Of a DNA stretch of 64,000 nt, positions 1 through 64,000 are shown one piece after another. A program made the position numbers and the translations under genes. The notes under the pieces are model-generated. The model saw only the letters and a program-made list of their open reading frames with translations, was not told the origin of the DNA and ran no database searches. The DNA is from Bordetella genomosp. 2 (GTDB lineage: Bacteria > Pseudomonadota > Gammaproteobacteria > Burkholderiales > Burkholderiaceae_B), in contig NZ_NEVT01000003.1 of assembly GCF_002261345.1 (NCBI RefSeq), positions 1,364,001-1,428,000 on the forward strand, read 5' to 3'. Numbering within the stretch: the stretch's first letter is position 1; every line of letters starts with the position of its first letter.

Positions 1-1
1 C

Positions 2-739
2 GCCATGGCGTCATACCAGGACCGCTGGGACAGCGGCGCGGTCGGCGAGCTGGTCGGACCGCCGGACCTGAGCGCGGACGAGCGCCTGGCGGCGATGATC
101 GCCGGAACCTGGTTCGTGCCGATCCACGGTTATCTGTTTACGCGCGCCGCGGTCGAGCGGATCGGCGGCTGGAATACCGCGCTGACGTCCCAGGAGGATG
201 ACGATTACCTGTTGCGTGCCGCCCTGGCGGCGATCGACTTCCGGCCGGCGCCGGCCTCCCGCGTTTACTACTGCCAGCATGCCGGCGTGCGCCGCGCCAC
301 GCCCGGCAAGCCGGGAGAATCCGTCCAGCGCGGGCTGGAGAAGCGGTTCTACGCCGACCTGGCGATTCGCGAGTCCATTTACGAGCATCTGCGCGGCACG
401 GGTCAGGCGCAAAAGTACCGGCACGCTTTCGGGATGTGGCGGGAGCGGTTGCGCGATCGCTACCACACGGTGATGGGCAGCACGCGGCCGAAGAGTCGCT
501 TGCTCGACTGGCTGGAAGCCACCGAAGAAGCCGCGGCCACGACGGTGGCCTGCGCGGCGCGGCAGAGCGGCGCGGCGCCGCAGCCGGCGGTCCGCCCCAT
601 GCTCGCTCCAGCCGATTTCACCCTGCGGCGCTCGATGAAACGGACCGGCCGCAGGGCAGAGGGGCCCGCCGGGGCCCAGGCCGCGCGCAAGCCGGCGGCC
701 GGGCCCTGGATCAACGGAGCATCGCGCCGGTCTCCTTGA
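2..739 (+). CDS. glycosyltransferase family 2-like protein, 5' end outside window
   Basis: The frame is open at the left edge, so the true start probably lies upstream; the first visible ATG is at base 5. The visible 244 residues resemble the C-terminal half of a GT-A (family 2) glycosyltransferase: a segment with WFVPIHGYLFTR, then ERIGGWN and a QEDDDYLLRAAL acidic motif, which matches the late ED-containing motif preceding the catalytic helix in this fold. The last 60 residues are Ala/Arg/Pro rich and look unstructured. It converges on the DUF2239 gene with a 19-bp gap. The sugar donor and acceptor cannot be told from the fragment. Family call is inference from motif spacing. Confidence 0.6.
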   Translation, partial: AMASYQDRWDSGAVGELVGPPDLSADERLAAMIAGTWFVPIHGYLFTRAAVERIGGWNTALTSQEDDDYLLRAALAAIDFRPAPASRVYYCQHAGVRRATPGKPGESVQRGLEKRFYADLAIRESIYEHLRGTGQAQKYRHAFGMWRERLRDRYHTVMGSTRPKSRLLDWLEATEEAAATTVACAARQSGAAPQPAVRPMLAPADFTLRRSMKRTGRRAEGPAGAQAARKPAAGPWINGASRRSP

Positions 740-758
740 TGCCGCGCCGGCGCCTCGT

Positions 759-1340
759 TCATGCAAACGCCAGCCGCGTCGCGTGTTCGCGTATGTCCGC
801 CGGCCAATCCGCCACGCATTCGGCGAAACGGTCCGGGTCGCCGGCGAACAGGGCGCGCGTGGCTTCCTCGAAGCCCGGCATGTCGCCGGCGATGGACGAC
901 ATGAAGGCATAGGCGGCCTCTTGACGCTGGCGCAGCCGGTCCTGGTCTTCATTGGCGCGGCGCGCTTCTTCGACCAGCTTGCGCAAGGCCACCGACGCGC
1001 CGCCCGGCTGCGCGGCCAGCCATTCCCAGTGGCGCGGCAGCAAGGTGACCTCGCGCGACACCACCCCCAGTTTGGGCCGGCCGCGGCCACGGACGCCGGG
1101 GGCGTCGTCCGGCGGCGCGGCTGCGGCAGGCGTCAGACGCGCCACGATTTCGGCGTCGGAGCCGCGCAAATCGACATCGACCAGACGCCCGGTGGCGTCG
1201 CTGTAGATCAGGACCGGCCCGGCCGCATGGGCGTCCACGGCATGCTTGACCGCCAGCGCCACCGCCGCCAGGTCGCCCGAGGCGATGCGCCGGTGGCCGT
1301 CGAAGGCCGTGCAGAGGGACAGAGAGTCGCTCGTATTCAT
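759..1340 (-). CDS. DUF2239 family protein
   Basis: A 193-residue soluble protein starting MNTSDSLSLCTAFDGHRRIA. The N-terminal part has the DUF2239-like look, with a central GRGRPKLGVVSREVTLLPRHW segment in which a basic patch precedes a helix with W/W, and an AYAFMSSIAGDMPGFEEATR helix near the end. The ATG at 1340 was chosen because GGGAGA lies just upstream; an in-frame start 27 codons earlier would run through the operator-like palindromes. Function is unknown for the family. It is divergent from guaB, and two CCGGGT-centred palindromes sit between them, so it may be controlled by an unlinked regulator. Confidence 0.7.
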   Translation of the reverse strand: MNTSDSLSLCTAFDGHRRIASGDLAAVALAVKHAVDAHAAGPVLIYSDATGRLVDVDLRGSDAEIVARLTPAAAAPPDDAPGVRGRGRPKLGVVSREVTLLPRHWEWLAAQPGGASVALRKLVEEARRANEDQDRLRQRQEAAYAFMSSIAGDMPGFEEATRALFAGDPDRFAECVADWPADIREHATRLAFA

Positions 1341-1372
1341 GGGTGCTCTCCCAGGTTGCAGAGCCTTAATTA

Positions 1373-1411
1373 TTATCCGGGTAAAAATTACAGTCAATAT
1401 TACCCGGGTTA
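1373..1411. promoter_or_regulatory. pair of CCGGGT-centred palindromic sites upstream of the DUF2239 gene
   Basis: TTATCCGGGTAA (1373-1384) and TTACCCGGGTTA (1400-1411) are two near-palindromes whose centres are 27 bp apart, in an AT-rich stretch inside the guaB/DUF2239 divergent region. Spacing and symmetry suggest a dimeric repressor acting on the DUF2239 gene. No regulator gene is adjacent, so the factor is unknown. Confidence 0.45.
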
Positions 1412-1445
1412 ATTTGTGCAACCAGATTAGACCTGTCCCCTGTAA

Positions 1446-2969
<1,524 letters not shown>

Positions 2970-2999
2970 TCCGCACCGGCCAGTACAATGCAATCCATC

Positions 3000-3045
3000 G
3001 CGCACCGGCAGAACTCCCGCGGTTCTGGCCGGTGCGCTTTTATTT
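3000..3045 (+). terminator. hairpin plus T-rich tail between guaB and guaA
   Basis: GCGCACCGGC (3000-3009) pairs with GCCGGTGCGC (3028-3037), extended by AGAAC/GTTCT with one bulged base, and is followed by TTTTATTT. It has the form of an intrinsic terminator or attenuator in the guaB-guaA intergenic space. It could reduce read-through into guaA. Whether guaA has its own promoter cannot be seen. Confidence 0.65.
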
Positions 3046-3061
3046 AACCGGCAGAGTCTCC

Positions 3062-4657
3062 ATGCACCACCAGCGCATTCTCATTCTTGACTACGGTTCG
3101 CAAGTCACCCAACTGATCGCCCGGCGCGTCCGCGAAGCCGGCGTCTATTCGGAAATCCACCCGGGCGACGTCGACGACGCCTTCGTGCGCGAGCAGGCGG
3201 GGCAGGGGCTCAAGGGCATCATCCTGTCCGGCAGTCATGCTTCCGCCTACGCGGAAGACTCCCTGCGCGTGCCGGCCGCCGTGTTCGACCTGGGCGTGCC
3301 GGTGCTGGGTATCTGCTACGGCATGCAGTCGATGGCGCAGCAGCTGGGCGGCACGGTCAGCTTTTCCGACCACCGCGAATTCGGCTACGCCGAGGTGCGG
3401 GCGCATGGCCACACCAGGCTGCTGGACGGCCTGGCCGATTTCACCACCCCGGAAGGCCACGGCATGCTGAAGGTGTGGATGAGCCACGGCGACAAGGTCA
3501 CCGAGCTGCCGCCCGGCTTCAAGCTGATGGCCTCGACCCCGTCGTGCCCGATCGCCGGCATGGCCGACGAAAGCCGCGGCTTCTACGCCGTGCAGTTCCA
3601 TCCGGAAGTGACCCACACGGTGCAGGGCAGGGCCATGCTGTCGCGCTTCGTGCACGAGATCTGCGGCTGCCAGGGCGACTGGAACATGCCCGACTACGTG
3701 TCCGAAGCCGTGGCCCGCATCCGCGAGCAAGTGGGCAGCGACGAGGTCATCCTGGGCCTGTCGGGCGGGGTGGACTCTTCCGTCGCGGCGGCGCTGATCC
3801 ACAAGGCCATCGGCGACCAGCTCACCTGCGTGTTCGTCGACCACGGCCTGCTGCGCCTGGACGAAGGCAAGCAGGTCATGCAGACCTTCGCCGAGAACAT
3901 GGGCGTGAAGATCGTCCACATCGACGCCACCGGGCAGTTCATGGGTAAGCTGGCCGGCCAGGCCGACCCGGAAGCCAAGCGCAAGATCATCGGCCGCGAG
4001 TTCGTCGAAGTGTTCCAGGCCGAGGCCGCCAAGCTCAAGAGCGCCAAGTGGCTGGCCCAGGGCACCATCTACCCCGACGTGATCGAATCGGCCGGCGCCA
4101 AGACGGGCAAGGCCACCTCGATCAAGTCGCACCACAACGTGGGCGGCCTGCCGGACACGCTGAACCTGCAACTGCTGGAGCCCTTGCGCGAACTCTTCAA
4201 GGACGAGGTGCGCGAACTGGGCGTGGCGCTGGGCCTGCCGCCGCAGATGGTGTACCGCCATCCGTTCCCCGGCCCCGGCCTGGGCGTGCGCATCCTGGGC
4301 GAAGTCAAGCAGGAATACGCCGACCTGCTGCGCCGCGCCGACGCCATTTTCATCGACGAACTGCGCAGCACCATCGACGAGACCAGCGGCAAGAGCTGGT
4401 ACGACCTGACCTCGCAAGCCTTCGCGGTGTTCCTGCCGGTGAAGTCGGTGGGCGTGATGGGCGACGGCCGCACCTATGAATACGTGGTGGCCCTGCGCGC
4501 GGTGCAGACCTTCGACTTCATGACGGCCGACTGGGCGCCGCTGCCCCACGCGCTGCTGGCCCGGGTGTCGTCGCGCATCATCAACGAAGTGCGCGGTATC
4601 AACCGGGTGGTGTACGACGTGTCGAGCAAGCCGCCGGCGACGATTGAGTGGGAATGA
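3062..4657 (+). CDS. guaA: GMP synthase (glutamine-hydrolysing)
   Basis: Converts XMP to GMP using glutamine and ATP. The 531-residue protein starts [20 protein letters not shown]. It has the class I amidotransferase domain with nucleophile Cys85 in GICYGMQS and the [10 protein letters not shown] His/Glu pair, then the ATP pyrophosphatase P-loop [13 protein letters not shown] and the C-terminal dimerisation region ending [11 protein letters not shown]. The last 15 bases, including the stop, are the left attachment site of the mobile island, so insertion leaves the protein sequence intact. The longer upstream open frame from 2837 overlaps guaB and is not used. Confidence 0.98.
4643..4657 (+). 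other. attL core: 3' end of guaA
   Basis: ATTGAGTGGGAATGA, the final codons (IEWE, stop) of guaA. It recurs with one change (A to G) at 16802-16816 in the same orientation. Tyrosine integrases of this class restore the target gene end on insertion, which fits the intact guaA here. Confidence 0.8.
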
Positions 4658-4704
4658 TCCCACGTCCGGTATAGACCGGCACCAAAGAGCATTAAAACAC
4701 CCAT

Positions 4705-4730
4705 AAGCCCGCGTAATTGCGGGCTTTTTT
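4705..4730. terminator. intrinsic terminator after guaA
   Basis: AAGCCCGC (4705-4712) and GCGGGCTT (4719-4726) form a stem followed by TTTTTT. It lies 47 bp after the guaA stop, inside the island, so the island may supply the guaA terminator. Confidence 0.75.
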
Positions 4731-4788
4731 CGTTCTTGGCGTTGCACTGTCTGGCAAATTTTCGCATCGCCAAGCACCCCGTTTCTAT

Positions 4789-4945
4789 GGCATGGTAGAT
4801 GGTACGATTTGAACCTGATGCCATGTTCGGCACTCGATACCATGCCGCCTCTGATGGAGTTTTCATGGTATTTAATTTAGGTAACACATTGTTCTTAAAG
4901 AGTTTTTTTGAGGATTTGTGGGGCTTTTTGAGCATGGTATTTTTG
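4789..4945. other. repeated CATGGTA motifs between attL and int, possible integrase arm sites
   Basis: The stretch holds CATGGTA or its complement TACCATG several times: GGCATGGTA near 4789, TACCATGCC near 4839, CATGGTATTT near 4865 and TGGTATTTTT at 4935-4944. The same TGGTATTTTT decamer recurs close to attR at 16725-16734. Repeats flanking the core on both ends are typical of arm-type binding sites for tyrosine integrases. This is inferred from repetition only. Confidence 0.4.
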
Positions 4946-4965
4946 AGAGGAAACCCAACCCGACC

Positions 4966-6174
4966 ATGCTGACTGATACCAAGCTGCGCAACCTCAAGCC
5001 AAAGGACAAGCTCTACAAAGTGAATGACCGTGACGGCCTCTACGTGGCCATCACGCCAGCGGGTTCGATTTCATTCCGCTACAACTACTCGATCCACGGC
5101 AGGCAGGAGACAATCACCTTCGGCCGCTACGGTGTCGGAGGGATCACGCTAGCGGAAGCCCGCGAACGGCTGGGCGAAGCCAAGAAGATGATCGCCGCAG
5201 GGAAATCTCCAGCCAAGGAGAAGGCGCGGGACAAAGCCCGCGTCAAGGATGCAGAGACATTCGGCGCGTGGGCCGAGAAATGGTTGCGCGGCTATCAGAT
5301 GGCGCCCAATACCCGAGACATGCGCCGCTCGGTCTACGAACGCGAGTTAAAGCCGAAATTTGGCAACCAAAAACTGGTAGAGATTACCCATGAGGACTTG
5401 CGAGCGCTGACAGACGCCATCGTAGAACGAGGCGCACCGGCAACAGCGGTGCATTCGCGAGAGATCGTCTTGCAGGTCTACCGCTGGGCCATCGAGCGCG
5501 GCCAGAAGGTCGAGAACCCGGCCGATCTGGTGCGCCCCTCGACCATCGCCAAGTTCGAGCCGCGAGATCGAGCACTGACGCCCGATGAAATCGGCTTGAT
5601 GTACCAGTACATGGAGCGCATTGGCACCACGCCTTCCATTCGGGCGGCCGCCAAGCTGCTGTTGCTGACGATGGTACGTAAAAGCGAACTGACTAACGCA
5701 ACGTGGAGCGAGATCAATTTCACCGAAGCGCTTTGGACAATCCCCAAGGAGCGGATGAAGCGCCGCAACCCCCATTTGGTGTTCCTTTCGAGGCAGGCGC
5801 TCGACATTTTCATAGCTCTGAAAACCTTCGCGGGCGGCTCGGAGTACGTGCTGCCATCGCGCTATGACTCGGACTTGCCGATGAGCAGCGCCACGCTCAA
5901 TCAGGTGCTCACGCTGACCTATCGTCTGGCCCAGAAGGAAGGGCAGTCGCTTGGCAAGTTCGGACCGCATGACCTGCGGCGCACAGCCAGCACGCTTCTA
6001 CATGAGGCGGGCTATAACACTGACTGGATCGAGAAGTGCCTTGCGCACGAACAGAAGGGGGTTCGCGCCGTCTACAACAAGGCCGAGTACCGCGATCAGC
6101 GCCGGGCAATGCTTCAGGATTGGGCGGACATGATCGATGAGTGGACAATCAGGAAGCCCCGCCTCCAGGACTGA
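4966..6174 (+). CDS. int: tyrosine recombinase/integrase, P4 type
   Basis: A 402-residue site-specific recombinase for island excision and insertion at guaA. It starts MLTDTKLRNLKPKDKLYKVN, the usual N-terminus of P4-like integrases (DUF4102 domain); a GTG 16 codons upstream is in frame but runs through repeat motifs. The core-binding SAM-like domain (about 95-185) precedes the catalytic domain with Arg in TMVRKSELTNATW, the HDLRRTASTLL box, a late HEQKGV His and the tyrosine nucleophile in RAVYNKAEY. It sits next to attL reading inward, and a terminator follows directly. Confidence 0.95.
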   Translation: MLTDTKLRNLKPKDKLYKVNDRDGLYVAITPAGSISFRYNYSIHGRQETITFGRYGVGGITLAEARERLGEAKKMIAAGKSPAKEKARDKARVKDAETFGAWAEKWLRGYQMAPNTRDMRRSVYERELKPKFGNQKLVEITHEDLRALTDAIVERGAPATAVHSREIVLQVYRWAIERGQKVENPADLVRPSTIAKFEPRDRALTPDEIGLMYQYMERIGTTPSIRAAAKLLLLTMVRKSELTNATWSEINFTEALWTIPKERMKRRNPHLVFLSRQALDIFIALKTFAGGSEYVLPSRYDSDLPMSSATLNQVLTLTYRLAQKEGQSLGKFGPHDLRRTASTLLHEAGYNTDWIEKCLAHEQKGVRAVYNKAEYRDQRRAMLQDWADMIDEWTIRKPRLQD

Positions 6175-6205
6175 TTCGGAGCCTTGAGACCTGCATTTTG
6201 TCGCG

Positions 6206-6233
6206 AAATGCCCACTTTGGTGGGCATTTTTTT
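6206..6233 (+). terminator. intrinsic terminator after int
   Basis: AAATGCCCAC (6206-6215) pairs perfectly with GTGGGCATTT (6220-6229) around a TTTG loop, followed by TTTT. It separates int from the replication operon. Confidence 0.85.
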
Positions 6234-6421
6234 GTCCCGAAATAGACGTTTGTTGGACAGTCTTTCTCTCCTAAATTTCCTTAAGAAAACTTCCGGAAAA
6301 ACAAGAGATTGGGCGAATATCGTTGTCCCGAAACTATACGATTGCCGGACAGTTAACCCATTGATTTTTAACGAAAAAATAGTCCATAAATGCTGGAAAA
6401 CACCGGCATTGTGTAGCAATA
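6233..6421. promoter_or_regulatory. control region with two TGTCC-N17/18-GGACA elements
   Basis: TGTCC and GGACA bracket 27 bases at 6233-6259 and 28 bases at 6324-6351; both begin TGTCCCGAAA. A third such element occurs upstream of trbJ at 11960-11986. Inverted half-sites at a fixed distance suggest an operator for an island-encoded regulator, possibly the AlpA-like protein. The stretch has no believable gene. Confidence 0.45.
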
Positions 6422-6460
6422 ATTAAACCTCGGACGATGACAAAACGAGGTATTCGGTGT
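6422..6460 (+). promoter_or_regulatory. leader/ribosome-binding region shared with the trbJ operon
   Basis: These 39 bases match the reverse complement of 11762-11800 at 36 positions. Both copies contain CGAGG or TGAGG as ribosome-binding site and place the start codon (GTG here, ATG for trbJ) at the same point. This fixes the GTG at 6459 as the start of the AlpA-like gene. Confidence 0.7.
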
Positions 6461-6689
6461 GGAAAGAGAATTAAGGAGAGCGAGTAAAGTTCTCATTAGC
6501 AAAAAGCAGCTGCTGGAGATGATTCCACTGTGCGAGCGCACGATCTACAACTTTGAAAAGCAGGGGAAATTCCCTCAGCGCATTGCACTCAGCAGCCGCA
6601 AGGTCGTGTGGGATTTGGCTGAGGTTGAGGCATGGATTGATGCGTGCAAACATTCCAGCCCGGCCCCTCGCCCCGGAATGGGGGCTTGA
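6459..6689 (+). CDS. AlpA-family DNA-binding regulator / excisionase-like protein
   Basis: A 76-residue protein with one MerR-like winged helix-turn-helix: LISKKQLLEMIPLCERTIYN, then FPQRIALSSRKVVWDLAEVE and a WIDACK helix. AlpA-type proteins control integrase genes of P4-like elements or act as excision factors. The start is GTG at 6459, supported by the shared leader. It is the first gene of an operon with repA and repC (3-bp gap to repA), so it probably links excision with replication. It is the only recognised transcription factor in the island apart from TraJ and is a candidate to bind the TGTCC/GGACA sites. Confidence 0.8.
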   Translation: MERELRRASKVLISKKQLLEMIPLCERTIYNFEKQGKFPQRIALSSRKVVWDLAEVEAWIDACKHSSPAPRPGMGA

Positions 6690-6692
6690 ATT

Positions 6693-7571
6693 GTGGCGAT
6701 TGACTTACGGGCAGCGTTCGAGAACGAACCGCCCACACTAGACTTTATTTGGCCGGGCTTCCTCGCAGGGACAGTAGGCGCGTTGGTGGCTCCCGGAGCC
6801 ACAGGTAAGAGCTTCTGGGCGCTGGAAGCCGCAATGACCATCGCGTGCAGCGTCGCGGGTGGTGATCTTTTAGGGCTTTCCCCGGCCAGTACTGGCCGCG
6901 TGGTCTATTGCGCCGGAGAAGACCCGGCAGTCGCACTGGTGCGCCGTATTCATTCCATTGGCCAGCACCTGAACCAGCAGTCACGCGACGCCATCGCGCA
7001 GAACCTCACCCTTGAGCCGATCATGGGTAAGCGCTTGAACGTGATGGATGAGCGGCACCTTGCCCGCGTCATTGAATTTTGCGCCGGTGCCCGATTGATC
7101 GTACTGGATACCCTGAGCCGCATTCATGACAGGGACGAGAACAGCAATGGCGACATGGCAAGGCTTGTCGCCACGCTGGAGCATATTGCGGCCAGCACCG
7201 GGGCGTCAGTTCTGTATCTGCATCATGTCAGCAAGGGCAGTGCCCGCGAGGGGCAGACGGATCAACAGCAGGCGGCACGAGGCGCATCCGCTCTAATCGA
7301 CAATGCCCGCTGGTGTGGCTATGTCGCCAGAATGACCGAGGCTGAGGCCGAACGCCTCAGTGATCGCATATATGACCGACAGCCTATCGGGGAAAACCGC
7401 CGGAAGTTCTTCGTTCGTTTCGGCGTTAGCAAACAGAACTACGCCGAGATTGACGCTGATCGTTGGTATCAGCGTCATGACGGCGGCGTGTTGCTGCCGG
7501 TGGAATTGGCGGCGGTGACGAAGGAACGCACTCTGCACGTCGTAAGTGGGAGTGACGATGAGCGGTGGTAA
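6693..7571 (+). CDS. repA: RepA-like replicative helicase (IncQ type)
   Basis: A 292-residue RecA-fold ATPase close in length to the 279-residue RSF1010 RepA helicase. Walker A is APGATGKS at residues 33-40, Walker B lies around LIVLDTLSR, and LHHVSKGS resembles the sensor/DNA-binding loop of hexameric RepA. The GTG start at 6693 is the first in-frame codon after the alpA stop. In IncQ plasmids RepA unwinds the origin after RepC binds iterons. The next gene overlaps its end by 14 bp, suggesting coupled translation. No primase gene (RepB) is present, so the host would have to prime. Confidence 0.85.
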   Translation: MAIDLRAAFENEPPTLDFIWPGFLAGTVGALVAPGATGKSFWALEAAMTIACSVAGGDLLGLSPASTGRVVYCAGEDPAVALVRRIHSIGQHLNQQSRDAIAQNLTLEPIMGKRLNVMDERHLARVIEFCAGARLIVLDTLSRIHDRDENSNGDMARLVATLEHIAASTGASVLYLHHVSKGSAREGQTDQQQAARGASALIDNARWCGYVARMTEAEAERLSDRIYDRQPIGENRRKFFVRFGVSKQNYAEIDADRWYQRHDGGVLLPVELAAVTKERTLHVVSGSDDERW

Positions 7572-8310
7572 TGCTGTGACCCCCACCAGTACTAGCGCAC
7601 AGGCGCGGGTAATGCTCTATCAGCCTAGCCAGCGCCCGCGATTGCGCGAGGGTGATTGGACAGACACATCATTTGGCCGCTGCCGCGTGGCAGGCAGGCT
7701 AGGCCAGAGGCACGCCGATATTGTGGAAGCGGTCCTGTACTGCGCAGAACGTCGGCGCCCTGTCTCTGACGGCGGCGTAGAGCTGCTGGTAGACCCCGCT
7801 CGGGTGAGAAAGACGCTTTCCGACAGCCGCTACAGCTTTACGCAGATCGAAAAGCTGTTGGCCGAGCTGCGAGCGGCGACGATCACAATTGAGACGCCAC
7901 AATTCGATTTCCCAATAATCGGGGGATTGATTGATCACGTTATCCCATCGCCCATGACACGGCCTGATCCCCTAACAGGGGGAGAGCGGAATCTGTGGAG
8001 AGTGCGCCTTGGCGTAGCGCTGGTGATGCTGCTTGAGCATGACTTGAGTCTGTACTACGACCCAGCCCCCATTGCTCGCCTACAGCATGGCATCAGCCAA
8101 GCAGTCGCAAGGCACGTCTTGAGCCACAAAATAGAGCCGACAGGCGGTTGGTATCTTGATACCGTTATCGTGGCCGTTGCTGGGATCGTGCCGAGCAAAG
8201 CAATGCGAGATGCACGATTCAGGCTGAGAGAAGATGCCGACGAATTGAAGGCGCTCGGCCTGATTCTAGATGGCGACCGGTTGAGGAAAAAAGGTACTGG
8301 TGACGCCTAA
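7558..8310 (+). CDS. repC: RepC-like iteron-binding replication initiator
   Basis: A 250-residue protein starting MSGGNAVTPTSTSAQ at ATG 7558, with GGGAG upstream; a GTG four codons earlier is also possible. It has a winged-helix initiator appearance: RHADIVEAVLYCAERRRPV, VRKTLSDSRYSFTQIEKLLAEL, and a second repeat around LSHKIEPTGGWYLDTVIVAV. Position right after repA and immediately before four iterons is the IncQ arrangement, where RepC binds the iterons to open the origin. It overlaps repA by 14 bp. Confidence 0.75.
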   Translation: MSGGNAVTPTSTSAQARVMLYQPSQRPRLREGDWTDTSFGRCRVAGRLGQRHADIVEAVLYCAERRRPVSDGGVELLVDPARVRKTLSDSRYSFTQIEKLLAELRAATITIETPQFDFPIIGGLIDHVIPSPMTRPDPLTGGERNLWRVRLGVALVMLLEHDLSLYYDPAPIARLQHGISQAVARHVLSHKIEPTGGWYLDTVIVAVAGIVPSKAMRDARFRLREDADELKALGLILDGDRLRKKGTGDA

Positions 8311-8393
8311 AGCGTCGCACACCCGCCCGATAGCGTCGCACAACCGCCCGGTAGCGTCGCACAGCCGCCCGAAACGTCGCACACCCGCCCGGA
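8311..8393 (+). repeat. four tandem 21-bp iterons, probable oriV
   Basis: Units start at 8311, 8332, 8353 and 8374; consensus AGCGTCGCACAnCCGCCCGn. The fourth lacks one base near its start. They begin directly after the repC stop. Tandem repeats of about 20-22 bp next to repC are what IncQ origins look like. Confidence 0.85.
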
Positions 8394-8804
8394 GTTAGCA
8401 GGATATTCAGGATATTCAGATCCTGCGCGGCACAGCCCGCGCTTGAGGCGCGGTCCGGCCTTGCCAGTCGGCCTACGGCCGTTGGGCACCAAAAAAGGTA
8501 GGGCGGGCCTGCCGTCGTCGACGCGGTTAGTTCCGTGGATTACCCACCGGTCGCAGCACCTGGTCGAGCCGTTGAAACCGGCAAAAAGACATCAGGCACC
8601 AAAAAGGGAAGGGCAGGGCCAAAACGAGCATAAGGCCTCTAACGGCCTGCGAAATCGTCCAAAATCCCTCCTGTATGGGCCGTGGTGGCGTTTTTTCAGT
8701 GTCGGAATGGGGGTTGTGGCTGTCATGTGTGAAAACTTCTCACAGCGCTATACAGGCCGTTTTTGCGGTGTGTAATAGACGGAGAAGCTGCGGCAGGAAA
8801 ACAA
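8394..8804. other. non-coding part of the replication origin region
   Basis: No convincing gene in about 410 bases. It contains AGGATATTCAGGATATTCAG just after the iterons (possible melting region), a palindrome CGGCCTACGGCCG near 8469, and two imperfect direct repeats of about 25 bp beginning GGCACCAAAAA at 8485-8509 and 8595-8620. In IncQ origins two single-strand initiation sites lie beside the iterons; these repeats are candidates, but that is inference. Confidence 0.5.
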
Positions 8805-8826
8805 AACCCCGCACTTAGGCGGGGTT
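8805..8826 (-). terminator. terminator of the trbJ-trbL operon
   Basis: AACCCCGC/GCGGGGTT stem with a 6-base loop; on the minus strand it is followed by TTGTTTT. It ends the minus-strand trb operon 22 bp after its last gene. Confidence 0.8.
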
Positions 8827-8847
8827 GTTTGGGTGGCTGGCCAGCGA

Positions 8848-9168
8848 TCAGCTATTGTCGCGCTTCTCCTGCCTTTGAGCTTCCTGTGCGGCTTGGATGG
8901 CCATCAACACTTGCTGGTTTAGAGCGGCGTTATTCTTGCTGCCAAGCAGCGGTAGACGGTTCAGCGCCTGTGCCCCGGAAAACATGCGATAGGAAGCTGA
9001 CAGGGCGAGCGGGCTTACCCGAAGCTGTAAGGCCGTGTATTGGCGATCCAGCCTATCAAGCTGTGGCCCGTAGCCCTTGCTACGTAGCCATCGGCCGAGC
9101 GCCCACATGCCGATAGCGAAGGTCGAGGCGAATACTACAAATCCAGCGAATATCAGAATGTCAAACAT
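8848..9168 (-). CDS. small membrane protein of the trb operon, function unknown
   Basis: A 106-residue protein with one N-terminal membrane segment (about residues 3-27, FDILIFAGFVVFASTFAIGM) and a soluble, Gln/Ala-rich C-terminal tail (NQQVLMAIQAAQEAQRQEK) likely to be helical. It is the last gene of the operon; its ATG follows the trbL stop after 2 bp, the same stop-NN-ATG spacing as the other junctions. I do not recognise a family. Context suggests it joins TrbL in the inner membrane. Confidence 0.65.
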   Translation of the reverse strand: MFDILIFAGFVVFASTFAIGMWALGRWLRSKGYGPQLDRLDRQYTALQLRVSPLALSASYRMFSGAQALNRLPLLGSKNNAALNQQVLMAIQAAQEAQRQEKRDNS

Positions 9169-9170
9169 GG

Positions 9171-10775
9171 TTATTTCTCCAGTTGATCGTTGTTCGAAGC
9201 GGTGCCCTGCGCGTCGAGCGAAGCGAGGCGACCGGGAGTAGAACTGGTGTCCGAAGCTGGTCGGATAACATTAGATTCCTCGACTACCGTTTCCGCGCCG
9301 TTGGCCGGGGCTGTCGAGTTGGCATCGTCGGAAACAGGTGGTGGAGAGCCTGCGCCAAGAGACAAAGAGTGCGCGTTCTCCATGCCCGGCACTGCCATCG
9401 AGGCCATTACGCCGAGCATCTTTGCACCACCATTGGCCGCTTGGGAAAGTGCGTTGCCGGAGCTGACAACTCCCCCTTTTGGTGTCGCTTGCTGGTCGTT
9501 GTTGTCGTTGCCCTGCGCCGCTTTTCCGGCCTGCTTGGCTGCCTGCTGCACTCCGCTGCTAGGATGCTGCGGCGCGGCCTCCGGCGTTTGTGGTGCGCCG
9601 CTACCGCCCACTCGGGCACCTACCGACGCCGCGCCCTTGGCCGCCGTTTGGCCGCCAGTGCTCGCGCCGATACCAGAGGTCGCACCGCCCCTACCTGTTG
9701 CGGCCGCTGCGGGCGCACCACCACTGGCAAAGCTGGAATTGATTGCGGCGGCCAGACCGCCGCCGCCAATCCCTCCGGCACCCGCCGCACCGGTAGCGCC
9801 GCCAGTCCCAGCAGCGCCGAGAGCACCGGCAGCAGCAGGAGCCGCAGCCCCTGCCGTGGCGATGGTGGCCGCCGCTGCGGCGGCCCCGGCAGCACCGGCT
9901 ACCGCCATCCCGCCAATGGCGGAGCCGCCGCCCATCGATGTGCCGCTTATCATGCCGCCGATCAAATCAGGGATGGTCTTCGTCAGATAGCAGCACACCA
10001 AGGCCAGACCGACCATCGTCATCAATGACGCTTCGTCGTTGGTATAGGCCGCTAACCACTGCTTAGCCGACTGTACGATCAGGCCGACAATCAGCGCTAA
10101 AATGAACAGTTTGGCTCCGATTGCGACGGTAAAACGCATGGGCGCAGTTGCAAAGTCCCGCGTCCATTGCGAACCACCAAAGCCAAAGAACAGCACAGAT
10201 GCGTTGATGATCACGTAGGACTCTACGAGCGTCACAAACATGAACGCTGCGATGAAGGCGAAGCACGCCAAGACCAGCACAGCGCATACAGCGATCAGAA
10301 TTCCCTTGGCCGGAGAAAACACTGAAATGCCTTCCACCATGGTGCGGCCGAAATCCAGCGCAACTGCGAGCATGTCGCCGGGTTCTAATGCACGGCCAAG
10401 ACCGCTTGCCGATGCTGCCGCATCGCGGAAGCTATCGACAATGGCCGTCGACCACTCCACGGAATAAGTCATGACTGCGAGGAAGAAACCGATCACCATC
10501 ACGAAGCGCAGCAGTTCGCCGACAATCTCGCCGAAATCAGCTTGCTTCATGACCAGAGGCATAAGCGTCCATACGAACTGGATGGTGGCCAGCAGCCAGA
10601 ACAGTCTAATGGCGTAGTAATACAGTTTTCCTGACCACTGGTGCGACTGCTGCAGAACGAGATCGAGAAGGCCCTGAACCGATGTATCGGCGTGGGACAG
10701 GTCGTTCGCAGCCATAGCATTTCCGGCGACAAGCACGCTCGCTAGGACAAGGAACAACAACAGACGACGTTCCAT
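9171..10775 (-). CDS. trbL: TrbL/VirB6-like inner-membrane channel protein
   Basis: A 534-residue polytopic protein with an N-terminal signal-like segment (ends AMAANDLSHAD), then about five to six membrane helices up to residue 290, including FFLAVMTYSVEWSTAIVDSF and VGLALVCCYLTKTIPDLIGG. The VESYVIINASVLFFGFGGSQ region is typical of TrbL. Residues 290-530 are low-complexity Ala/Gly/Thr/Pro, as in other TrbL tails. TrbL forms part of the inner-membrane pore of P-type conjugation systems. Only TrbJ and TrbL of that system are present, so it should work with, or replace a subunit of, a helper apparatus. Confidence 0.9.
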   Translation of the reverse strand: MERRLLLFLVLASVLVAGNAMAANDLSHADTSVQGLLDLVLQQSHQWSGKLYYYAIRLFWLLATIQFVWTLMPLVMKQADFGEIVGELLRFVMVIGFFLAVMTYSVEWSTAIVDSFRDAAASASGLGRALEPGDMLAVALDFGRTMVEGISVFSPAKGILIAVCAVLVLACFAFIAAFMFVTLVESYVIINASVLFFGFGGSQWTRDFATAPMRFTVAIGAKLFILALIVGLIVQSAKQWLAAYTNDEASLMTMVGLALVCCYLTKTIPDLIGGMISGTSMGGGSAIGGMAVAGAAGAAAAAATIATAGAAAPAAAGALGAAGTGGATGAAGAGGIGGGGLAAAINSSFASGGAPAAAATGRGGATSGIGASTGGQTAAKGAASVGARVGGSGAPQTPEAAPQHPSSGVQQAAKQAGKAAQGNDNNDQQATPKGGVVSSGNALSQAANGGAKMLGVMASMAVPGMENAHSLSLGAGSPPPVSDDANSTAPANGAETVVEESNVIRPASDTSSTPGRLASLDAQGTASNNDQLEK

Positions 10776-10777
10776 AA

Positions 10778-10966
10778 CTAGTACCCCTTGACGCCGCCGC
10801 GAGTGTTCGGGCGCGCCTCAAATGCGGCATCAGCGTCACGCTGGTGCCGTTGTTGTTCCGACACCGCAGTGCATTCGCTATTGCCTTGAACAGCCACAGT
10901 GACCACAGAACCGGCCAATGCGGACGCGGTGCAAATCAGGGCTATAAGCCATTTCGAAATAGTCAT
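10778..10966 (-). CDS. small exported protein in the trbK position
   Basis: A 62-residue protein with a hydrophobic N-terminal segment (KWLIALICTASALAGSVVTV) and a short polar remainder. In P-type operons the gene between trbJ and trbL is trbK, an entry-exclusion lipoprotein, but no good lipobox is visible here, so the call is positional. It ends FEARPNTRGGVKGY, nearly identical to the end of TrbJ (FEARKNTRGGVKGY). The ATG at 10966 follows the trbJ stop after 2 bp, and AAGGGG within the trbJ tail provides its ribosome-binding site. Confidence 0.7.
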   Translation of the reverse strand: MTISKWLIALICTASALAGSVVTVAVQGNSECTAVSEQQRHQRDADAAFEARPNTRGGVKGY

Positions 10967-10968
10967 TC

Positions 10969-11763
10969 TCAGTACCCCTTAACGCCGCCGCGTGTGTTTT
11001 TACGCGCTTCAAACTGTTGTTCGGCGGCTTCGCTAGCGGCCGTCCGGTCGCCTTGCTGGGCCATGTAGTTGCCCTGCATATTGATTTGCGTGGCTACCAG
11101 ATCGCGCAGCTTTTGCAGTTGCTGCACGTTCTGCGAGGCTATTTCGTTGCCCGCCTGAATCGCCTGCATCCGGCCAGCGGCCGACTGCGAACGGGAAACC
11201 ATGCGGGCAAGTTGCGCGTCCTCAGACTCGAAAGTGCCGGTATTGAGGTTCGCCGCTTCCATCGCCGTTTTCACGTTGTCGCGCCCCTGCTCTGACCACT
11301 TCTGATAACGATCCCGCGCCGGGACTGCCTCCGAGTTCGCGGCTTGATTCAGGTAGGACTCGAAGCCCGGAAACTGCGTGTTGAACTGCGAATCCATGTT
11401 CTGGATTTGGCGGCCCAAGGCCTGCGACTTCGTGTAGATATTCACCACGCTTTGCAGGTCGGCCGCGATGCTGCCGAACATGGAGTTGGGCAAGCTCAGA
11501 CCCTGCGTAACCATGTTTTGATACTGCTGAATCTGCGTTGCCAGTTGCTGGGCCGTGTTCAGTTGCGTGTTGACCGCTTCGGCGTACTCGTACATCTGCT
11601 GATAGAACGTCGAGCAGTTCGAGCAGTAGATGGCATAGGCCGGAGCCGGTGCCATGTAGAGACTTACACCAAGGCCTGCGCTTGCCATTGCTAGAGCGAG
11701 CGCCGCGCCTCGACCCAATTTTCGGGCGGCATAAGCCGACGTTTTTTGCGATTCCATTTCCAT
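10969..11763 (-). CDS. trbJ: TrbJ-like periplasmic conjugation protein
   Basis: A 264-residue exported protein with a long signal peptide ending PAPAYA (cleavage near residue 44), then IYCSNCSTFYQQ and a mostly helical, Gln-rich body (TQLNTAQQLATQIQQYQNMV). This fits TrbJ, the VirB5-like minor pilus component of P-type systems. First gene of a four-gene operon joined by 2-bp gaps. The ATG at 11763 is supported by the leader shared with the AlpA-like gene; an ATG two codons later is less well placed. The protein ends FEARKNTRGGVKGY, a tail shared with the next gene. Confidence 0.88.
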   Translation of the reverse strand: MEMESQKTSAYAARKLGRGAALALAMASAGLGVSLYMAPAPAYAIYCSNCSTFYQQMYEYAEAVNTQLNTAQQLATQIQQYQNMVTQGLSLPNSMFGSIAADLQSVVNIYTKSQALGRQIQNMDSQFNTQFPGFESYLNQAANSEAVPARDRYQKWSEQGRDNVKTAMEAANLNTGTFESEDAQLARMVSRSQSAAGRMQAIQAGNEIASQNVQQLQKLRDLVATQINMQGNYMAQQGDRTAASEAAEQQFEARKNTRGGVKGY

Positions 11764-11800
11764 ACCGAATACCTCATTTTGTCATCGTCCGAGGTTTGAT
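11762..11800 (-). promoter_or_regulatory. leader of the trbJ operon, copy of the alpA-repA leader
   Basis: Reverse complement agrees with 6422-6460 at 36 of 39 positions, including ribosome-binding site and start-codon position. The element implies common control of the replication and trb operons. Confidence 0.7.
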
Positions 11801-11828
11801 TATTGACCGATATGGAGCAGTTTTAAAT

Positions 11829-11852
11829 ATGCGGATAATCTTGTATCCGCAT
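11829..11852. promoter_or_regulatory. perfect 9-bp inverted repeat upstream of trbJ
   Basis: ATGCGGATA (11829-11837) and TATCCGCAT (11844-11852) with a 6-bp spacer, 66 bp upstream of the trbJ start. It is a likely operator; the factor is unknown. Confidence 0.5.
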
Positions 11853-11868
11853 AGAATTCAATGATTTA

Positions 11869-11986
11869 TGTCCGTAAACTGTCCGTCAATCTTCACGAGA
11901 TTGTTTCTCAACGCTATGATTTTGATCGCGTTTCTCATGACAAGCGGAACGAGCTTGGTTGTCCGTTTTGATACATTTTGCGGACA
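11869..11986. promoter_or_regulatory. cluster of TGTCCG half-sites upstream of the trb operon
   Basis: TGTCCG occurs at 11869-11874, 11880-11885 and 11960-11965, with its complement CGGACA at 11981-11986. The last two form TGTCC-N17-GGACA, 27 bases overall, the same geometry as the element at 6233-6259. The 11764-12032 stretch otherwise has no gene. Confidence 0.45.
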
Positions 11987-12013
11987 AAAAAAAGCCCACC
12001 GAAGTGAGCTTTT
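11984..12013 (-). terminator. intrinsic terminator with TTCG loop
   Basis: Read on the minus strand: AAAGCTCAC, TTCG, GTGGGCTTT, then a T run. One G-T pair in a 9-bp stem. It ends the minus-strand pair of small genes starting near oriT, 18 bp past the last stop. Confidence 0.85.
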
Positions 12014-12032
12014 GATAGGGCAGTGCGCGGCG

Positions 12033-12257
12033 TCAGTGGGCAGCGTAATAGGGATTCTGTGCGCGATAGAGGTCACGCTCCGGTTCAGGAATGTGTAGCG
12101 TTTCAAGGTGCCAATCTTCGAGTGAAGAAGCCAGCTCGGCCGCTATGCGCTGGGCTTCCATAACGCTGTCGCCATGCCGCCCGCTGGCTCGACCGAGGCA
12201 GGCTTGCAGTTCGTTGAGTTGATTGGCCAATGCGCTGATGCGGTGAGCTGTCTTCAT
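12033..12257 (-). CDS. small helical protein of unknown function downstream of the traD-like gene
   Basis: A 74-residue protein beginning MKTAHRISALANQLNELQAC. The N-terminal two thirds are predicted helical, followed by WHLETLHIPEPERDLYRAQN. The ATG at 12257 comes 2 bp after the stop of the TraD-like gene, so the two are co-transcribed away from oriT. I do not recognise a family. Context suggests a role in DNA processing at oriT. Confidence 0.6.
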   Translation of the reverse strand: MKTAHRISALANQLNELQACLGRASGRHGDSVMEAQRIAAELASSLEDWHLETLHIPEPERDLYRAQNPYYAAH

Positions 12258-12259
12258 GA

Positions 12260-12469
12260 TCAATTCCCCTTGCTGATCCTTTCCACGATTTTGTCGAATT
12301 CTTCCCGGACTTGATCGTCCGTCAGCTCAAGATTAACCAATCCTGACTTTATTGCAATTCTTCCGATTCTTTCTGCTGCCTCATTGTCGAGTTTTGCCAG
12401 TCTTGCTTTCGCCATTTCAAGCTCTGAAAGGGCATCAGAACGGCGCTCTGCGAGGGTTTTTCGTGCCAT
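12260..12469 (-). CDS. TraC/TraD-like conjugal transfer protein
   Basis: A 69-residue protein, MARKTLAERRSDALSELEMA onward, with KARLAKLDNEAAERIGRIAI and a C-terminal TDDQVREEFDKIVERI helix. This pattern resembles the small TraD proteins next to oriT in rhizobial and IncP-like systems. The start was set at ATG 12469 because ACGGAG lies 5-6 bases upstream; the open frame extends 27 codons further without a better start. It reads away from oriT, divergent from traJ. Confidence 0.65.
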   Translation of the reverse strand: MARKTLAERRSDALSELEMAKARLAKLDNEAAERIGRIAIKSGLVNLELTDDQVREEFDKIVERISKGN

Positions 12470-12657
12470 GATTACTCCGTTGTTTCTTGATGATCGATTT
12501 TCGAAAAAAAGCGCGTAAACGGAGGCTATGTTCTCACCTGAGTCTAGCAATTTACAAGGCTTAGATTTGGCTGGTCTAGCGGATGGCCTCTCAAAGCCCC
12601 TCCTTTTGGTGTCAGTCAGTCCTTGATGCTCATGAACTCAATCGGAAACGCATTTCT

Positions 12658-12749
12658 ATGCGAATGTACGCGATTCTACGCGATTAAAAGAATTGATTAA
12701 CGCGACGCTACGCGAATGTATGCGAATTAGCGCGAATGTGCGCGATTAC
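12658..12749. repeat. helically phased decamer array beside oriT
   Basis: Units with consensus (A/G)(C/T)GCGA(A/T)T start at 12658, 12668, 12678 and, after a degenerate 22-bp interval, at 12700, 12710, 12720, 12730 and 12740. Exact 10-bp spacing puts every copy on the same face of the helix. It lies between the TraD-like gene and the nic-like site, where IncP plasmids have a TraK wrapping region. The bound protein is unknown. Confidence 0.65.
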
Positions 12750-12763
12750 GCCATATTTTAATG

Positions 12764-12792
12764 GCGATTCTGCTCCAGTCGCATAGAATCGC
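12764..12792. promoter_or_regulatory. 8-bp inverted repeat in the oriT region
   Basis: GCGATTCT (12764-12771) and AGAATCGC (12785-12792), spacer 13 bp, between the decamer array and the nic-like sequence. Confidence 0.45.
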
Positions 12793-12801
12793 AGAGAAGT
12801 A

Positions 12802-12854
12802 GCAGGCAGGATGTGTGTTGTACGGGTACGGGCAGTCCCGCACCCGTACAACAC
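12802..12854 (-). other. oriT: origin of transfer, IncP-like nic region and hairpin
   Basis: Read on the minus strand, 12802-12812 is ATCCTGCCTGC, close to the IncP nic sequence (ATCCTG followed by C, cut after the G). Next to it a near-perfect hairpin has arms GTGTTGTACGGGT (12815-12827) and ACCCGTACAACAC (12842-12854), with an inner CGGG-CAGT-CCCG. In RP4 the TraJ site is an inverted repeat beside nic. The traJ-like gene starts directly to the right. Confidence 0.75.
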
Positions 12855-12886
12855 CGCCCCTTACTCACCTTCGGTTCGACGGCATC

Positions 12887-13312
12887 TTGCTCTGCGAGGC
12901 TAACCGTCGCTGCCGCGATGACAAACGGATAAGCACCAAAAGGAGGAGCAAGTACCGGTTAGAGCAAAGAGCCCGTAGACGCGGAAAACCCGTTGAGGTT
13001 TGGGTTACCGATGAGGAAAAGGCGGAGATCGACGCAAGGGCAAATAGTGCGGGTTTGTCTCGGTCAGCCTACATGCGTGCGGCCGGATTAAATCACCGTG
13101 TAGGAGCAATAGCCGATCTCGATGCTGTTCGTGACCTTGTCAAAGTAAATGGGGACTTTGGACGGCTCGCTGGGCTATTGAAATTATGGCTAGCGGAAAA
13201 GCGCGGTCAGGGTGCTCGGCCATTTGACGTGGAAGCGTTGATGATGCAGTTCAGAGAACTTCAGCATCAGACAAGAGCGATTATGAGCCGAATAGTATTC
13301 AAGAAAAAATGA
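12887..13312 (+). CDS. traJ: TraJ/MobC-like relaxosome protein
   Basis: The C-terminal 120 residues are clearly ribbon-helix-helix relaxosome type: VEVWVTDEEKAEIDARANSA, GLSRSAYMRAAGL, then LVKVNGDFGRLAGLLKLWLA and a helical tail ending IVFKKK. IncP TraJ binds the inverted repeat beside nic and recruits the relaxase. The start is uncertain: no ATG is in frame; TTG 12887 is listed, GTG 12815 lies inside the oriT hairpin, and a strong AAGGAGGAG at about 12940 has no good start codon after it. In IncP the relaxase gene traI follows; here it is missing and a terminator comes next. Confidence 0.75.
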   Translation: MLCEANRRCRDDKRISTKRRSKYRLEQRARRRGKPVEVWVTDEEKAEIDARANSAGLSRSAYMRAAGLNHRVGAIADLDAVRDLVKVNGDFGRLAGLLKLWLAEKRGQGARPFDVEALMMQFRELQHQTRAIMSRIVFKKK

Positions 13313-13337
13313 AAACGGCCCTAAACGGGCCGTTTTC
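13311..13337. terminator. bidirectional terminator between traJ and the OLD-family gene
   Basis: GAAAACGGCCC (13311-13321) and GGGCCGTTTTC (13327-13337), perfect 11-bp stem with a 5-base loop and A/T tracts on both sides. It begins inside the traJ stop codon and serves both converging genes. Confidence 0.85.
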
Positions 13338-13347
13338 AATATATCAA

Positions 13348-15120
13348 TTAAAGGCGCAACCAATCCATTGCTCTGCTAACAGATTGGTAGTCTGGAAGGC
13401 CAGCTTTATATTCCTCATTAGAAAGGCTGGTCATGAAGGTTATGTGGGCTGCACTTGTTTTGGCTATACCAAGGTGCGCTTCAATCGCGCCTTTCGTCCA
13501 TAGCCAAATGCCCATCGCTTTCAATTCTTCATGCAATCTTGCAATGCAGTCTATTGCGTTTTCTTCTTGGGCAAGTCTTTCGAAAGCCGCCGCAGCGGGC
13601 ATTCCATTATGTCTAGTAGGCAGCCCATCTGCATCAAGGCCAATGTGGCCGCCATTTCTTAATTCTTCCAGTATTGCCTTGCATGCGATGAGATCAGCAT
13701 GATCGGGAGCGAGCAGACCCTTAAGAGGAGCTATCCTAAAGGCAAAATCTAAATCTACAATCGCCTTGCAAGGCACTCCCATCGACCGCAATACTTTTAT
13801 AGTATCAGGAATATTGGGAGTTCCTCCGATATCAACAAATCCAATCTTATCTTCACCGGGAGTGGTTCCAAAAGAGTTGAGAAATATTGTAGGCAGAATT
13901 GTGCGTTCGGTTTTCCCTTCAGTGATTACGACTCGCTCGGAAAAAAGAATTTTACTCGAGTTTGAAAGGGCAAATAGCGCTTCTGACTGATGCTGGGCAT
14001 CATCAATTGCTGCTGCCACCGCATCCTTTATTCGTGGATAGCATCTTGTCCCTAAAGCTGCGCTTCTTCGTATGAGAAGGGTATTGGGGGCATCGTCCCG
14101 CGAAATCATATTTGCCGAATGCGTTGTAATGACCACCTGATAGCCGTCGCCAGCGAGTCGGCTTAAAGCTGCACGTACGACTTCGATAGCTTGGGGATGT
14201 AGATAGAGCTCTGGCTCATCAATCAGAAGGAGCGTCGTTCTACCAGCATTTCCACCGCCGGCTCTCCGAACTTCGGCTAGACACTTAATAAGCGCTATTT
14301 GTATAGAGCGTTGGGCGCCATGCCCAAATGACGAGGCATCCCTACCGTCAGGATTTTCGAACCCCTCTTCGAAAATCCGTATCGTCGCTGATTTCATGAA
14401 ATCAGAAAAATCTGGGACAGGTATGTGGGTCTTGGCCGAGACACCGGGAAACAGCTTGGACAGCTCGCCTTGAATACGGCCGTCGAGATCGACTAAAGTT
14501 TCGTCTTTATTCTCAGCGTTGGCTGAAAGACGCCTTCCGACGTCTTGCAGTGCCTCAGCAACAGCAGGCGAGTGCCGATCAATGACGGGAGCCATTATCT
14601 CTTTAAGAAGCTTGCCGATTGTGGTTCCGCTACCAAATTTCGCTACGTCCTCTGTGGCGTTTTCCATCGCTCCAATAAAAATAGGCTCGGGAAACAGAGC
14701 GCCTATTGCAGCGTCGATCCCTGCTGGATTGATAACCCATTCATCTTGACCGGCTTCTCGCCTTAATACTTCAAATCGTATCCCCGCAACTGCCTGCCCT
14801 GGGGTGGCTTGCGTGCGCCTAATACGTATCTGACCGTCAACGACAAGGGGCTCGATACGTCCACGGTGAGCATCACCAATCGCATCGAGCACTTCAGCAC
14901 TTATGCCAGAGATTTCCGCTTCTACAATAATTGGCTGATCGGCAAGGTGAAAGTCTTCTGGTGGGAGGCTAGATCGTTTTATTATCCAGCCAATAGCCCG
15001 AATAATATTAGTTTTTCCAGCGTTGTTGTAGCCAACCAAAGGAGTATAGTGCGAAAGTGGAAATATTCCGTCCGAGATTGATTTGAAATTCTGTATTCTA
15101 ATTTGTGAGATGTGATGCAT
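13348..15120 (-). CDS. OLD-family ATPase with C-terminal Toprim nuclease domain
   Basis: A 590-residue protein of the overcoming-lysogenisation-defect family. N-terminal ABC-type ATPase: ISQIRIQNFKSI start, Walker A GYNNAGKT (30-37), signature-like SFGHGAQRS (264-272), Walker B LLLIDEPELYLHP (297-309) and THSANMI switch His. The Toprim domain follows from about 393: catalytic Glu in VVITEGKTE (401) and the IVDLDF Asp pair (456, 458). Family members such as GajA are DNA endonucleases in antiphage defence. GGGAGGGG precedes ATG 15120. It is the downstream gene of a pair with the nuclease-like protein. No UvrD-like GajB partner is present, so this is not a canonical Gabija. Confidence 0.9.
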   Translation of the reverse strand: MHHISQIRIQNFKSISDGIFPLSHYTPLVGYNNAGKTNIIRAIGWIIKRSSLPPEDFHLADQPIIVEAEISGISAEVLDAIGDAHRGRIEPLVVDGQIRIRRTQATPGQAVAGIRFEVLRREAGQDEWVINPAGIDAAIGALFPEPIFIGAMENATEDVAKFGSGTTIGKLLKEIMAPVIDRHSPAVAEALQDVGRRLSANAENKDETLVDLDGRIQGELSKLFPGVSAKTHIPVPDFSDFMKSATIRIFEEGFENPDGRDASSFGHGAQRSIQIALIKCLAEVRRAGGGNAGRTTLLLIDEPELYLHPQAIEVVRAALSRLAGDGYQVVITTHSANMISRDDAPNTLLIRRSAALGTRCYPRIKDAVAAAIDDAQHQSEALFALSNSSKILFSERVVITEGKTERTILPTIFLNSFGTTPGEDKIGFVDIGGTPNIPDTIKVLRSMGVPCKAIVDLDFAFRIAPLKGLLAPDHADLIACKAILEELRNGGHIGLDADGLPTRHNGMPAAAAFERLAQEENAIDCIARLHEELKAMGIWLWTKGAIEAHLGIAKTSAAHITFMTSLSNEEYKAGLPDYQSVSRAMDWLRL

Positions 15121-15234
15121 TACCCCTCCCGCTATTGGTAATCAAAGTTAGATACTTTCAAGACTCACATTTAAAATAAAAACTATTGCGTTGATCGAGT
15201 GGCTTCATATCGAGATATTGAGTTTTTGTGAGCG

Positions 15235-16314
15235 CTAAGTCCCAGTTTTAAAATCAAGGTTTGGATGAATCTCGAAGCGCCACAGCGGTAATGCTTTTCC
15301 CTTGTAATCGCGAGGAATCTTCAAGCTGAAAATTTCAGGATCAAACCTAACGTCGAGTGCGACTATGCCTGTTTGGTCGTCAACAGTAAGCTCTCGAAAA
15401 GCTGTACTAATCATCGAGCTTAAATCCCCAATGATCTGAAAGTCCTGGTCCTCTGTGGGGTTCTCTGGCTTCATTTCGTGAGCGAAGGAAATAAGCCGTC
15501 CGTCAACCACGGTCGCAGGGGTTTCTGTTTCCGACCAATTTCCGTAGCGCATGAGGTAGAAGGCTAATTTTTGTTCATTCTCGTTGGTGATGGCAGTGCC
15601 TGCGCAGCTCATGCGAATATCGCGAATTGTAAATAGGGCGGTGCCGTTGTCTGCGACCATCGCCTTTTCATCGTTAGAATCACCGATGAACTCGATACGT
15701 AATGGAGGCAATGTTGCAATCATGCAATCACCTACAAGAAACATTTCGTTTCTAGCCAGTGCGTGAGGCAGGTCAATAAATATACTAGAACCGGAATCAA
15801 AGAAGGAGTCGGGAGGCAATAGTACCCATTTGTTTATTCGGGAGAAGTAGATCGCAATTTTGAGATCAGCTTTATTTATGTTTGAATATGAAACAAGTTT
15901 TTTTAGGTAGGATTTTTTCAGAGAGAAGCGTGAGCCAAGCGACTTCATATGAAAATTCTTTACCTCGACAAGGATTACATCTCCGCTGTTCGTTACAATC
16001 CGGTAGTCAGGCGGGATGAATTCATCGGAACTTGCGAATGCCGCTCCACTGTCCTCCTGCTTGATGTATTGGCATCCACCAAGTGCTCCTAATACATGAG
16101 CAAACATCGCCTCCACACGTTTCCCATGTAATACATTAGGATTATCTAGCGTCGCTTTGAGAGATGCTCCAATTTTTTGCTGAAACGCGCTAATATCTTC
16201 AGAAATGCCTATGCGATACCCATTTTGTCGCGATAAGGTAGTATAAAGCTCCAATGCATCGAAACTCTCCGCATTTCTCGATACGCGTTTCATTGCTTTC
16301 GCCCGCCCCCTCAT
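15235..16314 (-). CDS. putative PD-(D/E)XK nuclease-like protein paired with the OLD gene
   Basis: A 359-residue protein I do not match to a named family. Residues 64-120 have the layout of a PD-(D/E)XK nuclease core: a helix with Glu68 (GKRVEAMFAHVLGALGG), then PPDYRIV with Asp103, GDVILVEVKNF with Glu117 and Lys119. The rest is alpha/beta with no motif I recognise. Two starts are possible: ATG 16314 or ATG 16293, the latter with GAGGGGG upstream. It precedes the OLD gene on the same strand with 114 bp between them and is notably AT-rich. A two-gene nuclease plus ATPase/Toprim cargo is what an antiphage defence system would look like. Confidence 0.7.
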   Translation of the reverse strand: MRGRAKAMKRVSRNAESFDALELYTTLSRQNGYRIGISEDISAFQQKIGASLKATLDNPNVLHGKRVEAMFAHVLGALGGCQYIKQEDSGAAFASSDEFIPPDYRIVTNSGDVILVEVKNFHMKSLGSRFSLKKSYLKKLVSYSNINKADLKIAIYFSRINKWVLLPPDSFFDSGSSIFIDLPHALARNEMFLVGDCMIATLPPLRIEFIGDSNDEKAMVADNGTALFTIRDIRMSCAGTAITNENEQKLAFYLMRYGNWSETETPATVVDGRLISFAHEMKPENPTEDQDFQIIGDLSSMISTAFRELTVDDQTGIVALDVRFDPEIFSLKIPRDYKGKALPLWRFEIHPNLDFKTGT

Positions 16315-16515
16315 TTATGTTAAATATCCTAGTTTAAAATTGCTCTACCAAGATGCCAGTGAACGCTACTTTTTTCTACGTTCTCAAGCTAAAAATTGCT
16401 TCTTGATGACAGTGTTGCCGGTATCATGAGATTGACTCATGATGTATTAGGCGTGCAACTATGATAAATGCAACTTCCGCCGGAGTTGCGGCATGTTTTG
16501 GGAGGATGATGCTAA

Positions 16516-16716
16516 ATGAAGGACAGACCGCATGACACGGCGATGGCCGAGCACTTCCGCGCCGATCCGACCTATGCAGCGGAGCTGCTTGCTGAAGTTC
16601 GCCGCGACGGTAACTCCGCCGACGAGCTAACCATTCTGTTGCGGCAGATGGCCACGGCCTCGGAAGGTTGCTCGAAGTCGGATTACGCCGATACAGGGCG
16701 CGCTCTACCTCGCTGA
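16516..16716 (+). pseudogene. frameshifted antitoxin remnant (XRE-type addiction-module antidote family)
   Basis: The first 49 residues, MKDRPHDTAMAEHFRADPTY through ELTILLRQMATASEG, match the start of the 95-100-residue helix-turn-helix antidote family often partnered with HigB/RelE-like toxins. After that the frame breaks: pieces such as GLLEV and PIQGALYLADLN appear in the other two frames, and the open frame stops after 66 codons. The DNA-binding half is therefore lost. No toxin gene is adjacent. GGGAGG lies upstream of the ATG. Confidence 0.65.
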
Positions 16717-16801
16717 TTTGAACGTGGTATTTTTCATGGTTCAGTGAATAATTCTCTACTCAAGGTGCTGATTTAAAACATTTTTTTTTGTGTTATTTAT
16801 A

Positions 16802-16816
16802 ATTGAGTGGGAGTGA
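16802..16816 (+). other. attR core
   Basis: ATTGAGTGGGAGTGA, same orientation as the guaA end at 4643-4657 with one mismatch. Preceded by an AT-rich tract and by the TGGTATTTTT repeat at 16725-16734 that is also found near attL. Confidence 0.75.
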
Positions 16817-16854
16817 ATTGACTCCTTCGGGGACTATCGCCAGCTATCGAGAAT

Positions 16855-16892
16855 CCGCCGTAACGTGTTGATTCTTAAATGCGTCACGGCGG
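16855..16892. other. inverted repeat just outside attR
   Basis: CCGCCGTAACG (16855-16865) and CGTCACGGCGG (16882-16892) pair with one mismatch around an AT-rich 16-base loop, flanked by similar blocks CTATCGCCAGCTATCG and CTATCGGTGGCTAGCG. It may be the end of another element; purpose unknown. Confidence 0.4.
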
Positions 16893-16906
16893 CTATCGGT
16901 GGCTAG

Positions 16907-17131
16907 CGCCGGCCAGCAGAACAAGTCGGCGGTAAAACGGCGGCAAGAACCGGAGGCCGGATCAAGACCTTCCCGTTCACTATTGAAACCTACCCAGTCT
17001 TTGACGGTAGAAGCCTCCTCGGGAAAGCGGCTTTTATGCAGCTTTCCGGGCGTCAGCAGGTCTCCCGGCCCCTGCTGGTAAAAGCCGTCCCCAACGGGAG
17101 AAAAAGCGTCGCGACCTGGATCAGCAACTGA
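16907..17131 (+). other. reading-frame fragment without a start codon
   Basis: A 74-codon open stretch bounded by stops. Its translation looks protein-like (GRIKTFPFTIETYPVFDGRS, then RPLLVKAVPNGRKSVATWIS) but it has no start until an internal ATG near codon 47. It is probably the 3' end of a decayed gene. I do not recognise it. Confidence 0.35.
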
Positions 17132-17328
17132 TCAGCTGTGGCAAAGGCCGGCGTGATCCGGGCTTTGGCGGCGAGGCCAAACACGCGATGCAGCAGCGCG
17201 CCGACGTCCTGGCCGGGCAGAGGCTACGCGGGCGACGCGGGCAGCAGTTTGGACCACAAGTCATTGCCACGATGCGAGATGGCGGGGCCTGGAAGATCGG
17301 GCGAAATGGGGGGCTGTCAATTGCTTGA
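17098..17328 (+). pseudogene. possible relaxase (DUF3363-type TraI) remnant
   Basis: The frame reads EKKRRDLDQQLISCGKGRRD, then GFGGEAKHAMQQRADVLAGQ and RRGQQFGPQVIATMRDGG, AWKIGRNGGLSIA, stop. The last part resembles the C-terminus of VirD2-like relaxases with a DUF3363 domain (from memory), and the first part an earlier section of the same proteins, so a large internal deletion is likely. There is no start and stops lie just upstream. It is outside attR, so it belongs to an older or neighbouring element. It overlaps the end of the HxlR gene by 12 bp. Confidence 0.4.
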
Positions 17329-17697
17329 GCCATCACTCGCCATTTCATCGCCCGGAACCTTCTTCACGAATAGCGCATCACGCTGTTCCGCCCACTTCAG
17401 CATTGCATCCAACGCAGGGCACAAGGCTTGTCCCCAATCCGTTAGTCGGTATTCGACCTTGGGGGGAACCTGCGGATACAGCTTCCGGGAAACAACCCCG
17501 TCGGCTTCCAGCTGCCGCAATTGTTGGGCCAGCATCTTCTGGGAGATGCCCGGGATCAGCCGCTCGAAGTCCGAATAGCGTTGCACTTTTCCATCGAAGA
17601 GATGAAAAAGGATGATGAGCTTCCATCGGCCTTCCAGCAGTCGAAGGGCTTCCGCTACCCCCAGTGCGGCAGTGGCAGGCGTATATACCTTTCTCAT
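17317..17697 (-). CDS. HxlR-family transcriptional regulator
   Basis: A 126-residue winged-helix protein: LRLLEGRWKLIILFHLFDGK, then FERLIPGISQKMLAQQLRQL and KVEYRLTDWGQALCPALDAM, which are HxlR hallmarks. HxlR proteins bind as dimers and often sense oxidants or aldehydes. It is divergent from an NTF2-like protein and an SDR with a 94-bp intergenic region containing a long inverted repeat, so it probably controls them. Its 3' end overlaps a decayed frame. Composition is lower in GC than genes beyond 20 kb, which hints at transfer. Confidence 0.88.
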   Translation of the reverse strand: MRKVYTPATAALGVAEALRLLEGRWKLIILFHLFDGKVQRYSDFERLIPGISQKMLAQQLRQLEADGVVSRKLYPQVPPKVEYRLTDWGQALCPALDAMLKWAEQRDALFVKKVPGDEMASDGSSN

Positions 17698-17718
17698 GGA
17701 TCAGTAACTTACTTTTTA

Positions 17719-17786
17719 GTGCGTTCTTGCCGAATAGCGAGTCTATGTCGAAAATGCCTGTACGGCAATTCACCGCGAGAACGCAC
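17719..17786. promoter_or_regulatory. inverted repeat in the HxlR/NTF2-like intergenic region
   Basis: GTGCGTTCT (17719-17727) and AGAACGCAC (17778-17786) are perfect complements 50 bp apart; TTGCCG and CGGCAA inside them also pair. Two operator half-clusters for the divergent promoters is the simplest reading. Confidence 0.45.
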
Positions 17787-17791
17787 CAACC

Positions 17792-18118
17792 ATGGCTCTT
17801 TCACTACCAGATCCCATTTCTGCCTACTTCGAGCTCAGCAACGGCTCGGACACCGTTCGCGTCGACTACTGCTTCACGCAGGATGCGGTTGTTGTTGATG
17901 AAAGATACACACACCGAGGCCATGAGGCTATCCAGTCCTGGAAGCGTGAAGCACGGAAGAAATTTGAGTACACCGTTGAGCCTGTCAACGTTTCCCGAGA
18001 GGGTGACCGGATAACCGTTTTGGCAAATGTTGTCGGCAACTTTCCCGGTAGCCCTGTTCACCTTGACCATGTTTTTGAACTGGCGGACGACAAGATCAAA
18101 TCGTTGGAGATCCGCTAA
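17792..18118 (+). CDS. NTF2/SnoaL-like small protein
   Basis: A 108-residue protein with the cone-shaped NTF2-like pattern: [20 protein letters not shown], the [20 protein letters not shown] strand with a turn, and a C-terminal [19 protein letters not shown]. Such proteins can be isomerases, hydrolases or stress proteins; no specific substrate is visible. Its stop (TAA) shares a base with the ATG of the SDR, so the two are translationally coupled. Confidence 0.8.
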
Positions 18119-18897
18119 TGTCCCTGAACCTGGAACTACAAGGCAAGCGGGTCCTGGTGACGGCGGGTACCAAAGGCGTGGGAAAAGCTGTCGTTGACCT
18201 GTTCCGAGAACTCGGCGCGAAAGTGCTCACCACCGCGCGGGAGCAACCCGCCGATATGTCAGCAGACATTTTCGTCGCTGCTGACCTGACAACAGTCGAA
18301 GGCTGCAACTCTGTGGCAAATGCAGTTATTGCCAGTTTTGGCGGCGTGGACATCATCGTCCATGTCCTGGGTGGCTCGACCGCACCTGCTGGAGGCTTCG
18401 CGGCTTTGGGTGAAGAGGAGTGGCAACGCGAATTGAGCCTCAATTTGCTGCCCGCTGTCCGACTTGATCGCGCGTTGCTGCCTGGCATGTTGGCTCAAGG
18501 CGCAGGCGTGGTTATTCACGTCACTTCAATCCAGCGCGAGTTGCCTCTGCCGGAATCAACCACCGGCTATGCGGCAGCGAAGGCCGCGCTCTCGACTTAC
18601 AGCAAGAGCCTGTCGAAGGAGATTTCGCCCAAGGGCATCCGCGTCGTGCGGGTCGCGCCAGGCTGGATCGAGACAGAGGCAGCCGTGGCCCTTGCCGAGC
18701 GCCTGGCCTTGCAGGCTGGGACAGACTATGAGGGGGGCAAGAAGATCATCATGGACTCTCTAGGCGGCATTTCGTTGGGGCGACCATCAAAGCCCGTCGA
18801 GGTTGCGAATCTCATCGCCTTCCTGGCTTCGCCACGCGCGGCAACCATCACGGGTGCCGAGTATGTGATCGACGGCGGCACGGTCCCGACTGCATAG
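18118..18897 (+). CDS. short-chain dehydrogenase/reductase
   Basis: A 259-residue classical SDR. The cofactor-binding motif is TAGTKGVG at 15-22, followed by the conserved core, with the catalytic Ser in HVTSIQREL and Tyr-x3-Lys in [10 protein letters not shown]. The C-terminal [16 protein letters not shown] is typical of NAD(P)-dependent alcohol dehydrogenases of this class. The substrate is unknown. It is coupled to the NTF2-like gene and is likely controlled by the divergent HxlR protein. Confidence 0.9.
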
Positions 18898-18944
18898 GGC
18901 TGACCCGCCCCGCGGCGCAAGACGCTCCAGTCGTCGTTCCCTAG

Positions 18945-19712
18945 TCAGTGCGGCATTTTCTCGCCCGGGCGCAGCGTCAGAATCCTCACGCCATTGCGGG
19001 TCACGGCCACGGTGTGCTCGAACTGGGCTGACAGTTGGCCGTCGCGTGTAACGACCGTCCAGCCATCGTCTTCGGTTTGGACGGCCCCTCTGCCTTGGTT
19101 CAACATGGGTTCGATGGTGAACACCATGCCTTCGCGCAGCACCAGGCCGGTACGCGGCTTGCCCCAGTGCAGCACCTGTGGCTCTTCGTGCATTTCGCGC
19201 CCGATGCCGTGTCCGCAGTATTCCCTCACCACCGAATAGCCTTTCCTGTGGGCATGTCGCTCGATGGCATGGCCCACGTCGCCCAGCGTGGCGCCGGGGC
19301 GGACGGCCTGGATGCCTTTCCACATCGCTTCATAGGTTGCGTCCACGAGCCTGCGGGCGGGCGGCGACACCTCGCCCACCAGGTAGGTCTTGCTGGAGTC
19401 GGCGATGTAGCCATTTTTTTCCAGCGTGATGTCGAAATTGACGATGTCCCCGTCCTGCAGAATGTCCTTCGCAGAGGGGACTCCGTGGCATACCACCTGG
19501 TTGCGGGAGGCGTTGAGCGCGTAGGCGTACCCGTACTGCCCCTTGCTGGCCGGACGTGCATGCAGCTTATGCACGATGAGGTCTTCGACCAGGTCGTTGA
19601 CCTGCATGGTGGAGATGCCGATCAGGTCCAGCCTGTCGAGGTGATTGAACACCTCTGCCAATAATCGGCCCGACTCTGCCAGTAGCGCGATTTCTTCCGG
19701 CCGTTTGGTCAT
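18945..19712 (-). CDS. map: type I methionine aminopeptidase
   Basis: A 255-residue cytosolic metalloenzyme that removes the initiator methionine. The five metal ligands are visible: Asp94 (VNFDIT), Asp105 (IADSSKTY), His168 (GHGIGREMHE), Glu201 (FTIEPM) and Glu232 (AQFEHT), with His76 in CHGVPS. Length is normal for the short type I form. The ATG overlaps the stop of the ParD-like gene by 4 bases, so this copy is translated with an antitoxin-like protein rather than beside rpsB or secY; it may be a second, accessory map. Confidence 0.93.
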   Translation of the reverse strand: MTKRPEEIALLAESGRLLAEVFNHLDRLDLIGISTMQVNDLVEDLIVHKLHARPASKGQYGYAYALNASRNQVVCHGVPSAKDILQDGDIVNFDITLEKNGYIADSSKTYLVGEVSPPARRLVDATYEAMWKGIQAVRPGATLGDVGHAIERHAHRKGYSVVREYCGHGIGREMHEEPQVLHWGKPRTGLVLREGMVFTIEPMLNQGRGAVQTEDDGWTVVTRDGQLSAQFEHTVAVTRNGVRILTLRPGEKMPH

Positions 19713-19921
19713 GCCGGCTCCATCTTGACAGGCTGTGCCACGACGCCGGCGGCCCGCAGTTCACGCCCCATGATCTCGTTGAACGTCAATGTCGGATTCG
19801 TTTCGCACAGCATGCCGACCCTGATCCAGAAGGCTGCTTGTGCGTTGATCGACCGGCACGACACCGCGCTGGCCTTTCGCAACTGGTCGTGCAGCTCGTC
19901 GTCGATGTTTACGATGCCCAT
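19709..19921 (-). CDS. ParD-like antitoxin-family protein
   Basis: A 70-residue ribbon-helix-helix-like protein: MGIVNIDDELHDQLRKASAV, SINAQAAFWIRVGML, NEIMGRELRAAG. It resembles the ParD_like family, small proteins annotated by similarity to ParD antitoxins. No ParE-like toxin follows; instead its stop overlaps the ATG of methionine aminopeptidase. I recall this pairing in other proteobacteria, so it is likely a conserved unit. The role is unknown; it could repress its own operon. Confidence 0.75.
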   Translation of the reverse strand: MGIVNIDDELHDQLRKASAVSCRSINAQAAFWIRVGMLCETNPTLTFNEIMGRELRAAGVVAQPVKMEPA

Positions 19922-20307
19922 GAGTGCAGGTCTATATGAAACGTATACGGATCATATATTCCTTTTGTGTGGCGACGCAAGTGCATGCCTACCATGACCG
20001 TAGGGAAGGGAGCGGGTTGGCCGTTTTGAGGCAAAGTCATGCCGCGCTAAGATGCGTCCTGTTTCGAGGGCCCCCGGCACTGCCGTGGTGGCCCCGTCAA
20101 GCGTTGAAGCGTCGTGCGGCGGTGTCTTCGCGTCCCCGCCGCGATGGCCGAGGCCGGCCAGCCTCGGCATGGGGCGCGCACCGGGCGCGCCCGATCTCCG
20201 AGTACACCAGGAAACCATTTACACACAGCCCGACGGCTGCCTGATTTTCGCTGGCTGCCATGCCATGCCATGCCTTGCCGCGCCGCCGGCCAGCACCATT
20301 GCCATAC
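19922..20307. other. intergenic region between the ParD-like gene and the permease
   Basis: No convincing gene in 386 bases. It holds an AT-rich block near 19930-19965 suited to the divergent ParD-map promoter, and a perfect 8-bp hairpin GCCGAGGC/GCCTCGGC at 20147-20168. The permease promoter must be here too, but no clear boxes are visible. Confidence 0.5.
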
Positions 20308-21855
20308 ATGACAGAACAAGAACGAACCAAGCACTATTCCATGTCCGCTTCCGCTTCGCCCGAAACGATGCCGTCGGGCGACGAGGTGTCGCATTTGCGG
20401 CGGGTCCTGAAGCCGCGCCATTTGACCATGATCGCCATTGGCGGGGCCATCGGCACCGGCCTGTTCGTGGCGTCGGGCGCGACGATCGCGCAGGCCGGGC
20501 CGGGCGGCGCGCTGCTGACTTATCTGATCATCGGCGCGATGGTCTATTTCATCATGACCAGCCTGGGCGAACTGGCGGCCTTCATGCCGGTGCCCGGTTC
20601 CTTCGCCACGTATGCGTCGCGCTATGTCGACAAGGGCTTCGGCTTCGCGCTGGGCTGGAATTTCTGGTTCAGCTGGGCGGTGGTGGTGGCGGTCGACCTG
20701 GTGGCGGCGCAACTGGTCATGGCGTACTGGTTCCCGGATGTTCCCGGGATTCTCTGGAGCGGGCTGTTCCTGTTGTTGATGCTGGGGCTCAACGCGTTTT
20801 CGGCGCGCGGCTTCGGCGAGAGCGAGTACTGGTTTTCGCTGATCAAGGTGGTTGCCGTGATCTGTTTCTTGGTCACGGGCGTGGCGATCCTGGCCGGCAT
20901 CGTCCATACCGGGCACATGCCGGGGTTCGCCAACTGGACCGTGGGCGAGGCGCCATTCGTCGGCAACTTCGCCACCATGGTCGGGGTGGCCATGGTGGTG
21001 GCGTACTCGTTCCAGGGCACGGAGCTGGTGGGCGTGGCCGCCGGCGAGTCGGAGGACCCGCGGCGCAACGTGCCGCGCGCCATCCGCCGCGTGTTCTGGC
21101 GCATCCTGCTGTTCTATGTGCTGTCGATTGCCGTGATCGGCTTCCTCATCCCTTATACGGACCCGCATCTGTTGCGCAGCGAAGTGAGCGACATCGCGGT
21201 CAGCCCGTTCACGCTGGTGTTCGAACAGGCCGGGCTGCTGGCGGCCGCCACGGTGATGAACGCGGTGATTCTGACGTCGGTCCTGTCGGCGGGCAATTCC
21301 GGCATGTACGCGGCGACGCGGATGCTTTTCAACATGGCCCGCGAAGGCATGGCGCCGCGCCGGTTCGCCCGGTTGAGCCGTTCCGGCGTGCCGCTGTATG
21401 CGCTCTTGGGAACCACGGCGCTGGCCAGCCTGTGCCTGTTGAGCGCGGTGTACAGCCCGCAGGCTGTCTATATCTGGCTGCTCAACCTGGCGGGCATGAC
21501 GGAGTTCATTGTGTGGCTGAGCATCGCGGTGAGCCACTACCGGTTCCGCAAGGGCTATGTCCTGCATGGCCACGACGTGCAGGCGCTGCCTTACCGGGCG
21601 GGGCTGTTTCCGTTCGGGCCGCTGTTTGCCTTCGTGCTGTGCCTGGTGATCACCCTGGGCCAGAACTACGAGGCTTTCCTGCAGGACCGCATCGACTGGG
21701 GCGGCGCCCTGTCCACGTACCTGGGCATCTTGTTGTTCCTGGCGACCTGGGCGGGCTACCGGATCGTGTGCCGGTCGCGCTGGGTGCGCTACGCGGATAT
21801 GCGCTTCGATTTCGCCGACGTCGAAGACGCCGCGGGGCCGCCGGCGCGCGGCTGA
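20308..21855 (+). CDS. amino acid permease, APC superfamily
   Basis: A roughly 515-residue inner-membrane transporter with about 12 helices. The first helix carries the family signature LTMIAIGGAIGTGLFVASGA; later PGSFATYASRYVDKGFGFAL and SFQGTELVGVAAGESEDPRR match the lysine/aromatic permease group (LysP, AroP, YifK). The ATG at 20308 (MTEQERTKHYS) is the likely start; ATG 20341 (MSASASPE) is also possible and neither has a strong ribosome-binding site. It is transcribed alone and converges on an HxlR gene with a 4-bp gap. The exact amino acid is not predictable. Confidence 0.93.
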   Translation: MTEQERTKHYSMSASASPETMPSGDEVSHLRRVLKPRHLTMIAIGGAIGTGLFVASGATIAQAGPGGALLTYLIIGAMVYFIMTSLGELAAFMPVPGSFATYASRYVDKGFGFALGWNFWFSWAVVVAVDLVAAQLVMAYWFPDVPGILWSGLFLLLMLGLNAFSARGFGESEYWFSLIKVVAVICFLVTGVAILAGIVHTGHMPGFANWTVGEAPFVGNFATMVGVAMVVAYSFQGTELVGVAAGESEDPRRNVPRAIRRVFWRILLFYVLSIAVIGFLIPYTDPHLLRSEVSDIAVSPFTLVFEQAGLLAAATVMNAVILTSVLSAGNSGMYAATRMLFNMAREGMAPRRFARLSRSGVPLYALLGTTALASLCLLSAVYSPQAVYIWLLNLAGMTEFIVWLSIAVSHYRFRKGYVLHGHDVQALPYRAGLFPFGPLFAFVLCLVITLGQNYEAFLQDRIDWGGALSTYLGILLFLATWAGYRIVCRSRWVRYADMRFDFADVEDAAGPPARG

Positions 21856-21859
21856 GCGC

Positions 21860-22306
21860 CTACGAAACCTTGCGCACTTCGGTGGCGGCGGGCGGCAGCC
21901 CGGTGCCATCCCTGGCCTGCGGGGCCATGAACGGGATGGGCTTGCCGGTGCGCTTGTCGACCAGCACGGAGTGCGGTTCGCCCCGGGCGAACAGGTGCCG
22001 TTCGCCCCATTGCCGCAGCGCCACCACCAGCGGAAACAGGCTTTCGCCCTTGGCGCTGAGCACGTATTCCTGGTAGGCGCTGCCGTCCGAGGCCGCCTGG
22101 GTCTCGAGTATGCCGGCCTCGACCAGTTTGCGCAGGCGGTCGGCCAGGATGTTGCGGGCCACCCCCAGGCTGCGCTGGAAATCGCCGAAGCGCCGCATGC
22201 CATCGAAGGCGTCGCGCACGATCAGCAGCGACCAGCGGTCCCCGACGAGATCGACGGAGCGCGCGACGGGGCAGGATTGGCCGTTCAATGGTTTGCGGCG
22301 TGGCAT
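21860..22306 (-). CDS. HxlR-family transcriptional regulator
   Basis: A 148-residue regulator: SVDLVGDRWSLLIVRDAFDG, then FQRSLGVARNILADRLRKLV and YQEYVLSAKGESLFPLVVAL. The C-terminal extension includes VDKRTGKPIPF. The start at ATG 22306 (MPRRKPLNG) is chosen over an earlier in-frame start because it places the usual HxlR N-terminus. Divergent from an MFS exporter, with the perfect inverted repeat CTAGTTTT/AAAACTAG between them, so it most likely represses the exporter and itself. Confidence 0.9.
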   Translation of the reverse strand: MPRRKPLNGQSCPVARSVDLVGDRWSLLIVRDAFDGMRRFGDFQRSLGVARNILADRLRKLVEAGILETQAASDGSAYQEYVLSAKGESLFPLVVALRQWGERHLFARGEPHSVLVDKRTGKPIPFMAPQARDGTGLPPAATEVRKVS

Positions 22307-22373
22307 GAGAGGGCGGGGCGTGAGATTGGCGATCGTGTGGTTGCATTTTAAAACTGCATGGCCTAGCATTCAA

Positions 22374-22394
22374 CTAGTTTTGTTTTAAAACTAG
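22374..22394. promoter_or_regulatory. operator-like inverted repeat between HxlR and MFS genes
   Basis: CTAGTTTT (22374-22381) and AAAACTAG (22387-22394), perfect, spacer 5 bp, within the divergent promoter region. Confidence 0.65.
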
Positions 22395-22411
22395 ATTGGA
22401 TGGTATCGATC

Positions 22412-23695
22412 ATGGCGGCTTCTTGTGATGTGGCGGCGGTCGGCCGCGGCGTGGCTTGCGCGGCGCGCGCCGGTATGCCGCGCGGCCTGGTGATGTTGTT
22501 TGCCGCGGCGTGCGGCCTGAGCGTGGCGAACGTGTATTACGCACAGCCGCTGCTGGACGCGCTGGCGCTGGAGTTCGGCATCGGCCACGCGGCGGTGGGC
22601 GGCGTGATTACGGCCACGCAGGCTGGCTGCGCGCTGGCTTTGCTGCTGCTGGTGCCGCTGGGCGACCGTGTCGACCGCCGCCGCCTGATGGCCGCACAGG
22701 CGCTGGCGTTGGCGGTGGCGCTGGCGGTGGTGGGCGTGGCGCCGTCGGCGCCGGTGTTGCTGGCCGGCATGCTGGCGGTGGGCTTGCTGGGCACGGCGAT
22801 GACGCAGGGCTTGATCTCCTACGCCGCCAGCGCGGCGGAGCCGGGCGAGCAGGGGCGGGTGGTCGGCGCGGCGCAGGGCGGCGTGGTCATCGGCCTGCTC
22901 GGGGCGCGCGTGTTCGCGGGCGGCGTCAGCGACCTGGCGGGCTGGCGCGGCGTGTATTTCTGCGCGGCCGCGCTGATGCTGGCGATCGCGCTGCCGCTGT
23001 GGCGGCGCTTGCCGGCGCTGGCGATTCGGCCGGATGCCATGGGCTACGGCCGCCTCATCCTGTCCATGCTGGGGCTGTTGCGCGCCGAGCGGGCGCTGCA
23101 GATCCGCGGCGTGCTGGCGCTGTTGATGTTCGCCGTGTTCAACATTTTCTGGAGCGCGCTGGTACTGCCGCTGCGGGCGCCGCCCTATGGCTTCTCGCAT
23201 ACGGCGATCGGCGCGTTCGGGCTGGTCGGCGTGGCGGGCGCCCTGGCGGCGGCGCGCGCAGGGCATTGGGCCGACCGGGGCCACGGCCAGCGGACCAGCC
23301 TGGCCGCGCTGGCGCTGTTGTTGCTGGCCTGGTGGCCGCTGTCGCTGCTGGAAAGCTCGCTATGGGCGCTGGTGATCGGTATTGTGCTGCTGGACATGAG
23401 CGGCCAGGCGCTGCACGTCACCAACCAGAGCATGATCTTCCGCGCCCGGCCGCAGGCGCACAGCAGGCTGGTCGGCCTCTACATGCTGTTCTATGCGGTG
23501 GGCAGCGGCCTGGGCGCGGCCGCCGCGACCGCCATGTATGCCCACGCCGGCTGGCACGGCGTGTGCCTGCTGGGCGCGACGGTCAGCCTGCTGGCGTTGT
23601 TGTTCTGGGCGGCTACCCGGCGCTATATGCCGCCGGCCTTGCCGGGCACGCCGCCAGGGCGGGGGCCGGCGGCTGCTGTCCCGGGGCACGGGTAA
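22412..23695 (+). CDS. MFS transporter
   Basis: A 427-residue inner-membrane exporter with 12 helices. The loop motif GDRVDRRRLM between helices 2 and 3 and the AAEPGEQGRVVG stretch are typical of the YnfM-like drug/metabolite efflux group. ATG 22412 has GGATGG about 9 bases upstream; ATG 22400 is a second option. Regulated by the divergent HxlR gene. Substrate unknown. Confidence 0.9.
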   Translation: MAASCDVAAVGRGVACAARAGMPRGLVMLFAAACGLSVANVYYAQPLLDALALEFGIGHAAVGGVITATQAGCALALLLLVPLGDRVDRRRLMAAQALALAVALAVVGVAPSAPVLLAGMLAVGLLGTAMTQGLISYAASAAEPGEQGRVVGAAQGGVVIGLLGARVFAGGVSDLAGWRGVYFCAAALMLAIALPLWRRLPALAIRPDAMGYGRLILSMLGLLRAERALQIRGVLALLMFAVFNIFWSALVLPLRAPPYGFSHTAIGAFGLVGVAGALAAARAGHWADRGHGQRTSLAALALLLLAWWPLSLLESSLWALVIGIVLLDMSGQALHVTNQSMIFRARPQAHSRLVGLYMLFYAVGSGLGAAAATAMYAHAGWHGVCLLGATVSLLALLFWAATRRYMPPALPGTPPGRGPAAAVPGHG

Positions 23696-23716
23696 AGCGC
23701 GGGCGGCGCGGCAGGC

Positions 23717-24838
23717 TCAGGGCGCATGCCGGCTGCTGCTGTCGCGCACCACCAGTTCGCAGGGCACGCTGTGCACGGTGGGGCCAATCGCCTCCTCGGG
23801 CGCGGCCTGCATGGCGGCGAGCAGGGCGCGGGCGGCCTGCCGGCCGATTTCGTAGGGGCGCGTGCGCACGGTGGTCAGGCCCGGTTCCACGATGCCGGCC
23901 AGCGGCACGTCGCCAAAGCCGGCCACCGCACAGTCGCGTGGTATGGATACGCCGAAGGCCGGCGCGCGCAGCAGGGCGCCGATGGCGAGGTGGTCGTGCG
24001 CGAACACGATCGCCTCGGGCCGGCGCCCGGCCGGCTCCTGGGCGAACCGGGCGATGTGGGCGATACCGGCGGCGTAGTCGTCGGTTTCGTCGGCGCGCGC
24101 GATGTCCGCATCCAGCCCGGCTTGTTGCATGGCTTCGGCATAGCCTTGCGCGCGGCGCGCGGCGCGCGTGTCGTGCTGTGCGCCGCTGAGCGCGAAGCGG
24201 ATGCGGCGCGCGCCCTGTTGCAGGAAATGCCCGGCCAGCATCCGGCCCACGTCGCGCTGCGCGAAGCCGACTTGGTGATAAGGGCGGCCGTCGAGGATTT
24301 CCCAGGCCTCGACCACGGGAATGCGCAAGCTCTGCAGCAGCGTCTCGATAGCCGGCGCATGGTCGCCGCGGGTCAGGATCAGCCCGCTGGGGTGCCAGCC
24401 GGCCAACGCGCGGACCGCCCGGGCCTCGGTGTCCACGGAGTATTCGCTGTTGGCCAGCAGCAGTTGCAGGCCTTGGGCGTCCAGCGTCTCGCTCATGCCG
24501 CGGACCAGTTCGGCGAACGTGGGGCTGCTGACGTTCTGCATGACCGCGCCCACCGGTCCGCCCTGGGTAGAGGCGAGGCGGCGCGCCACCTGGCTGGGCA
24601 TGTAGCCGGTGTCGGCGATCACCGCGTCGATGCGCGCCCGCAGCTTGGGCGAGACTTTATGCGGCGTATTGAAATAGCGCGAGGCCGTGACGGAGGAGAC
24701 GCCGGCCAGGGCGGCCACGTCGTGGATGGTGTAGTGGCCGAGCTTGGGCCGCGCGCGAGGCCGCGCCTGCGCGGCGTCGTCGTCCGCCTGGGGCGGCCCG
24801 AAAGGCTTGGGCCGGGAAGGCCGTGGGGGTGTCGTCAT
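23717..24838 (-). CDS. LacI-family transcriptional repressor of the sugar-acid operon
   Basis: A 373-residue LacI/GntR-type regulator: an unusual Pro/Arg-rich 35-residue lead, then the DNA-binding domain YTIHDVAALAGVSSVTASRY, the hinge helix and a periplasmic-binding-protein-like effector domain (VGAVMQNVSSPTFAELVRGM, then GFGDVPLAGIVEPGLTTVRT). It is divergent from the Bug receptor/aldolase/dehydratase operon. Two 14-bp palindromes centred on ACCGGT lie between them. The inducer is probably the sugar acid or its 2-keto-3-deoxy product. Confidence 0.93.
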   Translation of the reverse strand: MTTPPRPSRPKPFGPPQADDDAAQARPRARPKLGHYTIHDVAALAGVSSVTASRYFNTPHKVSPKLRARIDAVIADTGYMPSQVARRLASTQGGPVGAVMQNVSSPTFAELVRGMSETLDAQGLQLLLANSEYSVDTEARAVRALAGWHPSGLILTRGDHAPAIETLLQSLRIPVVEAWEILDGRPYHQVGFAQRDVGRMLAGHFLQQGARRIRFALSGAQHDTRAARRAQGYAEAMQQAGLDADIARADETDDYAAGIAHIARFAQEPAGRRPEAIVFAHDHLAIGALLRAPAFGVSIPRDCAVAGFGDVPLAGIVEPGLTTVRTRPYEIGRQAARALLAAMQAAPEEAIGPTVHSVPCELVVRDSSSRHAP

Positions 24839-24868
24839 GGTTCGCACTATACCTCTTGCACACCATGA

Positions 24869-24905
24869 ATGATACCGGTACCATTTGAAATGAAACCGGT
24901 ATCAT
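24869..24905. promoter_or_regulatory. tandem LacI-type operators
   Basis: TGATACCGGTACCA (24870-24883) and TGAAACCGGTATCA (24891-24904) are near-palindromes centred on ACCGGT, 21 bp (two helical turns) apart; the outer arms ATGATACCGGT and ACCGGTATCAT are perfect complements. Central CG is typical of LacI-family operators. Confidence 0.8.
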
Positions 24906-24961
24906 TTTGGCCGGCGCCACCATAACCACAACCCTGCATCCACCAGACAGGAGACAAAACC

Positions 24962-25945
24962 ATGAAGACTTCACGCATTCGCTGCGGGCTGGGCGCCCTG
25001 GCCGCGTTCGCCATCCTGGCCGCCGCGCCGCTGGCCCAGGCGGCCGGCTATCCGGAAAAGCCGGTCACGCTGGTGGTGCCGCAGCCGCCCGGCGGGGCCG
25101 CCGACGCGGTGGCGCGGCCGTTCGCGCAAGCGCTGTCGGACCGGCTGGGCCAGCCGGTCGTGGTCGAGAACCGGGCGGGCGCCAACGGCAACATCGCGGC
25201 CGCCTATGTGGCGCAGCGGCCCGCCGACGGCTACACCATTTTCTATGGCTCCATCAGCACGCTGGCGGTCAACCCGCACCTGTACAAGTCGCCGGGCTTC
25301 GATCCGTTCAAGGATTTCCAGCCCATCACCCTGACCAACCAGACGCCCAATGTGCTGGTGGTCGGCGCGCAGACGCCGTACCAGTCGGTGGCCGACGTGG
25401 TGAAGGCCGCCAAGGCGCAACCCGGGCGGCTGGCCTTCGGGTCGGCGGGCAATGGCAACACCATGCACCTGACCGGGCTGCAGTTCCAGGCCAGCACCGG
25501 GACCGAGCTGGTGCACGTGCCGTACAAGGGCGGCCCGGCCGCGCTGACCGACGTGATGGGCGGGCAGATTCCCATGATGTTCCACAACCTGTCGGCGGTC
25601 TTGCCCGTGGCGCAGACCGGCAAGGTGCGCATCCTGGCGGTGGCCGACGAGAAGCGCGCGCCGCTGGCGCCGGACGTGCCCACCATGGCCGAGGCCGGCG
25701 CGCCCGGCACGGTGCAGATCGCCTGGAGCGGCATGCTGGTGCGGCGCGGCACCCCCGCGCCCATCGTGCAGCGCCTGCACCAGGAAATGGCGGCCATCCT
25801 GGCCACGCCGGAATTCCGCAAGCCGCAGGAAGCCCAGGGCAGCGAGATCCTGTCTTCCACCCCCGAGGAATTCGAGGCCCGCCTGAAGGCCGACTCCCGG
25901 CGCATGGCCGAGGTGATCAAGGCCGGCAATGTGCATATCGACTGA
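24962..25945 (+). CDS. Bug/TctC-family periplasmic substrate-binding receptor
   Basis: A 327-residue exported protein: signal peptide to ILAAAPLAQA (about residue 27), then the family start YPEKPVTLVVPQPPGGAADA, GQPVVVENRAGANGNIAA and the FGSAGNGNTMH and VPYKGGPAALTD motifs. Bug receptors bind carboxylated ligands and are very numerous in Bordetella. It heads the operon controlled by the LacI repressor, so the ligand is probably the sugar acid broken down by the next genes. No TctA/TctB membrane genes are in the operon, as is usual for orphan Bug receptors. Confidence 0.93.
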   Translation: MKTSRIRCGLGALAAFAILAAAPLAQAAGYPEKPVTLVVPQPPGGAADAVARPFAQALSDRLGQPVVVENRAGANGNIAAAYVAQRPADGYTIFYGSISTLAVNPHLYKSPGFDPFKDFQPITLTNQTPNVLVVGAQTPYQSVADVVKAAKAQPGRLAFGSAGNGNTMHLTGLQFQASTGTELVHVPYKGGPAALTDVMGGQIPMMFHNLSAVLPVAQTGKVRILAVADEKRAPLAPDVPTMAEAGAPGTVQIAWSGMLVRRGTPAPIVQRLHQEMAAILATPEFRKPQEAQGSEILSSTPEEFEARLKADSRRMAEVIKAGNVHID

Positions 25946-25954
25946 GTTTCATTG

Positions 25955-26755
25955 ATGCCCGCTCCCAATCTTTTCAAGCGCGCGCTGCAGGCGCGCCAGC
26001 CGCAGATCGGCCTGTGGTCGACCCTGCCGTTTCCCATGGTGTCCGAGTTGATCGCAGGCGCCGGCTTCGACTGGCTGCTGATCGATACCGAACACACGCC
26101 CAGCGACCCGATCGTGGTGCAGCAGTTGCTGCAGGCCGTGGCCGCCGAGCGCGAGCGGCCGTCATCGGCGGTGGTGCGGCCGGCCTGGAACGACACGGTG
26201 CTGATCAAGCGCCACCTGGACGTGGGAGCGCAGTCCTTGCTGCTGCCGTTCGTGCAGAACCGCGCCGAAGCCGAAGCCGCGGTGGCGGCCACGCGCTACC
26301 CGCCGCGCGGCGTGCGCGGCATGGGCGGCTCGATGCGCGCCTCGCGTTTCGGCCGCGACGCCGACTACGTGCGGCAGGCCGAACGCGAACTGTGCGTGCT
26401 GGTGCAGATAGAAACCATGGAGGCGCTCGAGCAGCTCGAGCAGATCGCTTCGGTCGACGGCGTGGACGGCGTGTTCATCGGGCCCGCCGACCTGTCGGCC
26501 AGCCTGGGAGTGGCCGGCGAACTGCAGCATCCGAAGGTGCGCAAGGCCATCGACGACGCCATCGCCCGCATCCTGGCCTGTGGCAAGGCGCCCGGCATTC
26601 TCATGCTGGACGAGCCGCGCGCGCGCCAGTGCCTGGCGCAGGGCGCCCTGTTCGTGGCGGTGGCCACCGACCAGGTGCTGCTGCGCAAGGCTTGCGACGA
26701 GACCGCGGCGCGCTTTGCCGGGCGCCCGGATGGTGGCGCGCCCGCTGCCTATTGA
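25955..26755 (+). CDS. HpcH/HpaI-family class II aldolase (GarL-like)
   Basis: A 266-residue metal-dependent aldolase that would split a 2-keto-3-deoxy sugar acid to pyruvate and an aldehyde. Visible residues: His47 base in IDTEHTPSD, Arg75 in VVRPAWND, metal ligands Glu153 (VQIETMEAL) and Asp179 (GPADLSASLG), and the MGGSMRASRFG loop. Start ATG 25955, preceded by an in-frame TTG. It lies 9 bp after the receptor and its stop overlaps an ATG (TGATG) of the dehydratase frame. Pairing with a dehydratase fits sugar-acid catabolism. Confidence 0.92.
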   Translation: MPAPNLFKRALQARQPQIGLWSTLPFPMVSELIAGAGFDWLLIDTEHTPSDPIVVQQLLQAVAAERERPSSAVVRPAWNDTVLIKRHLDVGAQSLLLPFVQNRAEAEAAVAATRYPPRGVRGMGGSMRASRFGRDADYVRQAERELCVLVQIETMEALEQLEQIASVDGVDGVFIGPADLSASLGVAGELQHPKVRKAIDDAIARILACGKAPGILMLDEPRARQCLAQGALFVAVATDQVLLRKACDETAARFAGRPDGGAPAAY

Positions 26756-26775
26756 TGCCCCAGGAAACGCCCCCC

Positions 26776-28539
26776 ATGACCGACACTCCCACGCGCAAGA
26801 CGCCCGCGACCCTGCGCAGCCATCGATGGTTCGCCAGCGACGATATCCGCGGTTTCGCGCACCGCCAGCGCATGCAGCAGCAAGGCCTGAACCGCGAAGA
26901 ATTCATGGGCCGGCCGGTGATCGCGCTCATCAATACCTGGAGCGACCTGTCGCCATGCCATGCACACCTGCGCGAGCGCGCCGAGGCGGTCAAGCGCGGC
27001 GTGCTGCAGGCCGGCGGCTATCCGCTTGAGCTGCCCGCATTGAGCCTGGGCGAGGTGATGGTCAAGCCCACCACCATGCTGTACCGCAACCTGCTGTCGG
27101 TCGAGTGCGAAGAGCTGCTGCGCAGCCTGCCGATCGACGGCGCGGTGCTGATGGGCGGCTGCGACAAGACGCCGCCCGCGCTGGTAATGGGCGCATTGTC
27201 GATGGACCTGCCGGTGATCTTCATGCCGGCCGGCCCCATGCTCAACGACCGCTACCGGGGCCAGGCCGTGGGCGCCGGCACGCATACCAAGAAATTCTTC
27301 GCCGAATACACCATCGGCGCCATCGGCAAGGCCGAATGGGTGGCGCTGGAGTCGCGCATGACGCGCAGCGTGGGCACCTGCAACACCATGGGCACGGCCA
27401 GCACCATGACCGCCATCGTCGAGGCGCTGGGGTTGTCGCTTCCGGGCGCGATGGCGATCCCGGCGGTGGACGCGGCGCATACCCGCATGGCGTGGCAGTG
27501 CGGCTACCGCGCGGTCGAGATGGTGTGGGAAGACCTGCGGCCTTCACGCATTTGCAGTGCCTCGGCGTTTCGCAATGCCATGGTGGCCTACGTGGCGCTG
27601 GGCGGCTCCACCAATGCTGCCGTGCATTTGCCGGCCATGGCGGGGCGGGCCGGCATCGCGCTGTCGATCGACGAGATCGACGCCATCGCGCGCGACGTGC
27701 CGGTGATCGCTAACCTGTATCCATCGGGCGAGCGCCTGATGGAGGATTTTTTCTACGCGGGCGGACTGCCGGCGGTATTGCGCAAGGTGGCCGCGCACCT
27801 GGACCTGTCGACTCTGACCTGTACCGGCCGCACCCTGGGGGAGAATCTCGCCGCCTGGCCGGTCGCGGACGACGACGGCACCATCCTCGATCCGTCGGCG
27901 CCCCTCAAGCACGGCGTGGCGGAGTGCCCGGAAGCCGGCCTGGCCATGGCGGTGGTGCGCGGCAACCTGGCGCCGGACGGGGCCGTGATCAAGCCGTCGG
28001 CGGCCAGCCCGTGCCTGCTGCGGCATACCGGCCCGGCGCTGGTATTCGATTCGAATGCCGAGATGTTCGCGGCCATGGCCGACCCCGACCTGGACGTGGA
28101 CGAGAATACCGTGCTGGTGCTGCGCAACGGCGGGCCGATAGGCGGGCCCGGCATGCCGGAATGGGGCAACCTGCCGATTCCGAAGAAGCTGCTGCAGCGG
28201 GGAGTGCGCGACATGCTGCGCATTTCGGACGCGCGTATGAGCGGCACGCATTACGGCACCTGCGTGCTGCACGTATCGCCCGAATCCGCCGTGGGCGGGC
28301 CGCTGGCGCTGTTGCGCAGCGGCGACCTGGTGCGGCTGGACATCGGCGCGCGCAGCCTCGACATGCTGGTGTCCGAGGCCGAGCTCGAGGCGCGCCGGCG
28401 CCAGTGGTCGCCGCCGCCGCGGCCCCATGCGCGCGGCTACTCCCGCATCTACCAGAACGAAGTCACCCAGGCCCACCTGGGCTGCGACTTCGCCAGCCTG
28501 GCCGGCAACGCGCCGACGCCCGAACCGCCTATCTACTGA
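26776..28539 (+). CDS. IlvD/Edd-family sugar-acid dehydratase
   Basis: A 587-residue iron-sulfur dehydratase. Three Fe-S ligand cysteines are visible: Cys61 (SDLSPCHAH), Cys129 (MGGCDKTPP) and Cys202 (SVGTCNTMGTAS), a pattern of [2Fe-2S] arabinonate/xylonate-type enzymes. Further motifs: YVALGGSTNAAVHL and ISDARMSGTHYGTCVLH. ATG 26776 has AGGAAA about 9 bases upstream; ATG 26755, overlapping the aldolase stop, is an in-frame alternative. Context (aldolase, receptor, enolase-family gene) points to a sugar acid rather than branched-chain amino acid synthesis. Confidence 0.92.
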   Translation: MTDTPTRKTPATLRSHRWFASDDIRGFAHRQRMQQQGLNREEFMGRPVIALINTWSDLSPCHAHLRERAEAVKRGVLQAGGYPLELPALSLGEVMVKPTTMLYRNLLSVECEELLRSLPIDGAVLMGGCDKTPPALVMGALSMDLPVIFMPAGPMLNDRYRGQAVGAGTHTKKFFAEYTIGAIGKAEWVALESRMTRSVGTCNTMGTASTMTAIVEALGLSLPGAMAIPAVDAAHTRMAWQCGYRAVEMVWEDLRPSRICSASAFRNAMVAYVALGGSTNAAVHLPAMAGRAGIALSIDEIDAIARDVPVIANLYPSGERLMEDFFYAGGLPAVLRKVAAHLDLSTLTCTGRTLGENLAAWPVADDDGTILDPSAPLKHGVAECPEAGLAMAVVRGNLAPDGAVIKPSAASPCLLRHTGPALVFDSNAEMFAAMADPDLDVDENTVLVLRNGGPIGGPGMPEWGNLPIPKKLLQRGVRDMLRISDARMSGTHYGTCVLHVSPESAVGGPLALLRSGDLVRLDIGARSLDMLVSEAELEARRRQWSPPPRPHARGYSRIYQNEVTQAHLGCDFASLAGNAPTPEPPIY

Positions 28540-28546
28540 GTCCGCC

Positions 28547-29701
28547 ATGCCCGCCGAACCCCTCGTCATCGAGCGCCTGGAAGCCTTTGTTTTCCGCGCG
28601 CCCGCCGAACCACCCGTGCAGACTTCGTTCGGCATCATGAAGAGCCGGCCGGCGGTGCTGGTGAGCGTCACCGATGCCGATGGATGCTTTGGCTGGGGCG
28701 AGATCTGGTGCAACTTCCCGATCGTCGGCGCCGAACACCGCGCGCGGCTGGCGCTGGCGTATTGCCGCCCGCTGGTCGAAGGCCGCGCCTGGCCTGGGCC
28801 CGCCGCATGCTGGCGCGCGCTGCAGGCGCAACTGGCGGTGCTGGCGCTGCAGACCGGCGAACAGGGGCCGCTGCAGCAGGTCATGGCGGGCGTGGACACC
28901 GCCATGTGGGATCTGGCCGCGCGCCGGGCCGGCGTGCCGCTGTGGCAGTTGCTGGGCGGGCCCGCCGAGGCGCCGCCGGTGGCGGTGTATGCGTCGGGCA
29001 TCAATCCGACCCGACCGGCGGAGCTGGCGGCCGCCAAGCGCGCCGAGGGCTATCGGGCCTTCAAGCTGAAAGTCGGCTTTGGCGCCGGGCGCGACCTGGC
29101 CAACCTGCGCGCCATGCGCGAGGCCATCGGGCAAGACGTCGCGCTGATGGTCGATGCCAACCAGGCGTGGGACGAACAAGAGGCCGCGCAGGCGGGCCGG
29201 CGCATGGCCGATTTCGGCCTGCTGTGGCTGGAGGAGCCGATGCGCGCCGACGTGCCGCTATCGCGCTGGGCGGCGCTGGCGCAAGCCCAGCCGTTGCGGC
29301 TGGCGGGCGGCGAGAACTATGCCAGCCTGGTGCAATACCAGAATGCCATCGCGCGCCCCGGGCTGGCCGTGCTGCAGCCGGACGTGGGCAAATGGGGCGG
29401 CATCACGGGTTGCCTGGAAGTCGGGCGCGCCGCCGTCGCGGCGGGCAAATGGTATTGCCCGCACTGGCTGGGCGCGGGCATCGGCCTGCGCGCGTCCATG
29501 CACTTGAAGATCGCGGCCGGCGGCGCGGGCTATGTGGAGGTGGACGCCAATCCGAACCCGCTGCGCGACTTGCTGGCCGAACCATCGTTCGCTGTCCGGG
29601 ACGGCCTGGTGCGCCTGCCCGCGGCGCCTGGCCTGGGCGTGGCGCCGAACCTGCAGGCATGCCGCCCATATGCGGTGGCGGTGGCAACGGCAGAGGTCTA
29701 G
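28547..29701 (+). CDS. mandelate racemase/enolase-superfamily sugar-acid dehydratase
   Basis: A 384-residue protein with the enolase-superfamily capping domain and barrel. Active-site features: FKLKVGFG with Lys173/Lys175, metal ligands Asp203 (MVDANQAW), Glu229 (LEEPM) and Glu256 (LAGGENY), Asp279 (LQPDVGKWGG) and His306 (CPHWLGAG). The KxK plus late His/Asp pair fits the mandelate-racemase subgroup, most members of which dehydrate acid sugars. It starts 7 bp after the dehydratase stop and is the last gene of the operon; two dehydratases in one operon suggest two stereoisomers or lactone-derived acids are handled. Confidence 0.9.
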   Translation: MPAEPLVIERLEAFVFRAPAEPPVQTSFGIMKSRPAVLVSVTDADGCFGWGEIWCNFPIVGAEHRARLALAYCRPLVEGRAWPGPAACWRALQAQLAVLALQTGEQGPLQQVMAGVDTAMWDLAARRAGVPLWQLLGGPAEAPPVAVYASGINPTRPAELAAAKRAEGYRAFKLKVGFGAGRDLANLRAMREAIGQDVALMVDANQAWDEQEAAQAGRRMADFGLLWLEEPMRADVPLSRWAALAQAQPLRLAGGENYASLVQYQNAIARPGLAVLQPDVGKWGGITGCLEVGRAAVAAGKWYCPHWLGAGIGLRASMHLKIAAGGAGYVEVDANPNPLRDLLAEPSFAVRDGLVRLPAAPGLGVAPNLQACRPYAVAVATAEV

Positions 29702-29710
29702 GCCCGCGCA

Positions 29711-30682
29711 TCACGTGCCGCGGATGCCCGCCTGTTCGATCACCGCTGCCCACTTGCGCATTTCCGCGTCGATGAAGCGGCCGAAGTCCGCCGCGCTGCC
29801 GGGATGCGGCTCCATGCCTTGCGCCAGGAAGCGGCGCTTGATGTCGGCGTCGGCCAGGGCCTGGTTGATGGCTTCGTCCAGCTGCCCGACCACCGCGGGC
29901 GGCACCTGGGCCGGCGCCATGAAGCCATACCAGCCCGCCGCGACCACGCTGGGCAGGCCTTGTTCGCGCAAGGTCAGCGCGTCCGGGTAGATCGCGCTGC
30001 GCTCCGCGGACGCCACGCCGAGCACGCGCAGTTTGCCGCTCTCGATATGGGGCAGCGCTGCCGTGATCGCCGTGAGGGTGGCGTCCAGCCGGCCCGCCAG
30101 CAAGTCCGTATAGGCCATGACGTCGCCCCGGTACTGCACCACCAGGCCCTTGGCGCCGGCATCGCGCAGGAACAGCTCGGCCGCCAGGTGGGGCAGCGAG
30201 CCATTGCCGGGCGAGCCGAAAGTCAGGCCGTCGGGCAGCGACTTGCCATGGGCGACCAGTTCCTTGGCCGTCTGGGCGGGCGATTGCGCGTTGACGACCA
30301 GGAACAGCGGCACGGTGGCGGACATGGCCACCGGCTGCAGGTCTTTCCTGGGGTCATAGCCGAGTTTGCCGTACAGGGCTTCCAGTGTGGAATAGGGCGC
30401 GGCGGCATAGAGCAGCGTGTAGCCGTCGGCGGGCGCCTGGGCCACGAATTCGTTGGCCACGCGCGTGCCCGCGCCTGCCTTGTTTTCGACCACGAACGGC
30501 TGGCCCAGGCGCCTGGCCAGGTATTCGCCGAGCAGCCGCGCCGACAGATCGCTGGGCCCGCCGGCCCCGTACGGCGCGACGATCTTTACCGCCCGCGCCG
30601 GCCACGCGCCCTGCGCGAACACCCGCGGCAGCGCCGCCATGCAGGCGGCCGCGCCCAGCAGGGTCCTCCGGTTCATTTTCAT
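29711..30682 (-). CDS. Bug/TctC-family periplasmic substrate-binding receptor
   Basis: A 323-residue exported protein: signal segment MNRRTLLGAAACMAALPRVF then AWPARAVKIVAPYGAGGPSD, GQPFVVENKAGAGTRVANEF and FGSPGNGSLPHLAAELF. The ligand-loop motifs are those of Bug receptors. It converges on the enolase-family gene with a 9-bp gap and is divergent from a LysR gene, which probably controls it. It is unlikely to belong to the sugar-acid operon; the ligand may be the acid activated by the ligase further right. Confidence 0.92.
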   Translation of the reverse strand: MKMNRRTLLGAAACMAALPRVFAQGAWPARAVKIVAPYGAGGPSDLSARLLGEYLARRLGQPFVVENKAGAGTRVANEFVAQAPADGYTLLYAAAPYSTLEALYGKLGYDPRKDLQPVAMSATVPLFLVVNAQSPAQTAKELVAHGKSLPDGLTFGSPGNGSLPHLAAELFLRDAGAKGLVVQYRGDVMAYTDLLAGRLDATLTAITAALPHIESGKLRVLGVASAERSAIYPDALTLREQGLPSVVAAGWYGFMAPAQVPPAVVGQLDEAINQALADADIKRRFLAQGMEPHPGSAADFGRFIDAEMRKWAAVIEQAGIRGT

Positions 30683-30773
30683 GGTTGTCTCCTGATTGTT
30701 CGAATAGGCAGCGGCGGGGCGCTGGTCGGCGCGGTGGTCGAAGGATCGGCGATAGCGGGGCCCGCCACCGGAT

Positions 30774-30793
30774 GATAGATGGCGAGTTCTATC
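30774..30793. promoter_or_regulatory. inverted repeat in the Bug/LysR divergent region
   Basis: GATAGA-TGGCGAGT-TCTATC, perfect 6-bp arms with an 8-bp spacer, a T-N11-A-like layout expected for a LysR-type site. It lies 81 bp before the LysR start. Confidence 0.5.
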
Positions 30794-30870
30794 AGAACAA
30801 TTTTCAAATTATTGATGACTTAAAAGCCTGGGTTATAAATAGGTTTTGCCGCATCGACAGGAGACCTTCC

Positions 30871-31761
30871 ATGGCGTTCGAAGTCACGCTGAGGCAGCTG
30901 CGGGCCTTCATCACCGTGCTGGAATGCGGCAGCTTTTCCGAGGCGGCCGAGACCATGCACTTGTCCCAGGCGGCGCTCAGCGGCCTGGTCAAGGAACTGG
31001 AGAGCCGGCTGGGCGTGCGGCTGCTGGACCGGAATACGCGCAGCGTCAGCGCCTCGGTGGTGGGCACGGCGTTCGAGCCGATGGTCCGGCGCGTGCTGGC
31101 CGACCTGGACGAGGCGCTCAGGCAGGTCACCAATCTGAAGGAGCTGCGGCGCGGGCTGGTGCGGGTGGCCGCGCCGGAACCGCTGTCGTGCACGTTGTTG
31201 CCGGAACTGATCGCCGCCTATGGCGCGCGCCATCCCGGCGTGGATGTGCGCTTCGACGATGTGCCGATCGAGCAAGTACTGGCGGGCCTGCATAACGGCA
31301 GCGCCGATATCGGCTTCGGTCCGGCCGGCGTGCTGGCCGACGACGCGGTGCAGGCGCATGTGGTGCGCGTCGACCCCTTGTGGGCCGCGCTGCGCGCGGA
31401 TGATCCCCTGGCCGCCAATCCCTCGATCGCCTGGCGGGACCTGCGCGAACGGCCGTTGATCAACTACATGCCCAACCTGGCCGCCAACGTGCTGGGCAAT
31501 GTGCCGTCGCGCAATCACCCCCGGCGCATCGTGCCGGTCCATCGGGTCAACACGGCCCTGGCCCTGCTGCGGGTGCAGCCGGGGTATGTGATCTGCCCGT
31601 CCATGGCGCGGCCCCTGGTGGAAGGCTTCGGCCTGGTATTCCGGCCGCTGTGCCAGCCCACGGTGACCTGGCGCATCGCGCTGTTCGTGCGCGGGCGCCA
31701 ATTCCTCTCGCCCGCGGTGGAGAGCTTCCTGGATTTCGCGCTGGCGAGCGCGGAAGGCTGA
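30871..31761 (+). CDS. LysR-type transcriptional regulator
   Basis: A 296-residue regulator: N-terminal helix-turn-helix VTLRQLRAFITVLECGSFSE, AAETMHLSQAALSGLVKELE, then the usual substrate-binding domain. CAGGAG precedes ATG 30871. It is divergent from a Bug receptor and upstream of the ligase fusion and SDR in the same direction, so it could regulate either side. The effector is unknown. Confidence 0.93.
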   Translation: MAFEVTLRQLRAFITVLECGSFSEAAETMHLSQAALSGLVKELESRLGVRLLDRNTRSVSASVVGTAFEPMVRRVLADLDEALRQVTNLKELRRGLVRVAAPEPLSCTLLPELIAAYGARHPGVDVRFDDVPIEQVLAGLHNGSADIGFGPAGVLADDAVQAHVVRVDPLWAALRADDPLAANPSIAWRDLRERPLINYMPNLAANVLGNVPSRNHPRRIVPVHRVNTALALLRVQPGYVICPSMARPLVEGFGLVFRPLCQPTVTWRIALFVRGRQFLSPAVESFLDFALASAEG

Positions 31762-31935
31762 CAGACGCCGGGCCGGCGCCGGTTGAATAAATAATCCAAG
31801 CTTATTAAAGCTTCGGAAAACTCAGATTGTCCGATAAAAGGCCGGCGCGTATCTTTGGCGGCCAGCCCTGGCTGTCCGCATGGTGTGGCGGCCGGATCGC
31901 AGTGCGCGAGGGCGTTGCTCAACCGAAACCCGCCC

Positions 31936-34900
31936 ATGACCTCGTCAGACCTGGATGCCTTTCTGTCGCCGCGTTCCATCGCCATCGTCGGCGCGTCCTC
32001 CCACGCCAGCAAGATAGGCGCCGTACCAGTGAAGTATCTCGCCGAGCATGGCTATGCCGGCACCATTTACCCGATCAATGCCAACGCCGGCGAGATCGGC
32101 GGGCGTCGCGCCTACCGTTCGCTGCAGTCGGTGGGCGCGCCCATCGACCTGGCCATCTTCGCCATTCCGGCTTCCGGGGCCGATGCCGCGCTGGACGACG
32201 CGATCGCGGCGGGCGTGAAGAACATCGTCATGTTCTCGGCCGGATTCGCCGAGATGGGCGCGCAAGGCGACCAGGCGCAGCGCGCCTTCGCGGCCAAGGC
32301 CCGCGCCGCGGGCATCCGGGTGCTGGGACCCAATTGCCTGGGCTTCATGAACGTGGCGCGGTCGGTGTACGCCACGTTCTCGCCCGTGGTGATGGCCGGG
32401 GCGGCCCGGCCCGGCAAGGTCGGCCTGGTCAGCCAGAGCGGCGCGTTCGGCGCCTACGCCTATGCCATGGCGCGCGAGCGCGACCTGGGGCTGTCCGTGT
32501 GGGTGACCACCGGCAATGAGACCGACATCGACGTTGCCGACTGCATCGCCTGGATGGCGCGCGACTGCGCGACGCAGGTCATCATGGCCTATCTCGAGGG
32601 ATGCCGTGACGGCGCGAAGCTGGGGCGCGCATTGGAGCTGGCGCGCGCCGCCGGCAAGCCGGTGGTGGTCGTGAAGGCCGGCCGTACCGCCCTCGGCGCC
32701 CAGGCCGCCGCCTCGCATACCGCGGCGCTGGCGGGTGACGACGCCATTTACCAGGCGCTGCTGCGCCAGCATGGCGCCTGGCGGGCGCACAGCATGGAGG
32801 AGTTCTTCGACATCGCCCATGGCCTGGCGGTCGCCGGGCTGCCGCCTAATACGCGGGTTGGCCTGCTGACCGTGTCGGGCGGAGTCGGCGCGATGATGGC
32901 CGACGACGCGGCCGAGGCAGGGCTGGACGTCGCCGAACTGCCGGCCGCGGCGCAGGCCGGCATCCGGGCCCGCGTGCCGCTCGCGGCAACGCGCAATCCG
33001 GTCGATGTGACTGGGCAGGTTACTGCCGAGCCCGCGTTGCTGGAGCACGCCGCGCGCACCATGCTGGCCGAGGCGGACCATGGCAGCGTATTGATCTTCC
33101 TCGCTGCTTTTGGCGCGACGCCGGCCATGCTTGCGGTTCAACAGCAACTGGCCCGCGACCTGCGGCGCGATTTTCCCGGGCGGCTGCTGATTTTCAGCAC
33201 CCTGGCCGACCCGGCGCAGCGGCGCGCGCTCGAAGCGCACGGCTGCCTCTCGTTCGCGGACCCGGCGCGGGCCATACGCGTCCTGGCCGCCATGGCTTTC
33301 TTCAGCGCCCAGCTGCGGCGGCCCGCCACGCTGCCTGACGCGAACCCGTCCCGGCCGCCCCTGGCCTTGCGGCGCGGCGCCTATAACGAGGCCGATGCGC
33401 TGGAGTTGCTGCGGGAGCACGGCATTCCCGCCGTGCGGGTCTTGCGCGCCACGTCCCGCGACAGCGCGATCCGTCACGCGTGCGCGCTGGGATTCCCGGT
33501 TGCCATGAAGGTGTTGTCGGCCGATATCGTGCACAAGAGCGAAAGCGGCGGCGTGGTGCTGGACATTCGCAGCGCCGAACAGGCTGGCGCGGCATACGAG
33601 CGGATCATGGCGGCCGCCGCGGACGCGGCGCCCCAGGCCCGCATCGATGGCGTGGTCGTGGCGCCGATGGTCCGTGGCGGCGTGGAGTGCATCCTGGGCG
33701 CGCGCCGGGATCCCGCGCTTGGCGTGGTCGTGATGCTGGGGGCGGGCGGCGTGAATGTCGAGCTGCTGCGCGACACGGTCTTCCGGCTGGCGCCGGTAGA
33801 CCGCCGGCAGGCCCGCGAGATGATCGCGGAACTGAAGACCGCCGCGCTGCTGCACGGCTTTCGTGGCGGGCCACCCGCGGACGTGGAGGCCCTGGCCGAG
33901 TCGATCGTGCAGCTCTCGCAGTTCGCGCTGGCGGCGGGCGATCGGCTGGAATCCGTGGAGCTGAATCCTTTCGTGGTGTTGCCCGCCGGAGAGGGCGCCT
34001 GCGCGCTGGATGCCGTGCTGCTGACACGCCCGGCGCCGCCTGCCGCGCCGGCCGCCCGCGAGTTCGTCATGGCCACGCTTCCCCTGTTCGAGATGGCGCG
34101 CATGCGCGCCTCCAACACGGCCCGCAGGCACCCCGACGCGGGCTTCGCCGGCGACAGCCCGGCGTCCAGGATGCGCTGGGTGAACCAGTTCACGCATACC
34201 CGGCGCTTGCGCAGTCCGGAAGACAAGGAAGTCGTGACGCCGAACAATGACACCTTGTTCAGCAATGCCTGGCTGGATCTCTCCGGCGGCCCGCTGGTCA
34301 TCGACATTCCCGAGATGGGGCGGCGCTACTGGGTGCTCGGGTTCCTCGATGCCTGGACCAACCCTTGGGCCTACGCCGGACGCCGCACCACCGGCGGGGC
34401 GGCGCAGCGCCTGTTCGTGCACGGGCCTTCGTGGCGCGGCGAGGCGCCGGCCGGGATGCATTGCATCAGCGCGCCCAGCGACGACGTATGGGTGATCGGC
34501 CGCATCCTGGTCGATGCCGATCCCGCCGACCTGGCGCGCGTCCATGCGCTGCAAGACCGCTTCGCCATCCGCCGGCCCGACGGGGCGAGCGCCCTGTCGC
34601 GCATCGACACCTTGCTGGGCAACCGCGCCACCGGCGTGCCGGACGCCGGCGAATACCTGGCCGTGCTGGCTACCATGCTGGCGCGCAATCCGTCCGCCAC
34701 GCCGCTACCGCCACGGCCGCGTTCCCCGGCCGAGCTGCAGGCGGCGCTGGAGGAGGTCTATACCGAACTGCGCGAAGTGGCCCAGCCTTCGGAACTGGGC
34801 GGCGGCTGGACAACGGCCGTGTCCGTCCGTACCAGTTTCGGCGACGACATCGTGACGCGGGCCCGGGTGGCGCGCAACTGGATCGGCACGCTGGGCATCG

Positions 34901-35283
34901 ACGAGGCGATGTACATCATGGCCGAAGTGGATGCCGACGGCGCGCCGCTGACGGGAAGCCATCGCTATGTGCTGCGCTTCCCGCCGGCGGGCGGGCCGCA
35001 AGTGGGCGCGTTCTGGTCCATCACCCTGTACCGCCGCAGCGATTGCCTGCTGGCGGCCAACCCCATCGGCCGCCATTCCATCGGCGACCGCACGCCCGGC
35101 CTGCTGCGCGATGCCGACGGCGGACTGAGTATCGCAATACAGGCGGACGACCCCGGCGCGGGGCAGAACTGGCTGCCCGCGCCCCCCGGCGAAGGGTTTT
35201 GTCTGACCTTGCGGCTCTATCAACCGCAACGCGCGCATCTGGACGGCACGTTCGCCTATCCGCCGGTGCGGCGGGCCGACTGA
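31936..35283 (+). CDS. ADP-forming acyl-CoA ligase fused to a DUF1254/DUF1214 domain
   Basis: A continuous 1115-residue frame. Residues 1 to about 697 are a complete NDP-forming acyl-CoA synthetase: CoA-binding start PRSIAIVGASSHASKIGAVP, GPNCLGFMN, LVSQSGAFGAYAYAMA, phospho-His region ASHTAALAGDD near 260, and an ATP-grasp part with VLSADIVHKSESGGV and SVELNPFVVLPAG. A Pro/Ala linker near 698-707 leads into EFVMATLPLFEMARMR, VTPNNDTLFSNAWLDLS and GRRYWVLGFLDAWTNPWA (DUF1254-like) and ends with FWSITLYRRSDCL and LRLYQPQ (DUF1214). DUF1254 proteins usually have their own signal peptide; here there is none. I know of no standard protein with this order. The SDR follows 61 bp later. Confidence 0.88.
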   Translation: MTSSDLDAFLSPRSIAIVGASSHASKIGAVPVKYLAEHGYAGTIYPINANAGEIGGRRAYRSLQSVGAPIDLAIFAIPASGADAALDDAIAAGVKNIVMFSAGFAEMGAQGDQAQRAFAAKARAAGIRVLGPNCLGFMNVARSVYATFSPVVMAGAARPGKVGLVSQSGAFGAYAYAMARERDLGLSVWVTTGNETDIDVADCIAWMARDCATQVIMAYLEGCRDGAKLGRALELARAAGKPVVVVKAGRTALGAQAAASHTAALAGDDAIYQALLRQHGAWRAHSMEEFFDIAHGLAVAGLPPNTRVGLLTVSGGVGAMMADDAAEAGLDVAELPAAAQAGIRARVPLAATRNPVDVTGQVTAEPALLEHAARTMLAEADHGSVLIFLAAFGATPAMLAVQQQLARDLRRDFPGRLLIFSTLADPAQRRALEAHGCLSFADPARAIRVLAAMAFFSAQLRRPATLPDANPSRPPLALRRGAYNEADALELLREHGIPAVRVLRATSRDSAIRHACALGFPVAMKVLSADIVHKSESGGVVLDIRSAEQAGAAYERIMAAAADAAPQARIDGVVVAPMVRGGVECILGARRDPALGVVVMLGAGGVNVELLRDTVFRLAPVDRRQAREMIAELKTAALLHGFRGGPPADVEALAESIVQLSQFALAAGDRLESVELNPFVVLPAGEGACALDAVLLTRPAPPAAPAAREFVMATLPLFEMARMRASNTARRHPDAGFAGDSPASRMRWVNQFTHTRRLRSPEDKEVVTPNNDTLFSNAWLDLSGGPLVIDIPEMGRRYWVLGFLDAWTNPWAYAGRRTTGGAAQRLFVHGPSWRGEAPAGMHCISAPSDDVWVIGRILVDADPADLARVHALQDRFAIRRPDGASALSRIDTLLGNRATGVPDAGEYLAVLATMLARNPSATPLPPRPRSPAELQAALEEVYTELREVAQPSELGGGWTTAVSVRTSFGDDIVTRARVARNWIGTLGIDEAMYIMAEVDADGAPLTGSHRYVLRFPPAGGPQVGAFWSITLYRRSDCLLAANPIGRHSIGDRTPGLLRDADGGLSIAIQADDPGAGQNWLPAPPGEGFCLTLRLYQPQRAHLDGTFAYPPVRRAD

Positions 35284-35344
35284 GCGCGGCGGCGCGGCCG
35301 CCTCGGCGCGTCGTGCGCATCGGCAACGAGTTCATGGAGAGGAC

Positions 35345-36223
35345 ATGTCGGATCGATTGAAAGACCAGGTGGCCATCGTCACCGGGGCGGGCGGGGGGCT
35401 AGGCCGGGCCCATGCGCTGGAACTGGCGCGGCACGGCGCGGCCATCGTGGTCAACGACCTGGACGGCGCGGCGCAGGAGGTGGCCGACCGCATCGGCGCG
35501 GCAGGGGGCCGGGCGCTTGCCGTGGCCGGCGATGTGACGCGCTACGACGACATGCTCGCGCTGGCCGACCGGACCATCGCCGCGTTCGGGCGCGTCGACA
35601 TCCTGGTGAACAACGCCGGGATCCTGCGCGACCGCACGTTCGCCAAGATGAGCCTGGATGACTTCCGCCTGGTCCTGGAGGTGCACGTCATGGGGGCGGT
35701 CAACGCGACCAAGGCGGTCTGGCCGCACATGCAGCGGCAGGGCTACGGCCGCGTGGTGATGACCACCTCTTCTTCGGGGCTGTATGGCAATTTCGGGCAA
35801 TCGAACTACGGCGCGGCCAAGATGGCGCTGGTCGGGCTGATGCAGACCTTGGCGCTGGAAGGCGCCCGGCACGGCGTGCGCGTGAACTGCCTGGGCCCCA
35901 GCGCCATGACGGCGATGACCGAAAGCCTGCTGGACCCGGAAGCCGCCGTGGTCCTGACGCCCGAGCGGGTCAGCCCCGGCCTGGTCGCCCTGGTGGGCGA
36001 AGACGCCCCGACCCGCATGATCCTGCTCGCCGGCGGGGGCAGCTATGAGTGCGCGCACATCACGATGACGCGCGGCATTCATGTCGGCGATGCGCGGGAT
36101 CCAGTGGCGGCGCTGTGCGGGGCCATGGCCGAGGTCCAGGCGCAGGCCGGCCAGAGCGTGCCCGCGTCGGGCTGGGAGCAGCCGCGCCACGAGCTGGCGA
36201 AGGCGCTTGGGCGGGGCGGGTGA
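35345..36223 (+). CDS. short-chain dehydrogenase, hydroxyacyl-CoA dehydrogenase-like
   Basis: A 292-residue SDR with TGAGGGLG at 13-20, NNAGI near 89-93, catalytic Ser about 143 (TTSSSGLYGNFGQ) and Tyr155-x3-Lys159 (SNYGAAK). The sequence pattern, including LRDRTFAKMSLDDF and the long C-terminus after residue 220, matches the dehydrogenase domain of multifunctional beta-oxidation enzymes (MFE-2 type). It follows the ligase fusion in the same direction, consistent with oxidation of the CoA ester made there. Confidence 0.9.
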   Translation: MSDRLKDQVAIVTGAGGGLGRAHALELARHGAAIVVNDLDGAAQEVADRIGAAGGRALAVAGDVTRYDDMLALADRTIAAFGRVDILVNNAGILRDRTFAKMSLDDFRLVLEVHVMGAVNATKAVWPHMQRQGYGRVVMTTSSSGLYGNFGQSNYGAAKMALVGLMQTLALEGARHGVRVNCLGPSAMTAMTESLLDPEAAVVLTPERVSPGLVALVGEDAPTRMILLAGGGSYECAHITMTRGIHVGDARDPVAALCGAMAEVQAQAGQSVPASGWEQPRHELAKALGRGG

Positions 36224-36232
36224 GGGCAGCGT

Positions 36233-36979
36233 TCAGTCCGTTTTCTCGTATTCCGCCATGGTGCGGAACCAGATGTCGCTGACTTTGATGGCCAGGCTGC
36301 GGGCGGTCGGAAACGCCTGGGTGAGCAGGAGGTCGTGATTGACGAAACGTTCGCGCAAAGTGTCTATGGTCATGGTGATCAGGATACGAACCATGCCCAC
36401 GTACTCCCGCCGTTGCGCCTTGGTGAAGGCCCGGCCGCGGCGCCGTTCAGACACATGCACCACCTTCATCGTCCAGTTGGCATTGCGATCCTCGCGCAGC
36501 TTGGTAATCGCCGCGTTGCGATGCACCGCGGCGTACAGGTTGGCGTTGGCTTCATAGGCGCGGCAGTACCAGTCGTTGGCCTCCAGGATCGCCTCGTAGG
36601 TGGGAAGGTTGCGCGAGTTGCTCACTCGCGCCGATTCGATATATTCGAGGAACAGGCTGAGCATCTCGAAGACGCAGTCATCGACATCCTTGAAATGGTT
36701 GTAGAACGTACCGCGCGACAGGCCGGACTGGTCCAGGACGAACTCGACGGTGGGATTGCGCTGGGGCTCCTCCTGGATGCAGCGGGCGGTGATGGTCAGG
36801 AATAGATACCGGGTGCGCTCGCGCTTGGGCAGCGAACGGTCCAGGCTCTTGCGGCCGAGCATTTCTTCGAAGCGCAGCGACGTGGGAATATCATCCTGCG
36901 AATCGATCTCCGGCCTTTTGTCCGCGGCTGTTTTTTTTGTGTCACGCAATGTCCTTTCACTAGGCCTGCCCCGAAGCAA
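36233..36979 (-). CDS. TetR-family regulator at the end of the catabolic operon
   Basis: A regulator with TetR-type HTH: RTRYLFLTITARCIQEEPQR, VEFVLDQSGLSRGTFYNHFK, then a helical effector domain. The open frame starts at TTG 36979, giving 248 residues with an unusually long (about 50-residue) polar lead; TTG 36949 or ATG 36862 are alternatives, and none has a good ribosome-binding site. It lies 25 bp beyond the enoyl-CoA hydratase on the same strand, the last gene of the twelve-gene run, and probably regulates it. Confidence 0.85.
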   Translation of the reverse strand: MLRGRPSERTLRDTKKTAADKRPEIDSQDDIPTSLRFEEMLGRKSLDRSLPKRERTRYLFLTITARCIQEEPQRNPTVEFVLDQSGLSRGTFYNHFKDVDDCVFEMLSLFLEYIESARVSNSRNLPTYEAILEANDWYCRAYEANANLYAAVHRNAAITKLREDRNANWTMKVVHVSERRRGRAFTKAQRREYVGMVRILITMTIDTLRERFVNHDLLLTQAFPTARSLAIKVSDIWFRTMAEYEKTD

Positions 36980-37003
36980 GCACCTTATAGCTGCTGGGGA
37001 ATT

Positions 37004-37816
37004 TTACCGTCCCGTGAACGCAGGCTGCCGCCGTTCGACGAAGTGAGCGATACCCTCCTTGAAGTCGGCGCTGCGCAAGCTCTCCACCATTTCGCAATTG
37101 GCCAGGCGGACGGCTTCGGCCAGGTCCTGGAATGGCGCCTCCCAGATCTGGCGTTTCATGATGCGCAAGGACCGCGGCGAGACTTCGGTGGCCAGGGCGG
37201 TCGCCAATGCCAGCGCCTGCTCGTGCAGCATGTCTTGCTGTAAAACCCGGTGCACCAGCCCCATCTGTAGCGCTTCGCCGGCTTCGACGCGTCGCGAACT
37301 CAGCAGCAGATCGGCGGCTCGTGCATGGCCGATGACGCGTGACAGTATCCAGGCGATGCCATGCTCGGCCACCAGGCCGCGCCGGGCGAAGGCGGTCGTG
37401 AAGACTGCGTTGTCCGAGGCGTAGCGAAAGTCGCTGTACAGCGCCATCACCAGGCCCAGGCCGGCCGCCGCGCCGTTGATCGCTGCGATGATCGGCTTTG
37501 AACAAGCGGGAAAGTACGAGTAGCGCGTCTGGTAGTCGGCGCGCCGGTTCATATCGAACGGACGCATCCGGCTCAGATCCAGAATATCGTCGGGCGGCAG
37601 CGTCGCCAGTTCACCCATGTCCATACCGGCGCAGAATGCCTTGCCGGCCCCGGTCAGCATGATCGCCCGGACCTGCGGATCGTCATCGGCCCGGTCGATG
37701 GCATCGCGCAGTTCCAGCTCCAGCCTGCGCGTCAAGGCGTTCATGTGGCGGGGGCGGTTCAACGTGATGATGGCGATCCAATCGCTGCGCTGGTAGAGCA
37801 GTTCTGTGTATTCCAT
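37004..37816 (-). CDS. enoyl-CoA hydratase/isomerase family protein
   Basis: A 270-residue crotonase-fold enzyme: IITLNRPRHMNALTRRLELE, oxyanion loop GAGKAFCAGMDMGELAT, second oxyanion segment AINGAAAGLGLVMALYSDFR, catalytic region FARRGLVAEHGIAWILSRVI. The AEHG rather than two conserved Glu suggests an atypical hydratase or isomerase. Start at ATG 37816, 10 bp after the aldehyde dehydrogenase stop. One of three crotonase paralogues in the operon. Confidence 0.9.
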   Translation of the reverse strand: MEYTELLYQRSDWIAIITLNRPRHMNALTRRLELELRDAIDRADDDPQVRAIMLTGAGKAFCAGMDMGELATLPPDDILDLSRMRPFDMNRRADYQTRYSYFPACSKPIIAAINGAAAGLGLVMALYSDFRYASDNAVFTTAFARRGLVAEHGIAWILSRVIGHARAADLLLSSRRVEAGEALQMGLVHRVLQQDMLHEQALALATALATEVSPRSLRIMKRQIWEAPFQDLAEAVRLANCEMVESLRSADFKEGIAHFVERRQPAFTGR

Positions 37817-37826
37817 GCGAGCCTTG

Positions 37827-39275
37827 TCAGGAGGATGGTGGCGGTGCAACCGGGAAGTCCGCCGGTAGCTGGTAGGAGATCGTTTCGGTGAACTCCTCGA
37901 GGCCGAACGGACCGTTCTCGCGGCCCATTCCGGATTGGCGGAAGCCCCCGAATGGCGCATCCGGATTGAAGGGCGCGCCATTGATCTCGACTTGCCCGGC
38001 CCGCAAGCCTCGCGCGGCATGATAGGCCTGGACCGCCGAGGCGCCCCAGACCGCCGCGGCCAGGCCATACGGAGTGCCATTGGCGATGGCGACCGCCTGC
38101 GCGGGCTCGTCATAGGGCAACAGCACCAGCACTGGACCGAAAATCTCTTCCTGAGCGATGGGCGCGACGGGGGCAACGTTGCCCAGGACTGTCGGCGCGA
38201 CGAAATAGCCATGCGCCGGGACAGGGCAGGCGCGTGGACCGCCCGCGATAATCTGCGCGCCGCCAGCCTGCGCCTGTTGGAGCAGGGCCAGGACCCGGCG
38301 ACGCTGCTGCGCACTGGCGAGGGGCCCCAGGCGCGTAGCAGGAGCGGCGGGGTCTCCCATGACGTAGGCGTCAATATATTGTCGGGCCAGTTCGGCCGCG
38401 TTGGCGTATTCCGCGGCGGGCACCAGTAAGCGGGTGTATGCCGAGCAGGTTTGGCCGGAATTCAGGAAGCAGCTGGCCAGGGTAGCCTTGACCGCTGCGG
38501 CGAGGTCAGTCCCGGGCAGCGCGATGGCGGCTGACTTGCCGCCCAGTTCCAGGCTCAGCCGCTTGAGGCCCGCCCCGCCAGCGGCCGCGATCTCGCGTCC
38601 CGCGCGGGTCGAGCCCGTGAAAGACACCATATCGATCTCGGCATGCCTGACTAGCGCCTGGCCGATATCAGCGCCACCATGCAAGAGGTTGAAAGCCCCG
38701 GGCGGCAGGCCGGCCGCGGCGACCGCTTCGGCCAGCAGGAAAGCGCTGAGCGGCGCGATTTCCGACGGCTTGAGCACGACCGTACAACCGGCGGCCAGGG
38801 CCGCCGCGACTTTGGCGGTGACCTGGTGCAGCGGATAGTTCCAGGGAGTGATGCAGGCGACAACGCCGGCCGGCACGCGTCGCACCAGGGAATGGCCGAT
38901 GCGCGATTCGTGTGCCGCCTGCTCGCACAGTTCGGCGTAGCGTCGCCAGGCGTTTATGGGGGCCGCGACCTGGATGCGTCTGACCAGCCTGGCAGGCATG
39001 CCAACCTCCCGCATGATGGCGTCGGCCAATGCATCGGAGCGCGCCTCGAGCGCGTCGGCCACGGCATGCAGCATGCTGGCGCGCCGCGGCGCCGGCAGCC
39101 CGGCCCAAGCGGGCCATGCGCGCCTGGCGGCGCCGACCGCGCAGTCCACGTCGGCGACGGAACTTATGCGCAACGTCGCGAATGGGGTCTCGGTGTAGCT
39201 GTCGACAACCTCGGTGCACGCAGCGCCGGACGCTTCCTGCCAACGGCCATCGATATAAGTCTGAGTGAAGTCCAA
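37827..39275 (-). CDS. NAD(P)-dependent aldehyde dehydrogenase
   Basis: A 482-residue ALDH-superfamily protein. WNYPLHQVTAKVAAALAAGC holds the substrate Asn, FTGSTRAGREIA the cofactor turn, LELGGKSA the general-base Glu and NSGQTCSAYTRL the nucleophilic Cys; EEIFGPVLVLL is also present. It oxidises an aldehyde to an acid. Start is TTG 39275 with GAGG 8 bases upstream. It lies between an amine-oxidase-like flavoprotein and a hydratase, so the aldehyde is probably produced by that oxidase. Confidence 0.93.
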   Translation of the reverse strand: MDFTQTYIDGRWQEASGAACTEVVDSYTETPFATLRISSVADVDCAVGAARRAWPAWAGLPAPRRASMLHAVADALEARSDALADAIMREVGMPARLVRRIQVAAPINAWRRYAELCEQAAHESRIGHSLVRRVPAGVVACITPWNYPLHQVTAKVAAALAAGCTVVLKPSEIAPLSAFLLAEAVAAAGLPPGAFNLLHGGADIGQALVRHAEIDMVSFTGSTRAGREIAAAGGAGLKRLSLELGGKSAAIALPGTDLAAAVKATLASCFLNSGQTCSAYTRLLVPAAEYANAAELARQYIDAYVMGDPAAPATRLGPLASAQQRRRVLALLQQAQAGGAQIIAGGPRACPVPAHGYFVAPTVLGNVAPVAPIAQEEIFGPVLVLLPYDEPAQAVAIANGTPYGLAAAVWGASAVQAYHAARGLRAGQVEINGAPFNPDAPFGGFRQSGMGRENGPFGLEEFTETISYQLPADFPVAPPPSS

Positions 39276-39285
39276 GTGTCAAGCC

Positions 39286-40434
39286 TCAACGCAGGTAGCG
39301 GGCGGGATCGAGATGAGCGACCGGCAACCGGGCTTGTCCGTCGACCACCAGTTGGGCGGCGGCTTCGCCCACTGCCGGCGAGAACTTGAACCCGTGGCCG
39401 GAGAATCCGCCGGCGACGATGAGCCGCGCCGCCGGGTCCACCGCGCCAAGCAGACCTTCGCCGTCGGGGGTGAAGGCATCCATGTAGATGCCGATGCGGA
39501 CCGGGTCCGGGTATACCCCGCGCAGGCTTTGCGCGGCGACGTGGCGCAGCCGCGCCAGTTCGTCTTTGGGCAGTGTGCGGGGCAGGGCGTCGGGGCTGTC
39601 CAGGGAGGGCCAGCCGCCGATGTTGCAGCTGCCTTTCAGCGTGGCGCCGTCGGTGCTGGGAAAGCAATTGAAATAGCCGTCCGGCAAGGTGCGCATCATG
39701 ACCAATGCCCGGTCGTCGGCGAACGGCCTCATGTCCGCGGCGGCAAACCATGATAGTGCGATGCGCCGCGGCACAAGCGGGAGCGCGGCCAGTGCGGCGA
39801 ATGTGTGGCCCCAACCGCCTGGCGCGACGATGGCATGCGTGTAGCGTTGCTCCAGTTCGCCAGCCCGCAGAGTCACCCCGGTGGAGTCGGGGGCGAGGGC
39901 CTCTACCGTCGTGTAGGCGCGCAGTTGCGCGCCCAGCGCGCAAGCCTGGGCCACCGCCGCCAGTACTGTGTGGTCGGCGCGGATGAATCCGCCTTCCGGG
40001 TCCAGGTATAGGCATTCGTCCGCCGCCACGGGAAACTGTGGATAGCGCTCGGCCGCCGCATTGGAGGCGAGAACCTCAAGGGGCAGCCCGAATCGATGGG
40101 CGGTGGCCAGCGTGGCTTGCATGCTGGCGTCTTCGGGGCGCCCGATCGACGCCACGCCGGTCTGCTTCAGCAATTGCCGCCCCGCGGCGGCCTCCAGCTC
40201 GTGCCATAGCGGCAGGCTGGCGCGGATCAGCGGGACGTGCGTGGAACCTTCCTTACACGCCACGCGAAAAATGCGGGTGTCCCCGCCTGTCGCGCCTTGA
40301 TCGTGCGCGGGCGCATGGCGCTCGAATAGCGTCACTTGCACACCGCGCAGCGCCAGCCGCCATGCGGTCATTGCGCCCATTACACCGGCGCCGACCACGG
40401 CCACGTTCAAAGAGGTGTTGGGTTGGCTGGACAT
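39286..40434 (-). CDS. FAD-dependent amine oxidase (sarcosine / N-methyltryptophan oxidase-like)
   Basis: A 382-residue DAO-fold flavoprotein: NVAVVGAGVMGAMTAWRLAL binds FAD, followed by GGDTRIFRVACKEG, IVAPGGWGHTFAA, and FTPDGEGLLGAVD plus GFSGHGFKFSPAVGE at the end, a layout typical of monomeric sarcosine oxidases and SolA. In those enzymes FAD is covalently linked to a Cys just before the Tyr of a Cys-Met-Tyr motif; here the segment reads RIGIYMDAF, with no Cys. The product would be an aldehyde or imine for the adjacent dehydrogenase. It is 11 bp from the next gene. Confidence 0.87.
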   Translation of the reverse strand: MSSQPNTSLNVAVVGAGVMGAMTAWRLALRGVQVTLFERHAPAHDQGATGGDTRIFRVACKEGSTHVPLIRASLPLWHELEAAAGRQLLKQTGVASIGRPEDASMQATLATAHRFGLPLEVLASNAAAERYPQFPVAADECLYLDPEGGFIRADHTVLAAVAQACALGAQLRAYTTVEALAPDSTGVTLRAGELEQRYTHAIVAPGGWGHTFAALAALPLVPRRIALSWFAAADMRPFADDRALVMMRTLPDGYFNCFPSTDGATLKGSCNIGGWPSLDSPDALPRTLPKDELARLRHVAAQSLRGVYPDPVRIGIYMDAFTPDGEGLLGAVDPAARLIVAGGFSGHGFKFSPAVGEAAAQLVVDGQARLPVAHLDPARYLR

Positions 40435-40446
40435 GAGGCAGTCCCT

Positions 40447-41451
40447 TCAGGCGAAATGGCAGGCGACCCGCTGCGGCGAGCCCGAGCGGGATGTCAATTC
40501 GGGCACCGACTGCGCGCATTGTTCGCGCGCCATCCAGCAACGTGTGCGGAAGCGGCAGCCGCTCGGCGGGTTGATTGGGTTGGGGATTTCTCCCGTGAGT
40601 ACGCGGGTGGTGCGCTGGCGTTCGCGGCGCGGATCCGGCACGTTGGCGCTGTCGACCAGCGCCTGGGTATACGGGTGGCGAGGAGCCCCCAGCACATCGC
40701 GCGCCGCGCCCAGCTCGACGACCCGGCCCATGTACATGACAGCGAGGTCCTTGGCGATATTGGCGACAACGCTGAGATCGTGGGACACGAATACGTACGA
40801 AACGCCAAGATCGGCCTGCAGTTCACGCAGCAGGTTGATGACCTGCGCCTGGACCGATACATCCAGCGCCGATACCGGCTCATCGCAAATCACCACCTTG
40901 GTGGGCCGTACCAGTGCGCGCGCGATGCCCACGCGTTGCTGCTGGCCGCCGGACAGGGCATGCGGATAGCGTCGGGCGTGGTCGGCGTTCAGGCCGACCT
41001 TTTCAAGAATGGCGATGGCCCGGTCATGGCGCTCGGCGCGACTCAGGCCGGCATCATGGATGTCCAGCGGTTCCCGTACGATCTCGCCGATCGACAGGCG
41101 CGGATTCAATGCGGTGTAAGGCGATTGGAACACCATTTGCACGTCGCGCATCACCTCGCGCCAGCGTGTGCCCTTGATGCGCCAGATTTCCTGGCCGTTG
41201 ATGCGCAATGTGCCGCTTGTAGGCGGCAGCAAGCCCACCAGCATGCGCGACAGCGTCGACTTGCCACAGCCCGACTCGCCAACGACGCCCAATGTGCTGC
41301 GCGAGGGCAGGGTCAGGCTGACGTCGTTCACCGCGTCGAGCGACAGTTGCCTGGACGGCCAGGGCCGGGCGATGCGATAGGTGCGTCCGAGCTGCTCGGT
41401 CTGCAGGACCGGGACAGTGCCCGGCGCCAAGGACTCAAGCGGGCTCGGCAT
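40447..41451 (-). CDS. oligopeptide/dipeptide ABC transporter ATP-binding protein (DppF-like)
   Basis: A 334-residue ATPase: Walker A GESGCGKST, Q-loop FQSPYTALNPR, signature LSGGQQQRVGIARAL, Walker B VVICDEPVSALD and switch His in FVSHDLS. The Opp/Dpp C-terminal zone is intact, with NPINPPSGCRFRTRCWMARE and Cys near the end. It starts inside the former 3' end of the dppD-like gene. With DppD, DppB, DppC and the binding protein it forms a peptide or amine importer. Confidence 0.93.
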   Translation of the reverse strand: MPSPLESLAPGTVPVLQTEQLGRTYRIARPWPSRQLSLDAVNDVSLTLPSRSTLGVVGESGCGKSTLSRMLVGLLPPTSGTLRINGQEIWRIKGTRWREVMRDVQMVFQSPYTALNPRLSIGEIVREPLDIHDAGLSRAERHDRAIAILEKVGLNADHARRYPHALSGGQQQRVGIARALVRPTKVVICDEPVSALDVSVQAQVINLLRELQADLGVSYVFVSHDLSVVANIAKDLAVMYMGRVVELGAARDVLGAPRHPYTQALVDSANVPDPRRERQRTTRVLTGEIPNPINPPSGCRFRTRCWMAREQCAQSVPELTSRSGSPQRVACHFA

Positions 41452-41575
41452 GTGCGACCTCTTCGGGAGTGAAATGACAAAGCGATTCGCGGCCAGCGCC
41501 CCATCGTATGGCGGGCGGTGTTTCGCTGGTGCAGCGGGCGACGGCCAGCGGGCAGCGCGGGTGAAAGGCGCACGC

Positions 41576-42451
41576 CTAGGGCAGCCGCTGTGGCGAGGGC
41601 GGGGCGCCCACGATCGCCCGCAGCGGTTCGCCGGAGTGGTCCAGCCGGGGCATGGCGCTCAGCAAGGCCCGTGTGTATGGATGGGCTGGCGTATCGAAGA
41701 CTTCCATGACCGGGCCTGTCTCGACGGCCTTGCCGGCATACATGACCAGCATCTGGTCCGCCATTTTTGCCACCACCCCCATATCGTGGGTCACAATCAG
41801 GATCGCCATGCCCAGCCGGTCGCGCAAGCTCAGCAGCAATTGCAGGATTTGCGCTTTGATGGTGGCGTCCAGCGCCGTGGTGGGCTCGTCCGCGATCAGC
41901 AGGTCAGGCTCCAGGGCCAGAGCCATGGCGATCAGGGCCCGCTGCCGCATGCCGCCGGAGAACTGGTGCGGATATTGCCTCGCACGCTCGGCGGGCGATG
42001 GAATGCCGGTCATGCCCAGCAGCTCCACCGCGCGCCGCATGGCGTCACGCCTGGAGGTGCCGCGATGCACCATGAGCGTTTCGGCGATCTGGCAGCCCAC
42101 CGTGGTGCACGGGTTCAGAGCAGCCAGTGCGTCCTGGCTGATCAGGGCCATGCGCTCGCCGCAAAGGCGGCGACGGGCGCGGGCGGACAAACCCAGGATA
42201 TCCTGCCCGTCCAGCATGATCTGGCCGGTAGTGCGTGCCTGCCCATCGAGCAGCCCCATGACGGCCCGGACCAGGGTGGATTTGCCCGACCCGGACTCGC
42301 CGATGATGGCATAGATCTCGCCGCGGCGCACCTTGAAGGCAACGTCCCGGACCACTTGAACGTCAGCTCCCGCATGGCGAAAAGCCACATTCATTGCCGA
42401 GACCGACAGCAGCGTCGCCGTCAGCTTGGAAGACTGGGGAAGCCCGCTCAT
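41576..42451 (-). CDS. DppD-like ABC transporter ATPase, C-terminus cut by an in-frame TAG
   Basis: 291 residues remain. Walker A GESGSGKST, the SQDALAALNP Q-loop, signature FSGGMRQRALIAMAL, Walker B LLIADEPTTALD and THDMGVVAKMAD are all intact. The frame stops at TAG 41576-41578 after APPSPQRLP. In-frame reading past it gives ACAFHPRCPLAVARC and ESLCHFTPEE, the conserved Cys-rich end of Dpp/Opp ATPases, to a TGA at 41435-41437 overlapping the dppF start. A single nonsense change is the simplest explanation, with 46 residues lost. The nucleotide-binding core is complete, so partial function is possible. Start ATG 42451 overlaps the preceding stop (ATGA). Confidence 0.85.
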   Translation of the reverse strand: MSGLPQSSKLTATLLSVSAMNVAFRHAGADVQVVRDVAFKVRRGEIYAIIGESGSGKSTLVRAVMGLLDGQARTTGQIMLDGQDILGLSARARRRLCGERMALISQDALAALNPCTTVGCQIAETLMVHRGTSRRDAMRRAVELLGMTGIPSPAERARQYPHQFSGGMRQRALIAMALALEPDLLIADEPTTALDATIKAQILQLLLSLRDRLGMAILIVTHDMGVVAKMADQMLVMYAGKAVETGPVMEVFDTPAHPYTRALLSAMPRLDHSGEPLRAIVGAPPSPQRLP

Positions 42452-44001
42452 TGGCCGACCACTTTCACGGTTGCCAGGTCGAAATTGTCGCCATACAAGG
42501 CTTCCCATTGCAGCTTGTTCGAGAAGCCGTAGATCGACGCGGCCTGCCATACCGCCGCGACATAGTAGCGGTCGTGCACCAGTTTCTGGGCCTGCTTCCA
42601 GAGCGCCGTGCGCTTTGCCTCGTCCATCTCGGCGTTGGCCTGGTCGGCGATGCGGTCGTACTCCGGGTCCGCGGTGATGCTGAGCGGAGAGTTCGATTTC
42701 AGGAAGGAACTCATCTTGCTGGCGTCGCCCTCGCCGAAATCCCATCCGATGACATAGAACGGCCCCGCGCTGCGGCTCTGCATCATGCCGATCAGGCGGC
42801 CCCACTCCATCACCCGGGGAGACACCTTGAACCCGGTCGATCCGAGTTGGGCGTTGATCGCCTGGTAAATGTCCCGGTCGGCGACATAGCGTCCGTCGGA
42901 CGTATAAGTGCTGAGCTCTACGGTCTTGCCGTCCATCAATTCCTTGGCCAGCTTGCGGTCATGCCGATAGGGCTGGATGTTCTTGTCGACCTGCACCACA
43001 TTCGGTCCCAGCGGCGTACCGAGCACGCGCCCGTACTTGCCCAGCAGGTGAGTGACGATGTTGTTGATGTCCAACGATGCGGCGAATGCCTGGCGCACGC
43101 GAATATCGTTGAAAGGCGGTTTGCGCGAGTCGAGCAACAGCGTGTGTACCAGGCCGTTCATGCTGGCGACGATCCTGGCGTTGTCGGATTTTTCGATCCG
43201 CTCGACGTCGGAGATGGGAACGCGCTGGATGATATCCACATCGCCCTGCAGCAAGGCGTTCACCCGGGTGGAATTCTCGGGGACAAACGTGTACCGCCCA
43301 CGCGCGACATCCGGCATCGGCCCCCAATAGTCGGGATTGCGCACCAGCGTCAGGGACGTGCCCTTGCGCCATTCTTCCAACTTGTAGGGGCCGGTCCCCA
43401 TGGGCTTGTCATTGACCTCCTGGTTGCTGTGCGTCTCGAAGTAGTGCTTCGGCACGATGAAGACGCGGCCGCTTCCGCCGATGGGTTGCATGCGGCGGGC
43501 CAGCAGCGGGTCGAGGGTCTTGGTGCGGATCTGCACGGTATGGTCGTCCACCACAATAATCTCGGCGATCGACGTGATCTGCGAATAGTGCGGCGAATTG
43601 AGGTTGGGCGTGAGCAAGCGTTCCAACGAATACTTCACGTCCTGGGCAGTAAAAGGCGTGCCATCGTGGAACTTGACGTCATCGCGCAGTTTGAATTCCC
43701 ACAGCGTAGGTTCCTTCAGTTCGAAGGACTTGGCCAGGTGCGGCTTGAGTTGGCCGGTTTCCGGATCCAGGACCAGCAGGGTCTCATAGATCTGGCTCAT
43801 GATGGCCATGTCGGGACCGTTGGCGGTGCGGCTGGGATCAAGCAGGTCGATGCCGCCGCTGAGCGCGATGCGGACCTCCTGATCGGTGACGGCCTGGGCG
43901 CAGGGGGCAGACAATAGCGCCGCAGCCAGTAGGCTATTGCGCCACCAGCGTAGGCGCGAGCCTGACGGCAGGGTCTTGGTAACAGCTGCGAATAATCTCA
44001 T
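42448..44001 (-). CDS. ABC transporter substrate-binding protein (DppA/OppA family)
   Basis: A 517-residue periplasmic protein. A signal peptide ends about ALLSAPCAQA (residue 37). The mature part has the SBP_bac_5 pattern: NGPDMAIMSQIYETLLVLDP, KLRDDVKFHDGTPFTAQDVK, MGTGPYKLEEWRKGT, RNPDYWG. AGGGG lies 6 bases before ATG 44001. It delivers substrate to DppB/C/D/F beside it. The ligand may be a peptide, glutathione-like or amine compound; none is predictable. Confidence 0.93.
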   Translation of the reverse strand: MRLFAAVTKTLPSGSRLRWWRNSLLAAALLSAPCAQAVTDQEVRIALSGGIDLLDPSRTANGPDMAIMSQIYETLLVLDPETGQLKPHLAKSFELKEPTLWEFKLRDDVKFHDGTPFTAQDVKYSLERLLTPNLNSPHYSQITSIAEIIVVDDHTVQIRTKTLDPLLARRMQPIGGSGRVFIVPKHYFETHSNQEVNDKPMGTGPYKLEEWRKGTSLTLVRNPDYWGPMPDVARGRYTFVPENSTRVNALLQGDVDIIQRVPISDVERIEKSDNARIVASMNGLVHTLLLDSRKPPFNDIRVRQAFAASLDINNIVTHLLGKYGRVLGTPLGPNVVQVDKNIQPYRHDRKLAKELMDGKTVELSTYTSDGRYVADRDIYQAINAQLGSTGFKVSPRVMEWGRLIGMMQSRSAGPFYVIGWDFGEGDASKMSSFLKSNSPLSITADPEYDRIADQANAEMDEAKRTALWKQAQKLVHDRYYVAAVWQAASIYGFSNKLQWEALYGDNFDLATVKVVGQ

Positions 44002-44071
44002 GGCGAATCCCCTTTAGTCGGAATGGGATGCTGCGGTATCTGAGAAGAACGATGGCCCGGTCGGGCAGGGC

Positions 44072-44953
44072 TCAGCCCCGGGTCAGTTTGGGATCGGAGT
44101 AATCCCGCAACTGCTCGCCCAATACGTTGATCGACAGGACCAGCAGGAAGATGCATCCGCCTGGAAATACGGTCAGCCACCAGGCGGTCTGCATGTAGTC
44201 GCGGCCTTCGCTGAGCATCCTGCCCCAGGTCGGCGTATCTGTCGGCACTCCAAGGCCGACAAAACTCAGGCCGCTTTCCATCACGATCGCCGTACCCAGC
44301 GCAAAGGTCGCCAGTACCAGGACATTCGGCAACACATTGGGCAGGATGTGGCGGGCCAGGATGCGTAGCGTAGTACCGCGCATTACATGCACGGCTTCGA
44401 TGTACTCCAGGTTCTTGATCTGGGTGGTATCCGAGTAGGTGATGCGGGCGAACGGCACCCAGCTGCCAAGCGCTATCACGCCGATGACCAGCGGCACGCT
44501 GGGCCGCAGGATGCCGACGATCGTGATCGCCAGCAGGAAGAACGGGAATGAAAGCTGGATGTTCGACAGGTAGAGCAGCAGGTCGGCCAGGCGGCCACCG
44601 CGGTAGCCGGCGCCGACGCCAGTACATATGCCAACCGCGGCCGCCAGCAGCACTGCCACGATAGAAACGACGAGCGCCGGGCGCGCGCCGACGATCAGTA
44701 GAGAAAGCACGTCGCGCCCGAGCGCCTCGGTGCCCAGCCAATAGCGGCCCTCCGGCCCTTGGGCTCCGGGCGGGAGCAGGCGGCTGCCCAGATCCTGGTA
44801 GGTGGGGTCGTGCGGCGCCAGTGCCTCGCCGCCAATGGCAGCGGCCACTACCAATGCCATGAAGAGCGCCGCGATCACGATGATGGCTGGCTGGCCCGCC
44901 AGGGCGCGTCGCACGCCATGCAGCGGATTCATTGTCAGTGAGTTGGTCGTCAT
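44072..44953 (-). CDS. ABC transporter permease (DppC-like)
   Basis: A 293-residue inner-membrane subunit with the N-terminal helix IVIAALFMALVVAAAIGGEA, the GTEALGRDVLSLLIVGAR motif typical of DppC and about six helices. The EAA-like loop YIEAVHVMRGTTLRILARHI contacts the ATPases. ATG 44953 overlaps the dppB stop by 4 bases. The downstream binding-protein gene is 70 bp away. Confidence 0.93.
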   Translation of the reverse strand: MTTNSLTMNPLHGVRRALAGQPAIIVIAALFMALVVAAAIGGEALAPHDPTYQDLGSRLLPPGAQGPEGRYWLGTEALGRDVLSLLIVGARPALVVSIVAVLLAAAVGICTGVGAGYRGGRLADLLLYLSNIQLSFPFFLLAITIVGILRPSVPLVIGVIALGSWVPFARITYSDTTQIKNLEYIEAVHVMRGTTLRILARHILPNVLPNVLVLATFALGTAIVMESGLSFVGLGVPTDTPTWGRMLSEGRDYMQTAWWLTVFPGGCIFLLVLSINVLGEQLRDYSDPKLTRG

Positions 44954-45867
44954 TGCTGTCTGAGCCTCGGGTTGACCAGGCGGATCACGATCTCCACGAG
45001 TACCGTGATGGACGCAAAGATGACGGCCACGTAGGCCACCACGCCCTGGATAATGGGATAGTCGCGGCGCTGGATCGATTCGATCGCCAACCGGCCAATG
45101 CCGGGCCAGGAGAACACCGTCTCGGTCAGCACCGCCCCGCCGAACAGGGTGCCGATTTCCAGCGCGATCAACGCCAGCACTGGCACAATGCCGTTGCGCA
45201 TCACGGTGCGGAAAATCACCCGGCGCTCTGGCATCCCCTTGGCGCGCGCCGCGCTGACATAACCGGATGGCAGCACCTCGAGCATCGAAGACCGTGTCAG
45301 GCGGGTCACGCCAGGAAAGACGTAGAGCGCCAAGGTGGCTGTGGGCAGCACCAGGTTCTGCCAGCTGCCGATGCCGTAAGTGGGAAACCACCCCAGCCCG
45401 ACAGCGAAGATCTGGATCATCAGCAGCGCCATCCAGAACGACGGTACCGAGGCGCCGATCACGCTGATCACCTGCACCGAGCGGTCCAGCGGTCCGCCGC
45501 GCCGGGTGGCGGCCAGCACGCCCAGGGGAATGGCGAAAGCCAGCGCCACCGCCAGGGATGCGCCTGCGAGCAGCGCCGTGTTGGGCAAGCGCCGCATGAT
45601 GATGGACGTTACGGTGTCGCCGTCGAAATACGACTTGCCGAAATCGCCTCGCACGGCTCCCGCGAGGTAGCGGAAATACTGCACCGACACAGGTTGGTCG
45701 AGCCCCAATTCGCGTTGCAGCGCGACGCGCTGCTCGGCGGTGGCGTCCTGCGGCAGGATCTGCGTGGTGGGATCACCGCTCAGGCGCACCATGAAAAAGG
45801 TGAGGGTGATCGCGCTGGCCACCACGCACAATCCCAACAGCAGCTGTTTTCCGATCAAATGGATCAT
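44950..45867 (-). CDS. ABC transporter permease (DppB-like)
   Basis: A 305-residue inner-membrane subunit beginning MIHLIGKQLLLGLCVVASAI, with RLSGDPTTQILPQDATAEQR and the YVSAARAKGMPERRVIFRTV EAA-like loop. Six helices. It overlaps dppC by 4 bases and follows the enoyl-CoA hydratase by 12 bp in one transcript. Confidence 0.93.
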   Translation of the reverse strand: MIHLIGKQLLLGLCVVASAITLTFFMVRLSGDPTTQILPQDATAEQRVALQRELGLDQPVSVQYFRYLAGAVRGDFGKSYFDGDTVTSIIMRRLPNTALLAGASLAVALAFAIPLGVLAATRRGGPLDRSVQVISVIGASVPSFWMALLMIQIFAVGLGWFPTYGIGSWQNLVLPTATLALYVFPGVTRLTRSSMLEVLPSGYVSAARAKGMPERRVIFRTVMRNGIVPVLALIALEIGTLFGGAVLTETVFSWPGIGRLAIESIQRRDYPIIQGVVAYVAVIFASITVLVEIVIRLVNPRLRQQ

Positions 45868-45879
45868 GCCGTACGGCCT

Positions 45880-46704
45880 TCAGGAGTTATTGCCGGTCTT
45901 GTAGTAGTTGGTCCGCCATGCGATGCCGGCACTGGGGCCATCCTGCATCACGCGCTTTTGGAATTCGCCACGCGCGGAGTCGTCGATGAAGGAGAGATAC
46001 GCCGCTGCCTCGACCCAGCTATTGATGTGCGGAGTCATGCCCATGGTTTCGTAGGCGCGGTTGATTCCGACCTTGGTGATGCGCACGGCATGCCGGGGCA
46101 GCCGGCAGAGCGTCTGGACCAGGCCTTCGATGGCCGCGTCCAGGCCATCGTCGGGCACGACTGTGCTGACGATGCCCATGCGCAGCGCTTCGGATGCCGT
46201 GAACTGGCGGCCGGTCAGCAGGATATCCTTGGCGATCTTGTGGTTCACCAGCCACGGGACCATCATGAAGGCCGGGCCGGCGCCGAACAGGACCTCCGGC
46301 TCTCCCAGGCGGCAGCTTTCGGTGGCGATGGTGAAGTCGCAGGGCAGGACCAGCTCGAAAGCGCCTCCCATGCAGTAGCCGTGGATCGCGGCGATGACCG
46401 GCTTCTTGCAGTGCCAGACGGCCCAGCGAGCCCGGTTGGCGACGTCGTGCAGCGCATGCAGTTTGTCCTCATGCGTGCGCTCTCCCATCTCGAGCTTCAA
46501 GTCGAACCCGGACGAGAAGGCGCGGCCGTTGCCGCGCAGCACCACCGCCAGGCATTCGGGGTCGTCGCTGGCCTGGCTGATCTTGTCGCCGATGAAGGCA
46601 TAGATCTCTGGCGTCAAGGCGTTGAGTTTCTCGGGGCGGTTCAAGGTCAGGAATAGCACGCCGTCGCGCATTTCCAGCAAGGGCAGTTCGATTTTCACGT
46701 TCAC
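45880..46704 (-). CDS. enoyl-CoA hydratase/isomerase family protein
   Basis: A 274-residue crotonase: LFLTLNRPEKLNALTPEIYA, RGNGRAFSSGFDLKLEMGER, AIHGYCMGGAFELVLPCDFT, EPEVLFGAGPAFMMVPWLVN. Ser-Ser-Gly replaces the usual Ala/Cys-Ala/Ser-Gly in the oxyanion loop, still a functional backbone. Start GTG 46704 shares bases with the stop of the acyl-CoA ligase gene (GTGA), with AAGGAG upstream. It may act on the CoA thioester made by that ligase. Confidence 0.9.
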   Translation of the reverse strand: MNVKIELPLLEMRDGVLFLTLNRPEKLNALTPEIYAFIGDKISQASDDPECLAVVLRGNGRAFSSGFDLKLEMGERTHEDKLHALHDVANRARWAVWHCKKPVIAAIHGYCMGGAFELVLPCDFTIATESCRLGEPEVLFGAGPAFMMVPWLVNHKIAKDILLTGRQFTASEALRMGIVSTVVPDDGLDAAIEGLVQTLCRLPRHAVRITKVGINRAYETMGMTPHINSWVEAAAYLSFIDDSARGEFQKRVMQDGPSAGIAWRTNYYKTGNNS

Positions 46705-48842
46705 TCCTTATCGTGCACTGCGATCGCTGCATCCACCGGGACGACTCGATCGCCGATGACCATGACCGGGTTGCATTCGACGCTTGCAATGGCGGGATCG
46801 GATAGCAGGGCGGCCTGCAACTGGTTGAGCAGGGCGGCGATGGCGTTCGCCGGAACGGCGGGTTCGCCACGGAAGGCCGCCCAGGCGCGGGCGCTCTTGA
46901 GGCGCGCCAAGGCGCGTTCGACTCTTTGTGGCGTGGCGGGGAGCAGGCACACCGCCACGTCGTCCAGCGCCTCGGCCAGCACGCCGCCTAGCCCGACGAG
47001 CCCCAGGGTGCGCAGTGACACGTCGCGCCGCACGCCTACGATCAGTTCTCGGCGTCGCCCCAGGTCACTGGCGACCATGAACCCGGCCAGGGCGCGAGAG
47101 CCGAGCGCCTGCGCGACGTTGCGAGAAATGTCGTCGGCAGCACGGCGCACGGCCGTGGCATCGCCCAGGCCGGTCCGTACGCCGCCCACGTCGCTTTTGT
47201 GCGCCACCCCCGGCAGCACGGCCTTGAGCACCACCGGATAGCCGAGTCGCTCTGCCATGGCGACAGCCTGGTCGGCGTCGGAGGCGGTCAGCACTTCGGG
47301 AACCTTGACGCCGTGTCGCGCCAGCAGTGCGTAGGCGCCAACCTCGGTGGCGTAATCCTGCGAGGCGCCCGCGGGCGGCCCCGCAGCCGGCTCGTCCGTC
47401 CGCGCGGCCTCAGCGTGCGTGTCGACGTCCCGCGCCAGGTAGCGGCCGCGCTTGCGCAGCGCGGCTAATGCCGCGCCCACGGCGGCAACCGAGTCCAGGC
47501 AGGGCACGCCCGCCTCGCGCATGGCCGTGAAAGAGGGGTGGGGCCGGTCGGCATAGGGTGTATAGAAGACGATGGGCTTGTCCAGCCGCGCCTGCAACTG
47601 GCCGATGAGCGGCGCCGCGGTCTCGTAGTCATACTCGCTGTCCTCGGCGACTTTTCCATCTTTCCATAGGCCGTACAACCCATAGTTGACGGCCGCGCTG
47701 AATCCGGCGTCGTGCTGCATGACCAGCCCGGTCAGGGACGCGAACAGGCTGGGATCGCTGGTATACGCGCCGGTCATGTCCACCGGATTGCGCTTGGGAG
47801 CCCAGGCCGGCAGTCGACGACCCAATTCCTGCTGCAGATCCTCCGAGAATGCGGGCACCCGCAGGCCGGCCGATTCGACTTCATCGGTGCACACGGTGGA
47901 GTGGCCGCCGCCTGAGCCTACGATGGCGACATCCTCGCCCCGCATGGGCGGACAGCGCATCAGCGCTTCCGCGACCGGCAGCATGAGTTCCATCTGCGAC
48001 ACCTCGATGACCCCGGCTTCCTCGAACAGTGCCGCGTACACGCGTTCCGAAGATGATAACGAAGCCGTGTGGGACTCGGCGGCGCGCCGTCCAGCATCGG
48101 TCCTGCCGCCTTTGAGCGCGACGATGGGCTTGAGACGGCTGACGCGGGAGCAAGTCCGGAAAAAGGCATCGCCGGCGCCTGGCCGCAACCCCTCCAGGTA
48201 GACCACGATGACCTTGGTGGCCTCATGCTGGCCAAGGTAGTCGATGTACTCGTGCATCGGGATATCGGCCTGGTTGCCGAAACCCACGAAGCAGGAAAAC
48301 CCCACATCGTGCTTGCGTGCCTGGTCCCATAACGTGACGCCCACATTGCCGCTTTGCGACACCATCGCGATCGCGCCGGCCGGCAAGGGACTGATCTCGG
48401 TCAGGTTCAGGCCCAGGTGCAGGTTGAACAGCCCCATGCAGTTCGGCCCCACGATGCGCATGCCGCTGGCATTGCAGGTACGCACCATGTCATCCTGCAA
48501 AGCGGCGCCGGCCGCTCCCATTTCAGCGAAACCGGACGTGAACACCACGCTGAAGGCCGTGCCGCGCGCTGCCACGGCCTTCAGGACCTCCGGGGTCTGC
48601 GCCGGCCCCAGCAGATTGAAGGCCACATCGATGTCGCCCGGCAGTGCATCGGGGCTGGTGTGAATCTGCAGGCCTTCAAGTTCGCCGGCCTGGCGGCCCA
48701 GCAGGGAAATTTTCCCCTGGTACCCCGCATCCAACAGCGATCGCAGGAATTTGTAGCCCGCTTTGCTCGTATCGCGCGATACGCCAAGCAGGGCCACGTG
48801 ACGGGGTTCGAACAGCCTGTGCAAGGGGTGATTCGACGCCAT
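46701..48842 (-). CDS. NDP-forming acyl-CoA synthetase
   Basis: A 713-residue single-chain ADP-forming acyl-CoA ligase: CoA-binding domain EPRHVALLGVSRDTSKAGYK, GPNCMGLFNLHLG, MVSQSGNVGVTLWDQA, phospho-His segment ESHTASLSSS, and ATP-grasp part with VLKAVLPGVAHKSDVGGVRT and SVECNPVMVIGDRVVPVDAA. Unlike its relative at 31936 it ends normally here, without a DUF1254 domain. ATG 48842 is chosen over an earlier frame start because homologues begin at this point. Lies between two crotonase genes, 37 bp after the first. Confidence 0.93.
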   Translation of the reverse strand: MASNHPLHRLFEPRHVALLGVSRDTSKAGYKFLRSLLDAGYQGKISLLGRQAGELEGLQIHTSPDALPGDIDVAFNLLGPAQTPEVLKAVAARGTAFSVVFTSGFAEMGAAGAALQDDMVRTCNASGMRIVGPNCMGLFNLHLGLNLTEISPLPAGAIAMVSQSGNVGVTLWDQARKHDVGFSCFVGFGNQADIPMHEYIDYLGQHEATKVIVVYLEGLRPGAGDAFFRTCSRVSRLKPIVALKGGRTDAGRRAAESHTASLSSSERVYAALFEEAGVIEVSQMELMLPVAEALMRCPPMRGEDVAIVGSGGGHSTVCTDEVESAGLRVPAFSEDLQQELGRRLPAWAPKRNPVDMTGAYTSDPSLFASLTGLVMQHDAGFSAAVNYGLYGLWKDGKVAEDSEYDYETAAPLIGQLQARLDKPIVFYTPYADRPHPSFTAMREAGVPCLDSVAAVGAALAALRKRGRYLARDVDTHAEAARTDEPAAGPPAGASQDYATEVGAYALLARHGVKVPEVLTASDADQAVAMAERLGYPVVLKAVLPGVAHKSDVGGVRTGLGDATAVRRAADDISRNVAQALGSRALAGFMVASDLGRRRELIVGVRRDVSLRTLGLVGLGGVLAEALDDVAVCLLPATPQRVERALARLKSARAWAAFRGEPAVPANAIAALLNQLQAALLSDPAIASVECNPVMVIGDRVVPVDAAIAVHDKE

Positions 48843-48879
48843 GTTGATTGCATGCTCCAGGAGGGGTTGAGGGGCGGGG

Positions 48880-49647
48880 TCAGGGGGCGTCGCTGAAGCG
48901 CGGCGCACGTTTTTCGAGGAATGCGGCAATGCCCTCGCGCGCGTCGGGGCCGCGATGCAGCGTCAGGGCAGTTTGCGCTTCGTACTGCGCGGCTTTCTCG
49001 CAGCCTTCCCACAAACCCAGATTCAGGCCCACTTTGACCGCGCGCACCACTGCCGGCGAGCGCTGGGCAATGGTCTCGGCCAGCTCCAGGGCGGCAGGCA
49101 ACGCTTGTCCGCGTGGCACCAGGCGCGAGACCAGATCGCAACGGGCGGCCTCGCGCGCATCCATGGGGTCGGCGGTAAGCATCAGCGCCAGCGCCCGGGC
49201 CGGCGGGATCAACTGGGGAAGCCGGTAGAGTTGTCCGCCCTCCGGCAGAATGCCGAGCCGGGCGCCGGGCGAGCCGAACACCGCGTTCTCGCTGGCGACG
49301 CGCAGGTCGCATGACAGGGCCAGCATGAAGCCCGCTGCCCAGCAATGGCCGTTGACCGCCGCAATCACGGGCTTCTGCATGGTCAGCGGACGTACAAAGG
49401 GAGCCTCTCCCACGGCGCTCTGCGCATGTTGCCCGGAAGCCAGTTCGTTGAGGTCGTGACCGCTGGAGAAGGCGACATCGCCGGCGCCGGTGACCACCAC
49501 GACGCGGACGCTGCTGTCCGCCTCCGCGGCATCGAATGCCGCCAGCAGGTCTTCCGCCATGGACCCGCTGAAGGCATTGCGGATACGCTCGTTGCATATG
49601 GTAAGCACACGCACCGCGCCGCGCGTTTCAACTCGAATTTGGTACAT
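48880..49647 (-). CDS. enoyl-CoA hydratase/isomerase family protein, first gene of the operon
   Basis: A 255-residue crotonase: VRVLTICNERIRNAFSGSMA, GAGDVAFSSGHDLNELASGQ, AVNGHCWAAGFMLALSCDLR, ARLGILPEGGQLYRLPQLIP. ATG 49647 follows GAGGGG by 9 bases; an earlier in-frame ATG at 49722 is poorer. It begins the minus-strand run of twelve genes. The 261 bp upstream, AT-rich between 49720 and 49770, should hold the operon promoter, shared with no divergent gene. Confidence 0.9.
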   Translation of the reverse strand: MYQIRVETRGAVRVLTICNERIRNAFSGSMAEDLLAAFDAAEADSSVRVVVVTGAGDVAFSSGHDLNELASGQHAQSAVGEAPFVRPLTMQKPVIAAVNGHCWAAGFMLALSCDLRVASENAVFGSPGARLGILPEGGQLYRLPQLIPPARALALMLTADPMDAREAARCDLVSRLVPRGQALPAALELAETIAQRSPAVVRAVKVGLNLGLWEGCEKAAQYEAQTALTLHRGPDAREGIAAFLEKRAPRFSDAP

Positions 49648-49908
49648 CAATGCAATCCCCTCTTCATCGAGGCCAAGCCGGTATCGGCCGGGTCCTTCGG
49701 TATCTAGCGACTTGAAGTTCAAAAATATCCTAAAGGCTAAAATTGGATTGTATGTATAAAAAAATGCCGGGCAATGCGGGATAACCCTTTGCTGTGCGCG
49801 GGCGCCAGGCGAGCGTGAATGTCGACGCCGAATGGCGTCGATGAGAGGGCGGCGGTGTGGCCGCTTCAGGAGGGAGGGGGGATCAGCGGCGGGACAAGGC
49901 GGGGAGCC

Positions 49909-50802
49909 TTAGCCCGCCGGATCGGCCGCCTCTTGCGCCAGCCATTCCATGAACTGCGCAATGGCCCGCTTGCGGGCGGCGCCCGGCAGGGTCACCGCGT
50001 AATAGGCGAACTCGGTGGGCCAGGGGCGGTCGAGCGCGACCGCCAATCGTCCGCTGGCGATTTCTTCGCGGGCGTAGATGTCGCGCACCAGGGCGATGCC
50101 TTGTCCGGTTTCCGCGGCGCGAATGAGCAGGAAATCGTCGTCGAAGGCGGGGCCTCGTTCGATGCGTGGGTCGTCCTTGACGCCCATCGCTTCGAGCCAC
50201 AGGCGCCAGTCGCTGCGGTCGGAGTCCTGCAGCAGGGGATAGGCCAGGCAGTCCGCCGGCTGCGCGATGCGCGGCCCCTGCGCCAGCAGCGCAGGCGCGG
50301 CGACCGGGAGCAGCGCCGGCGCCATCAGGTAGCGGGCGTCGAGGCCGGGGTAGCGGCCCAGGCCATGGCGGATGGCGATATCCACTTTGTCGCGGCGCAG
50401 GTCCACGAGGGTGGGCGACGCCTCGACACGCACCTCGATGGCCGGATGCAGGCGGGTGAATTTCCCCAGGCGCGGCACCAGCCACGATGCGGCAAAGGAC
50501 GGCACGGTGCTGACCGTCAGCGTCTGGCGGGCATGGATGTCGTCGAGCCGGGCCAGGCAGGATTCGATCTGGTCGAATGCCTGCATCAGCGATGGATAGA
50601 CCTGCGTGCCGGTGTCGGTGAGCTGCAGCCCTTGGCGTGTGCGCACGAACAGGTCGCAGCCGACGCGCTCTTGCAGCAGCTTGATTTGCTGGCTGACCGC
50701 GCCGGGCGTGACGCCCATGGCTTCGGCGGCGTTCTTGATGCTGCCGTGCCGCCCCGTTTCCACGAAGGCGCGCAGGGCCAGCAGGGGAAGGACCTTGCCC
50801 AT
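49909..50802 (-). CDS. LysR-type regulator (GcvA-like)
   Basis: A 297-residue regulator: LLALRAFVETGRHGSIKNAA, EAMGVTPGAVSQQIKLLQER, CDLFVRTRQGLQLTDTG, with a GcvA-like effector domain. It is divergent from a glutathione S-transferase and a luciferase-like monooxygenase, 151 bp away, which it probably controls. TTAG/AT-rich motifs between the two genes near 50830-50910 are suitable for binding but no clean palindrome stands out. Confidence 0.93.
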   Translation of the reverse strand: MGKVLPLLALRAFVETGRHGSIKNAAEAMGVTPGAVSQQIKLLQERVGCDLFVRTRQGLQLTDTGTQVYPSLMQAFDQIESCLARLDDIHARQTLTVSTVPSFAASWLVPRLGKFTRLHPAIEVRVEASPTLVDLRRDKVDIAIRHGLGRYPGLDARYLMAPALLPVAAPALLAQGPRIAQPADCLAYPLLQDSDRSDWRLWLEAMGVKDDPRIERGPAFDDDFLLIRAAETGQGIALVRDIYAREEIASGRLAVALDRPWPTEFAYYAVTLPGAARKRAIAQFMEWLAQEAADPAG

Positions 50803-50953
50803 CGAGGCACCCTGGAAGAATTGGAAATTTAGATTGGCTAATTTTATTGCTTAGATCATATCGCTTTTTGCATTGATTTTGGCTGCCTAGAATTCGCTTG
50901 GAAGACAAGTAAGTTTAGTAATTCTGTGAATCTGAGAATGCAGGAGGCCTGCC

Positions 50954-51589
50954 GTGCCCGCTTCTGAATTGGTCCTTTACACCGACAGCTCGCCAAACGG
51001 CTTCAAGGCCACGATCGCCCTGGAAGAACTGGCGCTGCCTTACGAACTGCGCCACGTCCGGGTCGAGCATGGCGAGAACCGGACGGCGGATTTTCTCGCG
51101 CTCAATCCGCACGGGCGCATTCCGGTGCTGGTCGATACGCCGGCCGGCATCACATTGTTCGAGTCCGCGGCCATTCTGTTGTACCTGGCCGAGAAAACCG
51201 GCCGGCTGCTGCCGCGCGACCCGGCCGGCCGGTGGGAAGCCATCAAGTGGCTGATGTTCCATGCGTCCAGCGCCGGGCCGATTCTGGGACAGCGCGTGCA
51301 CTTCGAGATGTTCGCGCAGGACCGCCATGCCCCGGCCATCGACCGCTACCGGCGTCTGTCGGCCGAGATTTTCGCGACCCTGGATGGCCGCCTGTCCGAC
51401 CGCGAATGGTTGGCGGGGCAGGAATACTCGATCGCCGATATCGCCCATTTCGGATGGCTGCACATCGCCCGGGTGATTGATTTCGATTTCAGCGGCTATC
51501 CGCGGCTGGACGCCTGGTTCCGGCGCGTCGCCGCGCGGCCCGCGGTCCAGCGCGGCATTGCATTGCCGGCGCCCGCCACCGGCCCATGA
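50954..51589 (+). CDS. glutathione S-transferase family protein
   Basis: A 211-residue protein with a thioredoxin-like domain (LVLYTDSSPNGFKATIALEE, NPHGRIPVLVDTP, ESAAILLYLAEKTG) and an all-helical C-terminal domain with EYSIADIAHFGWLHIARVID. The Ser-Pro-Asn-Gly start resembles Ure2p/YfcG-like GSTs. GTG 50954 is the start, with AGGAGG 6-7 bases upstream. It is probably co-transcribed with the next gene (24-bp gap). Confidence 0.93.
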   Translation: MPASELVLYTDSSPNGFKATIALEELALPYELRHVRVEHGENRTADFLALNPHGRIPVLVDTPAGITLFESAAILLYLAEKTGRLLPRDPAGRWEAIKWLMFHASSAGPILGQRVHFEMFAQDRHAPAIDRYRRLSAEIFATLDGRLSDREWLAGQEYSIADIAHFGWLHIARVIDFDFSGYPRLDAWFRRVAARPAVQRGIALPAPATGP

Positions 51590-51613
51590 ATCATTGCAGA
51601 AGGAGCATGAACC

Positions 51614-52660
51614 ATGAACGATACGATTTACCAGGAGTACCAGCCGCTGTGCCGGGGCGCTTCGGCGCCGGCGTTCCGCGCGCATGCAGGCTACCAGCGC
51701 ATGTTCCGTCCGGATGCGCTGACCATCGGGATCTTCCTGCCGCTGCGCTTCTTCCAGGGCGACATGCAGGTGCTGGCGGGGCAGGCCGACCTGGTGGAGC
51801 GGATCGACCAGTACGGTTTTGCAGCCACCTGGGTGCGCGACGTGCCGCTGTTCGATCCGCGTTTCGGCGACGCGGGCCAGGTGTTCGATGCCTATGCTTA
51901 CCTGGCCCATCTGGCGGCGCGCACGCGGCGCGTCGCGCTGGCCACGGGCAGCGTGATCTTCCCGCTCAGGCATCCGGTAGACCTGGCCAAATCCGCCGCC
52001 ACGATTGACCGGCTGTCGGGCGGCCGCCTGGTGCTGGGCATCGCGTCGGGCGACCGGCCGGTCGAGTTTCCCGCCTATGGCTTGAGCCACGAACAGCGCG
52101 GCGAACGTTTCGCCCAGGCGGTGGATCATTTCCGGCAACTGCTGCGCCCGGACGGCGGCGCCGTCGCGTCGCCGCTGGGGAAAATGGATGGCGTCGAGCT
52201 GCTGCCCAAGCCCGCCACCGGCGCCATTCCCCTCATCGTGACCGGCGCGTGCCGCCAGAGCCTGCCGTGGATCGGCGAGCAGGCCGACGGCTGGCTGACC
52301 TATCCCGGTAGCTCGCAGAATGTCATGGGGCCGCGCCGGCTGGCCGAGAAGATCAGCGCCTGGCGCGCGTTGATCCCCGACGGCGGTTTTCGCCCGCACA
52401 TGACCAATGAATGGCTGGACCTGGTGGCCCGCGCCGATTATCCGCGCACGCCGCTCAACGATGGATTCATCCTGCGCACCGGCCGCACCGGCCTGATCGA
52501 TCTGCTGGGGGAATGGCGGGAGGCCGGCGTGAACCACGTGGCCCTGGGCATCCAGTTTTCTGCCCGGCCCGCCGCCGAGATCCTCCAGGAACTGGCCGAA
52601 GAGGTGCTGCCGCATTTTCCGTCGCACGAGGGCGTGGAACCGGCCTGGCAGGCATGGTAG
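51614..52660 (+). CDS. LLM-class flavin-dependent oxidoreductase
   Basis: A 348-residue luciferase-like TIM-barrel protein: LTIGIFLPLRFFQGDMQVLA, YGFAATWVRDVPLFDPRFGD, RVALATGSVIFPLRHPVDLA, GRLVLGIASGDRPVEFPAYG. Such enzymes use reduced flavin (FMNH2 or F420-like) for monooxygenation, for example of sulfonates or thio compounds. Pairing with a GST suggests handling of an electrophilic or sulfur-containing substrate. A start at ATG 51614 follows GGAGC; the GST stop is 24 bp upstream. Confidence 0.9.
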   Translation: MNDTIYQEYQPLCRGASAPAFRAHAGYQRMFRPDALTIGIFLPLRFFQGDMQVLAGQADLVERIDQYGFAATWVRDVPLFDPRFGDAGQVFDAYAYLAHLAARTRRVALATGSVIFPLRHPVDLAKSAATIDRLSGGRLVLGIASGDRPVEFPAYGLSHEQRGERFAQAVDHFRQLLRPDGGAVASPLGKMDGVELLPKPATGAIPLIVTGACRQSLPWIGEQADGWLTYPGSSQNVMGPRRLAEKISAWRALIPDGGFRPHMTNEWLDLVARADYPRTPLNDGFILRTGRTGLIDLLGEWREAGVNHVALGIQFSARPAAEILQELAEEVLPHFPSHEGVEPAWQAW

Positions 52661-52780
52661 GCGAGCGGGAAGGACGGTCCCGTCGCAGCCTGGCGCGGGG
52701 TCGGCCGCGCGCGCCGGCCGGCACGCGCCATCTGATACGATCGGTTCTCCATCGAGCCAGTCCGAGCAGATTCCCCGTCC

Positions 52781-53239
52781 GTGAGAACCGACAGCCGACT
52801 TTCCCGCATGCTGCACGTATTGCTGCACATGGCGCGGGCCGAGCAGCCGCTGACGTCCGAGCAGATTGGCCGCATGCTCGGCACCAATGCGGCGGTGGTC
52901 CGCCGCACCATGGCCGGCCTGCGCAAGGCCGGCTATGTACAGTCCGAGAAAGGCCACAACGGCGGCTGGCGGATCGCCTGCGACTTGCGCCAGGTCACCT
53001 TGCTCGACATCCACCATGCCGTGGGCGGGCCGCGCATCTTCGCCATCGGGCCCGACCACGATCACCCCGACTGCGCCGTCGAGCGCGCCGTCAACGCGGC
53101 GCTGGCCGATGCCCTGCGGCAGGCCGAGGCCTTGCTGATCGAGCGCCTGGGAGCCGTCACCCTGGCCGACCTGGCCGGCGATTTCGATGCGCTGTGCCGC
53201 GGGCACGCCGCATCCCCCGGCGCTTTGCTCCACCGATAG
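52781..53239 (+). CDS. Rrf2-family transcriptional regulator
   Basis: A 152-residue winged-helix protein: RLSRMLHVLLHMARAEQPLT, EQIGRMLGTNAAVVRRTMAG, KGHNGGWRIACDLRQVTLLD. It lacks the three clustered cysteines of Fe-S Rrf2 members such as IscR, so it is nearer to the YwnA type. Start is GTG 52781. A GTATC-N7-GATAC palindrome lies between it and the flavoprotein reductase that follows; that gene is the likely target. Confidence 0.88.
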   Translation: MRTDSRLSRMLHVLLHMARAEQPLTSEQIGRMLGTNAAVVRRTMAGLRKAGYVQSEKGHNGGWRIACDLRQVTLLDIHHAVGGPRIFAIGPDHDHPDCAVERAVNAALADALRQAEALLIERLGAVTLADLAGDFDALCRGHAASPGALLHR

Positions 53240-53283
53240 AGCGAACCGGCGCGCGCCGCTTGCGCCATTGCGCGGAATTTAAT

Positions 53284-53300
53284 GTATCATTAAAAGATAC
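53284..53300. promoter_or_regulatory. GTATC-N7-GATAC palindrome before the flavoprotein gene
   Basis: GTATC (53284-53288) and GATAC (53296-53300) with spacer ATTAAAA, in an AT-rich stretch 24 bp before the ATG at 53324. A likely Rrf2 operator overlapping the promoter. Confidence 0.55.
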
Positions 53301-53323
53301 GTGAAACGCAATGGAGCGACACC

Positions 53324-54208
53324 ATGGACTATGACGTGATCATCATCGGCGGCAGCTATGCCGGTTTATCGGCCGGCCTGCAATTGGCGCGCGCCCGGCG
53401 CAGCGTCCTGGTCATCGACGCGGGCGAGCGCCGCAACCGCTACGCGGCGGCGTCGCACGGTTTCCTGACGCAGGATGGCGCCGCGCCGGGCGACATCGCG
53501 GCACTGGGGCGCGCGCAGTTGCTGAAGTACGGCACGGTGCGCTGGCTGCAGGACGAGGCGCGCGACGCGCAAGCGCTCGAGGGCGGCTTCGCGGTGGTGG
53601 CCGGCGCAGGCTCGCGGCATACGGCGAGCCGCCTGGTGCTGGCCACCGGCGTGCGGGACGAGCTGCCCGATATTCCCGGGCTGGCCCAGCGCTGGGGGCG
53701 GCATGTCTTCCATTGCCCGTATTGCCACGGATACGAACTGGAGCAAGGGCCGGTGGGCGTCCTGGCGGTCAGCGAGTTGTCGCTGCACCAGGCGCTGATG
53801 CTGCCGGACTGGGGGCCCACCACGCTGTTCCTCAACGAGGTGTTCGAGCCCGATGCCGGGCAATCCGCCCAGCTGCGGGCGCGCGGCGCGCGGATCGTGC
53901 GGGGGCGGGTGGCGCGTCTGGACGGAACCGCCGACGTCGTCATGCAGGACGGCACCGTGCATGCGCTGGCGGGCTTGTTCGTGGCGACCCGGGTGCGGCC
54001 GGGCGGCTTGCCCGCCCAGCTCGGCTGCGCGCTCGAGGACGGCCCGATGGGGCCGTTCGTGCGCACGGACGCGATGAAAGCGACCACGGTGCCGGGCGTA
54101 TTTGCCTGCGGCGATGTGGCGCGCCCGGCGGGATCGGTCGCGCTGGCCGTGGGCGATGGCGCGATGGCGGGCGCGGCGACGCATCGCTCGCTGATGTTCG
54201 GGCTGTGA
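53324..54208 (+). CDS. thioredoxin reductase-like NAD(P)/FAD-dependent oxidoreductase
   Basis: A 294-residue two-dinucleotide-binding flavoprotein: FAD motif IIIGGSYAGLSAGLQLARAR, ATGVRDELPDIPG, the redox pair Cys131-Pro-Tyr-Cys134 (HCPYCHGYE) and the second FAD motif PGVFACGDVARPAG. CPYC replaces the CATC of true thioredoxin reductase, as in a subfamily often linked to Rrf2-type regulators. It likely reduces a small dithiol or peroxide partner not seen here. Confidence 0.93.
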   Translation: MDYDVIIIGGSYAGLSAGLQLARARRSVLVIDAGERRNRYAAASHGFLTQDGAAPGDIAALGRAQLLKYGTVRWLQDEARDAQALEGGFAVVAGAGSRHTASRLVLATGVRDELPDIPGLAQRWGRHVFHCPYCHGYELEQGPVGVLAVSELSLHQALMLPDWGPTTLFLNEVFEPDAGQSAQLRARGARIVRGRVARLDGTADVVMQDGTVHALAGLFVATRVRPGGLPAQLGCALEDGPMGPFVRTDAMKATTVPGVFACGDVARPAGSVALAVGDGAMAGAATHRSLMFGL

Positions 54209-54244
54209 CGGGCCTGCGCCCGCGCCAGCCCGGCGGCATGCCGT

Positions 54245-55012
54245 CTATTGATCGTAGCCCGGGTAGCGGCGCTGCAGGCGGCGCAGCAGGCCGGGCCATA
54301 CCAGGCCCTCGGGGCCGCGGCCCAGCCGGACCTGCTCCAGCTGCTTTTCCGCCATCGCCAGCACCTGTGGCGCGATGGTCCGCAGCTTGACCTGGCCGGC
54401 CAGCGCGCGCACTTGCGCCATGCATGCCGCCTCGAGCCGGTGCATGCCCACGAAAGCCTGGGCCACCGAACGGCCGGTCGTCAACAGGCCATGGTTGCGC
54501 AGGATCATGTGCTGCTTGTCGCCCAGGTCGCGCACCAGGCGCGGCTTTTCGTCTTCCAGCAGCGCGAAGCCTTCGTAGTCGTGATAGGCCAGTGAATGCA
54601 GCACCGACATGGCGAACTGCGACAGCGGCAGCAGGCCTTCTTCCTGGGCCGATACCGCGACGCCATTGATGGAGTGGGTGTGCAGCACGCAGACGACATC
54701 GGGGCGCGCCGCGTGAATACAGCTATGGATGGTGAAGCCCGCCGGATTGACGTCGCCTTCGCTCTCCAGCACCTTGTTGCCCTGGATGTCGATCTTGACC
54801 AGGCTGGATGCGGTGATTTCTTCGAACATCGAGCCATAGGGGTTGATCAGGAAGTGCTCGGTACCGGGGATCTTGGCGCTGATATGAGTAAAAACCAGAT
54901 CGTCCCAGCCGAACATGGCCACCAGCCGGTAAGCGGCGGCCAGGTCCACGCGCATCTGCCATTCCTCGGGGCTGACCTGTGCGCGGATGGAGTTCGTCGG
55001 GTTCGTCGTCAT
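54245..55012 (-). CDS. class II aldolase/adducin family protein
   Basis: A 255-residue zinc-dependent aldolase-fold protein: LAAAYRLVAMFGWDDLVFTH, ISAKIPGTEHFLINPYG, VVCVLHTHSINGVAVSAQEE (His ligands), MILRNHGLLTTGRSVAQAF (third His and Gly-rich loop). Members split sugar phosphates or act as decarboxylases. The start ATG 55012 avoids a long alternative frame. It is not obviously in an operon; the substrate is unknown. Confidence 0.9.
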   Translation of the reverse strand: MTTNPTNSIRAQVSPEEWQMRVDLAAAYRLVAMFGWDDLVFTHISAKIPGTEHFLINPYGSMFEEITASSLVKIDIQGNKVLESEGDVNPAGFTIHSCIHAARPDVVCVLHTHSINGVAVSAQEEGLLPLSQFAMSVLHSLAYHDYEGFALLEDEKPRLVRDLGDKQHMILRNHGLLTTGRSVAQAFVGMHRLEAACMAQVRALAGQVKLRTIAPQVLAMAEKQLEQVRLGRGPEGLVWPGLLRRLQRRYPGYDQ

Positions 55013-55122
55013 GCGGGTTCCTTGGTTGGGCTGGGTCGGCCGGCGCGAGAAGCGCCGGGTTGTCCGCCAGCATAGACGTTCCCGCGCCGTCTGGGCGAGC
55101 GGGCCGGCGCGACCGGCTCGCT

Positions 55123-55623
55123 TCAGCCCGCCAGTATGTTGAAGGCCCATCCTGCCAGGTACAGGCCCACGCCGAACGACGCGTGCGCCATCAGGCTGCG
55201 CAGCCGGGCCGTGCCGGGGCGGGGCGTGCGCGAGGCGGCGATGCCGGCGCCCAGGCCTGGTTGCAGGATGAAGAACGGCGCGACGACAGTCAGCACGCCG
55301 ATGCCCAGGGCGGGCAGGAAGGTCGGAGCTTGCAGCCATGACGGGCCGGCCAGCGCCAGCAGGGCCGCCGCGAAGATGACGCCGATGGCATAGTGCAGGA
55401 ACCAGCCCAGCGCGGCTTCGCCGGGGACGGGCGCGGCCTGAGCGATGCTGTCATGGACGAAGCGGCCGCGCGGCAGGTGCCCGGCCCAGCGGCCGACCAT
55501 GGCGTAGTCGAGCGACGGAATGCCGAAGGCGCGCTTGAGCAGCAATGCCCACAGGTCCATGACCAGGGTGGCGCCGATGCCGATCGGGATGGCGGGAAGG
55601 AGCAGCGAGAAAGAGTCGTTCAT
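55123..55623 (-). CDS. DUF2938 family membrane protein
   Basis: A 166-residue inner-membrane protein with about five helices: LLLPAIPIGIGATLVMDLWA, GRWAGHLPRGRFVHD, LGWFLHYAIGVIFAAALLAL, SLMAHASFGVGLYLAGWAFN. It matches the DUF2938 pattern by motif; function is unknown. It lies 9 bp after the MFS gene on the same strand, so the two are co-transcribed. Confidence 0.8.
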   Translation of the reverse strand: MNDSFSLLLPAIPIGIGATLVMDLWALLLKRAFGIPSLDYAMVGRWAGHLPRGRFVHDSIAQAAPVPGEAALGWFLHYAIGVIFAAALLALAGPSWLQAPTFLPALGIGVLTVVAPFFILQPGLGAGIAASRTPRPGTARLRSLMAHASFGVGLYLAGWAFNILAG

Positions 55624-55632
55624 GGCGATGGT

Positions 55633-57057
55633 TCACGAAGCGTGGAAGGAATGACAGGCATGGCGGCCGTCGGCCGCGCGGCGCGCCAGGCGCGCGGTCG
55701 CGGCGGCGGCTGACAGGAATATGGCGGCGGCGCTGCCGAACGCCCAGGCGTAGCCGGCGACGCTATCGGCGGGCAGCGCCGCGATTGCCATCAGCAGCGC
55801 CAGGCCAACGGTGGGGCCGAGTTCCATGGCGGTGTTCATGACCCCGCCCGCCAGCCCGGCCTGGTGCGGGGCCGCATGGGTCATGGCGAGGACGGCCCCG
55901 CCACAGAACACCAGGGAAATGCCGATGGCCAGCAGCAGCATGCCCGGCAGCAGGCCGCCCCAATACGTCGTGCCGGCGCCGATGCCCGCCAGCAGCGCCA
56001 GGCCGGCGGCCGCCACGACGAAGCCGGCGCTGGCGCCGCCGGCCGCGCCGAGCCGCGCTATGCACGCAGGGGCGAGGTGGTTGGCGATGAGCAGGACCAC
56101 GGCGAAGGGCAGGAAGGCCAGCGCCGTGGCCAGCGGCGTCCAGCCCAGCGCTTGTTGCAGGTAAAGCAGCAGGACGAACTCGACCAGGACCGAGGCGGCG
56201 GCTGCCAGGAATACGCCGAACAGGCCGGCCGCCCGGCAGGGGTCGCGCAAGAAGCCGGGCGGTAGCAGCGGATCGCGCTGCCTGCGCTCGAACCGCGCGA
56301 AGGCGGCCAGCGCCAGCATGCCGGCTGCCAGCGGAACATAGGTGGCGGGCGTGTGCCAGCCTTGTGCGATGCTGGCAATCAGCCCGAAGCTGGTCAGGGC
56401 GATGCCGAGCGCGGCGCTGGCCGCGCCCAGTGGGTCGAGGCCGGGCCGCTGGGCCGGCGCGCCGGCGACGTCGGCAGGCAGCAGGCGCGGCAGCGCGAAG
56501 GTGCCGAGCAGCGCGACCGCGATCGGGATGAGGAACATCCAGCGCCACGACAGCCAGTGGGTCAGGACGCCGGACGAGACGAAACCCGCCACGGCGCCCA
56601 GCACCGAGACGCCGCCCCACACGGCCATGGCGCGGGCGAACCCGGCCGGCGCGGGGAACAGCGCGCGCAACAGCGCCAGGGCGGCGGGCGCCGCCAAGGC
56701 GCCGCCGGCGCCTTGCGCAACGCGCATGGCGGCCAGGGTTTCGAACCCTGGCGCCAGCGCGGCGCCTGCCGAGGCGACGCCCAGCAGCCCCAGCCCGGCG
56801 CGGAACATGCGGCGCCCGCCGAAGCGATCGGCCAGCCGGCCGCCGAACAGAAGCAAGCCGCTGAAGGGCAGGCCGTAGGCCACTTGCAGCGTCAGCACCC
56901 CGGCCGAGCCCAGCGCGAACTCTCGGGCGATCCGCGGCAGCGGCACCATGATGAGGGCGATGGTGAAGATCAGCGTGGCCTGGGCCACGGCCAGCAGAAT
57001 GAAGGCGCCGCGGCCGGCGACGGGCGGCGGGACGGCGGGCGCGGATGACGGCGGCAT
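55633..57057 (-). CDS. MFS efflux transporter, DHA2-like (14 helices)
   Basis: A 474-residue exporter with 14 likely helices: LPRIAREFALGSAGVLTLQV, GRLADRFGGRRMFRAG, AQGAGGALAAPAALALLRAL, and FVSSGVLTHWLSWRWMFLIP (motif C-like). This is the EmrB/QacA type. The start at ATG 57057 is chosen because homologues begin there; a frame start 17 codons earlier is unsupported. Divergent from an ArsR-rhodanese protein, with a palindrome between them, so likely repressed by it. Confidence 0.9.
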   Translation of the reverse strand: MPPSSAPAVPPPVAGRGAFILLAVAQATLIFTIALIMVPLPRIAREFALGSAGVLTLQVAYGLPFSGLLLFGGRLADRFGGRRMFRAGLGLLGVASAGAALAPGFETLAAMRVAQGAGGALAAPAALALLRALFPAPAGFARAMAVWGGVSVLGAVAGFVSSGVLTHWLSWRWMFLIPIAVALLGTFALPRLLPADVAGAPAQRPGLDPLGAASAALGIALTSFGLIASIAQGWHTPATYVPLAAGMLALAAFARFERRQRDPLLPPGFLRDPCRAAGLFGVFLAAAASVLVEFVLLLYLQQALGWTPLATALAFLPFAVVLLIANHLAPACIARLGAAGGASAGFVVAAAGLALLAGIGAGTTYWGGLLPGMLLLAIGISLVFCGGAVLAMTHAAPHQAGLAGGVMNTAMELGPTVGLALLMAIAALPADSVAGYAWAFGSAAAIFLSAAAATARLARRAADGRHACHSFHAS

Positions 57058-57106
57058 TGGTCGGGCTCGGGAAGGTCCGGGCAAGGCGCCCGATGAAGAA
57101 TATAAC

Positions 57107-57126
57107 ATTCAATTAATTGATTGAAT
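57107..57126. promoter_or_regulatory. ATTCAAT-N6-ATTGAAT operator-like palindrome
   Basis: ATTCAAT (57107-57113) and ATTGAAT (57120-57126), perfect, spacer TAATTG, in the short divergent region between the MFS and ArsR-rhodanese genes. AT-rich dyads of this kind are usual for ArsR/SmtB proteins of the BigR/SqrR type. Confidence 0.65.
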
Positions 57127-57143
57127 ATTAGATTGAGCCTACC

Positions 57144-57824
57144 ATGGCGTCAATGAACCGCGATTCCGCCCATCCCTCCGACCGTTTCGATGCCCTGGCA
57201 GAACTGGCCCGGACGCTCGGCCATGCGCATCGCCTGGCGCTGCTGGAACACATTGCCCAGGGCGAGCGCTCCGTCGAGCGCCTGGCGGAGCTGGCCGGCC
57301 TGTCGCTGGCCAATGCCTCCCAGCACCTGCAGCACCTGCGCCGCGCCGGACTGGTGCAGACACGCCGCGCCGGCAAGCGGGTGCTGTACCGCCTGGGCGG
57401 CGGGCCGGTGGCCAACGTGCTGGCCGCGCTGCGCGATTTCGCCGCCTACCAGCATGCCGAGATCCAGGCCCTGGCGGCCGACAGCCGCCAGCGGCCCGAG
57501 CGGCTGGAAGGCATTGCCATCGAGGACCTGCTGGGCCGCATGGCCGAGGGCAGCGTGGTGCTGCTGGATGTTCGTCCGGCGGACGAATACGCGCTGGGCC
57601 ATTTGCCCGGCGCCATCAACATACCCGCGGAAGAACTGGCCCGGCGCCTGGGCGAACTGCCGCCGGGCCGGGACATCGTCGCGTACTGCCGGGGCCCTTA
57701 TTGCGTGTTGTCGACCGAGGCAGTGGCCGCGCTGCAGGCGCGCGGTTTCCATGCGCGCCGGCTGGGAGCGGGATTTCCGGAATGGAAGGCGGCGGGCCTG
57801 CAGGTGGAACTGGCGCCGGCCTGA
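57144..57824 (+). CDS. ArsR-family regulator fused to a rhodanese domain
   Basis: A 226-residue protein. Residues 15-85 are an ArsR winged helix (LARTLGHAHRLALLEHIAQG, LSLANASQHLQHLRRAGLVQ) and 120-225 a rhodanese domain with VVLLDVRPADEYALGHLPGA and the active loop Cys182-Arg-Gly-Pro-Tyr-Cys187. This fusion is known and is thought to sense or process reactive sulfur. It is divergent from the DHA2-like exporter and probably regulates it and itself through the palindrome at 57107-57126. Confidence 0.93.
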   Translation: MASMNRDSAHPSDRFDALAELARTLGHAHRLALLEHIAQGERSVERLAELAGLSLANASQHLQHLRRAGLVQTRRAGKRVLYRLGGGPVANVLAALRDFAAYQHAEIQALAADSRQRPERLEGIAIEDLLGRMAEGSVVLLDVRPADEYALGHLPGAINIPAEELARRLGELPPGRDIVAYCRGPYCVLSTEAVAALQARGFHARRLGAGFPEWKAAGLQVELAPA

Positions 57825-57846
57825 GCCGGGCCGCGGCCCGGCGCGC

Positions 57847-59055
57847 CTATGGGCGGGCCGGCGCGGCCAGGCGCGGCAAGCGGCGCTGGATGAGCGTCGC
57901 CACTGCCAGGGCCAGGACGAGCAGGCCGCAGGCCGCCAGCGCATTGACGTGCAGGCCCTGGCTGTCGACCACTTGCCCGCCCAGGAACGAGCCCGCCGAA
58001 ATGGCCAGGTTGAAGATCGCAACCGACCAGGCCGTGGCCGGTTCGAGGTCGGACGAGGCGGCTTTCATGGTCCATGTCATCACGGACACCGACACTCCGC
58101 CGTAGGCCAGGCCCCACAACAACAGCACCAGCGCGCCGCCCCAGGCGCTGCCGGCGGTGGCGAATAGCAGCAGCAACGTGGACGCCAGGCCGGCCGCGAT
58201 GACGATGAGCGTCCAGCCCACGCGCCGCGCCGCGTTCAGGCCGGCGATGAAGTTGCCGGCGATGCCGGCCATGCCGTAGGCGAACAGCAGTACGCCGATC
58301 CACTCGGCCTGGAAGCCCGACACCGACAGCAGCCAGGGACGCACGAAGGTGAACGCCATGAAGTGGCCGGCGACCAGCAGCAGCGTCAGGGCCAGGCCGA
58401 GCCGCAGGCCCGGATTGGACAGGGCGTGGCGCAGGCTGCGCAGCGAGACCGACCGGCCGACCGGCAGGGGCGGCATGGACCACAGGTGCAGGCCCAGGAC
58501 CAGGGCGGCGAGCAGCGCCATGCCGCCGAACGCCATGCGCCAGCCGGCCAGGTCGCCGATCAGCGCGCCCAGCGGCACGCCCAGCACCGAGGCGGCGGCC
58601 ACGCCGCCGAAAATGATGGAAGTGGCCAGGCCGACCGATTCAGGCGGCACCAGGCGCACGGCCAGGCCGCTGGCAATGGCCCAGATGCCGCCGATGCACA
58701 GGCCCACCAGCACGCGCGCGGCCAGCAGCCAGGCCACGCTGGGCGCCAGGGCGGTGGCGAGGTTGGCGGCGATCAGCAGCACGAACAGGATCGACAGAAT
58801 ATGGCGGCGGTCCATGCCGCCCGCCGCCACGATGACCGCCGGCGCGAACAGCGCCGCCAGCAGGGCTGGAACCGTCAGCAGCAGCCCCATGGTGCCGGTC
58901 GATGCGCCGACCGTCTGGGCGATGGAGGTGAGCAGCCCGACCGGCAGCATTTCGGTGGTGACCACGGCAAAGGTGGCGAGCCCGCCGCTGGCCACCGCCA
59001 GCCAGGGATGCGGGGTGCGGGGGCGGGCGGGGCGGTTGCGGTGCGGGCGGTTCAT
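57847..59055 (-). CDS. MFS transporter, DHA1-like
   Basis: A 402-residue 12-helix transporter: WLAVASGGLATFAVVTTEML, TGTMGLLLTVPALLAALFAP, MDRRHILSILFVLLIAANLA, with VSVMTWTMKAASSDLEPATA near the end. Resembles sugar-efflux/AraJ-like or purine-ribonucleoside exporters. ATG 59055 fits the family start. Divergent from a TetR gene with two CATACG...CGTATG palindromes between them. Its stop is 22 bp from the convergent ArsR-rhodanese stop. Confidence 0.9.
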   Translation of the reverse strand: MNRPHRNRPARPRTPHPWLAVASGGLATFAVVTTEMLPVGLLTSIAQTVGASTGTMGLLLTVPALLAALFAPAVIVAAGGMDRRHILSILFVLLIAANLATALAPSVAWLLAARVLVGLCIGGIWAIASGLAVRLVPPESVGLATSIIFGGVAAASVLGVPLGALIGDLAGWRMAFGGMALLAALVLGLHLWSMPPLPVGRSVSLRSLRHALSNPGLRLGLALTLLLVAGHFMAFTFVRPWLLSVSGFQAEWIGVLLFAYGMAGIAGNFIAGLNAARRVGWTLIVIAAGLASTLLLLFATAGSAWGGALVLLLWGLAYGGVSVSVMTWTMKAASSDLEPATAWSVAIFNLAISAGSFLGGQVVDSQGLHVNALAACGLLVLALAVATLIQRRLPRLAAPARP

Positions 59056-59096
59056 GAGGCGGTTGGGGGTGAGACGGTGGTTGCGGCATAATAGGT

Positions 59097-59136
59097 ACAT
59101 ACGCCTCGTATGTCAATTTGCATACGCTTCGTATGT
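59097..59136. promoter_or_regulatory. two TetR-type operators
   Basis: ACATACG-CCT-CGTATGT (59097-59113) and GCATACG-CTT-CGTATGT (59120-59136), centres 23 bp apart, in the MFS/TetR divergent region. The second lies just before the TetR ribosome-binding site, so autoregulation is likely. Confidence 0.8.
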
Positions 59137-59149
59137 AAAAGGAGACAAC

Positions 59150-59770
59150 ATGCCGCGCCGCACCCGTTCCGAAATGATCGAAGAGACCCGCGCCAAGCTG
59201 GTCGCCGCGGCGCGGCAAGCGTTCGGCGCGCAGGGCTATGCCAATACTTCGATGGACGACTTCACTGCCGCGGCCGGATTGACGCGCGGCGCGCTGTACC
59301 ACCATTTCGGCGACAAGCGGGGCTTGCTGGCGGCGGTGGTCGAACAGATCGACGAGGAAACCGACGCGCGCCTGCAGGCGGTCTCCGACGCCGCGCCGGA
59401 CGCCTGGGAGGGGTTTCGCAATCGTTGCCGCGCCTATCTGTACATGGCGCAGGAACCCGAAATGCGGCGCATCGTGCTGCAGGACGCCCGCGCCGTGCTG
59501 GGTGGGGCCTCGCCTGTTTCGCAGCAGTTCTGCGTGACGTCGATGGCTGAGTTGCTGGCCACGCTGATGGACAAGGGCGTGGTGCGGCAGGCCGATCCGG
59601 CGGCATTGGCGCGCCTGGTCTATGGCGCGCTGGCCGAAGGCGCGTTCTGGGTGGCCGAGTCGGACGGCGATCCCGATGGCGGCCACGCCCGCCTGCGCGC
59701 CACCCTGGATGCGCTGGACGCGCTGCTGGCCGGCATGCTCGCCGGGCCGCAGCGGCCGGCCGCTGGCTAG
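59150..59770 (+). CDS. TetR-family regulator of the divergent MFS exporter
   Basis: A 206-residue regulator beginning MPRRTRSEMIEETRAKLVAA, with HTH QGYANTSMDDFTAAAGLTRG, ALYHHFGDKRGLL. AAGGAG precedes ATG 59150. The C-terminal domain is helical and ends with a TetR_C-like LARLVYGALAEGAFWVAES. Two palindromes in the intergenic region are its probable sites. Confidence 0.93.
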   Translation: MPRRTRSEMIEETRAKLVAAARQAFGAQGYANTSMDDFTAAAGLTRGALYHHFGDKRGLLAAVVEQIDEETDARLQAVSDAAPDAWEGFRNRCRAYLYMAQEPEMRRIVLQDARAVLGGASPVSQQFCVTSMAELLATLMDKGVVRQADPAALARLVYGALAEGAFWVAESDGDPDGGHARLRATLDALDALLAGMLAGPQRPAAG

Positions 59771-59777
59771 CTGCACC

Positions 59778-59884
59778 AGGTGTCAGACACCTCGCGAGCA
59801 CCCCGAACGTCACCCAGGTGTCAGACACGCCAGGGGAGACGGCCAGGAATTTGCCGCGTTTTCTCGCGGGGTGTCTGACACCTC
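59778..59884. repeat. three GTGTCAGACAC/GTGTCTGACAC repeats
   Basis: AGGTGTCAGACACCT at 59778-59792, AGGTGTCAGACACG at 59816-59829 and GGTGTCTGACACCTC at 59870-59884, the last inverted. Each contains the palindrome TGTCNGACA. The cluster fills the gap between the TetR stop and the GST stop, where REP-like elements or terminators often sit. The other bases of 59771-59922 hold no gene. Confidence 0.7.
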
Positions 59885-59922
59885 GCAGGCATCCCGCGGC
59901 GGGAAGACTGGCGGCGTCACGC

Positions 59923-60594
59923 CTAGGCTTGCGCCGGCCTGGCGGCGCGGCTCGCTTCGTATTCGCGGAACGGCCGCAATTGGTCGGCCAGCGCCTTGCG
60001 GAACGCCGCGCGCGCTTCGCAGCGCGCCTGGTAGGCCGCCAGCGCGGGACGGTCCGATACCAGTGTGGTGTGGCGCAGGATGCGCAGCACGCTGGTCATC
60101 ATCAAGTCGCCCGCAGTGAAGCGGTCTTCCAGGTAATCGCGCCCGCCCAGCCACTCCTGCAATTCGTCCAGGCGCTTGCGGACGGCCTGTTCCGCCGTGG
60201 GCCGGGCGGCTGCCGCCCAAGGCTGGTCGGCGTGGAACAGGTCCAGCCCCGCCAGGTGCTGGATGGGTGGCTCCAGTGTGTTGAGCGCGGCCAGGACCCA
60301 GGCGCGGGCGCGCGCGCCCTGGCGGGCGTCGCGCGGCATCAGCGCCTCGCTGCGCCCGGCGATCTCCAGCACGATGGCGCCGGACTCGAACAACTGGAGG
60401 CCGTCTTCCTCGATGGCCGGTACCTGCCCGAACGGCTGCAGCGCGCGGTATGCCGGACTGGCCTGGTCGGCCGGGCCGATCAGGCGTTCCCGGTAGGCGA
60501 TGCCGGCTTCTTCCAGGGCCCAGCGCGCGCGCAGGTCGCGCACCAGGCCTTGGGCGAACGGCGGGACCCAGCGGAATGCGGTCAGGGTCATCAT
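59923..60594 (-). CDS. glutathione S-transferase family protein
   Basis: A 223-residue GST: LTAFRWVPPFAQGLVRDLRA, ERLIGPADQASPAYRALQPF, GQVPAIEEDGLQLFESGAIV, then the helical domain with DRFTAGDLMMTSVLRILRHT. There is no clear N-terminal Cys or Ser; a catalytic residue is uncertain. It is the last gene of a three-gene run with an AHSA1-like protein and an ArsR regulator, 15 bp apart, an arrangement common for small detoxification cassettes. Confidence 0.92.
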   Translation of the reverse strand: MMTLTAFRWVPPFAQGLVRDLRARWALEEAGIAYRERLIGPADQASPAYRALQPFGQVPAIEEDGLQLFESGAIVLEIAGRSEALMPRDARQGARARAWVLAALNTLEPPIQHLAGLDLFHADQPWAAAARPTAEQAVRKRLDELQEWLGGRDYLEDRFTAGDLMMTSVLRILRHTTLVSDRPALAAYQARCEARAAFRKALADQLRPFREYEASRAARPAQA

Positions 60595-60609
60595 GGGCCG
60601 ATCCTCCGG

Positions 60610-61035
60610 TCAGGCGGCGTAGTGCCGCACAAGTTTGTCGAGCGCGCCGCCCCAGCCGCTTTCGTGGCTGCGCGCGGTGGCCTCGTCGCGCAGGCCGTCG
60701 TGGGTGAAGGTGAGTTCGGTGCCGCTGTCGATGGCGCGCAGGGCGACCACCACGCGCGAGTCGGGGCCCGCGGCGTCGTCCGACCAGCGCCAGCTCATTT
60801 CCAGGTGGTGGGGCGGCTCGACCCGCAAGTATTCGCCGCTGCTTTCGTGCTCGCTGCCATCGAGCATGCGGAAGCGCACCCGGAAGCGGCCGCCGACCCG
60901 CACGTCGGTTTCGGCCAGCAGGACGGGGCCGTCGTCGGGGCCCCACCAATGGGAAATGCCTTCGGGCGTGGTGAGCGCCTCGAACACGGTGGCGGGTTGC
61001 GCATTGATGCGCCGTATCAGGGTGAGGCTGGTCAT
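60610..61035 (-). CDS. SRPBCC/AHSA1-domain protein
   Basis: A 141-residue protein of the START/Bet v1-like fold: LTLIRRINAQPATVFEALTT, GISHWWGPDDGPVLLAETDV, GGRFRVRFRMLDGSEHES, TELTFTHDGLRDEATARSHE, SGWGGALDKLVRH. The family binds small lipophilic ligands. ATG 61035 overlaps the ArsR stop by 4 bases, so the pair is coupled, a widespread ArsR-AHSA1 unit. Confidence 0.9.
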   Translation of the reverse strand: MTSLTLIRRINAQPATVFEALTTPEGISHWWGPDDGPVLLAETDVRVGGRFRVRFRMLDGSEHESSGEYLRVEPPHHLEMSWRWSDDAAGPDSRVVVALRAIDSGTELTFTHDGLRDEATARSHESGWGGALDKLVRHYAA

Positions 61036-61385
61036 GGCTTGCGGCTCCTTTGGGCGGTTTCGCGGCTTTCCGCGTAGGCGGCCAGGCGGTCGAGGCTGCG
61101 GTTCCAGAAGTGCTCGTAGCGGCGCAGCCAGTCCAGCGCTCCCTGCATGGGAGCGGGGGACAGGCGCACCGTGACGGTGCGGCCGACCTTGATGCGCTCG
61201 ATGAGGCCGGCCTCGTCGAGCACGTCCAGATGCTTCATGACCGCCGGCAGCTTGATGGCGAACGGCTGCGCCAGCTGGCTGACCGTGGCGTCGCCTTCGC
61301 GCTCGAGCCGGGCGAGGATGGCCCGGCGGGTCGGGTCGACCAGCGCCGCGAATGTCTGGTCAAGGGGATCTGAATACTTCACCAT
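61032..61385 (-). CDS. ArsR-family regulator
   Basis: A 117-residue winged-helix protein: LDQTFAALVDPTRRAILARL, DATVSQLAQPFAIKLPAVMK, HLDVLDEAGLIERIKVGRTV, then RLSPAPMQGALDWLRRYEHF. No metal-binding Cys cluster, as usual for AHSA1-linked members. ATG 61385 is centred in a 24-bp palindrome, so binding there could block transcription or translation start. It precedes the AHSA1-like and GST genes. Confidence 0.92.
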   Translation of the reverse strand: MVKYSDPLDQTFAALVDPTRRAILARLEREGDATVSQLAQPFAIKLPAVMKHLDVLDEAGLIERIKVGRTVTVRLSPAPMQGALDWLRRYEHFWNRSLDRLAAYAESRETAQRSRKP

Positions 61386-61397
61386 GTGGTGAAGTAT
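61374..61397. promoter_or_regulatory. palindrome over the ArsR start codon
   Basis: ATACTTCACCA (61374-61384) and TGGTGAAGTAT (61387-61397) are perfect 11-bp complements around TG. The minus-strand start ATG (61385-61383) lies at its centre. A likely operator for autoregulation. Confidence 0.6.
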
Positions 61398-61488
61398 CGG
61401 CGTGGCCGCGAGGCTTGTCAAGCGCGGTCGTTCGCGGGCGTGTCACATGGGCGGACTAGATTGGCGGGATCCCCGGGGAGCCGCGCCG

Positions 61489-62532
61489 ATGAACCTGTCC
61501 CGCCTGACGATCGCCACCTTCAACCTGTACAACCTGAACCAGCCGGGCCGGCCCATCTACACCAACAAAAAGGGCTGGAGCCGCGCCGAATACGAGCGCA
61601 AGATCGAATGGACCGCCCGGCAGTTGCGCGAGCTGGAGTCGGATGTATTCGGTTTCCAGGAGCTGTGGCACGCGGACTCGCTGGCGGAGGCGGTCGAGGC
61701 GGCCGGCATGGCAGGGGATTACGCCGTGCTGGCGCCGGCCGATGCCGATGGCTCCGGCATTGTGTGCGCGGCGCTGGTGCGCAAGGGGCTGCTGAGCGGC
61801 GAGGCGGAGTGGATCAACGATTTTCCCGCCGGCTTCGTGCTGCATTCGAGCGGCGACGACCCCCAGACGCCGCTGATCGAGGTCAATATCGGCGGGTTCT
61901 CGCGCCCGGTGCTGCATTTCACCATCAAGCCGCGCAAGGCCGAGCCGGATGTGCACGTCTACGTGTGCCACTTCAAGTCCAAGGCCGAGACCAAGGTGTA
62001 CAACGAAGACTGGTTCAAGGACGACAAGGATTTCTACGGCAAGCACCAGAAGAACCTCGGCGCGGCCTTGTCCACCATCCGCCGCACGGCGGAGGCCGCG
62101 GCGCTGCGGTTCCTGTTGACCGAGCAGATGAAAGGCACCGACGTGCCGGTGATCGTGCTGGGGGACATCAACGACGGCCAGCACAGCAATACGGCCAACA
62201 TCCTGACCGAGCAGCCGCGCTACCTGGTGGGCGAGTCGCGCGGCGGCGGCGACGCGGTGCTGTACGCGGCGCAGACCCTGCAGGAATATCGCGACACGCG
62301 CGATGTGTACTACACCCACGTATTCCAGGACATGCGCGAGTCGCTCGACCATATCCTGGTGAGCCAGGAGTTCTACGACAACAGCCGCAAGCGGCGCTGG
62401 ATCTTCGACGGCATGGTGGTCAACAACGACCACCTCAACTTCGACGATCACAAGGCGCGCGGCACCAACGATCACGGGATCATCCGCGCCGCGTTCAAAT
62501 ACCGGCCGGCGGAGCGCCACGAGGTCGCCTGA
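61489..62532 (+). CDS. endonuclease/exonuclease/phosphatase family protein
   Basis: A 347-residue metal-dependent hydrolase fold: LTIATFNLYNLNQPGRPIYT, ESDVFGFQELWHADSLAEAV (Glu ligand), VIVLGDINDGQHSNTANILT (Asp/Asn), and SLDHILVSQEFYD with NDHGIIRAAF (catalytic His). Members act on nucleic acids or phospholipids; no secretion signal is visible, so probably cytosolic. The ATG at 61489 is preferred over a longer upstream frame. Monocistronic. Confidence 0.88.
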   Translation: MNLSRLTIATFNLYNLNQPGRPIYTNKKGWSRAEYERKIEWTARQLRELESDVFGFQELWHADSLAEAVEAAGMAGDYAVLAPADADGSGIVCAALVRKGLLSGEAEWINDFPAGFVLHSSGDDPQTPLIEVNIGGFSRPVLHFTIKPRKAEPDVHVYVCHFKSKAETKVYNEDWFKDDKDFYGKHQKNLGAALSTIRRTAEAAALRFLLTEQMKGTDVPVIVLGDINDGQHSNTANILTEQPRYLVGESRGGGDAVLYAAQTLQEYRDTRDVYYTHVFQDMRESLDHILVSQEFYDNSRKRRWIFDGMVVNNDHLNFDDHKARGTNDHGIIRAAFKYRPAERHEVA

Positions 62533-62624
62533 GGGCCGCGCCCGCCCCGGCGCGGTACCATTGCATCCGGGCCTGACCGGCGCGGTGCCGGCAGGCGGGT
62601 ATTCGTGGCGAGGAACAGGGTGGC

Positions 62625-63038
62625 ATGACCGACACGCAGGGCGGCGCCGGGCAGCGCGGGCGCTGGAAACGCGGGGCCTATATGGCCCTGGGCATGCTGA
62701 TGCTGGCCCTGGCCCTGATCGGCGCGGCGCTGCCCATCATGCCCAGCACCATCTTCGTGATCCTGGCGGCCGCCTGCTTCGGCCGCGCCTCGCCACGCTG
62801 GGAAGCCTATTTGCTGCGGCATCCGCGCTTCGGACCGGCCTTGGTGGCATGGCGCGAGCAGGGCGCGATCTCGGCGCGCGGCAAGGCGTTCGCGGTGGCT
62901 GGCATCGCGCTCGGGCTGGCCGTGTTCTGGTATACCTCCCGGCCGGTCTGGTGGCTGGGCGCGCTGGTCAGCGCCTTCATGGCGGGCTGCGCGCTCTGGC
63001 TGCTGAGCCGGCCCGCGCCGCGCGAGGACCGGACATGA
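62625..63038 (+). CDS. DUF454 (YbaN-like) inner-membrane protein
   Basis: A 137-residue protein with three to four helices: YMALGMLMLALALIGAALPI, MPSTIFVILAAACFGRASPR, WEAYLLRHPRFGPALVAWRE, GKAFAVAGIALGLAVFWYTS. The LPxxPTxxF-like stretch at LPIMPSTIF and LLRHPRFGP are hallmarks of DUF454. Function is unknown. Its stop overlaps the ATG of the acetyltransferase (ATGA). Confidence 0.88.
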   Translation: MTDTQGGAGQRGRWKRGAYMALGMLMLALALIGAALPIMPSTIFVILAAACFGRASPRWEAYLLRHPRFGPALVAWREQGAISARGKAFAVAGIALGLAVFWYTSRPVWWLGALVSAFMAGCALWLLSRPAPREDRT

Positions 63039-63583
63039 CATTCATCGTGACGCCGGCGCGGCCGCAGGACCTGCCCGAATTGCCGCATATCGAGGCGCTG
63101 GCGCTGGCGCTGCTGGCCGGTCATCCCGCCCACGAGATATTCGGCCGCCATGCCACGCCGGTCGACGACTTCGCCGCCGGGCTGCGGCGCGATTGCCTGT
63201 GGGTGGCGCGCCTGGATCCCGCCGGGCCGCCGGTCGGCCATGTGCTGGCGGGCGAGCTGGATGGCGATTTCCACATCCAGCAAATGGACGTGTCGCCCGC
63301 ACAGGGCCGGCGCGGCATCGGCCGCGCGTTGCTGGAACACGCCTGCGACGTGGCGCGGGCGCGCGGCTACCGGCATGCCGTACTGACCACGCTGGCCGAT
63401 GTGCCCTGGAATGCGCCGTTCTATGCCAGCGCCGGCTTTCGTCCGCTGGCGCCGGCCGATTGGGGCGCCGGCCTGCGCGCCGTCATGCGTCACGAACGGA
63501 CGCTGGGCTTTCCGATGCGCCTGCGCGTGGCGATGCGGCGCGACCTGGCGGCGGAGCAGGCTCAGCCGCCCGCCTCGACGTAG
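63035..63583 (+). CDS. GNAT-family N-acetyltransferase
   Basis: A 182-residue acetyltransferase: HVLAGELDGDFHIQQMDVSP, AQGRRGIGRALLEHACDVAR (acetyl-CoA pyrophosphate loop), YRHAVLTTLADVPWNAPFYA, SAGFRPLAPADWGAGLRAVM. The substrate is unknown. It is coupled to the DUF454 gene by a 4-base overlap, and its 3' end overlaps the convergent SMR gene by 22 bp. Confidence 0.9.
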   Translation: MTFIVTPARPQDLPELPHIEALALALLAGHPAHEIFGRHATPVDDFAAGLRRDCLWVARLDPAGPPVGHVLAGELDGDFHIQQMDVSPAQGRRGIGRALLEHACDVARARGYRHAVLTTLADVPWNAPFYASAGFRPLAPADWGAGLRAVMRHERTLGFPMRLRVAMRRDLAAEQAQPPAST

Positions 63584-63885
63584 CGCAGCCCGATCAGGCC
63601 GGCGGCGGTGATGGCCAGGAACAGCAGCCGCTGCCAATGCATGCTTTCACCGAAGGCGGCGATGCCGATGACGACCAGGCCGAGCGCGCCCAGCCCGGTC
63701 CAGATGGCGTAGGCGGTGCCGACAGGCAGCGTCTGCAAGGCCTTGGCCAGCAGATAGATGCTGCCCAGCCCGGCGCCGACCGCTACCGCGCTGGGCAGCG
63801 CGCGCGTCCAGCCCTCGTTCAGCTTCAGCGCCACCCCCATGACGATTTCCAGGCCGGCGGCCGCCAGCAGCATGAGCCATGCCAT
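63562..63885 (-). CDS. SMR-family small multidrug/guanidinium-type transporter
   Basis: A 107-residue four-helix membrane protein: MAWLMLLAAAGLEIVMGVAL (conserved Glu14-like position near residue 13), SIYLLAKALQTLPVGTAYAI, WTGLGALGLVVIGIAAFGES. The conserved WTGLGA segment and Glu are typical of EmrE/SugE proteins. It lies 2 bp after the GST stop on the same strand. Its C-terminus overlaps the end of the convergent acetyltransferase gene. Confidence 0.93.
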   Translation of the reverse strand: MAWLMLLAAAGLEIVMGVALKLNEGWTRALPSAVAVGAGLGSIYLLAKALQTLPVGTAYAIWTGLGALGLVVIGIAAFGESMHWQRLLFLAITAAGLIGLRYVEAGG

Positions 63886-63887
63886 GT

Positions 63888-64000
63888 TCAGGCCTGCGCC
63901 GGCTGGTCGTCGCGCGCGGCGGCCAGGGCCTGCCGCACCGCGGGGCGCGCCTCGATGCGTTGCAGCCAGTCGCGCAGGCGCGGGTAGGGGGCCAGGTCCA
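63888..64000 (-). CDS. 3' end of a glutathione S-transferase gene, rest outside window
   Basis: The last 37 codons read DLAPYPRLRDWLQRIEARPA, then VRQALAAARDDQPAQA and stop at 63888. The YPxLxxWxxRIxARPAV pattern is the common C-terminal helix of GSTs. The gene enters from the right edge on the minus strand and precedes the SMR gene by 2 bp. Confidence 0.7.
   Translation of the reverse strand, partial: DLAPYPRLRDWLQRIEARPAVRQALAAARDDQPAQA

Follow-up and report, generated by a model that had tools for sequence, protein, structure and literature searches.

A guaA-integrated mobilizable element of Bordetella genomosp. 2 with a P2 Old-type protein and a separable, predicted PD-(D/E)XK nuclease as cargo

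Two adjacent minus-strand genes of Bordetella genomosp. 2, one coding for an OLD family protein and the other for a nuclease-like protein referred to here as P1, raise the question of whether they form a single antiphage system, as proposed in an earlier note on this DNA, or represent separate cargo of a mobile element. The window analyzed is a 64,000-nucleotide stretch of contig NZ_NEVT01000003.1 (positions 1,364,001 to 1,428,000), and its relevant features are collected in Table 1. Both ORFs had been correctly placed in that note, and neither is a chance ORF: the OLD protein is matched by Pfam and PADLOC models, and P1 has relatives in plasmids, phages or viral contigs, and genomes. The reading favored here, with a probability of roughly 0.6, is that a guaA-integrated mobilizable element holds in its cargo slot two independent anti-invader nucleases, a Class 1 OLD protein and the separable P1.

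Table 1. Island ends, backbone genes, and cargo (window positions)
Feature	Position	Strand	Basis
attL, 3' end of guaA, ATTGAGTGGGAATGA	4643-4657	+	15-bp repeat; second copy at 16802-16816, one mismatch
Island tyrosine integrase gene	4918-6174	+	Pfam Phage_integrase, 4.2e-22
RepA-like helicase gene	6693-7571	+	76-99.6% identity with "helicase RepA family protein" of L083-L086
RepC-like gene	7546-8310	+	Matches L084 (91%) and L088 (99%)
trbL	9171-10775	-	NCBIfam TrbL_P, 9.8e-78
trbJ	10969-11763	-	NCBIfam TrbJ_Ti, 4e-79
TraC-like gene	12260-12550	-	Pfam TraC, 1.1e-8
TraJ/NikA-like relaxosome protein gene	12815-13312	+	Pfam NikA-like, 4.3e-20
Terminator-like hairpin (12 pairs and T run) immediately after OLD	13310-13338	-	Consensus match only
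OLD protein, 590 aa, with ABC ATPase and Toprim parts; P2 Old (Class 1) branch	13348-15120	-	Pfam, PADLOC, P2 Old alignment, conserved residues
1.2-kb block holding all of P1, missing from L087	15166-16373		blastn; window 15165/16374 = L087 5811/5818
P1, predicted nuclease with PD-(D/E)XK fold; core like that of Hjc, C-terminal domain unassigned; 359 aa as called	15235-16314	-	Model, fold match, conserved residues
Small "addiction module antidote"-type ORF, 66 aa	16516-16716	+	75-82% identity with right-end counterparts in L083, L085, and L087
attR, right island end, ATTGAGTGGGAGTGA	16802-16816	+	15-bp repeat

The element occupies positions 4643 to 16816 and is an island of a known kind, similar to GIsul2 and the "IncP island." E. 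coli GuaA matches the window over positions 3059 to 4654 (63.5% match, tblastn), and integration at the 3' end of guaA is combined here with a tyrosine integrase, as in guaA mobilizable elements. Nine related islands (L083 to L091), six of them from E. coli (L083 to L086, L090, and L091), were used for comparison. At the right end, blastn homology to L083 and L085 stops at 16816 and 16820, respectively, and the integrase is 94 to 99.5% identical to those of the six E. coli islands; in L083, L085, and L086, blastp found no counterpart of the RepC-like ORF. Both TrbJ and TrbL are encoded by the island, as found in a Pfam/NCBIfam scan of part of its ORFs, and no relaxase-sized ORF follows the TraJ-like gene in the ORF list or the Pfam scan; a traI relaxase is annotated in L083 to L085 and not in L086, L090, or L091. 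The likeness to GIsul2 and the IncP island, as these are described in PMC5704250, extends to the guaA 3' end, the tyrosine integrase, RepA/RepC, TrbJ/TrbL, and an antitoxin-type ORF, whereas here the TraJ-like gene is kept, no relaxase gene was found, and the cargo is OLD and P1. That description gives the IncP island its own MobP relaxase and GIsul2 none, and the present island, with a TraJ-like gene and no relaxase-sized ORF, is intermediate between the two. The small ORF near the right end, previously taken for a broken antitoxin gene, is not visibly broken: its length is like that of its relatives, as it aligns over 64 to 65 residues with ORFs of 65 to 77 amino acids in L083, L085, and L087; its similarity to ORFs of L090 and L091 is weaker. 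Its name comes from the annotation of the L083 and L085 counterparts, the ORF itself having no Pfam or NCBIfam match, and no toxin was recognized beside it in the general scans.

The assignment of the larger cargo protein to the OLD family was borne out. It matches the Pfam domains AAA_15, AAA_21, and OLD-like_TOPRIM and, over residues 1 to 588 of 590, the PADLOC Old model (751.6 bits, 1.6e-226), the next-best PADLOC model being AriA at 100 bits; with 33.6% identity to P2 Old at 99% coverage, it belongs, judging by sequence, to the P2 Old (Class 1) branch. Out of 11 functional residues of P2 Old tested by mutation, according to PMC7049728, 10 are conserved. These include all four of the ABC ATPase (K37, D299, H306, and H332 of P2 Old, corresponding to K36, D301, H308, and H334), the Toprim metal-A residues with K550 (E398, D453, D455, and K550, corresponding to E401, D456, D458, and K554), and the metal-B residues E402 and E543 (E405 and E547). 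The exception is the metal-B ligand Asp541, which is replaced by Ala545 here and is also Ala in a 71% identical OLD protein (L047); the ligands matching it by order in the OLD proteins of T. scotoductus and B. pseudomallei are given as Ser478 and Thr506 (PMC7049728). Because the P2 D541A mutant is described as having lost killing measured by cfu while retaining the slow-growth effect (PMC7049728), this replacement means that the activity of the protein may differ from that of P2 Old. The two proteins are alike in length, domain order, and 10 of the 11 functional residues, and the gene stands singly in L087, whereas the protein here is 34% identical and its carrier is a mobilizable element, not a P2-like prophage. 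On the model of P2 Old, it would be an enzyme of Class 1, probably acting by itself, its ATPase part sensing a cell in which RecBCD-type processing of DNA ends is blocked, as by phage Gam proteins, and its Toprim part then cutting nucleic acid and stopping the infection. At a threshold of 1e-40, the protein has no match in plasmids and is found in 2 of 398 genomes of the phylum, its own included; a search of E. coli genomes with the stretch spanning OLD and P1 was likewise negative, also in distant mode.

Named systems that pair an OLD protein with a partner were considered and set aside. OLD is flanked by traJ and P1, and the scan of the flanking ORFs recognized neither a helicase nor a reverse transcriptase as a partner. 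Gabija resembles the pair in that GajA belongs to the same OLD superfamily (91 bits for the OLD protein), but the protein is much closer to Old (752 bits), and no GajB or other UvrD-type helicase was recognized in those ORFs. PARIS was rejected since P1 has no match to DUF4435 (AriB) in Pfam and the OLD protein scores far below its Old value against AriA, and retron Eco8 because the flanking ORFs scanned hold no reverse transcriptase and the OLD protein reaches 50 bits against a cutoff of 250.

A new two-gene defense system, in which the OLD ATPase would be the infection sensor and P1 an additional nuclease effector, or the roles would be swapped, would agree with the layout of the genes, which lie on the same strand with P1 just upstream of OLD across a 114-nt gap; a terminator-like site was found after OLD and none between the genes (6 such sites were found, versus 4.2 expected from shuffles), and P1 homologs elsewhere directly adjoin other sensor-like genes, such as nSTAND3. 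Since the gap contains no terminator-like site, the genes may be cotranscribed and might cooperate in this strain; the predicted RNA fold of the gap is unremarkable (z 1.36). Comparison with other genomes points the other way. A P2-type OLD accompanies P1 at none of 42 other P1 loci, and P1 accompanies OLD at none of 17 other OLD loci, so the genes seldom occur together, which the earlier note had itself named beforehand as one of the outcomes that would speak against its reading. In L087, a colinear island of another genus, an OLD protein 98.8% identical to this one sits in the same slot without P1, and all nine related islands lack P1. P2 Old is described as working as a single gene (PMC10568477). 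P1 is therefore separable from OLD, and this natural case with one partner missing corrects the attractive two-gene reading; the comparison suggests two independent cargo pieces, and a joint system appears improbable. The repeats around P1 carry no clear insertion signature, and P1 was probably gained by, or lost from, the slot as a single 1.2-kb block.

The new element at this locus appears to be P1. Its start is probably Met8 (position 16293), giving 352 residues: this codon follows a G-rich stretch resembling a ribosome site (GAGGGGGCGGGCGAAAGCA), and a number of homologs start with MKR or MER at this position. In the AlphaFold2 model (pLDDT 88.3, pTM 0.85), the core resembles archaeal Hjc (2wcw_D, TMt 0.80; best E value, 7.5e-7); all 22 matches to solved structures at E≤0.001 are Holliday junction resolvases, as are most of the best named matches in a viral structure library. 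In all 24 aligned members of the P1 family, Asp103, Glu117, and Lys119 are invariant; the relatives in alignment A2 are 27 to 47% identical to P1. The modeled protein thus has the PD-(D/E)XK fold, with both the core and the D and (D/E)xK residues in place, as the earlier note had surmised from residue spacing; of the four residues named there, Glu68 is less constant (Glu in 20 members, Ala in 3, and Asp in 1). The differences from archaeal Hjc are substantial: P1 is nearly three times longer, has N-terminal helices and a C-terminal half with no known relative, and scores 15.8 bits against Pfam Hjc (PF01870), under the curated cutoff of 21.1, for which reason membership in that family was rejected. 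No family in Pfam, NCBIfam, PADLOC, or PHROGs covers P1 (it has no PADLOC match even at E≤1), and sequence and profile searches of solved structures returned nothing meaningful. Text searches of the literature found nothing on P1, but such searches are blind to sequence and would overlook a family that has no name or goes by another one. Hjc is a dimer, and P1, as a putative metal-dependent nuclease, would probably be one as well, with its C-terminal domain recognizing a target or an activator.

A PD-(D/E)XK core joined to a separate C-terminal domain (pLDDT 85.1 when this half is modeled on its own) would also suit a stand-alone restriction-type endonuclease that reads DNA modification or sequence, in a role like that of Type IV enzymes or Shedu. 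No methyltransferase was recognized among the scanned neighbors, and 1 of the 24 members weakly matches REase_II (1.4e-3). Such a role is nevertheless unlikely: no family match reaches a curated cutoff, the other matches of the P1 family are weak and scattered, and for the C-terminal half none of 807 hits to solved folds reached E≤0.001, so that no modification-reader domain was recognized.

The P1 family ranges over Proteobacteria, Actinomycetota, and phages. Searching genome contigs with P1 alone gave 24 pattern matches, none of them confirmed, and alignment A1 gave 26 loci; among relatives of the source organism, P1 was found in its own genome only (1 of 300 genomes of the order with A1, and 1 of 9 of the genus and 1 of 369 of the class with A2). 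The many homologs on plasmids and viral contigs, together with the resolvase-like fold, would fit a nuclease that processes the DNA of mobile elements, for example by resolving junctions or replication intermediates in aid of integration or replication, and in L031, L040, and L042 an opposite-strand ORF, tyrosine integrase-like by eye only, ends 14 to 20 bp downstream of the P1 homolog. A nondefense function of this kind is unlikely, given that P1 is dispensable for this type of element, being missing from every relative examined, that it sits in a variable cargo slot, that in all four E. coli prophages inspected an FRG-P1-third-gene cassette lies beside tail-fiber genes, and that its Hjc score is subthreshold.

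The partners of P1 differ by lineage and include an nSTAND3 NTPase, a trypsin-like protease with a large protein, FRG and HEPN proteins (in the E. coli prophages), a SMEK protein, and a GIY-YIG protein. P1 could conceivably, and quite tentatively, be an interchangeable effector that cuts DNA when activated by whichever sensor accompanies it in several unrelated defense cassettes, the P2-type OLD protein being the partner here. In 28 representatives of the 42 P1 loci, 112 near neighbors (set A4, out of 114 listed proteins, two very long L022 ORFs being left out) matched 199 PADLOC families and 145 farther ones (set A5, out of 169, 24 short ones being left out) matched 252. Families and not proteins were counted; this comparison, which gives no sign of defense enrichment, is uninformative.

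The idea of defense-like cargo on a mobile island fared well in the related islands, where the six E. coli members hold different, largely defense-type genes in the slot. By PADLOC scan, four of them carry, respectively, an OLD-like protein, a PDC-S06 AAA protein, a type II restriction-modification system, and PDC-S06 with nSTAND3 (4 of 10 scanned cargo proteins had no match at 1e-5), and two more carry, by annotation only, a TIR protein and a type I restriction endonuclease. The guaA-type mobilizable element thus emerges as a carrier with varying, largely defense-type genes in its cargo slot. P1 would represent an unnamed nuclease family, often found on mobile elements with partners that change between lineages, that was missed by the defense library used here (PADLOC), and through the E. 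coli FRG-P1-third-gene cassette its function can be tested directly in laboratory strains.

Both minus-strand genes that the earlier note described, which lie in the cargo slot of a guaA-integrated mobilizable element, exist exactly at the coordinates it gave, and its domain reading of their products, AAA and OLD-like Toprim domains in the OLD protein (P0002) and a PD-(D/E)XK fold in the protein encoded upstream (P1), is correct. The OLD protein and the island are of known kinds. P0002 is matched by the PADLOC Old model over residues 1-588 at 751.6 bits (next-best model, 100 bits), and among phage records a coverage of 80% or more is reached only by the two P2 records, which share 33.6% identity with it across 99%. 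Ten of the 11 residues of P2 Old listed as tested by mutation in PMC7049728 are retained in P0002, as mapped by alignment; the exception, Asp541, corresponds to Ala545. This position is also Ala in the L047 protein (71% identical to P0002) and Asp in L046, both from other P2-type OLD loci. P2 Old is reported to kill recBC-deficient cells, with ATPase and Toprim residues both required (PMC10568477, PMC7049728), and to sense the inhibition of RecBC by Gam and then cut a host tRNA (PMC13261556). By analogy, P0002 might do likewise, a proposal weakened by the presence of Ala545.

The island is bounded by the 3' end of guaA on one side and by a 15-bp copy of it, differing at one position, on the other; no tRNA genes were found in the window by ARAGORN. 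The G+C content of its right part (12-17 kb, in 2-kb steps) is 45-49%, compared to ∼62-73% beyond 19 kb. It carries tyrosine integrase, RepA-like, RepC-like, trbL, trbJ, traC-like, and traJ-like genes, a layout matching those of GIsul2 and the IncP island as described in PMC5704250, and no relaxase gene was recognized in it. The cargo comes immediately after the TraJ-like gene, without the traI relaxase gene that stands at this place in the related islands L083-L085; L087 and, by annotation, L086 and L090 lack it there as well. The two sites of a 55-bp inverted repeat (91% identical), both of which recur in relatives that were compared, are possibly a shared regulatory site.

A 12.6-kb island query gave partial matches in 77 of 5,426 E. 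coli genomes, none over 80% of the query, with 15 of the 105 matching places on plasmids. In the six of the 77 genomes inspected, a non-random choice from the 15 top-ranked matches, guaA lies just left of the island in five; the left neighbors in L084 are prophage genes. A survey of Stenotrophomonas describes a diverse defense island adjoining guaA (PMC11680222). The cargo slots of the E. coli islands hold a variety of genes (see the table); a PADLOC scan of ten L083-L086 cargo proteins matched six and left four without a match (three of four in L084 and one of three in L085). P1 was not found in the nine related islands L083-L091.

Features of the window, of related islands, and of P1 loci
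Locus	Feature	Coordinates	Remarks
Window	OLD gene (P0002, 590 aa)	13348-15120 (-)	
Window	P1 gene (359 aa as called)	15235-16314 (-)	
Window	guaA 3' end	4643-4657	left island bound
Window	15-bp guaA copy	16802-16816	right island bound
Window	55-bp inverted repeat	6417-6471	before repA
Window	55-bp inverted repeat	11751-11805	before trbJ
Window	TraJ-like gene, then cargo	12815-13348	
L083 (E. coli 05-3629)	Cargo: distant OLD-like gene, 573 aa, after relaxase gene	16734-18455	21% identical to P0002; PADLOC Old, 199 bits
L084	Cargo: PIN, CoiA, PDC-S06 AAA genes		
L085	Cargo: type II restriction-modification, gene annotated abortive infection		
L086	Cargo: PDC-S06 AAA, nSTAND3		
L090	Cargo: TIR, DUF4231, PIN, CoiA genes		by annotation only
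L091	Cargo: type I restriction endonuclease		by annotation only
L018	nSTAND3 gene (1328-1329 aa) and, directly and tightly downstream on the same strand, P1	2988-8056	Pfam
L027	Gene clustering with the L018 nSTAND3 gene, then P1, arranged as in L018	2844-7978	1328-aa gene, same cluster
L015, L016, L017, L019 (Bradyrhizobium)	Trypsin-like gene upstream of P1; 166-aa and 912-aa genes downstream		L016 by Pfam, others by cluster
L011, L040	SMEK gene near P1		
L002, L003, L004, L024	GIY-YIG gene near P1		L002, L004 as annotated; L003, L024 by cluster
L066 (E. coli prophage)	FRG gene, P1, third gene	6489-10411	
L067 (E. coli prophage)	FRG gene, P1, third gene	6489-10345	
L092 (E. coli prophage)	FRG gene, P1, third gene	4489-8345	
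L093 (E. coli prophage)	FRG gene, P1, third gene	4489-8345	

Pairing of the two genes as a two-gene system, as the earlier note had it, proved to be an over-reading. A P2-type OLD profile that scores 559-1045 bits at 17 P2-type OLD loci (two of which, L046 and L047, contributed to the profile) gave nothing above 88 bits against the ORFs of 42 other P1 loci, a partly redundant set in which L037 is cut close to P1. The six matches of 47-88 bits (L002, L003, L004, L024, L026, and L035) cluster together, and the gene matched in L002 is GajA-like and paired with UvrD. Conversely, P1 is absent from the 17 OLD loci, 7 of which span less than 9 kb. The clearest case of separation is L087, from a genome of another genus of the same family, which aligns with window positions 10940-15165 at 92.5% and 16374-16812 at 84% and encodes an OLD protein 98.8% identical to P0002; the 1,208 window bases separating the two aligned segments, with all of P1, are missing from it, through either gain in the window or loss in L087. 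Cooperation of the two proteins in the window strain itself would be consistent with their genes sharing a strand across a 114-nt gap, with no terminator-like site between them and one after the OLD gene.

As separable cargo, P1 has partners that vary by lineage (see the table; gene calls in unannotated loci are mechanical), and at some loci, e.g., L012, L021, and L032, no partner is apparent. In the Rhizobiaceae loci L002-L004, L024, and L035, a Gabija-type pair of GajA-like and UvrD genes is convergent with P1. A near-identity search found the E. coli form of P1 in 28 of 5,426 genomes, on the chromosome. All four prophages inspected carry the same three-gene cassette next to tail fiber-type genes, in differing chromosomal surroundings; its third gene is annotated as HEPN in L066 (Pfam match just under the cutoff, 27.6 versus 28.4 bits) and as hypothetical in L067, L092, and L093. 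This arrangement suits defense cargo without proving it, and a near/far neighbor comparison against PADLOC detected no defense enrichment near P1.

Relatives of P1 were found in 43 plasmid records, 2 E. coli phage records, 26 genome loci, and 6 viral contigs. P1 falls below every curated cutoff in Pfam and NCBIfam (Pfam Hjc, 15.8 bits against a cutoff of 21.1) and has no PADLOC match; the 24 aligned members of the family, searched against Pfam, PADLOC, and PHROGs, gave only scattered weak matches, none in more than three members. Columns invariant in all 24 include G64, R66, F71, K85, E87, D103, E117, V118, K119, N120, and Y143; position 68 is Glu in 20 members, Ala in 3, and Asp in 1. The AlphaFold2 model (pLDDT 88.3, pTM 0.85) best matches archaeal Hjc (E value of 7.5e-7; target TM score up to 0.80, for 2wcw_D), and all 22 matches with E values of ≤0.001 are Holliday junction resolvases, followed by SPARDA chains (E values from ∼1e-3; TM scores of about 0.2). 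Modeled separately (pLDDT 85.1), the C-terminal half had no PDB match at an E value of ≤0.001. Together, these results give good support for placing P1 in the PD-(D/E)XK superfamily but none for its membership in a known family. From the modeled fold and the invariant residues, P1 is predicted to be a metal-dependent nuclease, and its Hjc-like core suggests that it may act as a dimer with DNA as the target. Among the components of this locus, P1 is the one worth following: it represents an uncatalogued PD-(D/E)XK family whose partners vary and whose C-terminal half has no assigned fold.
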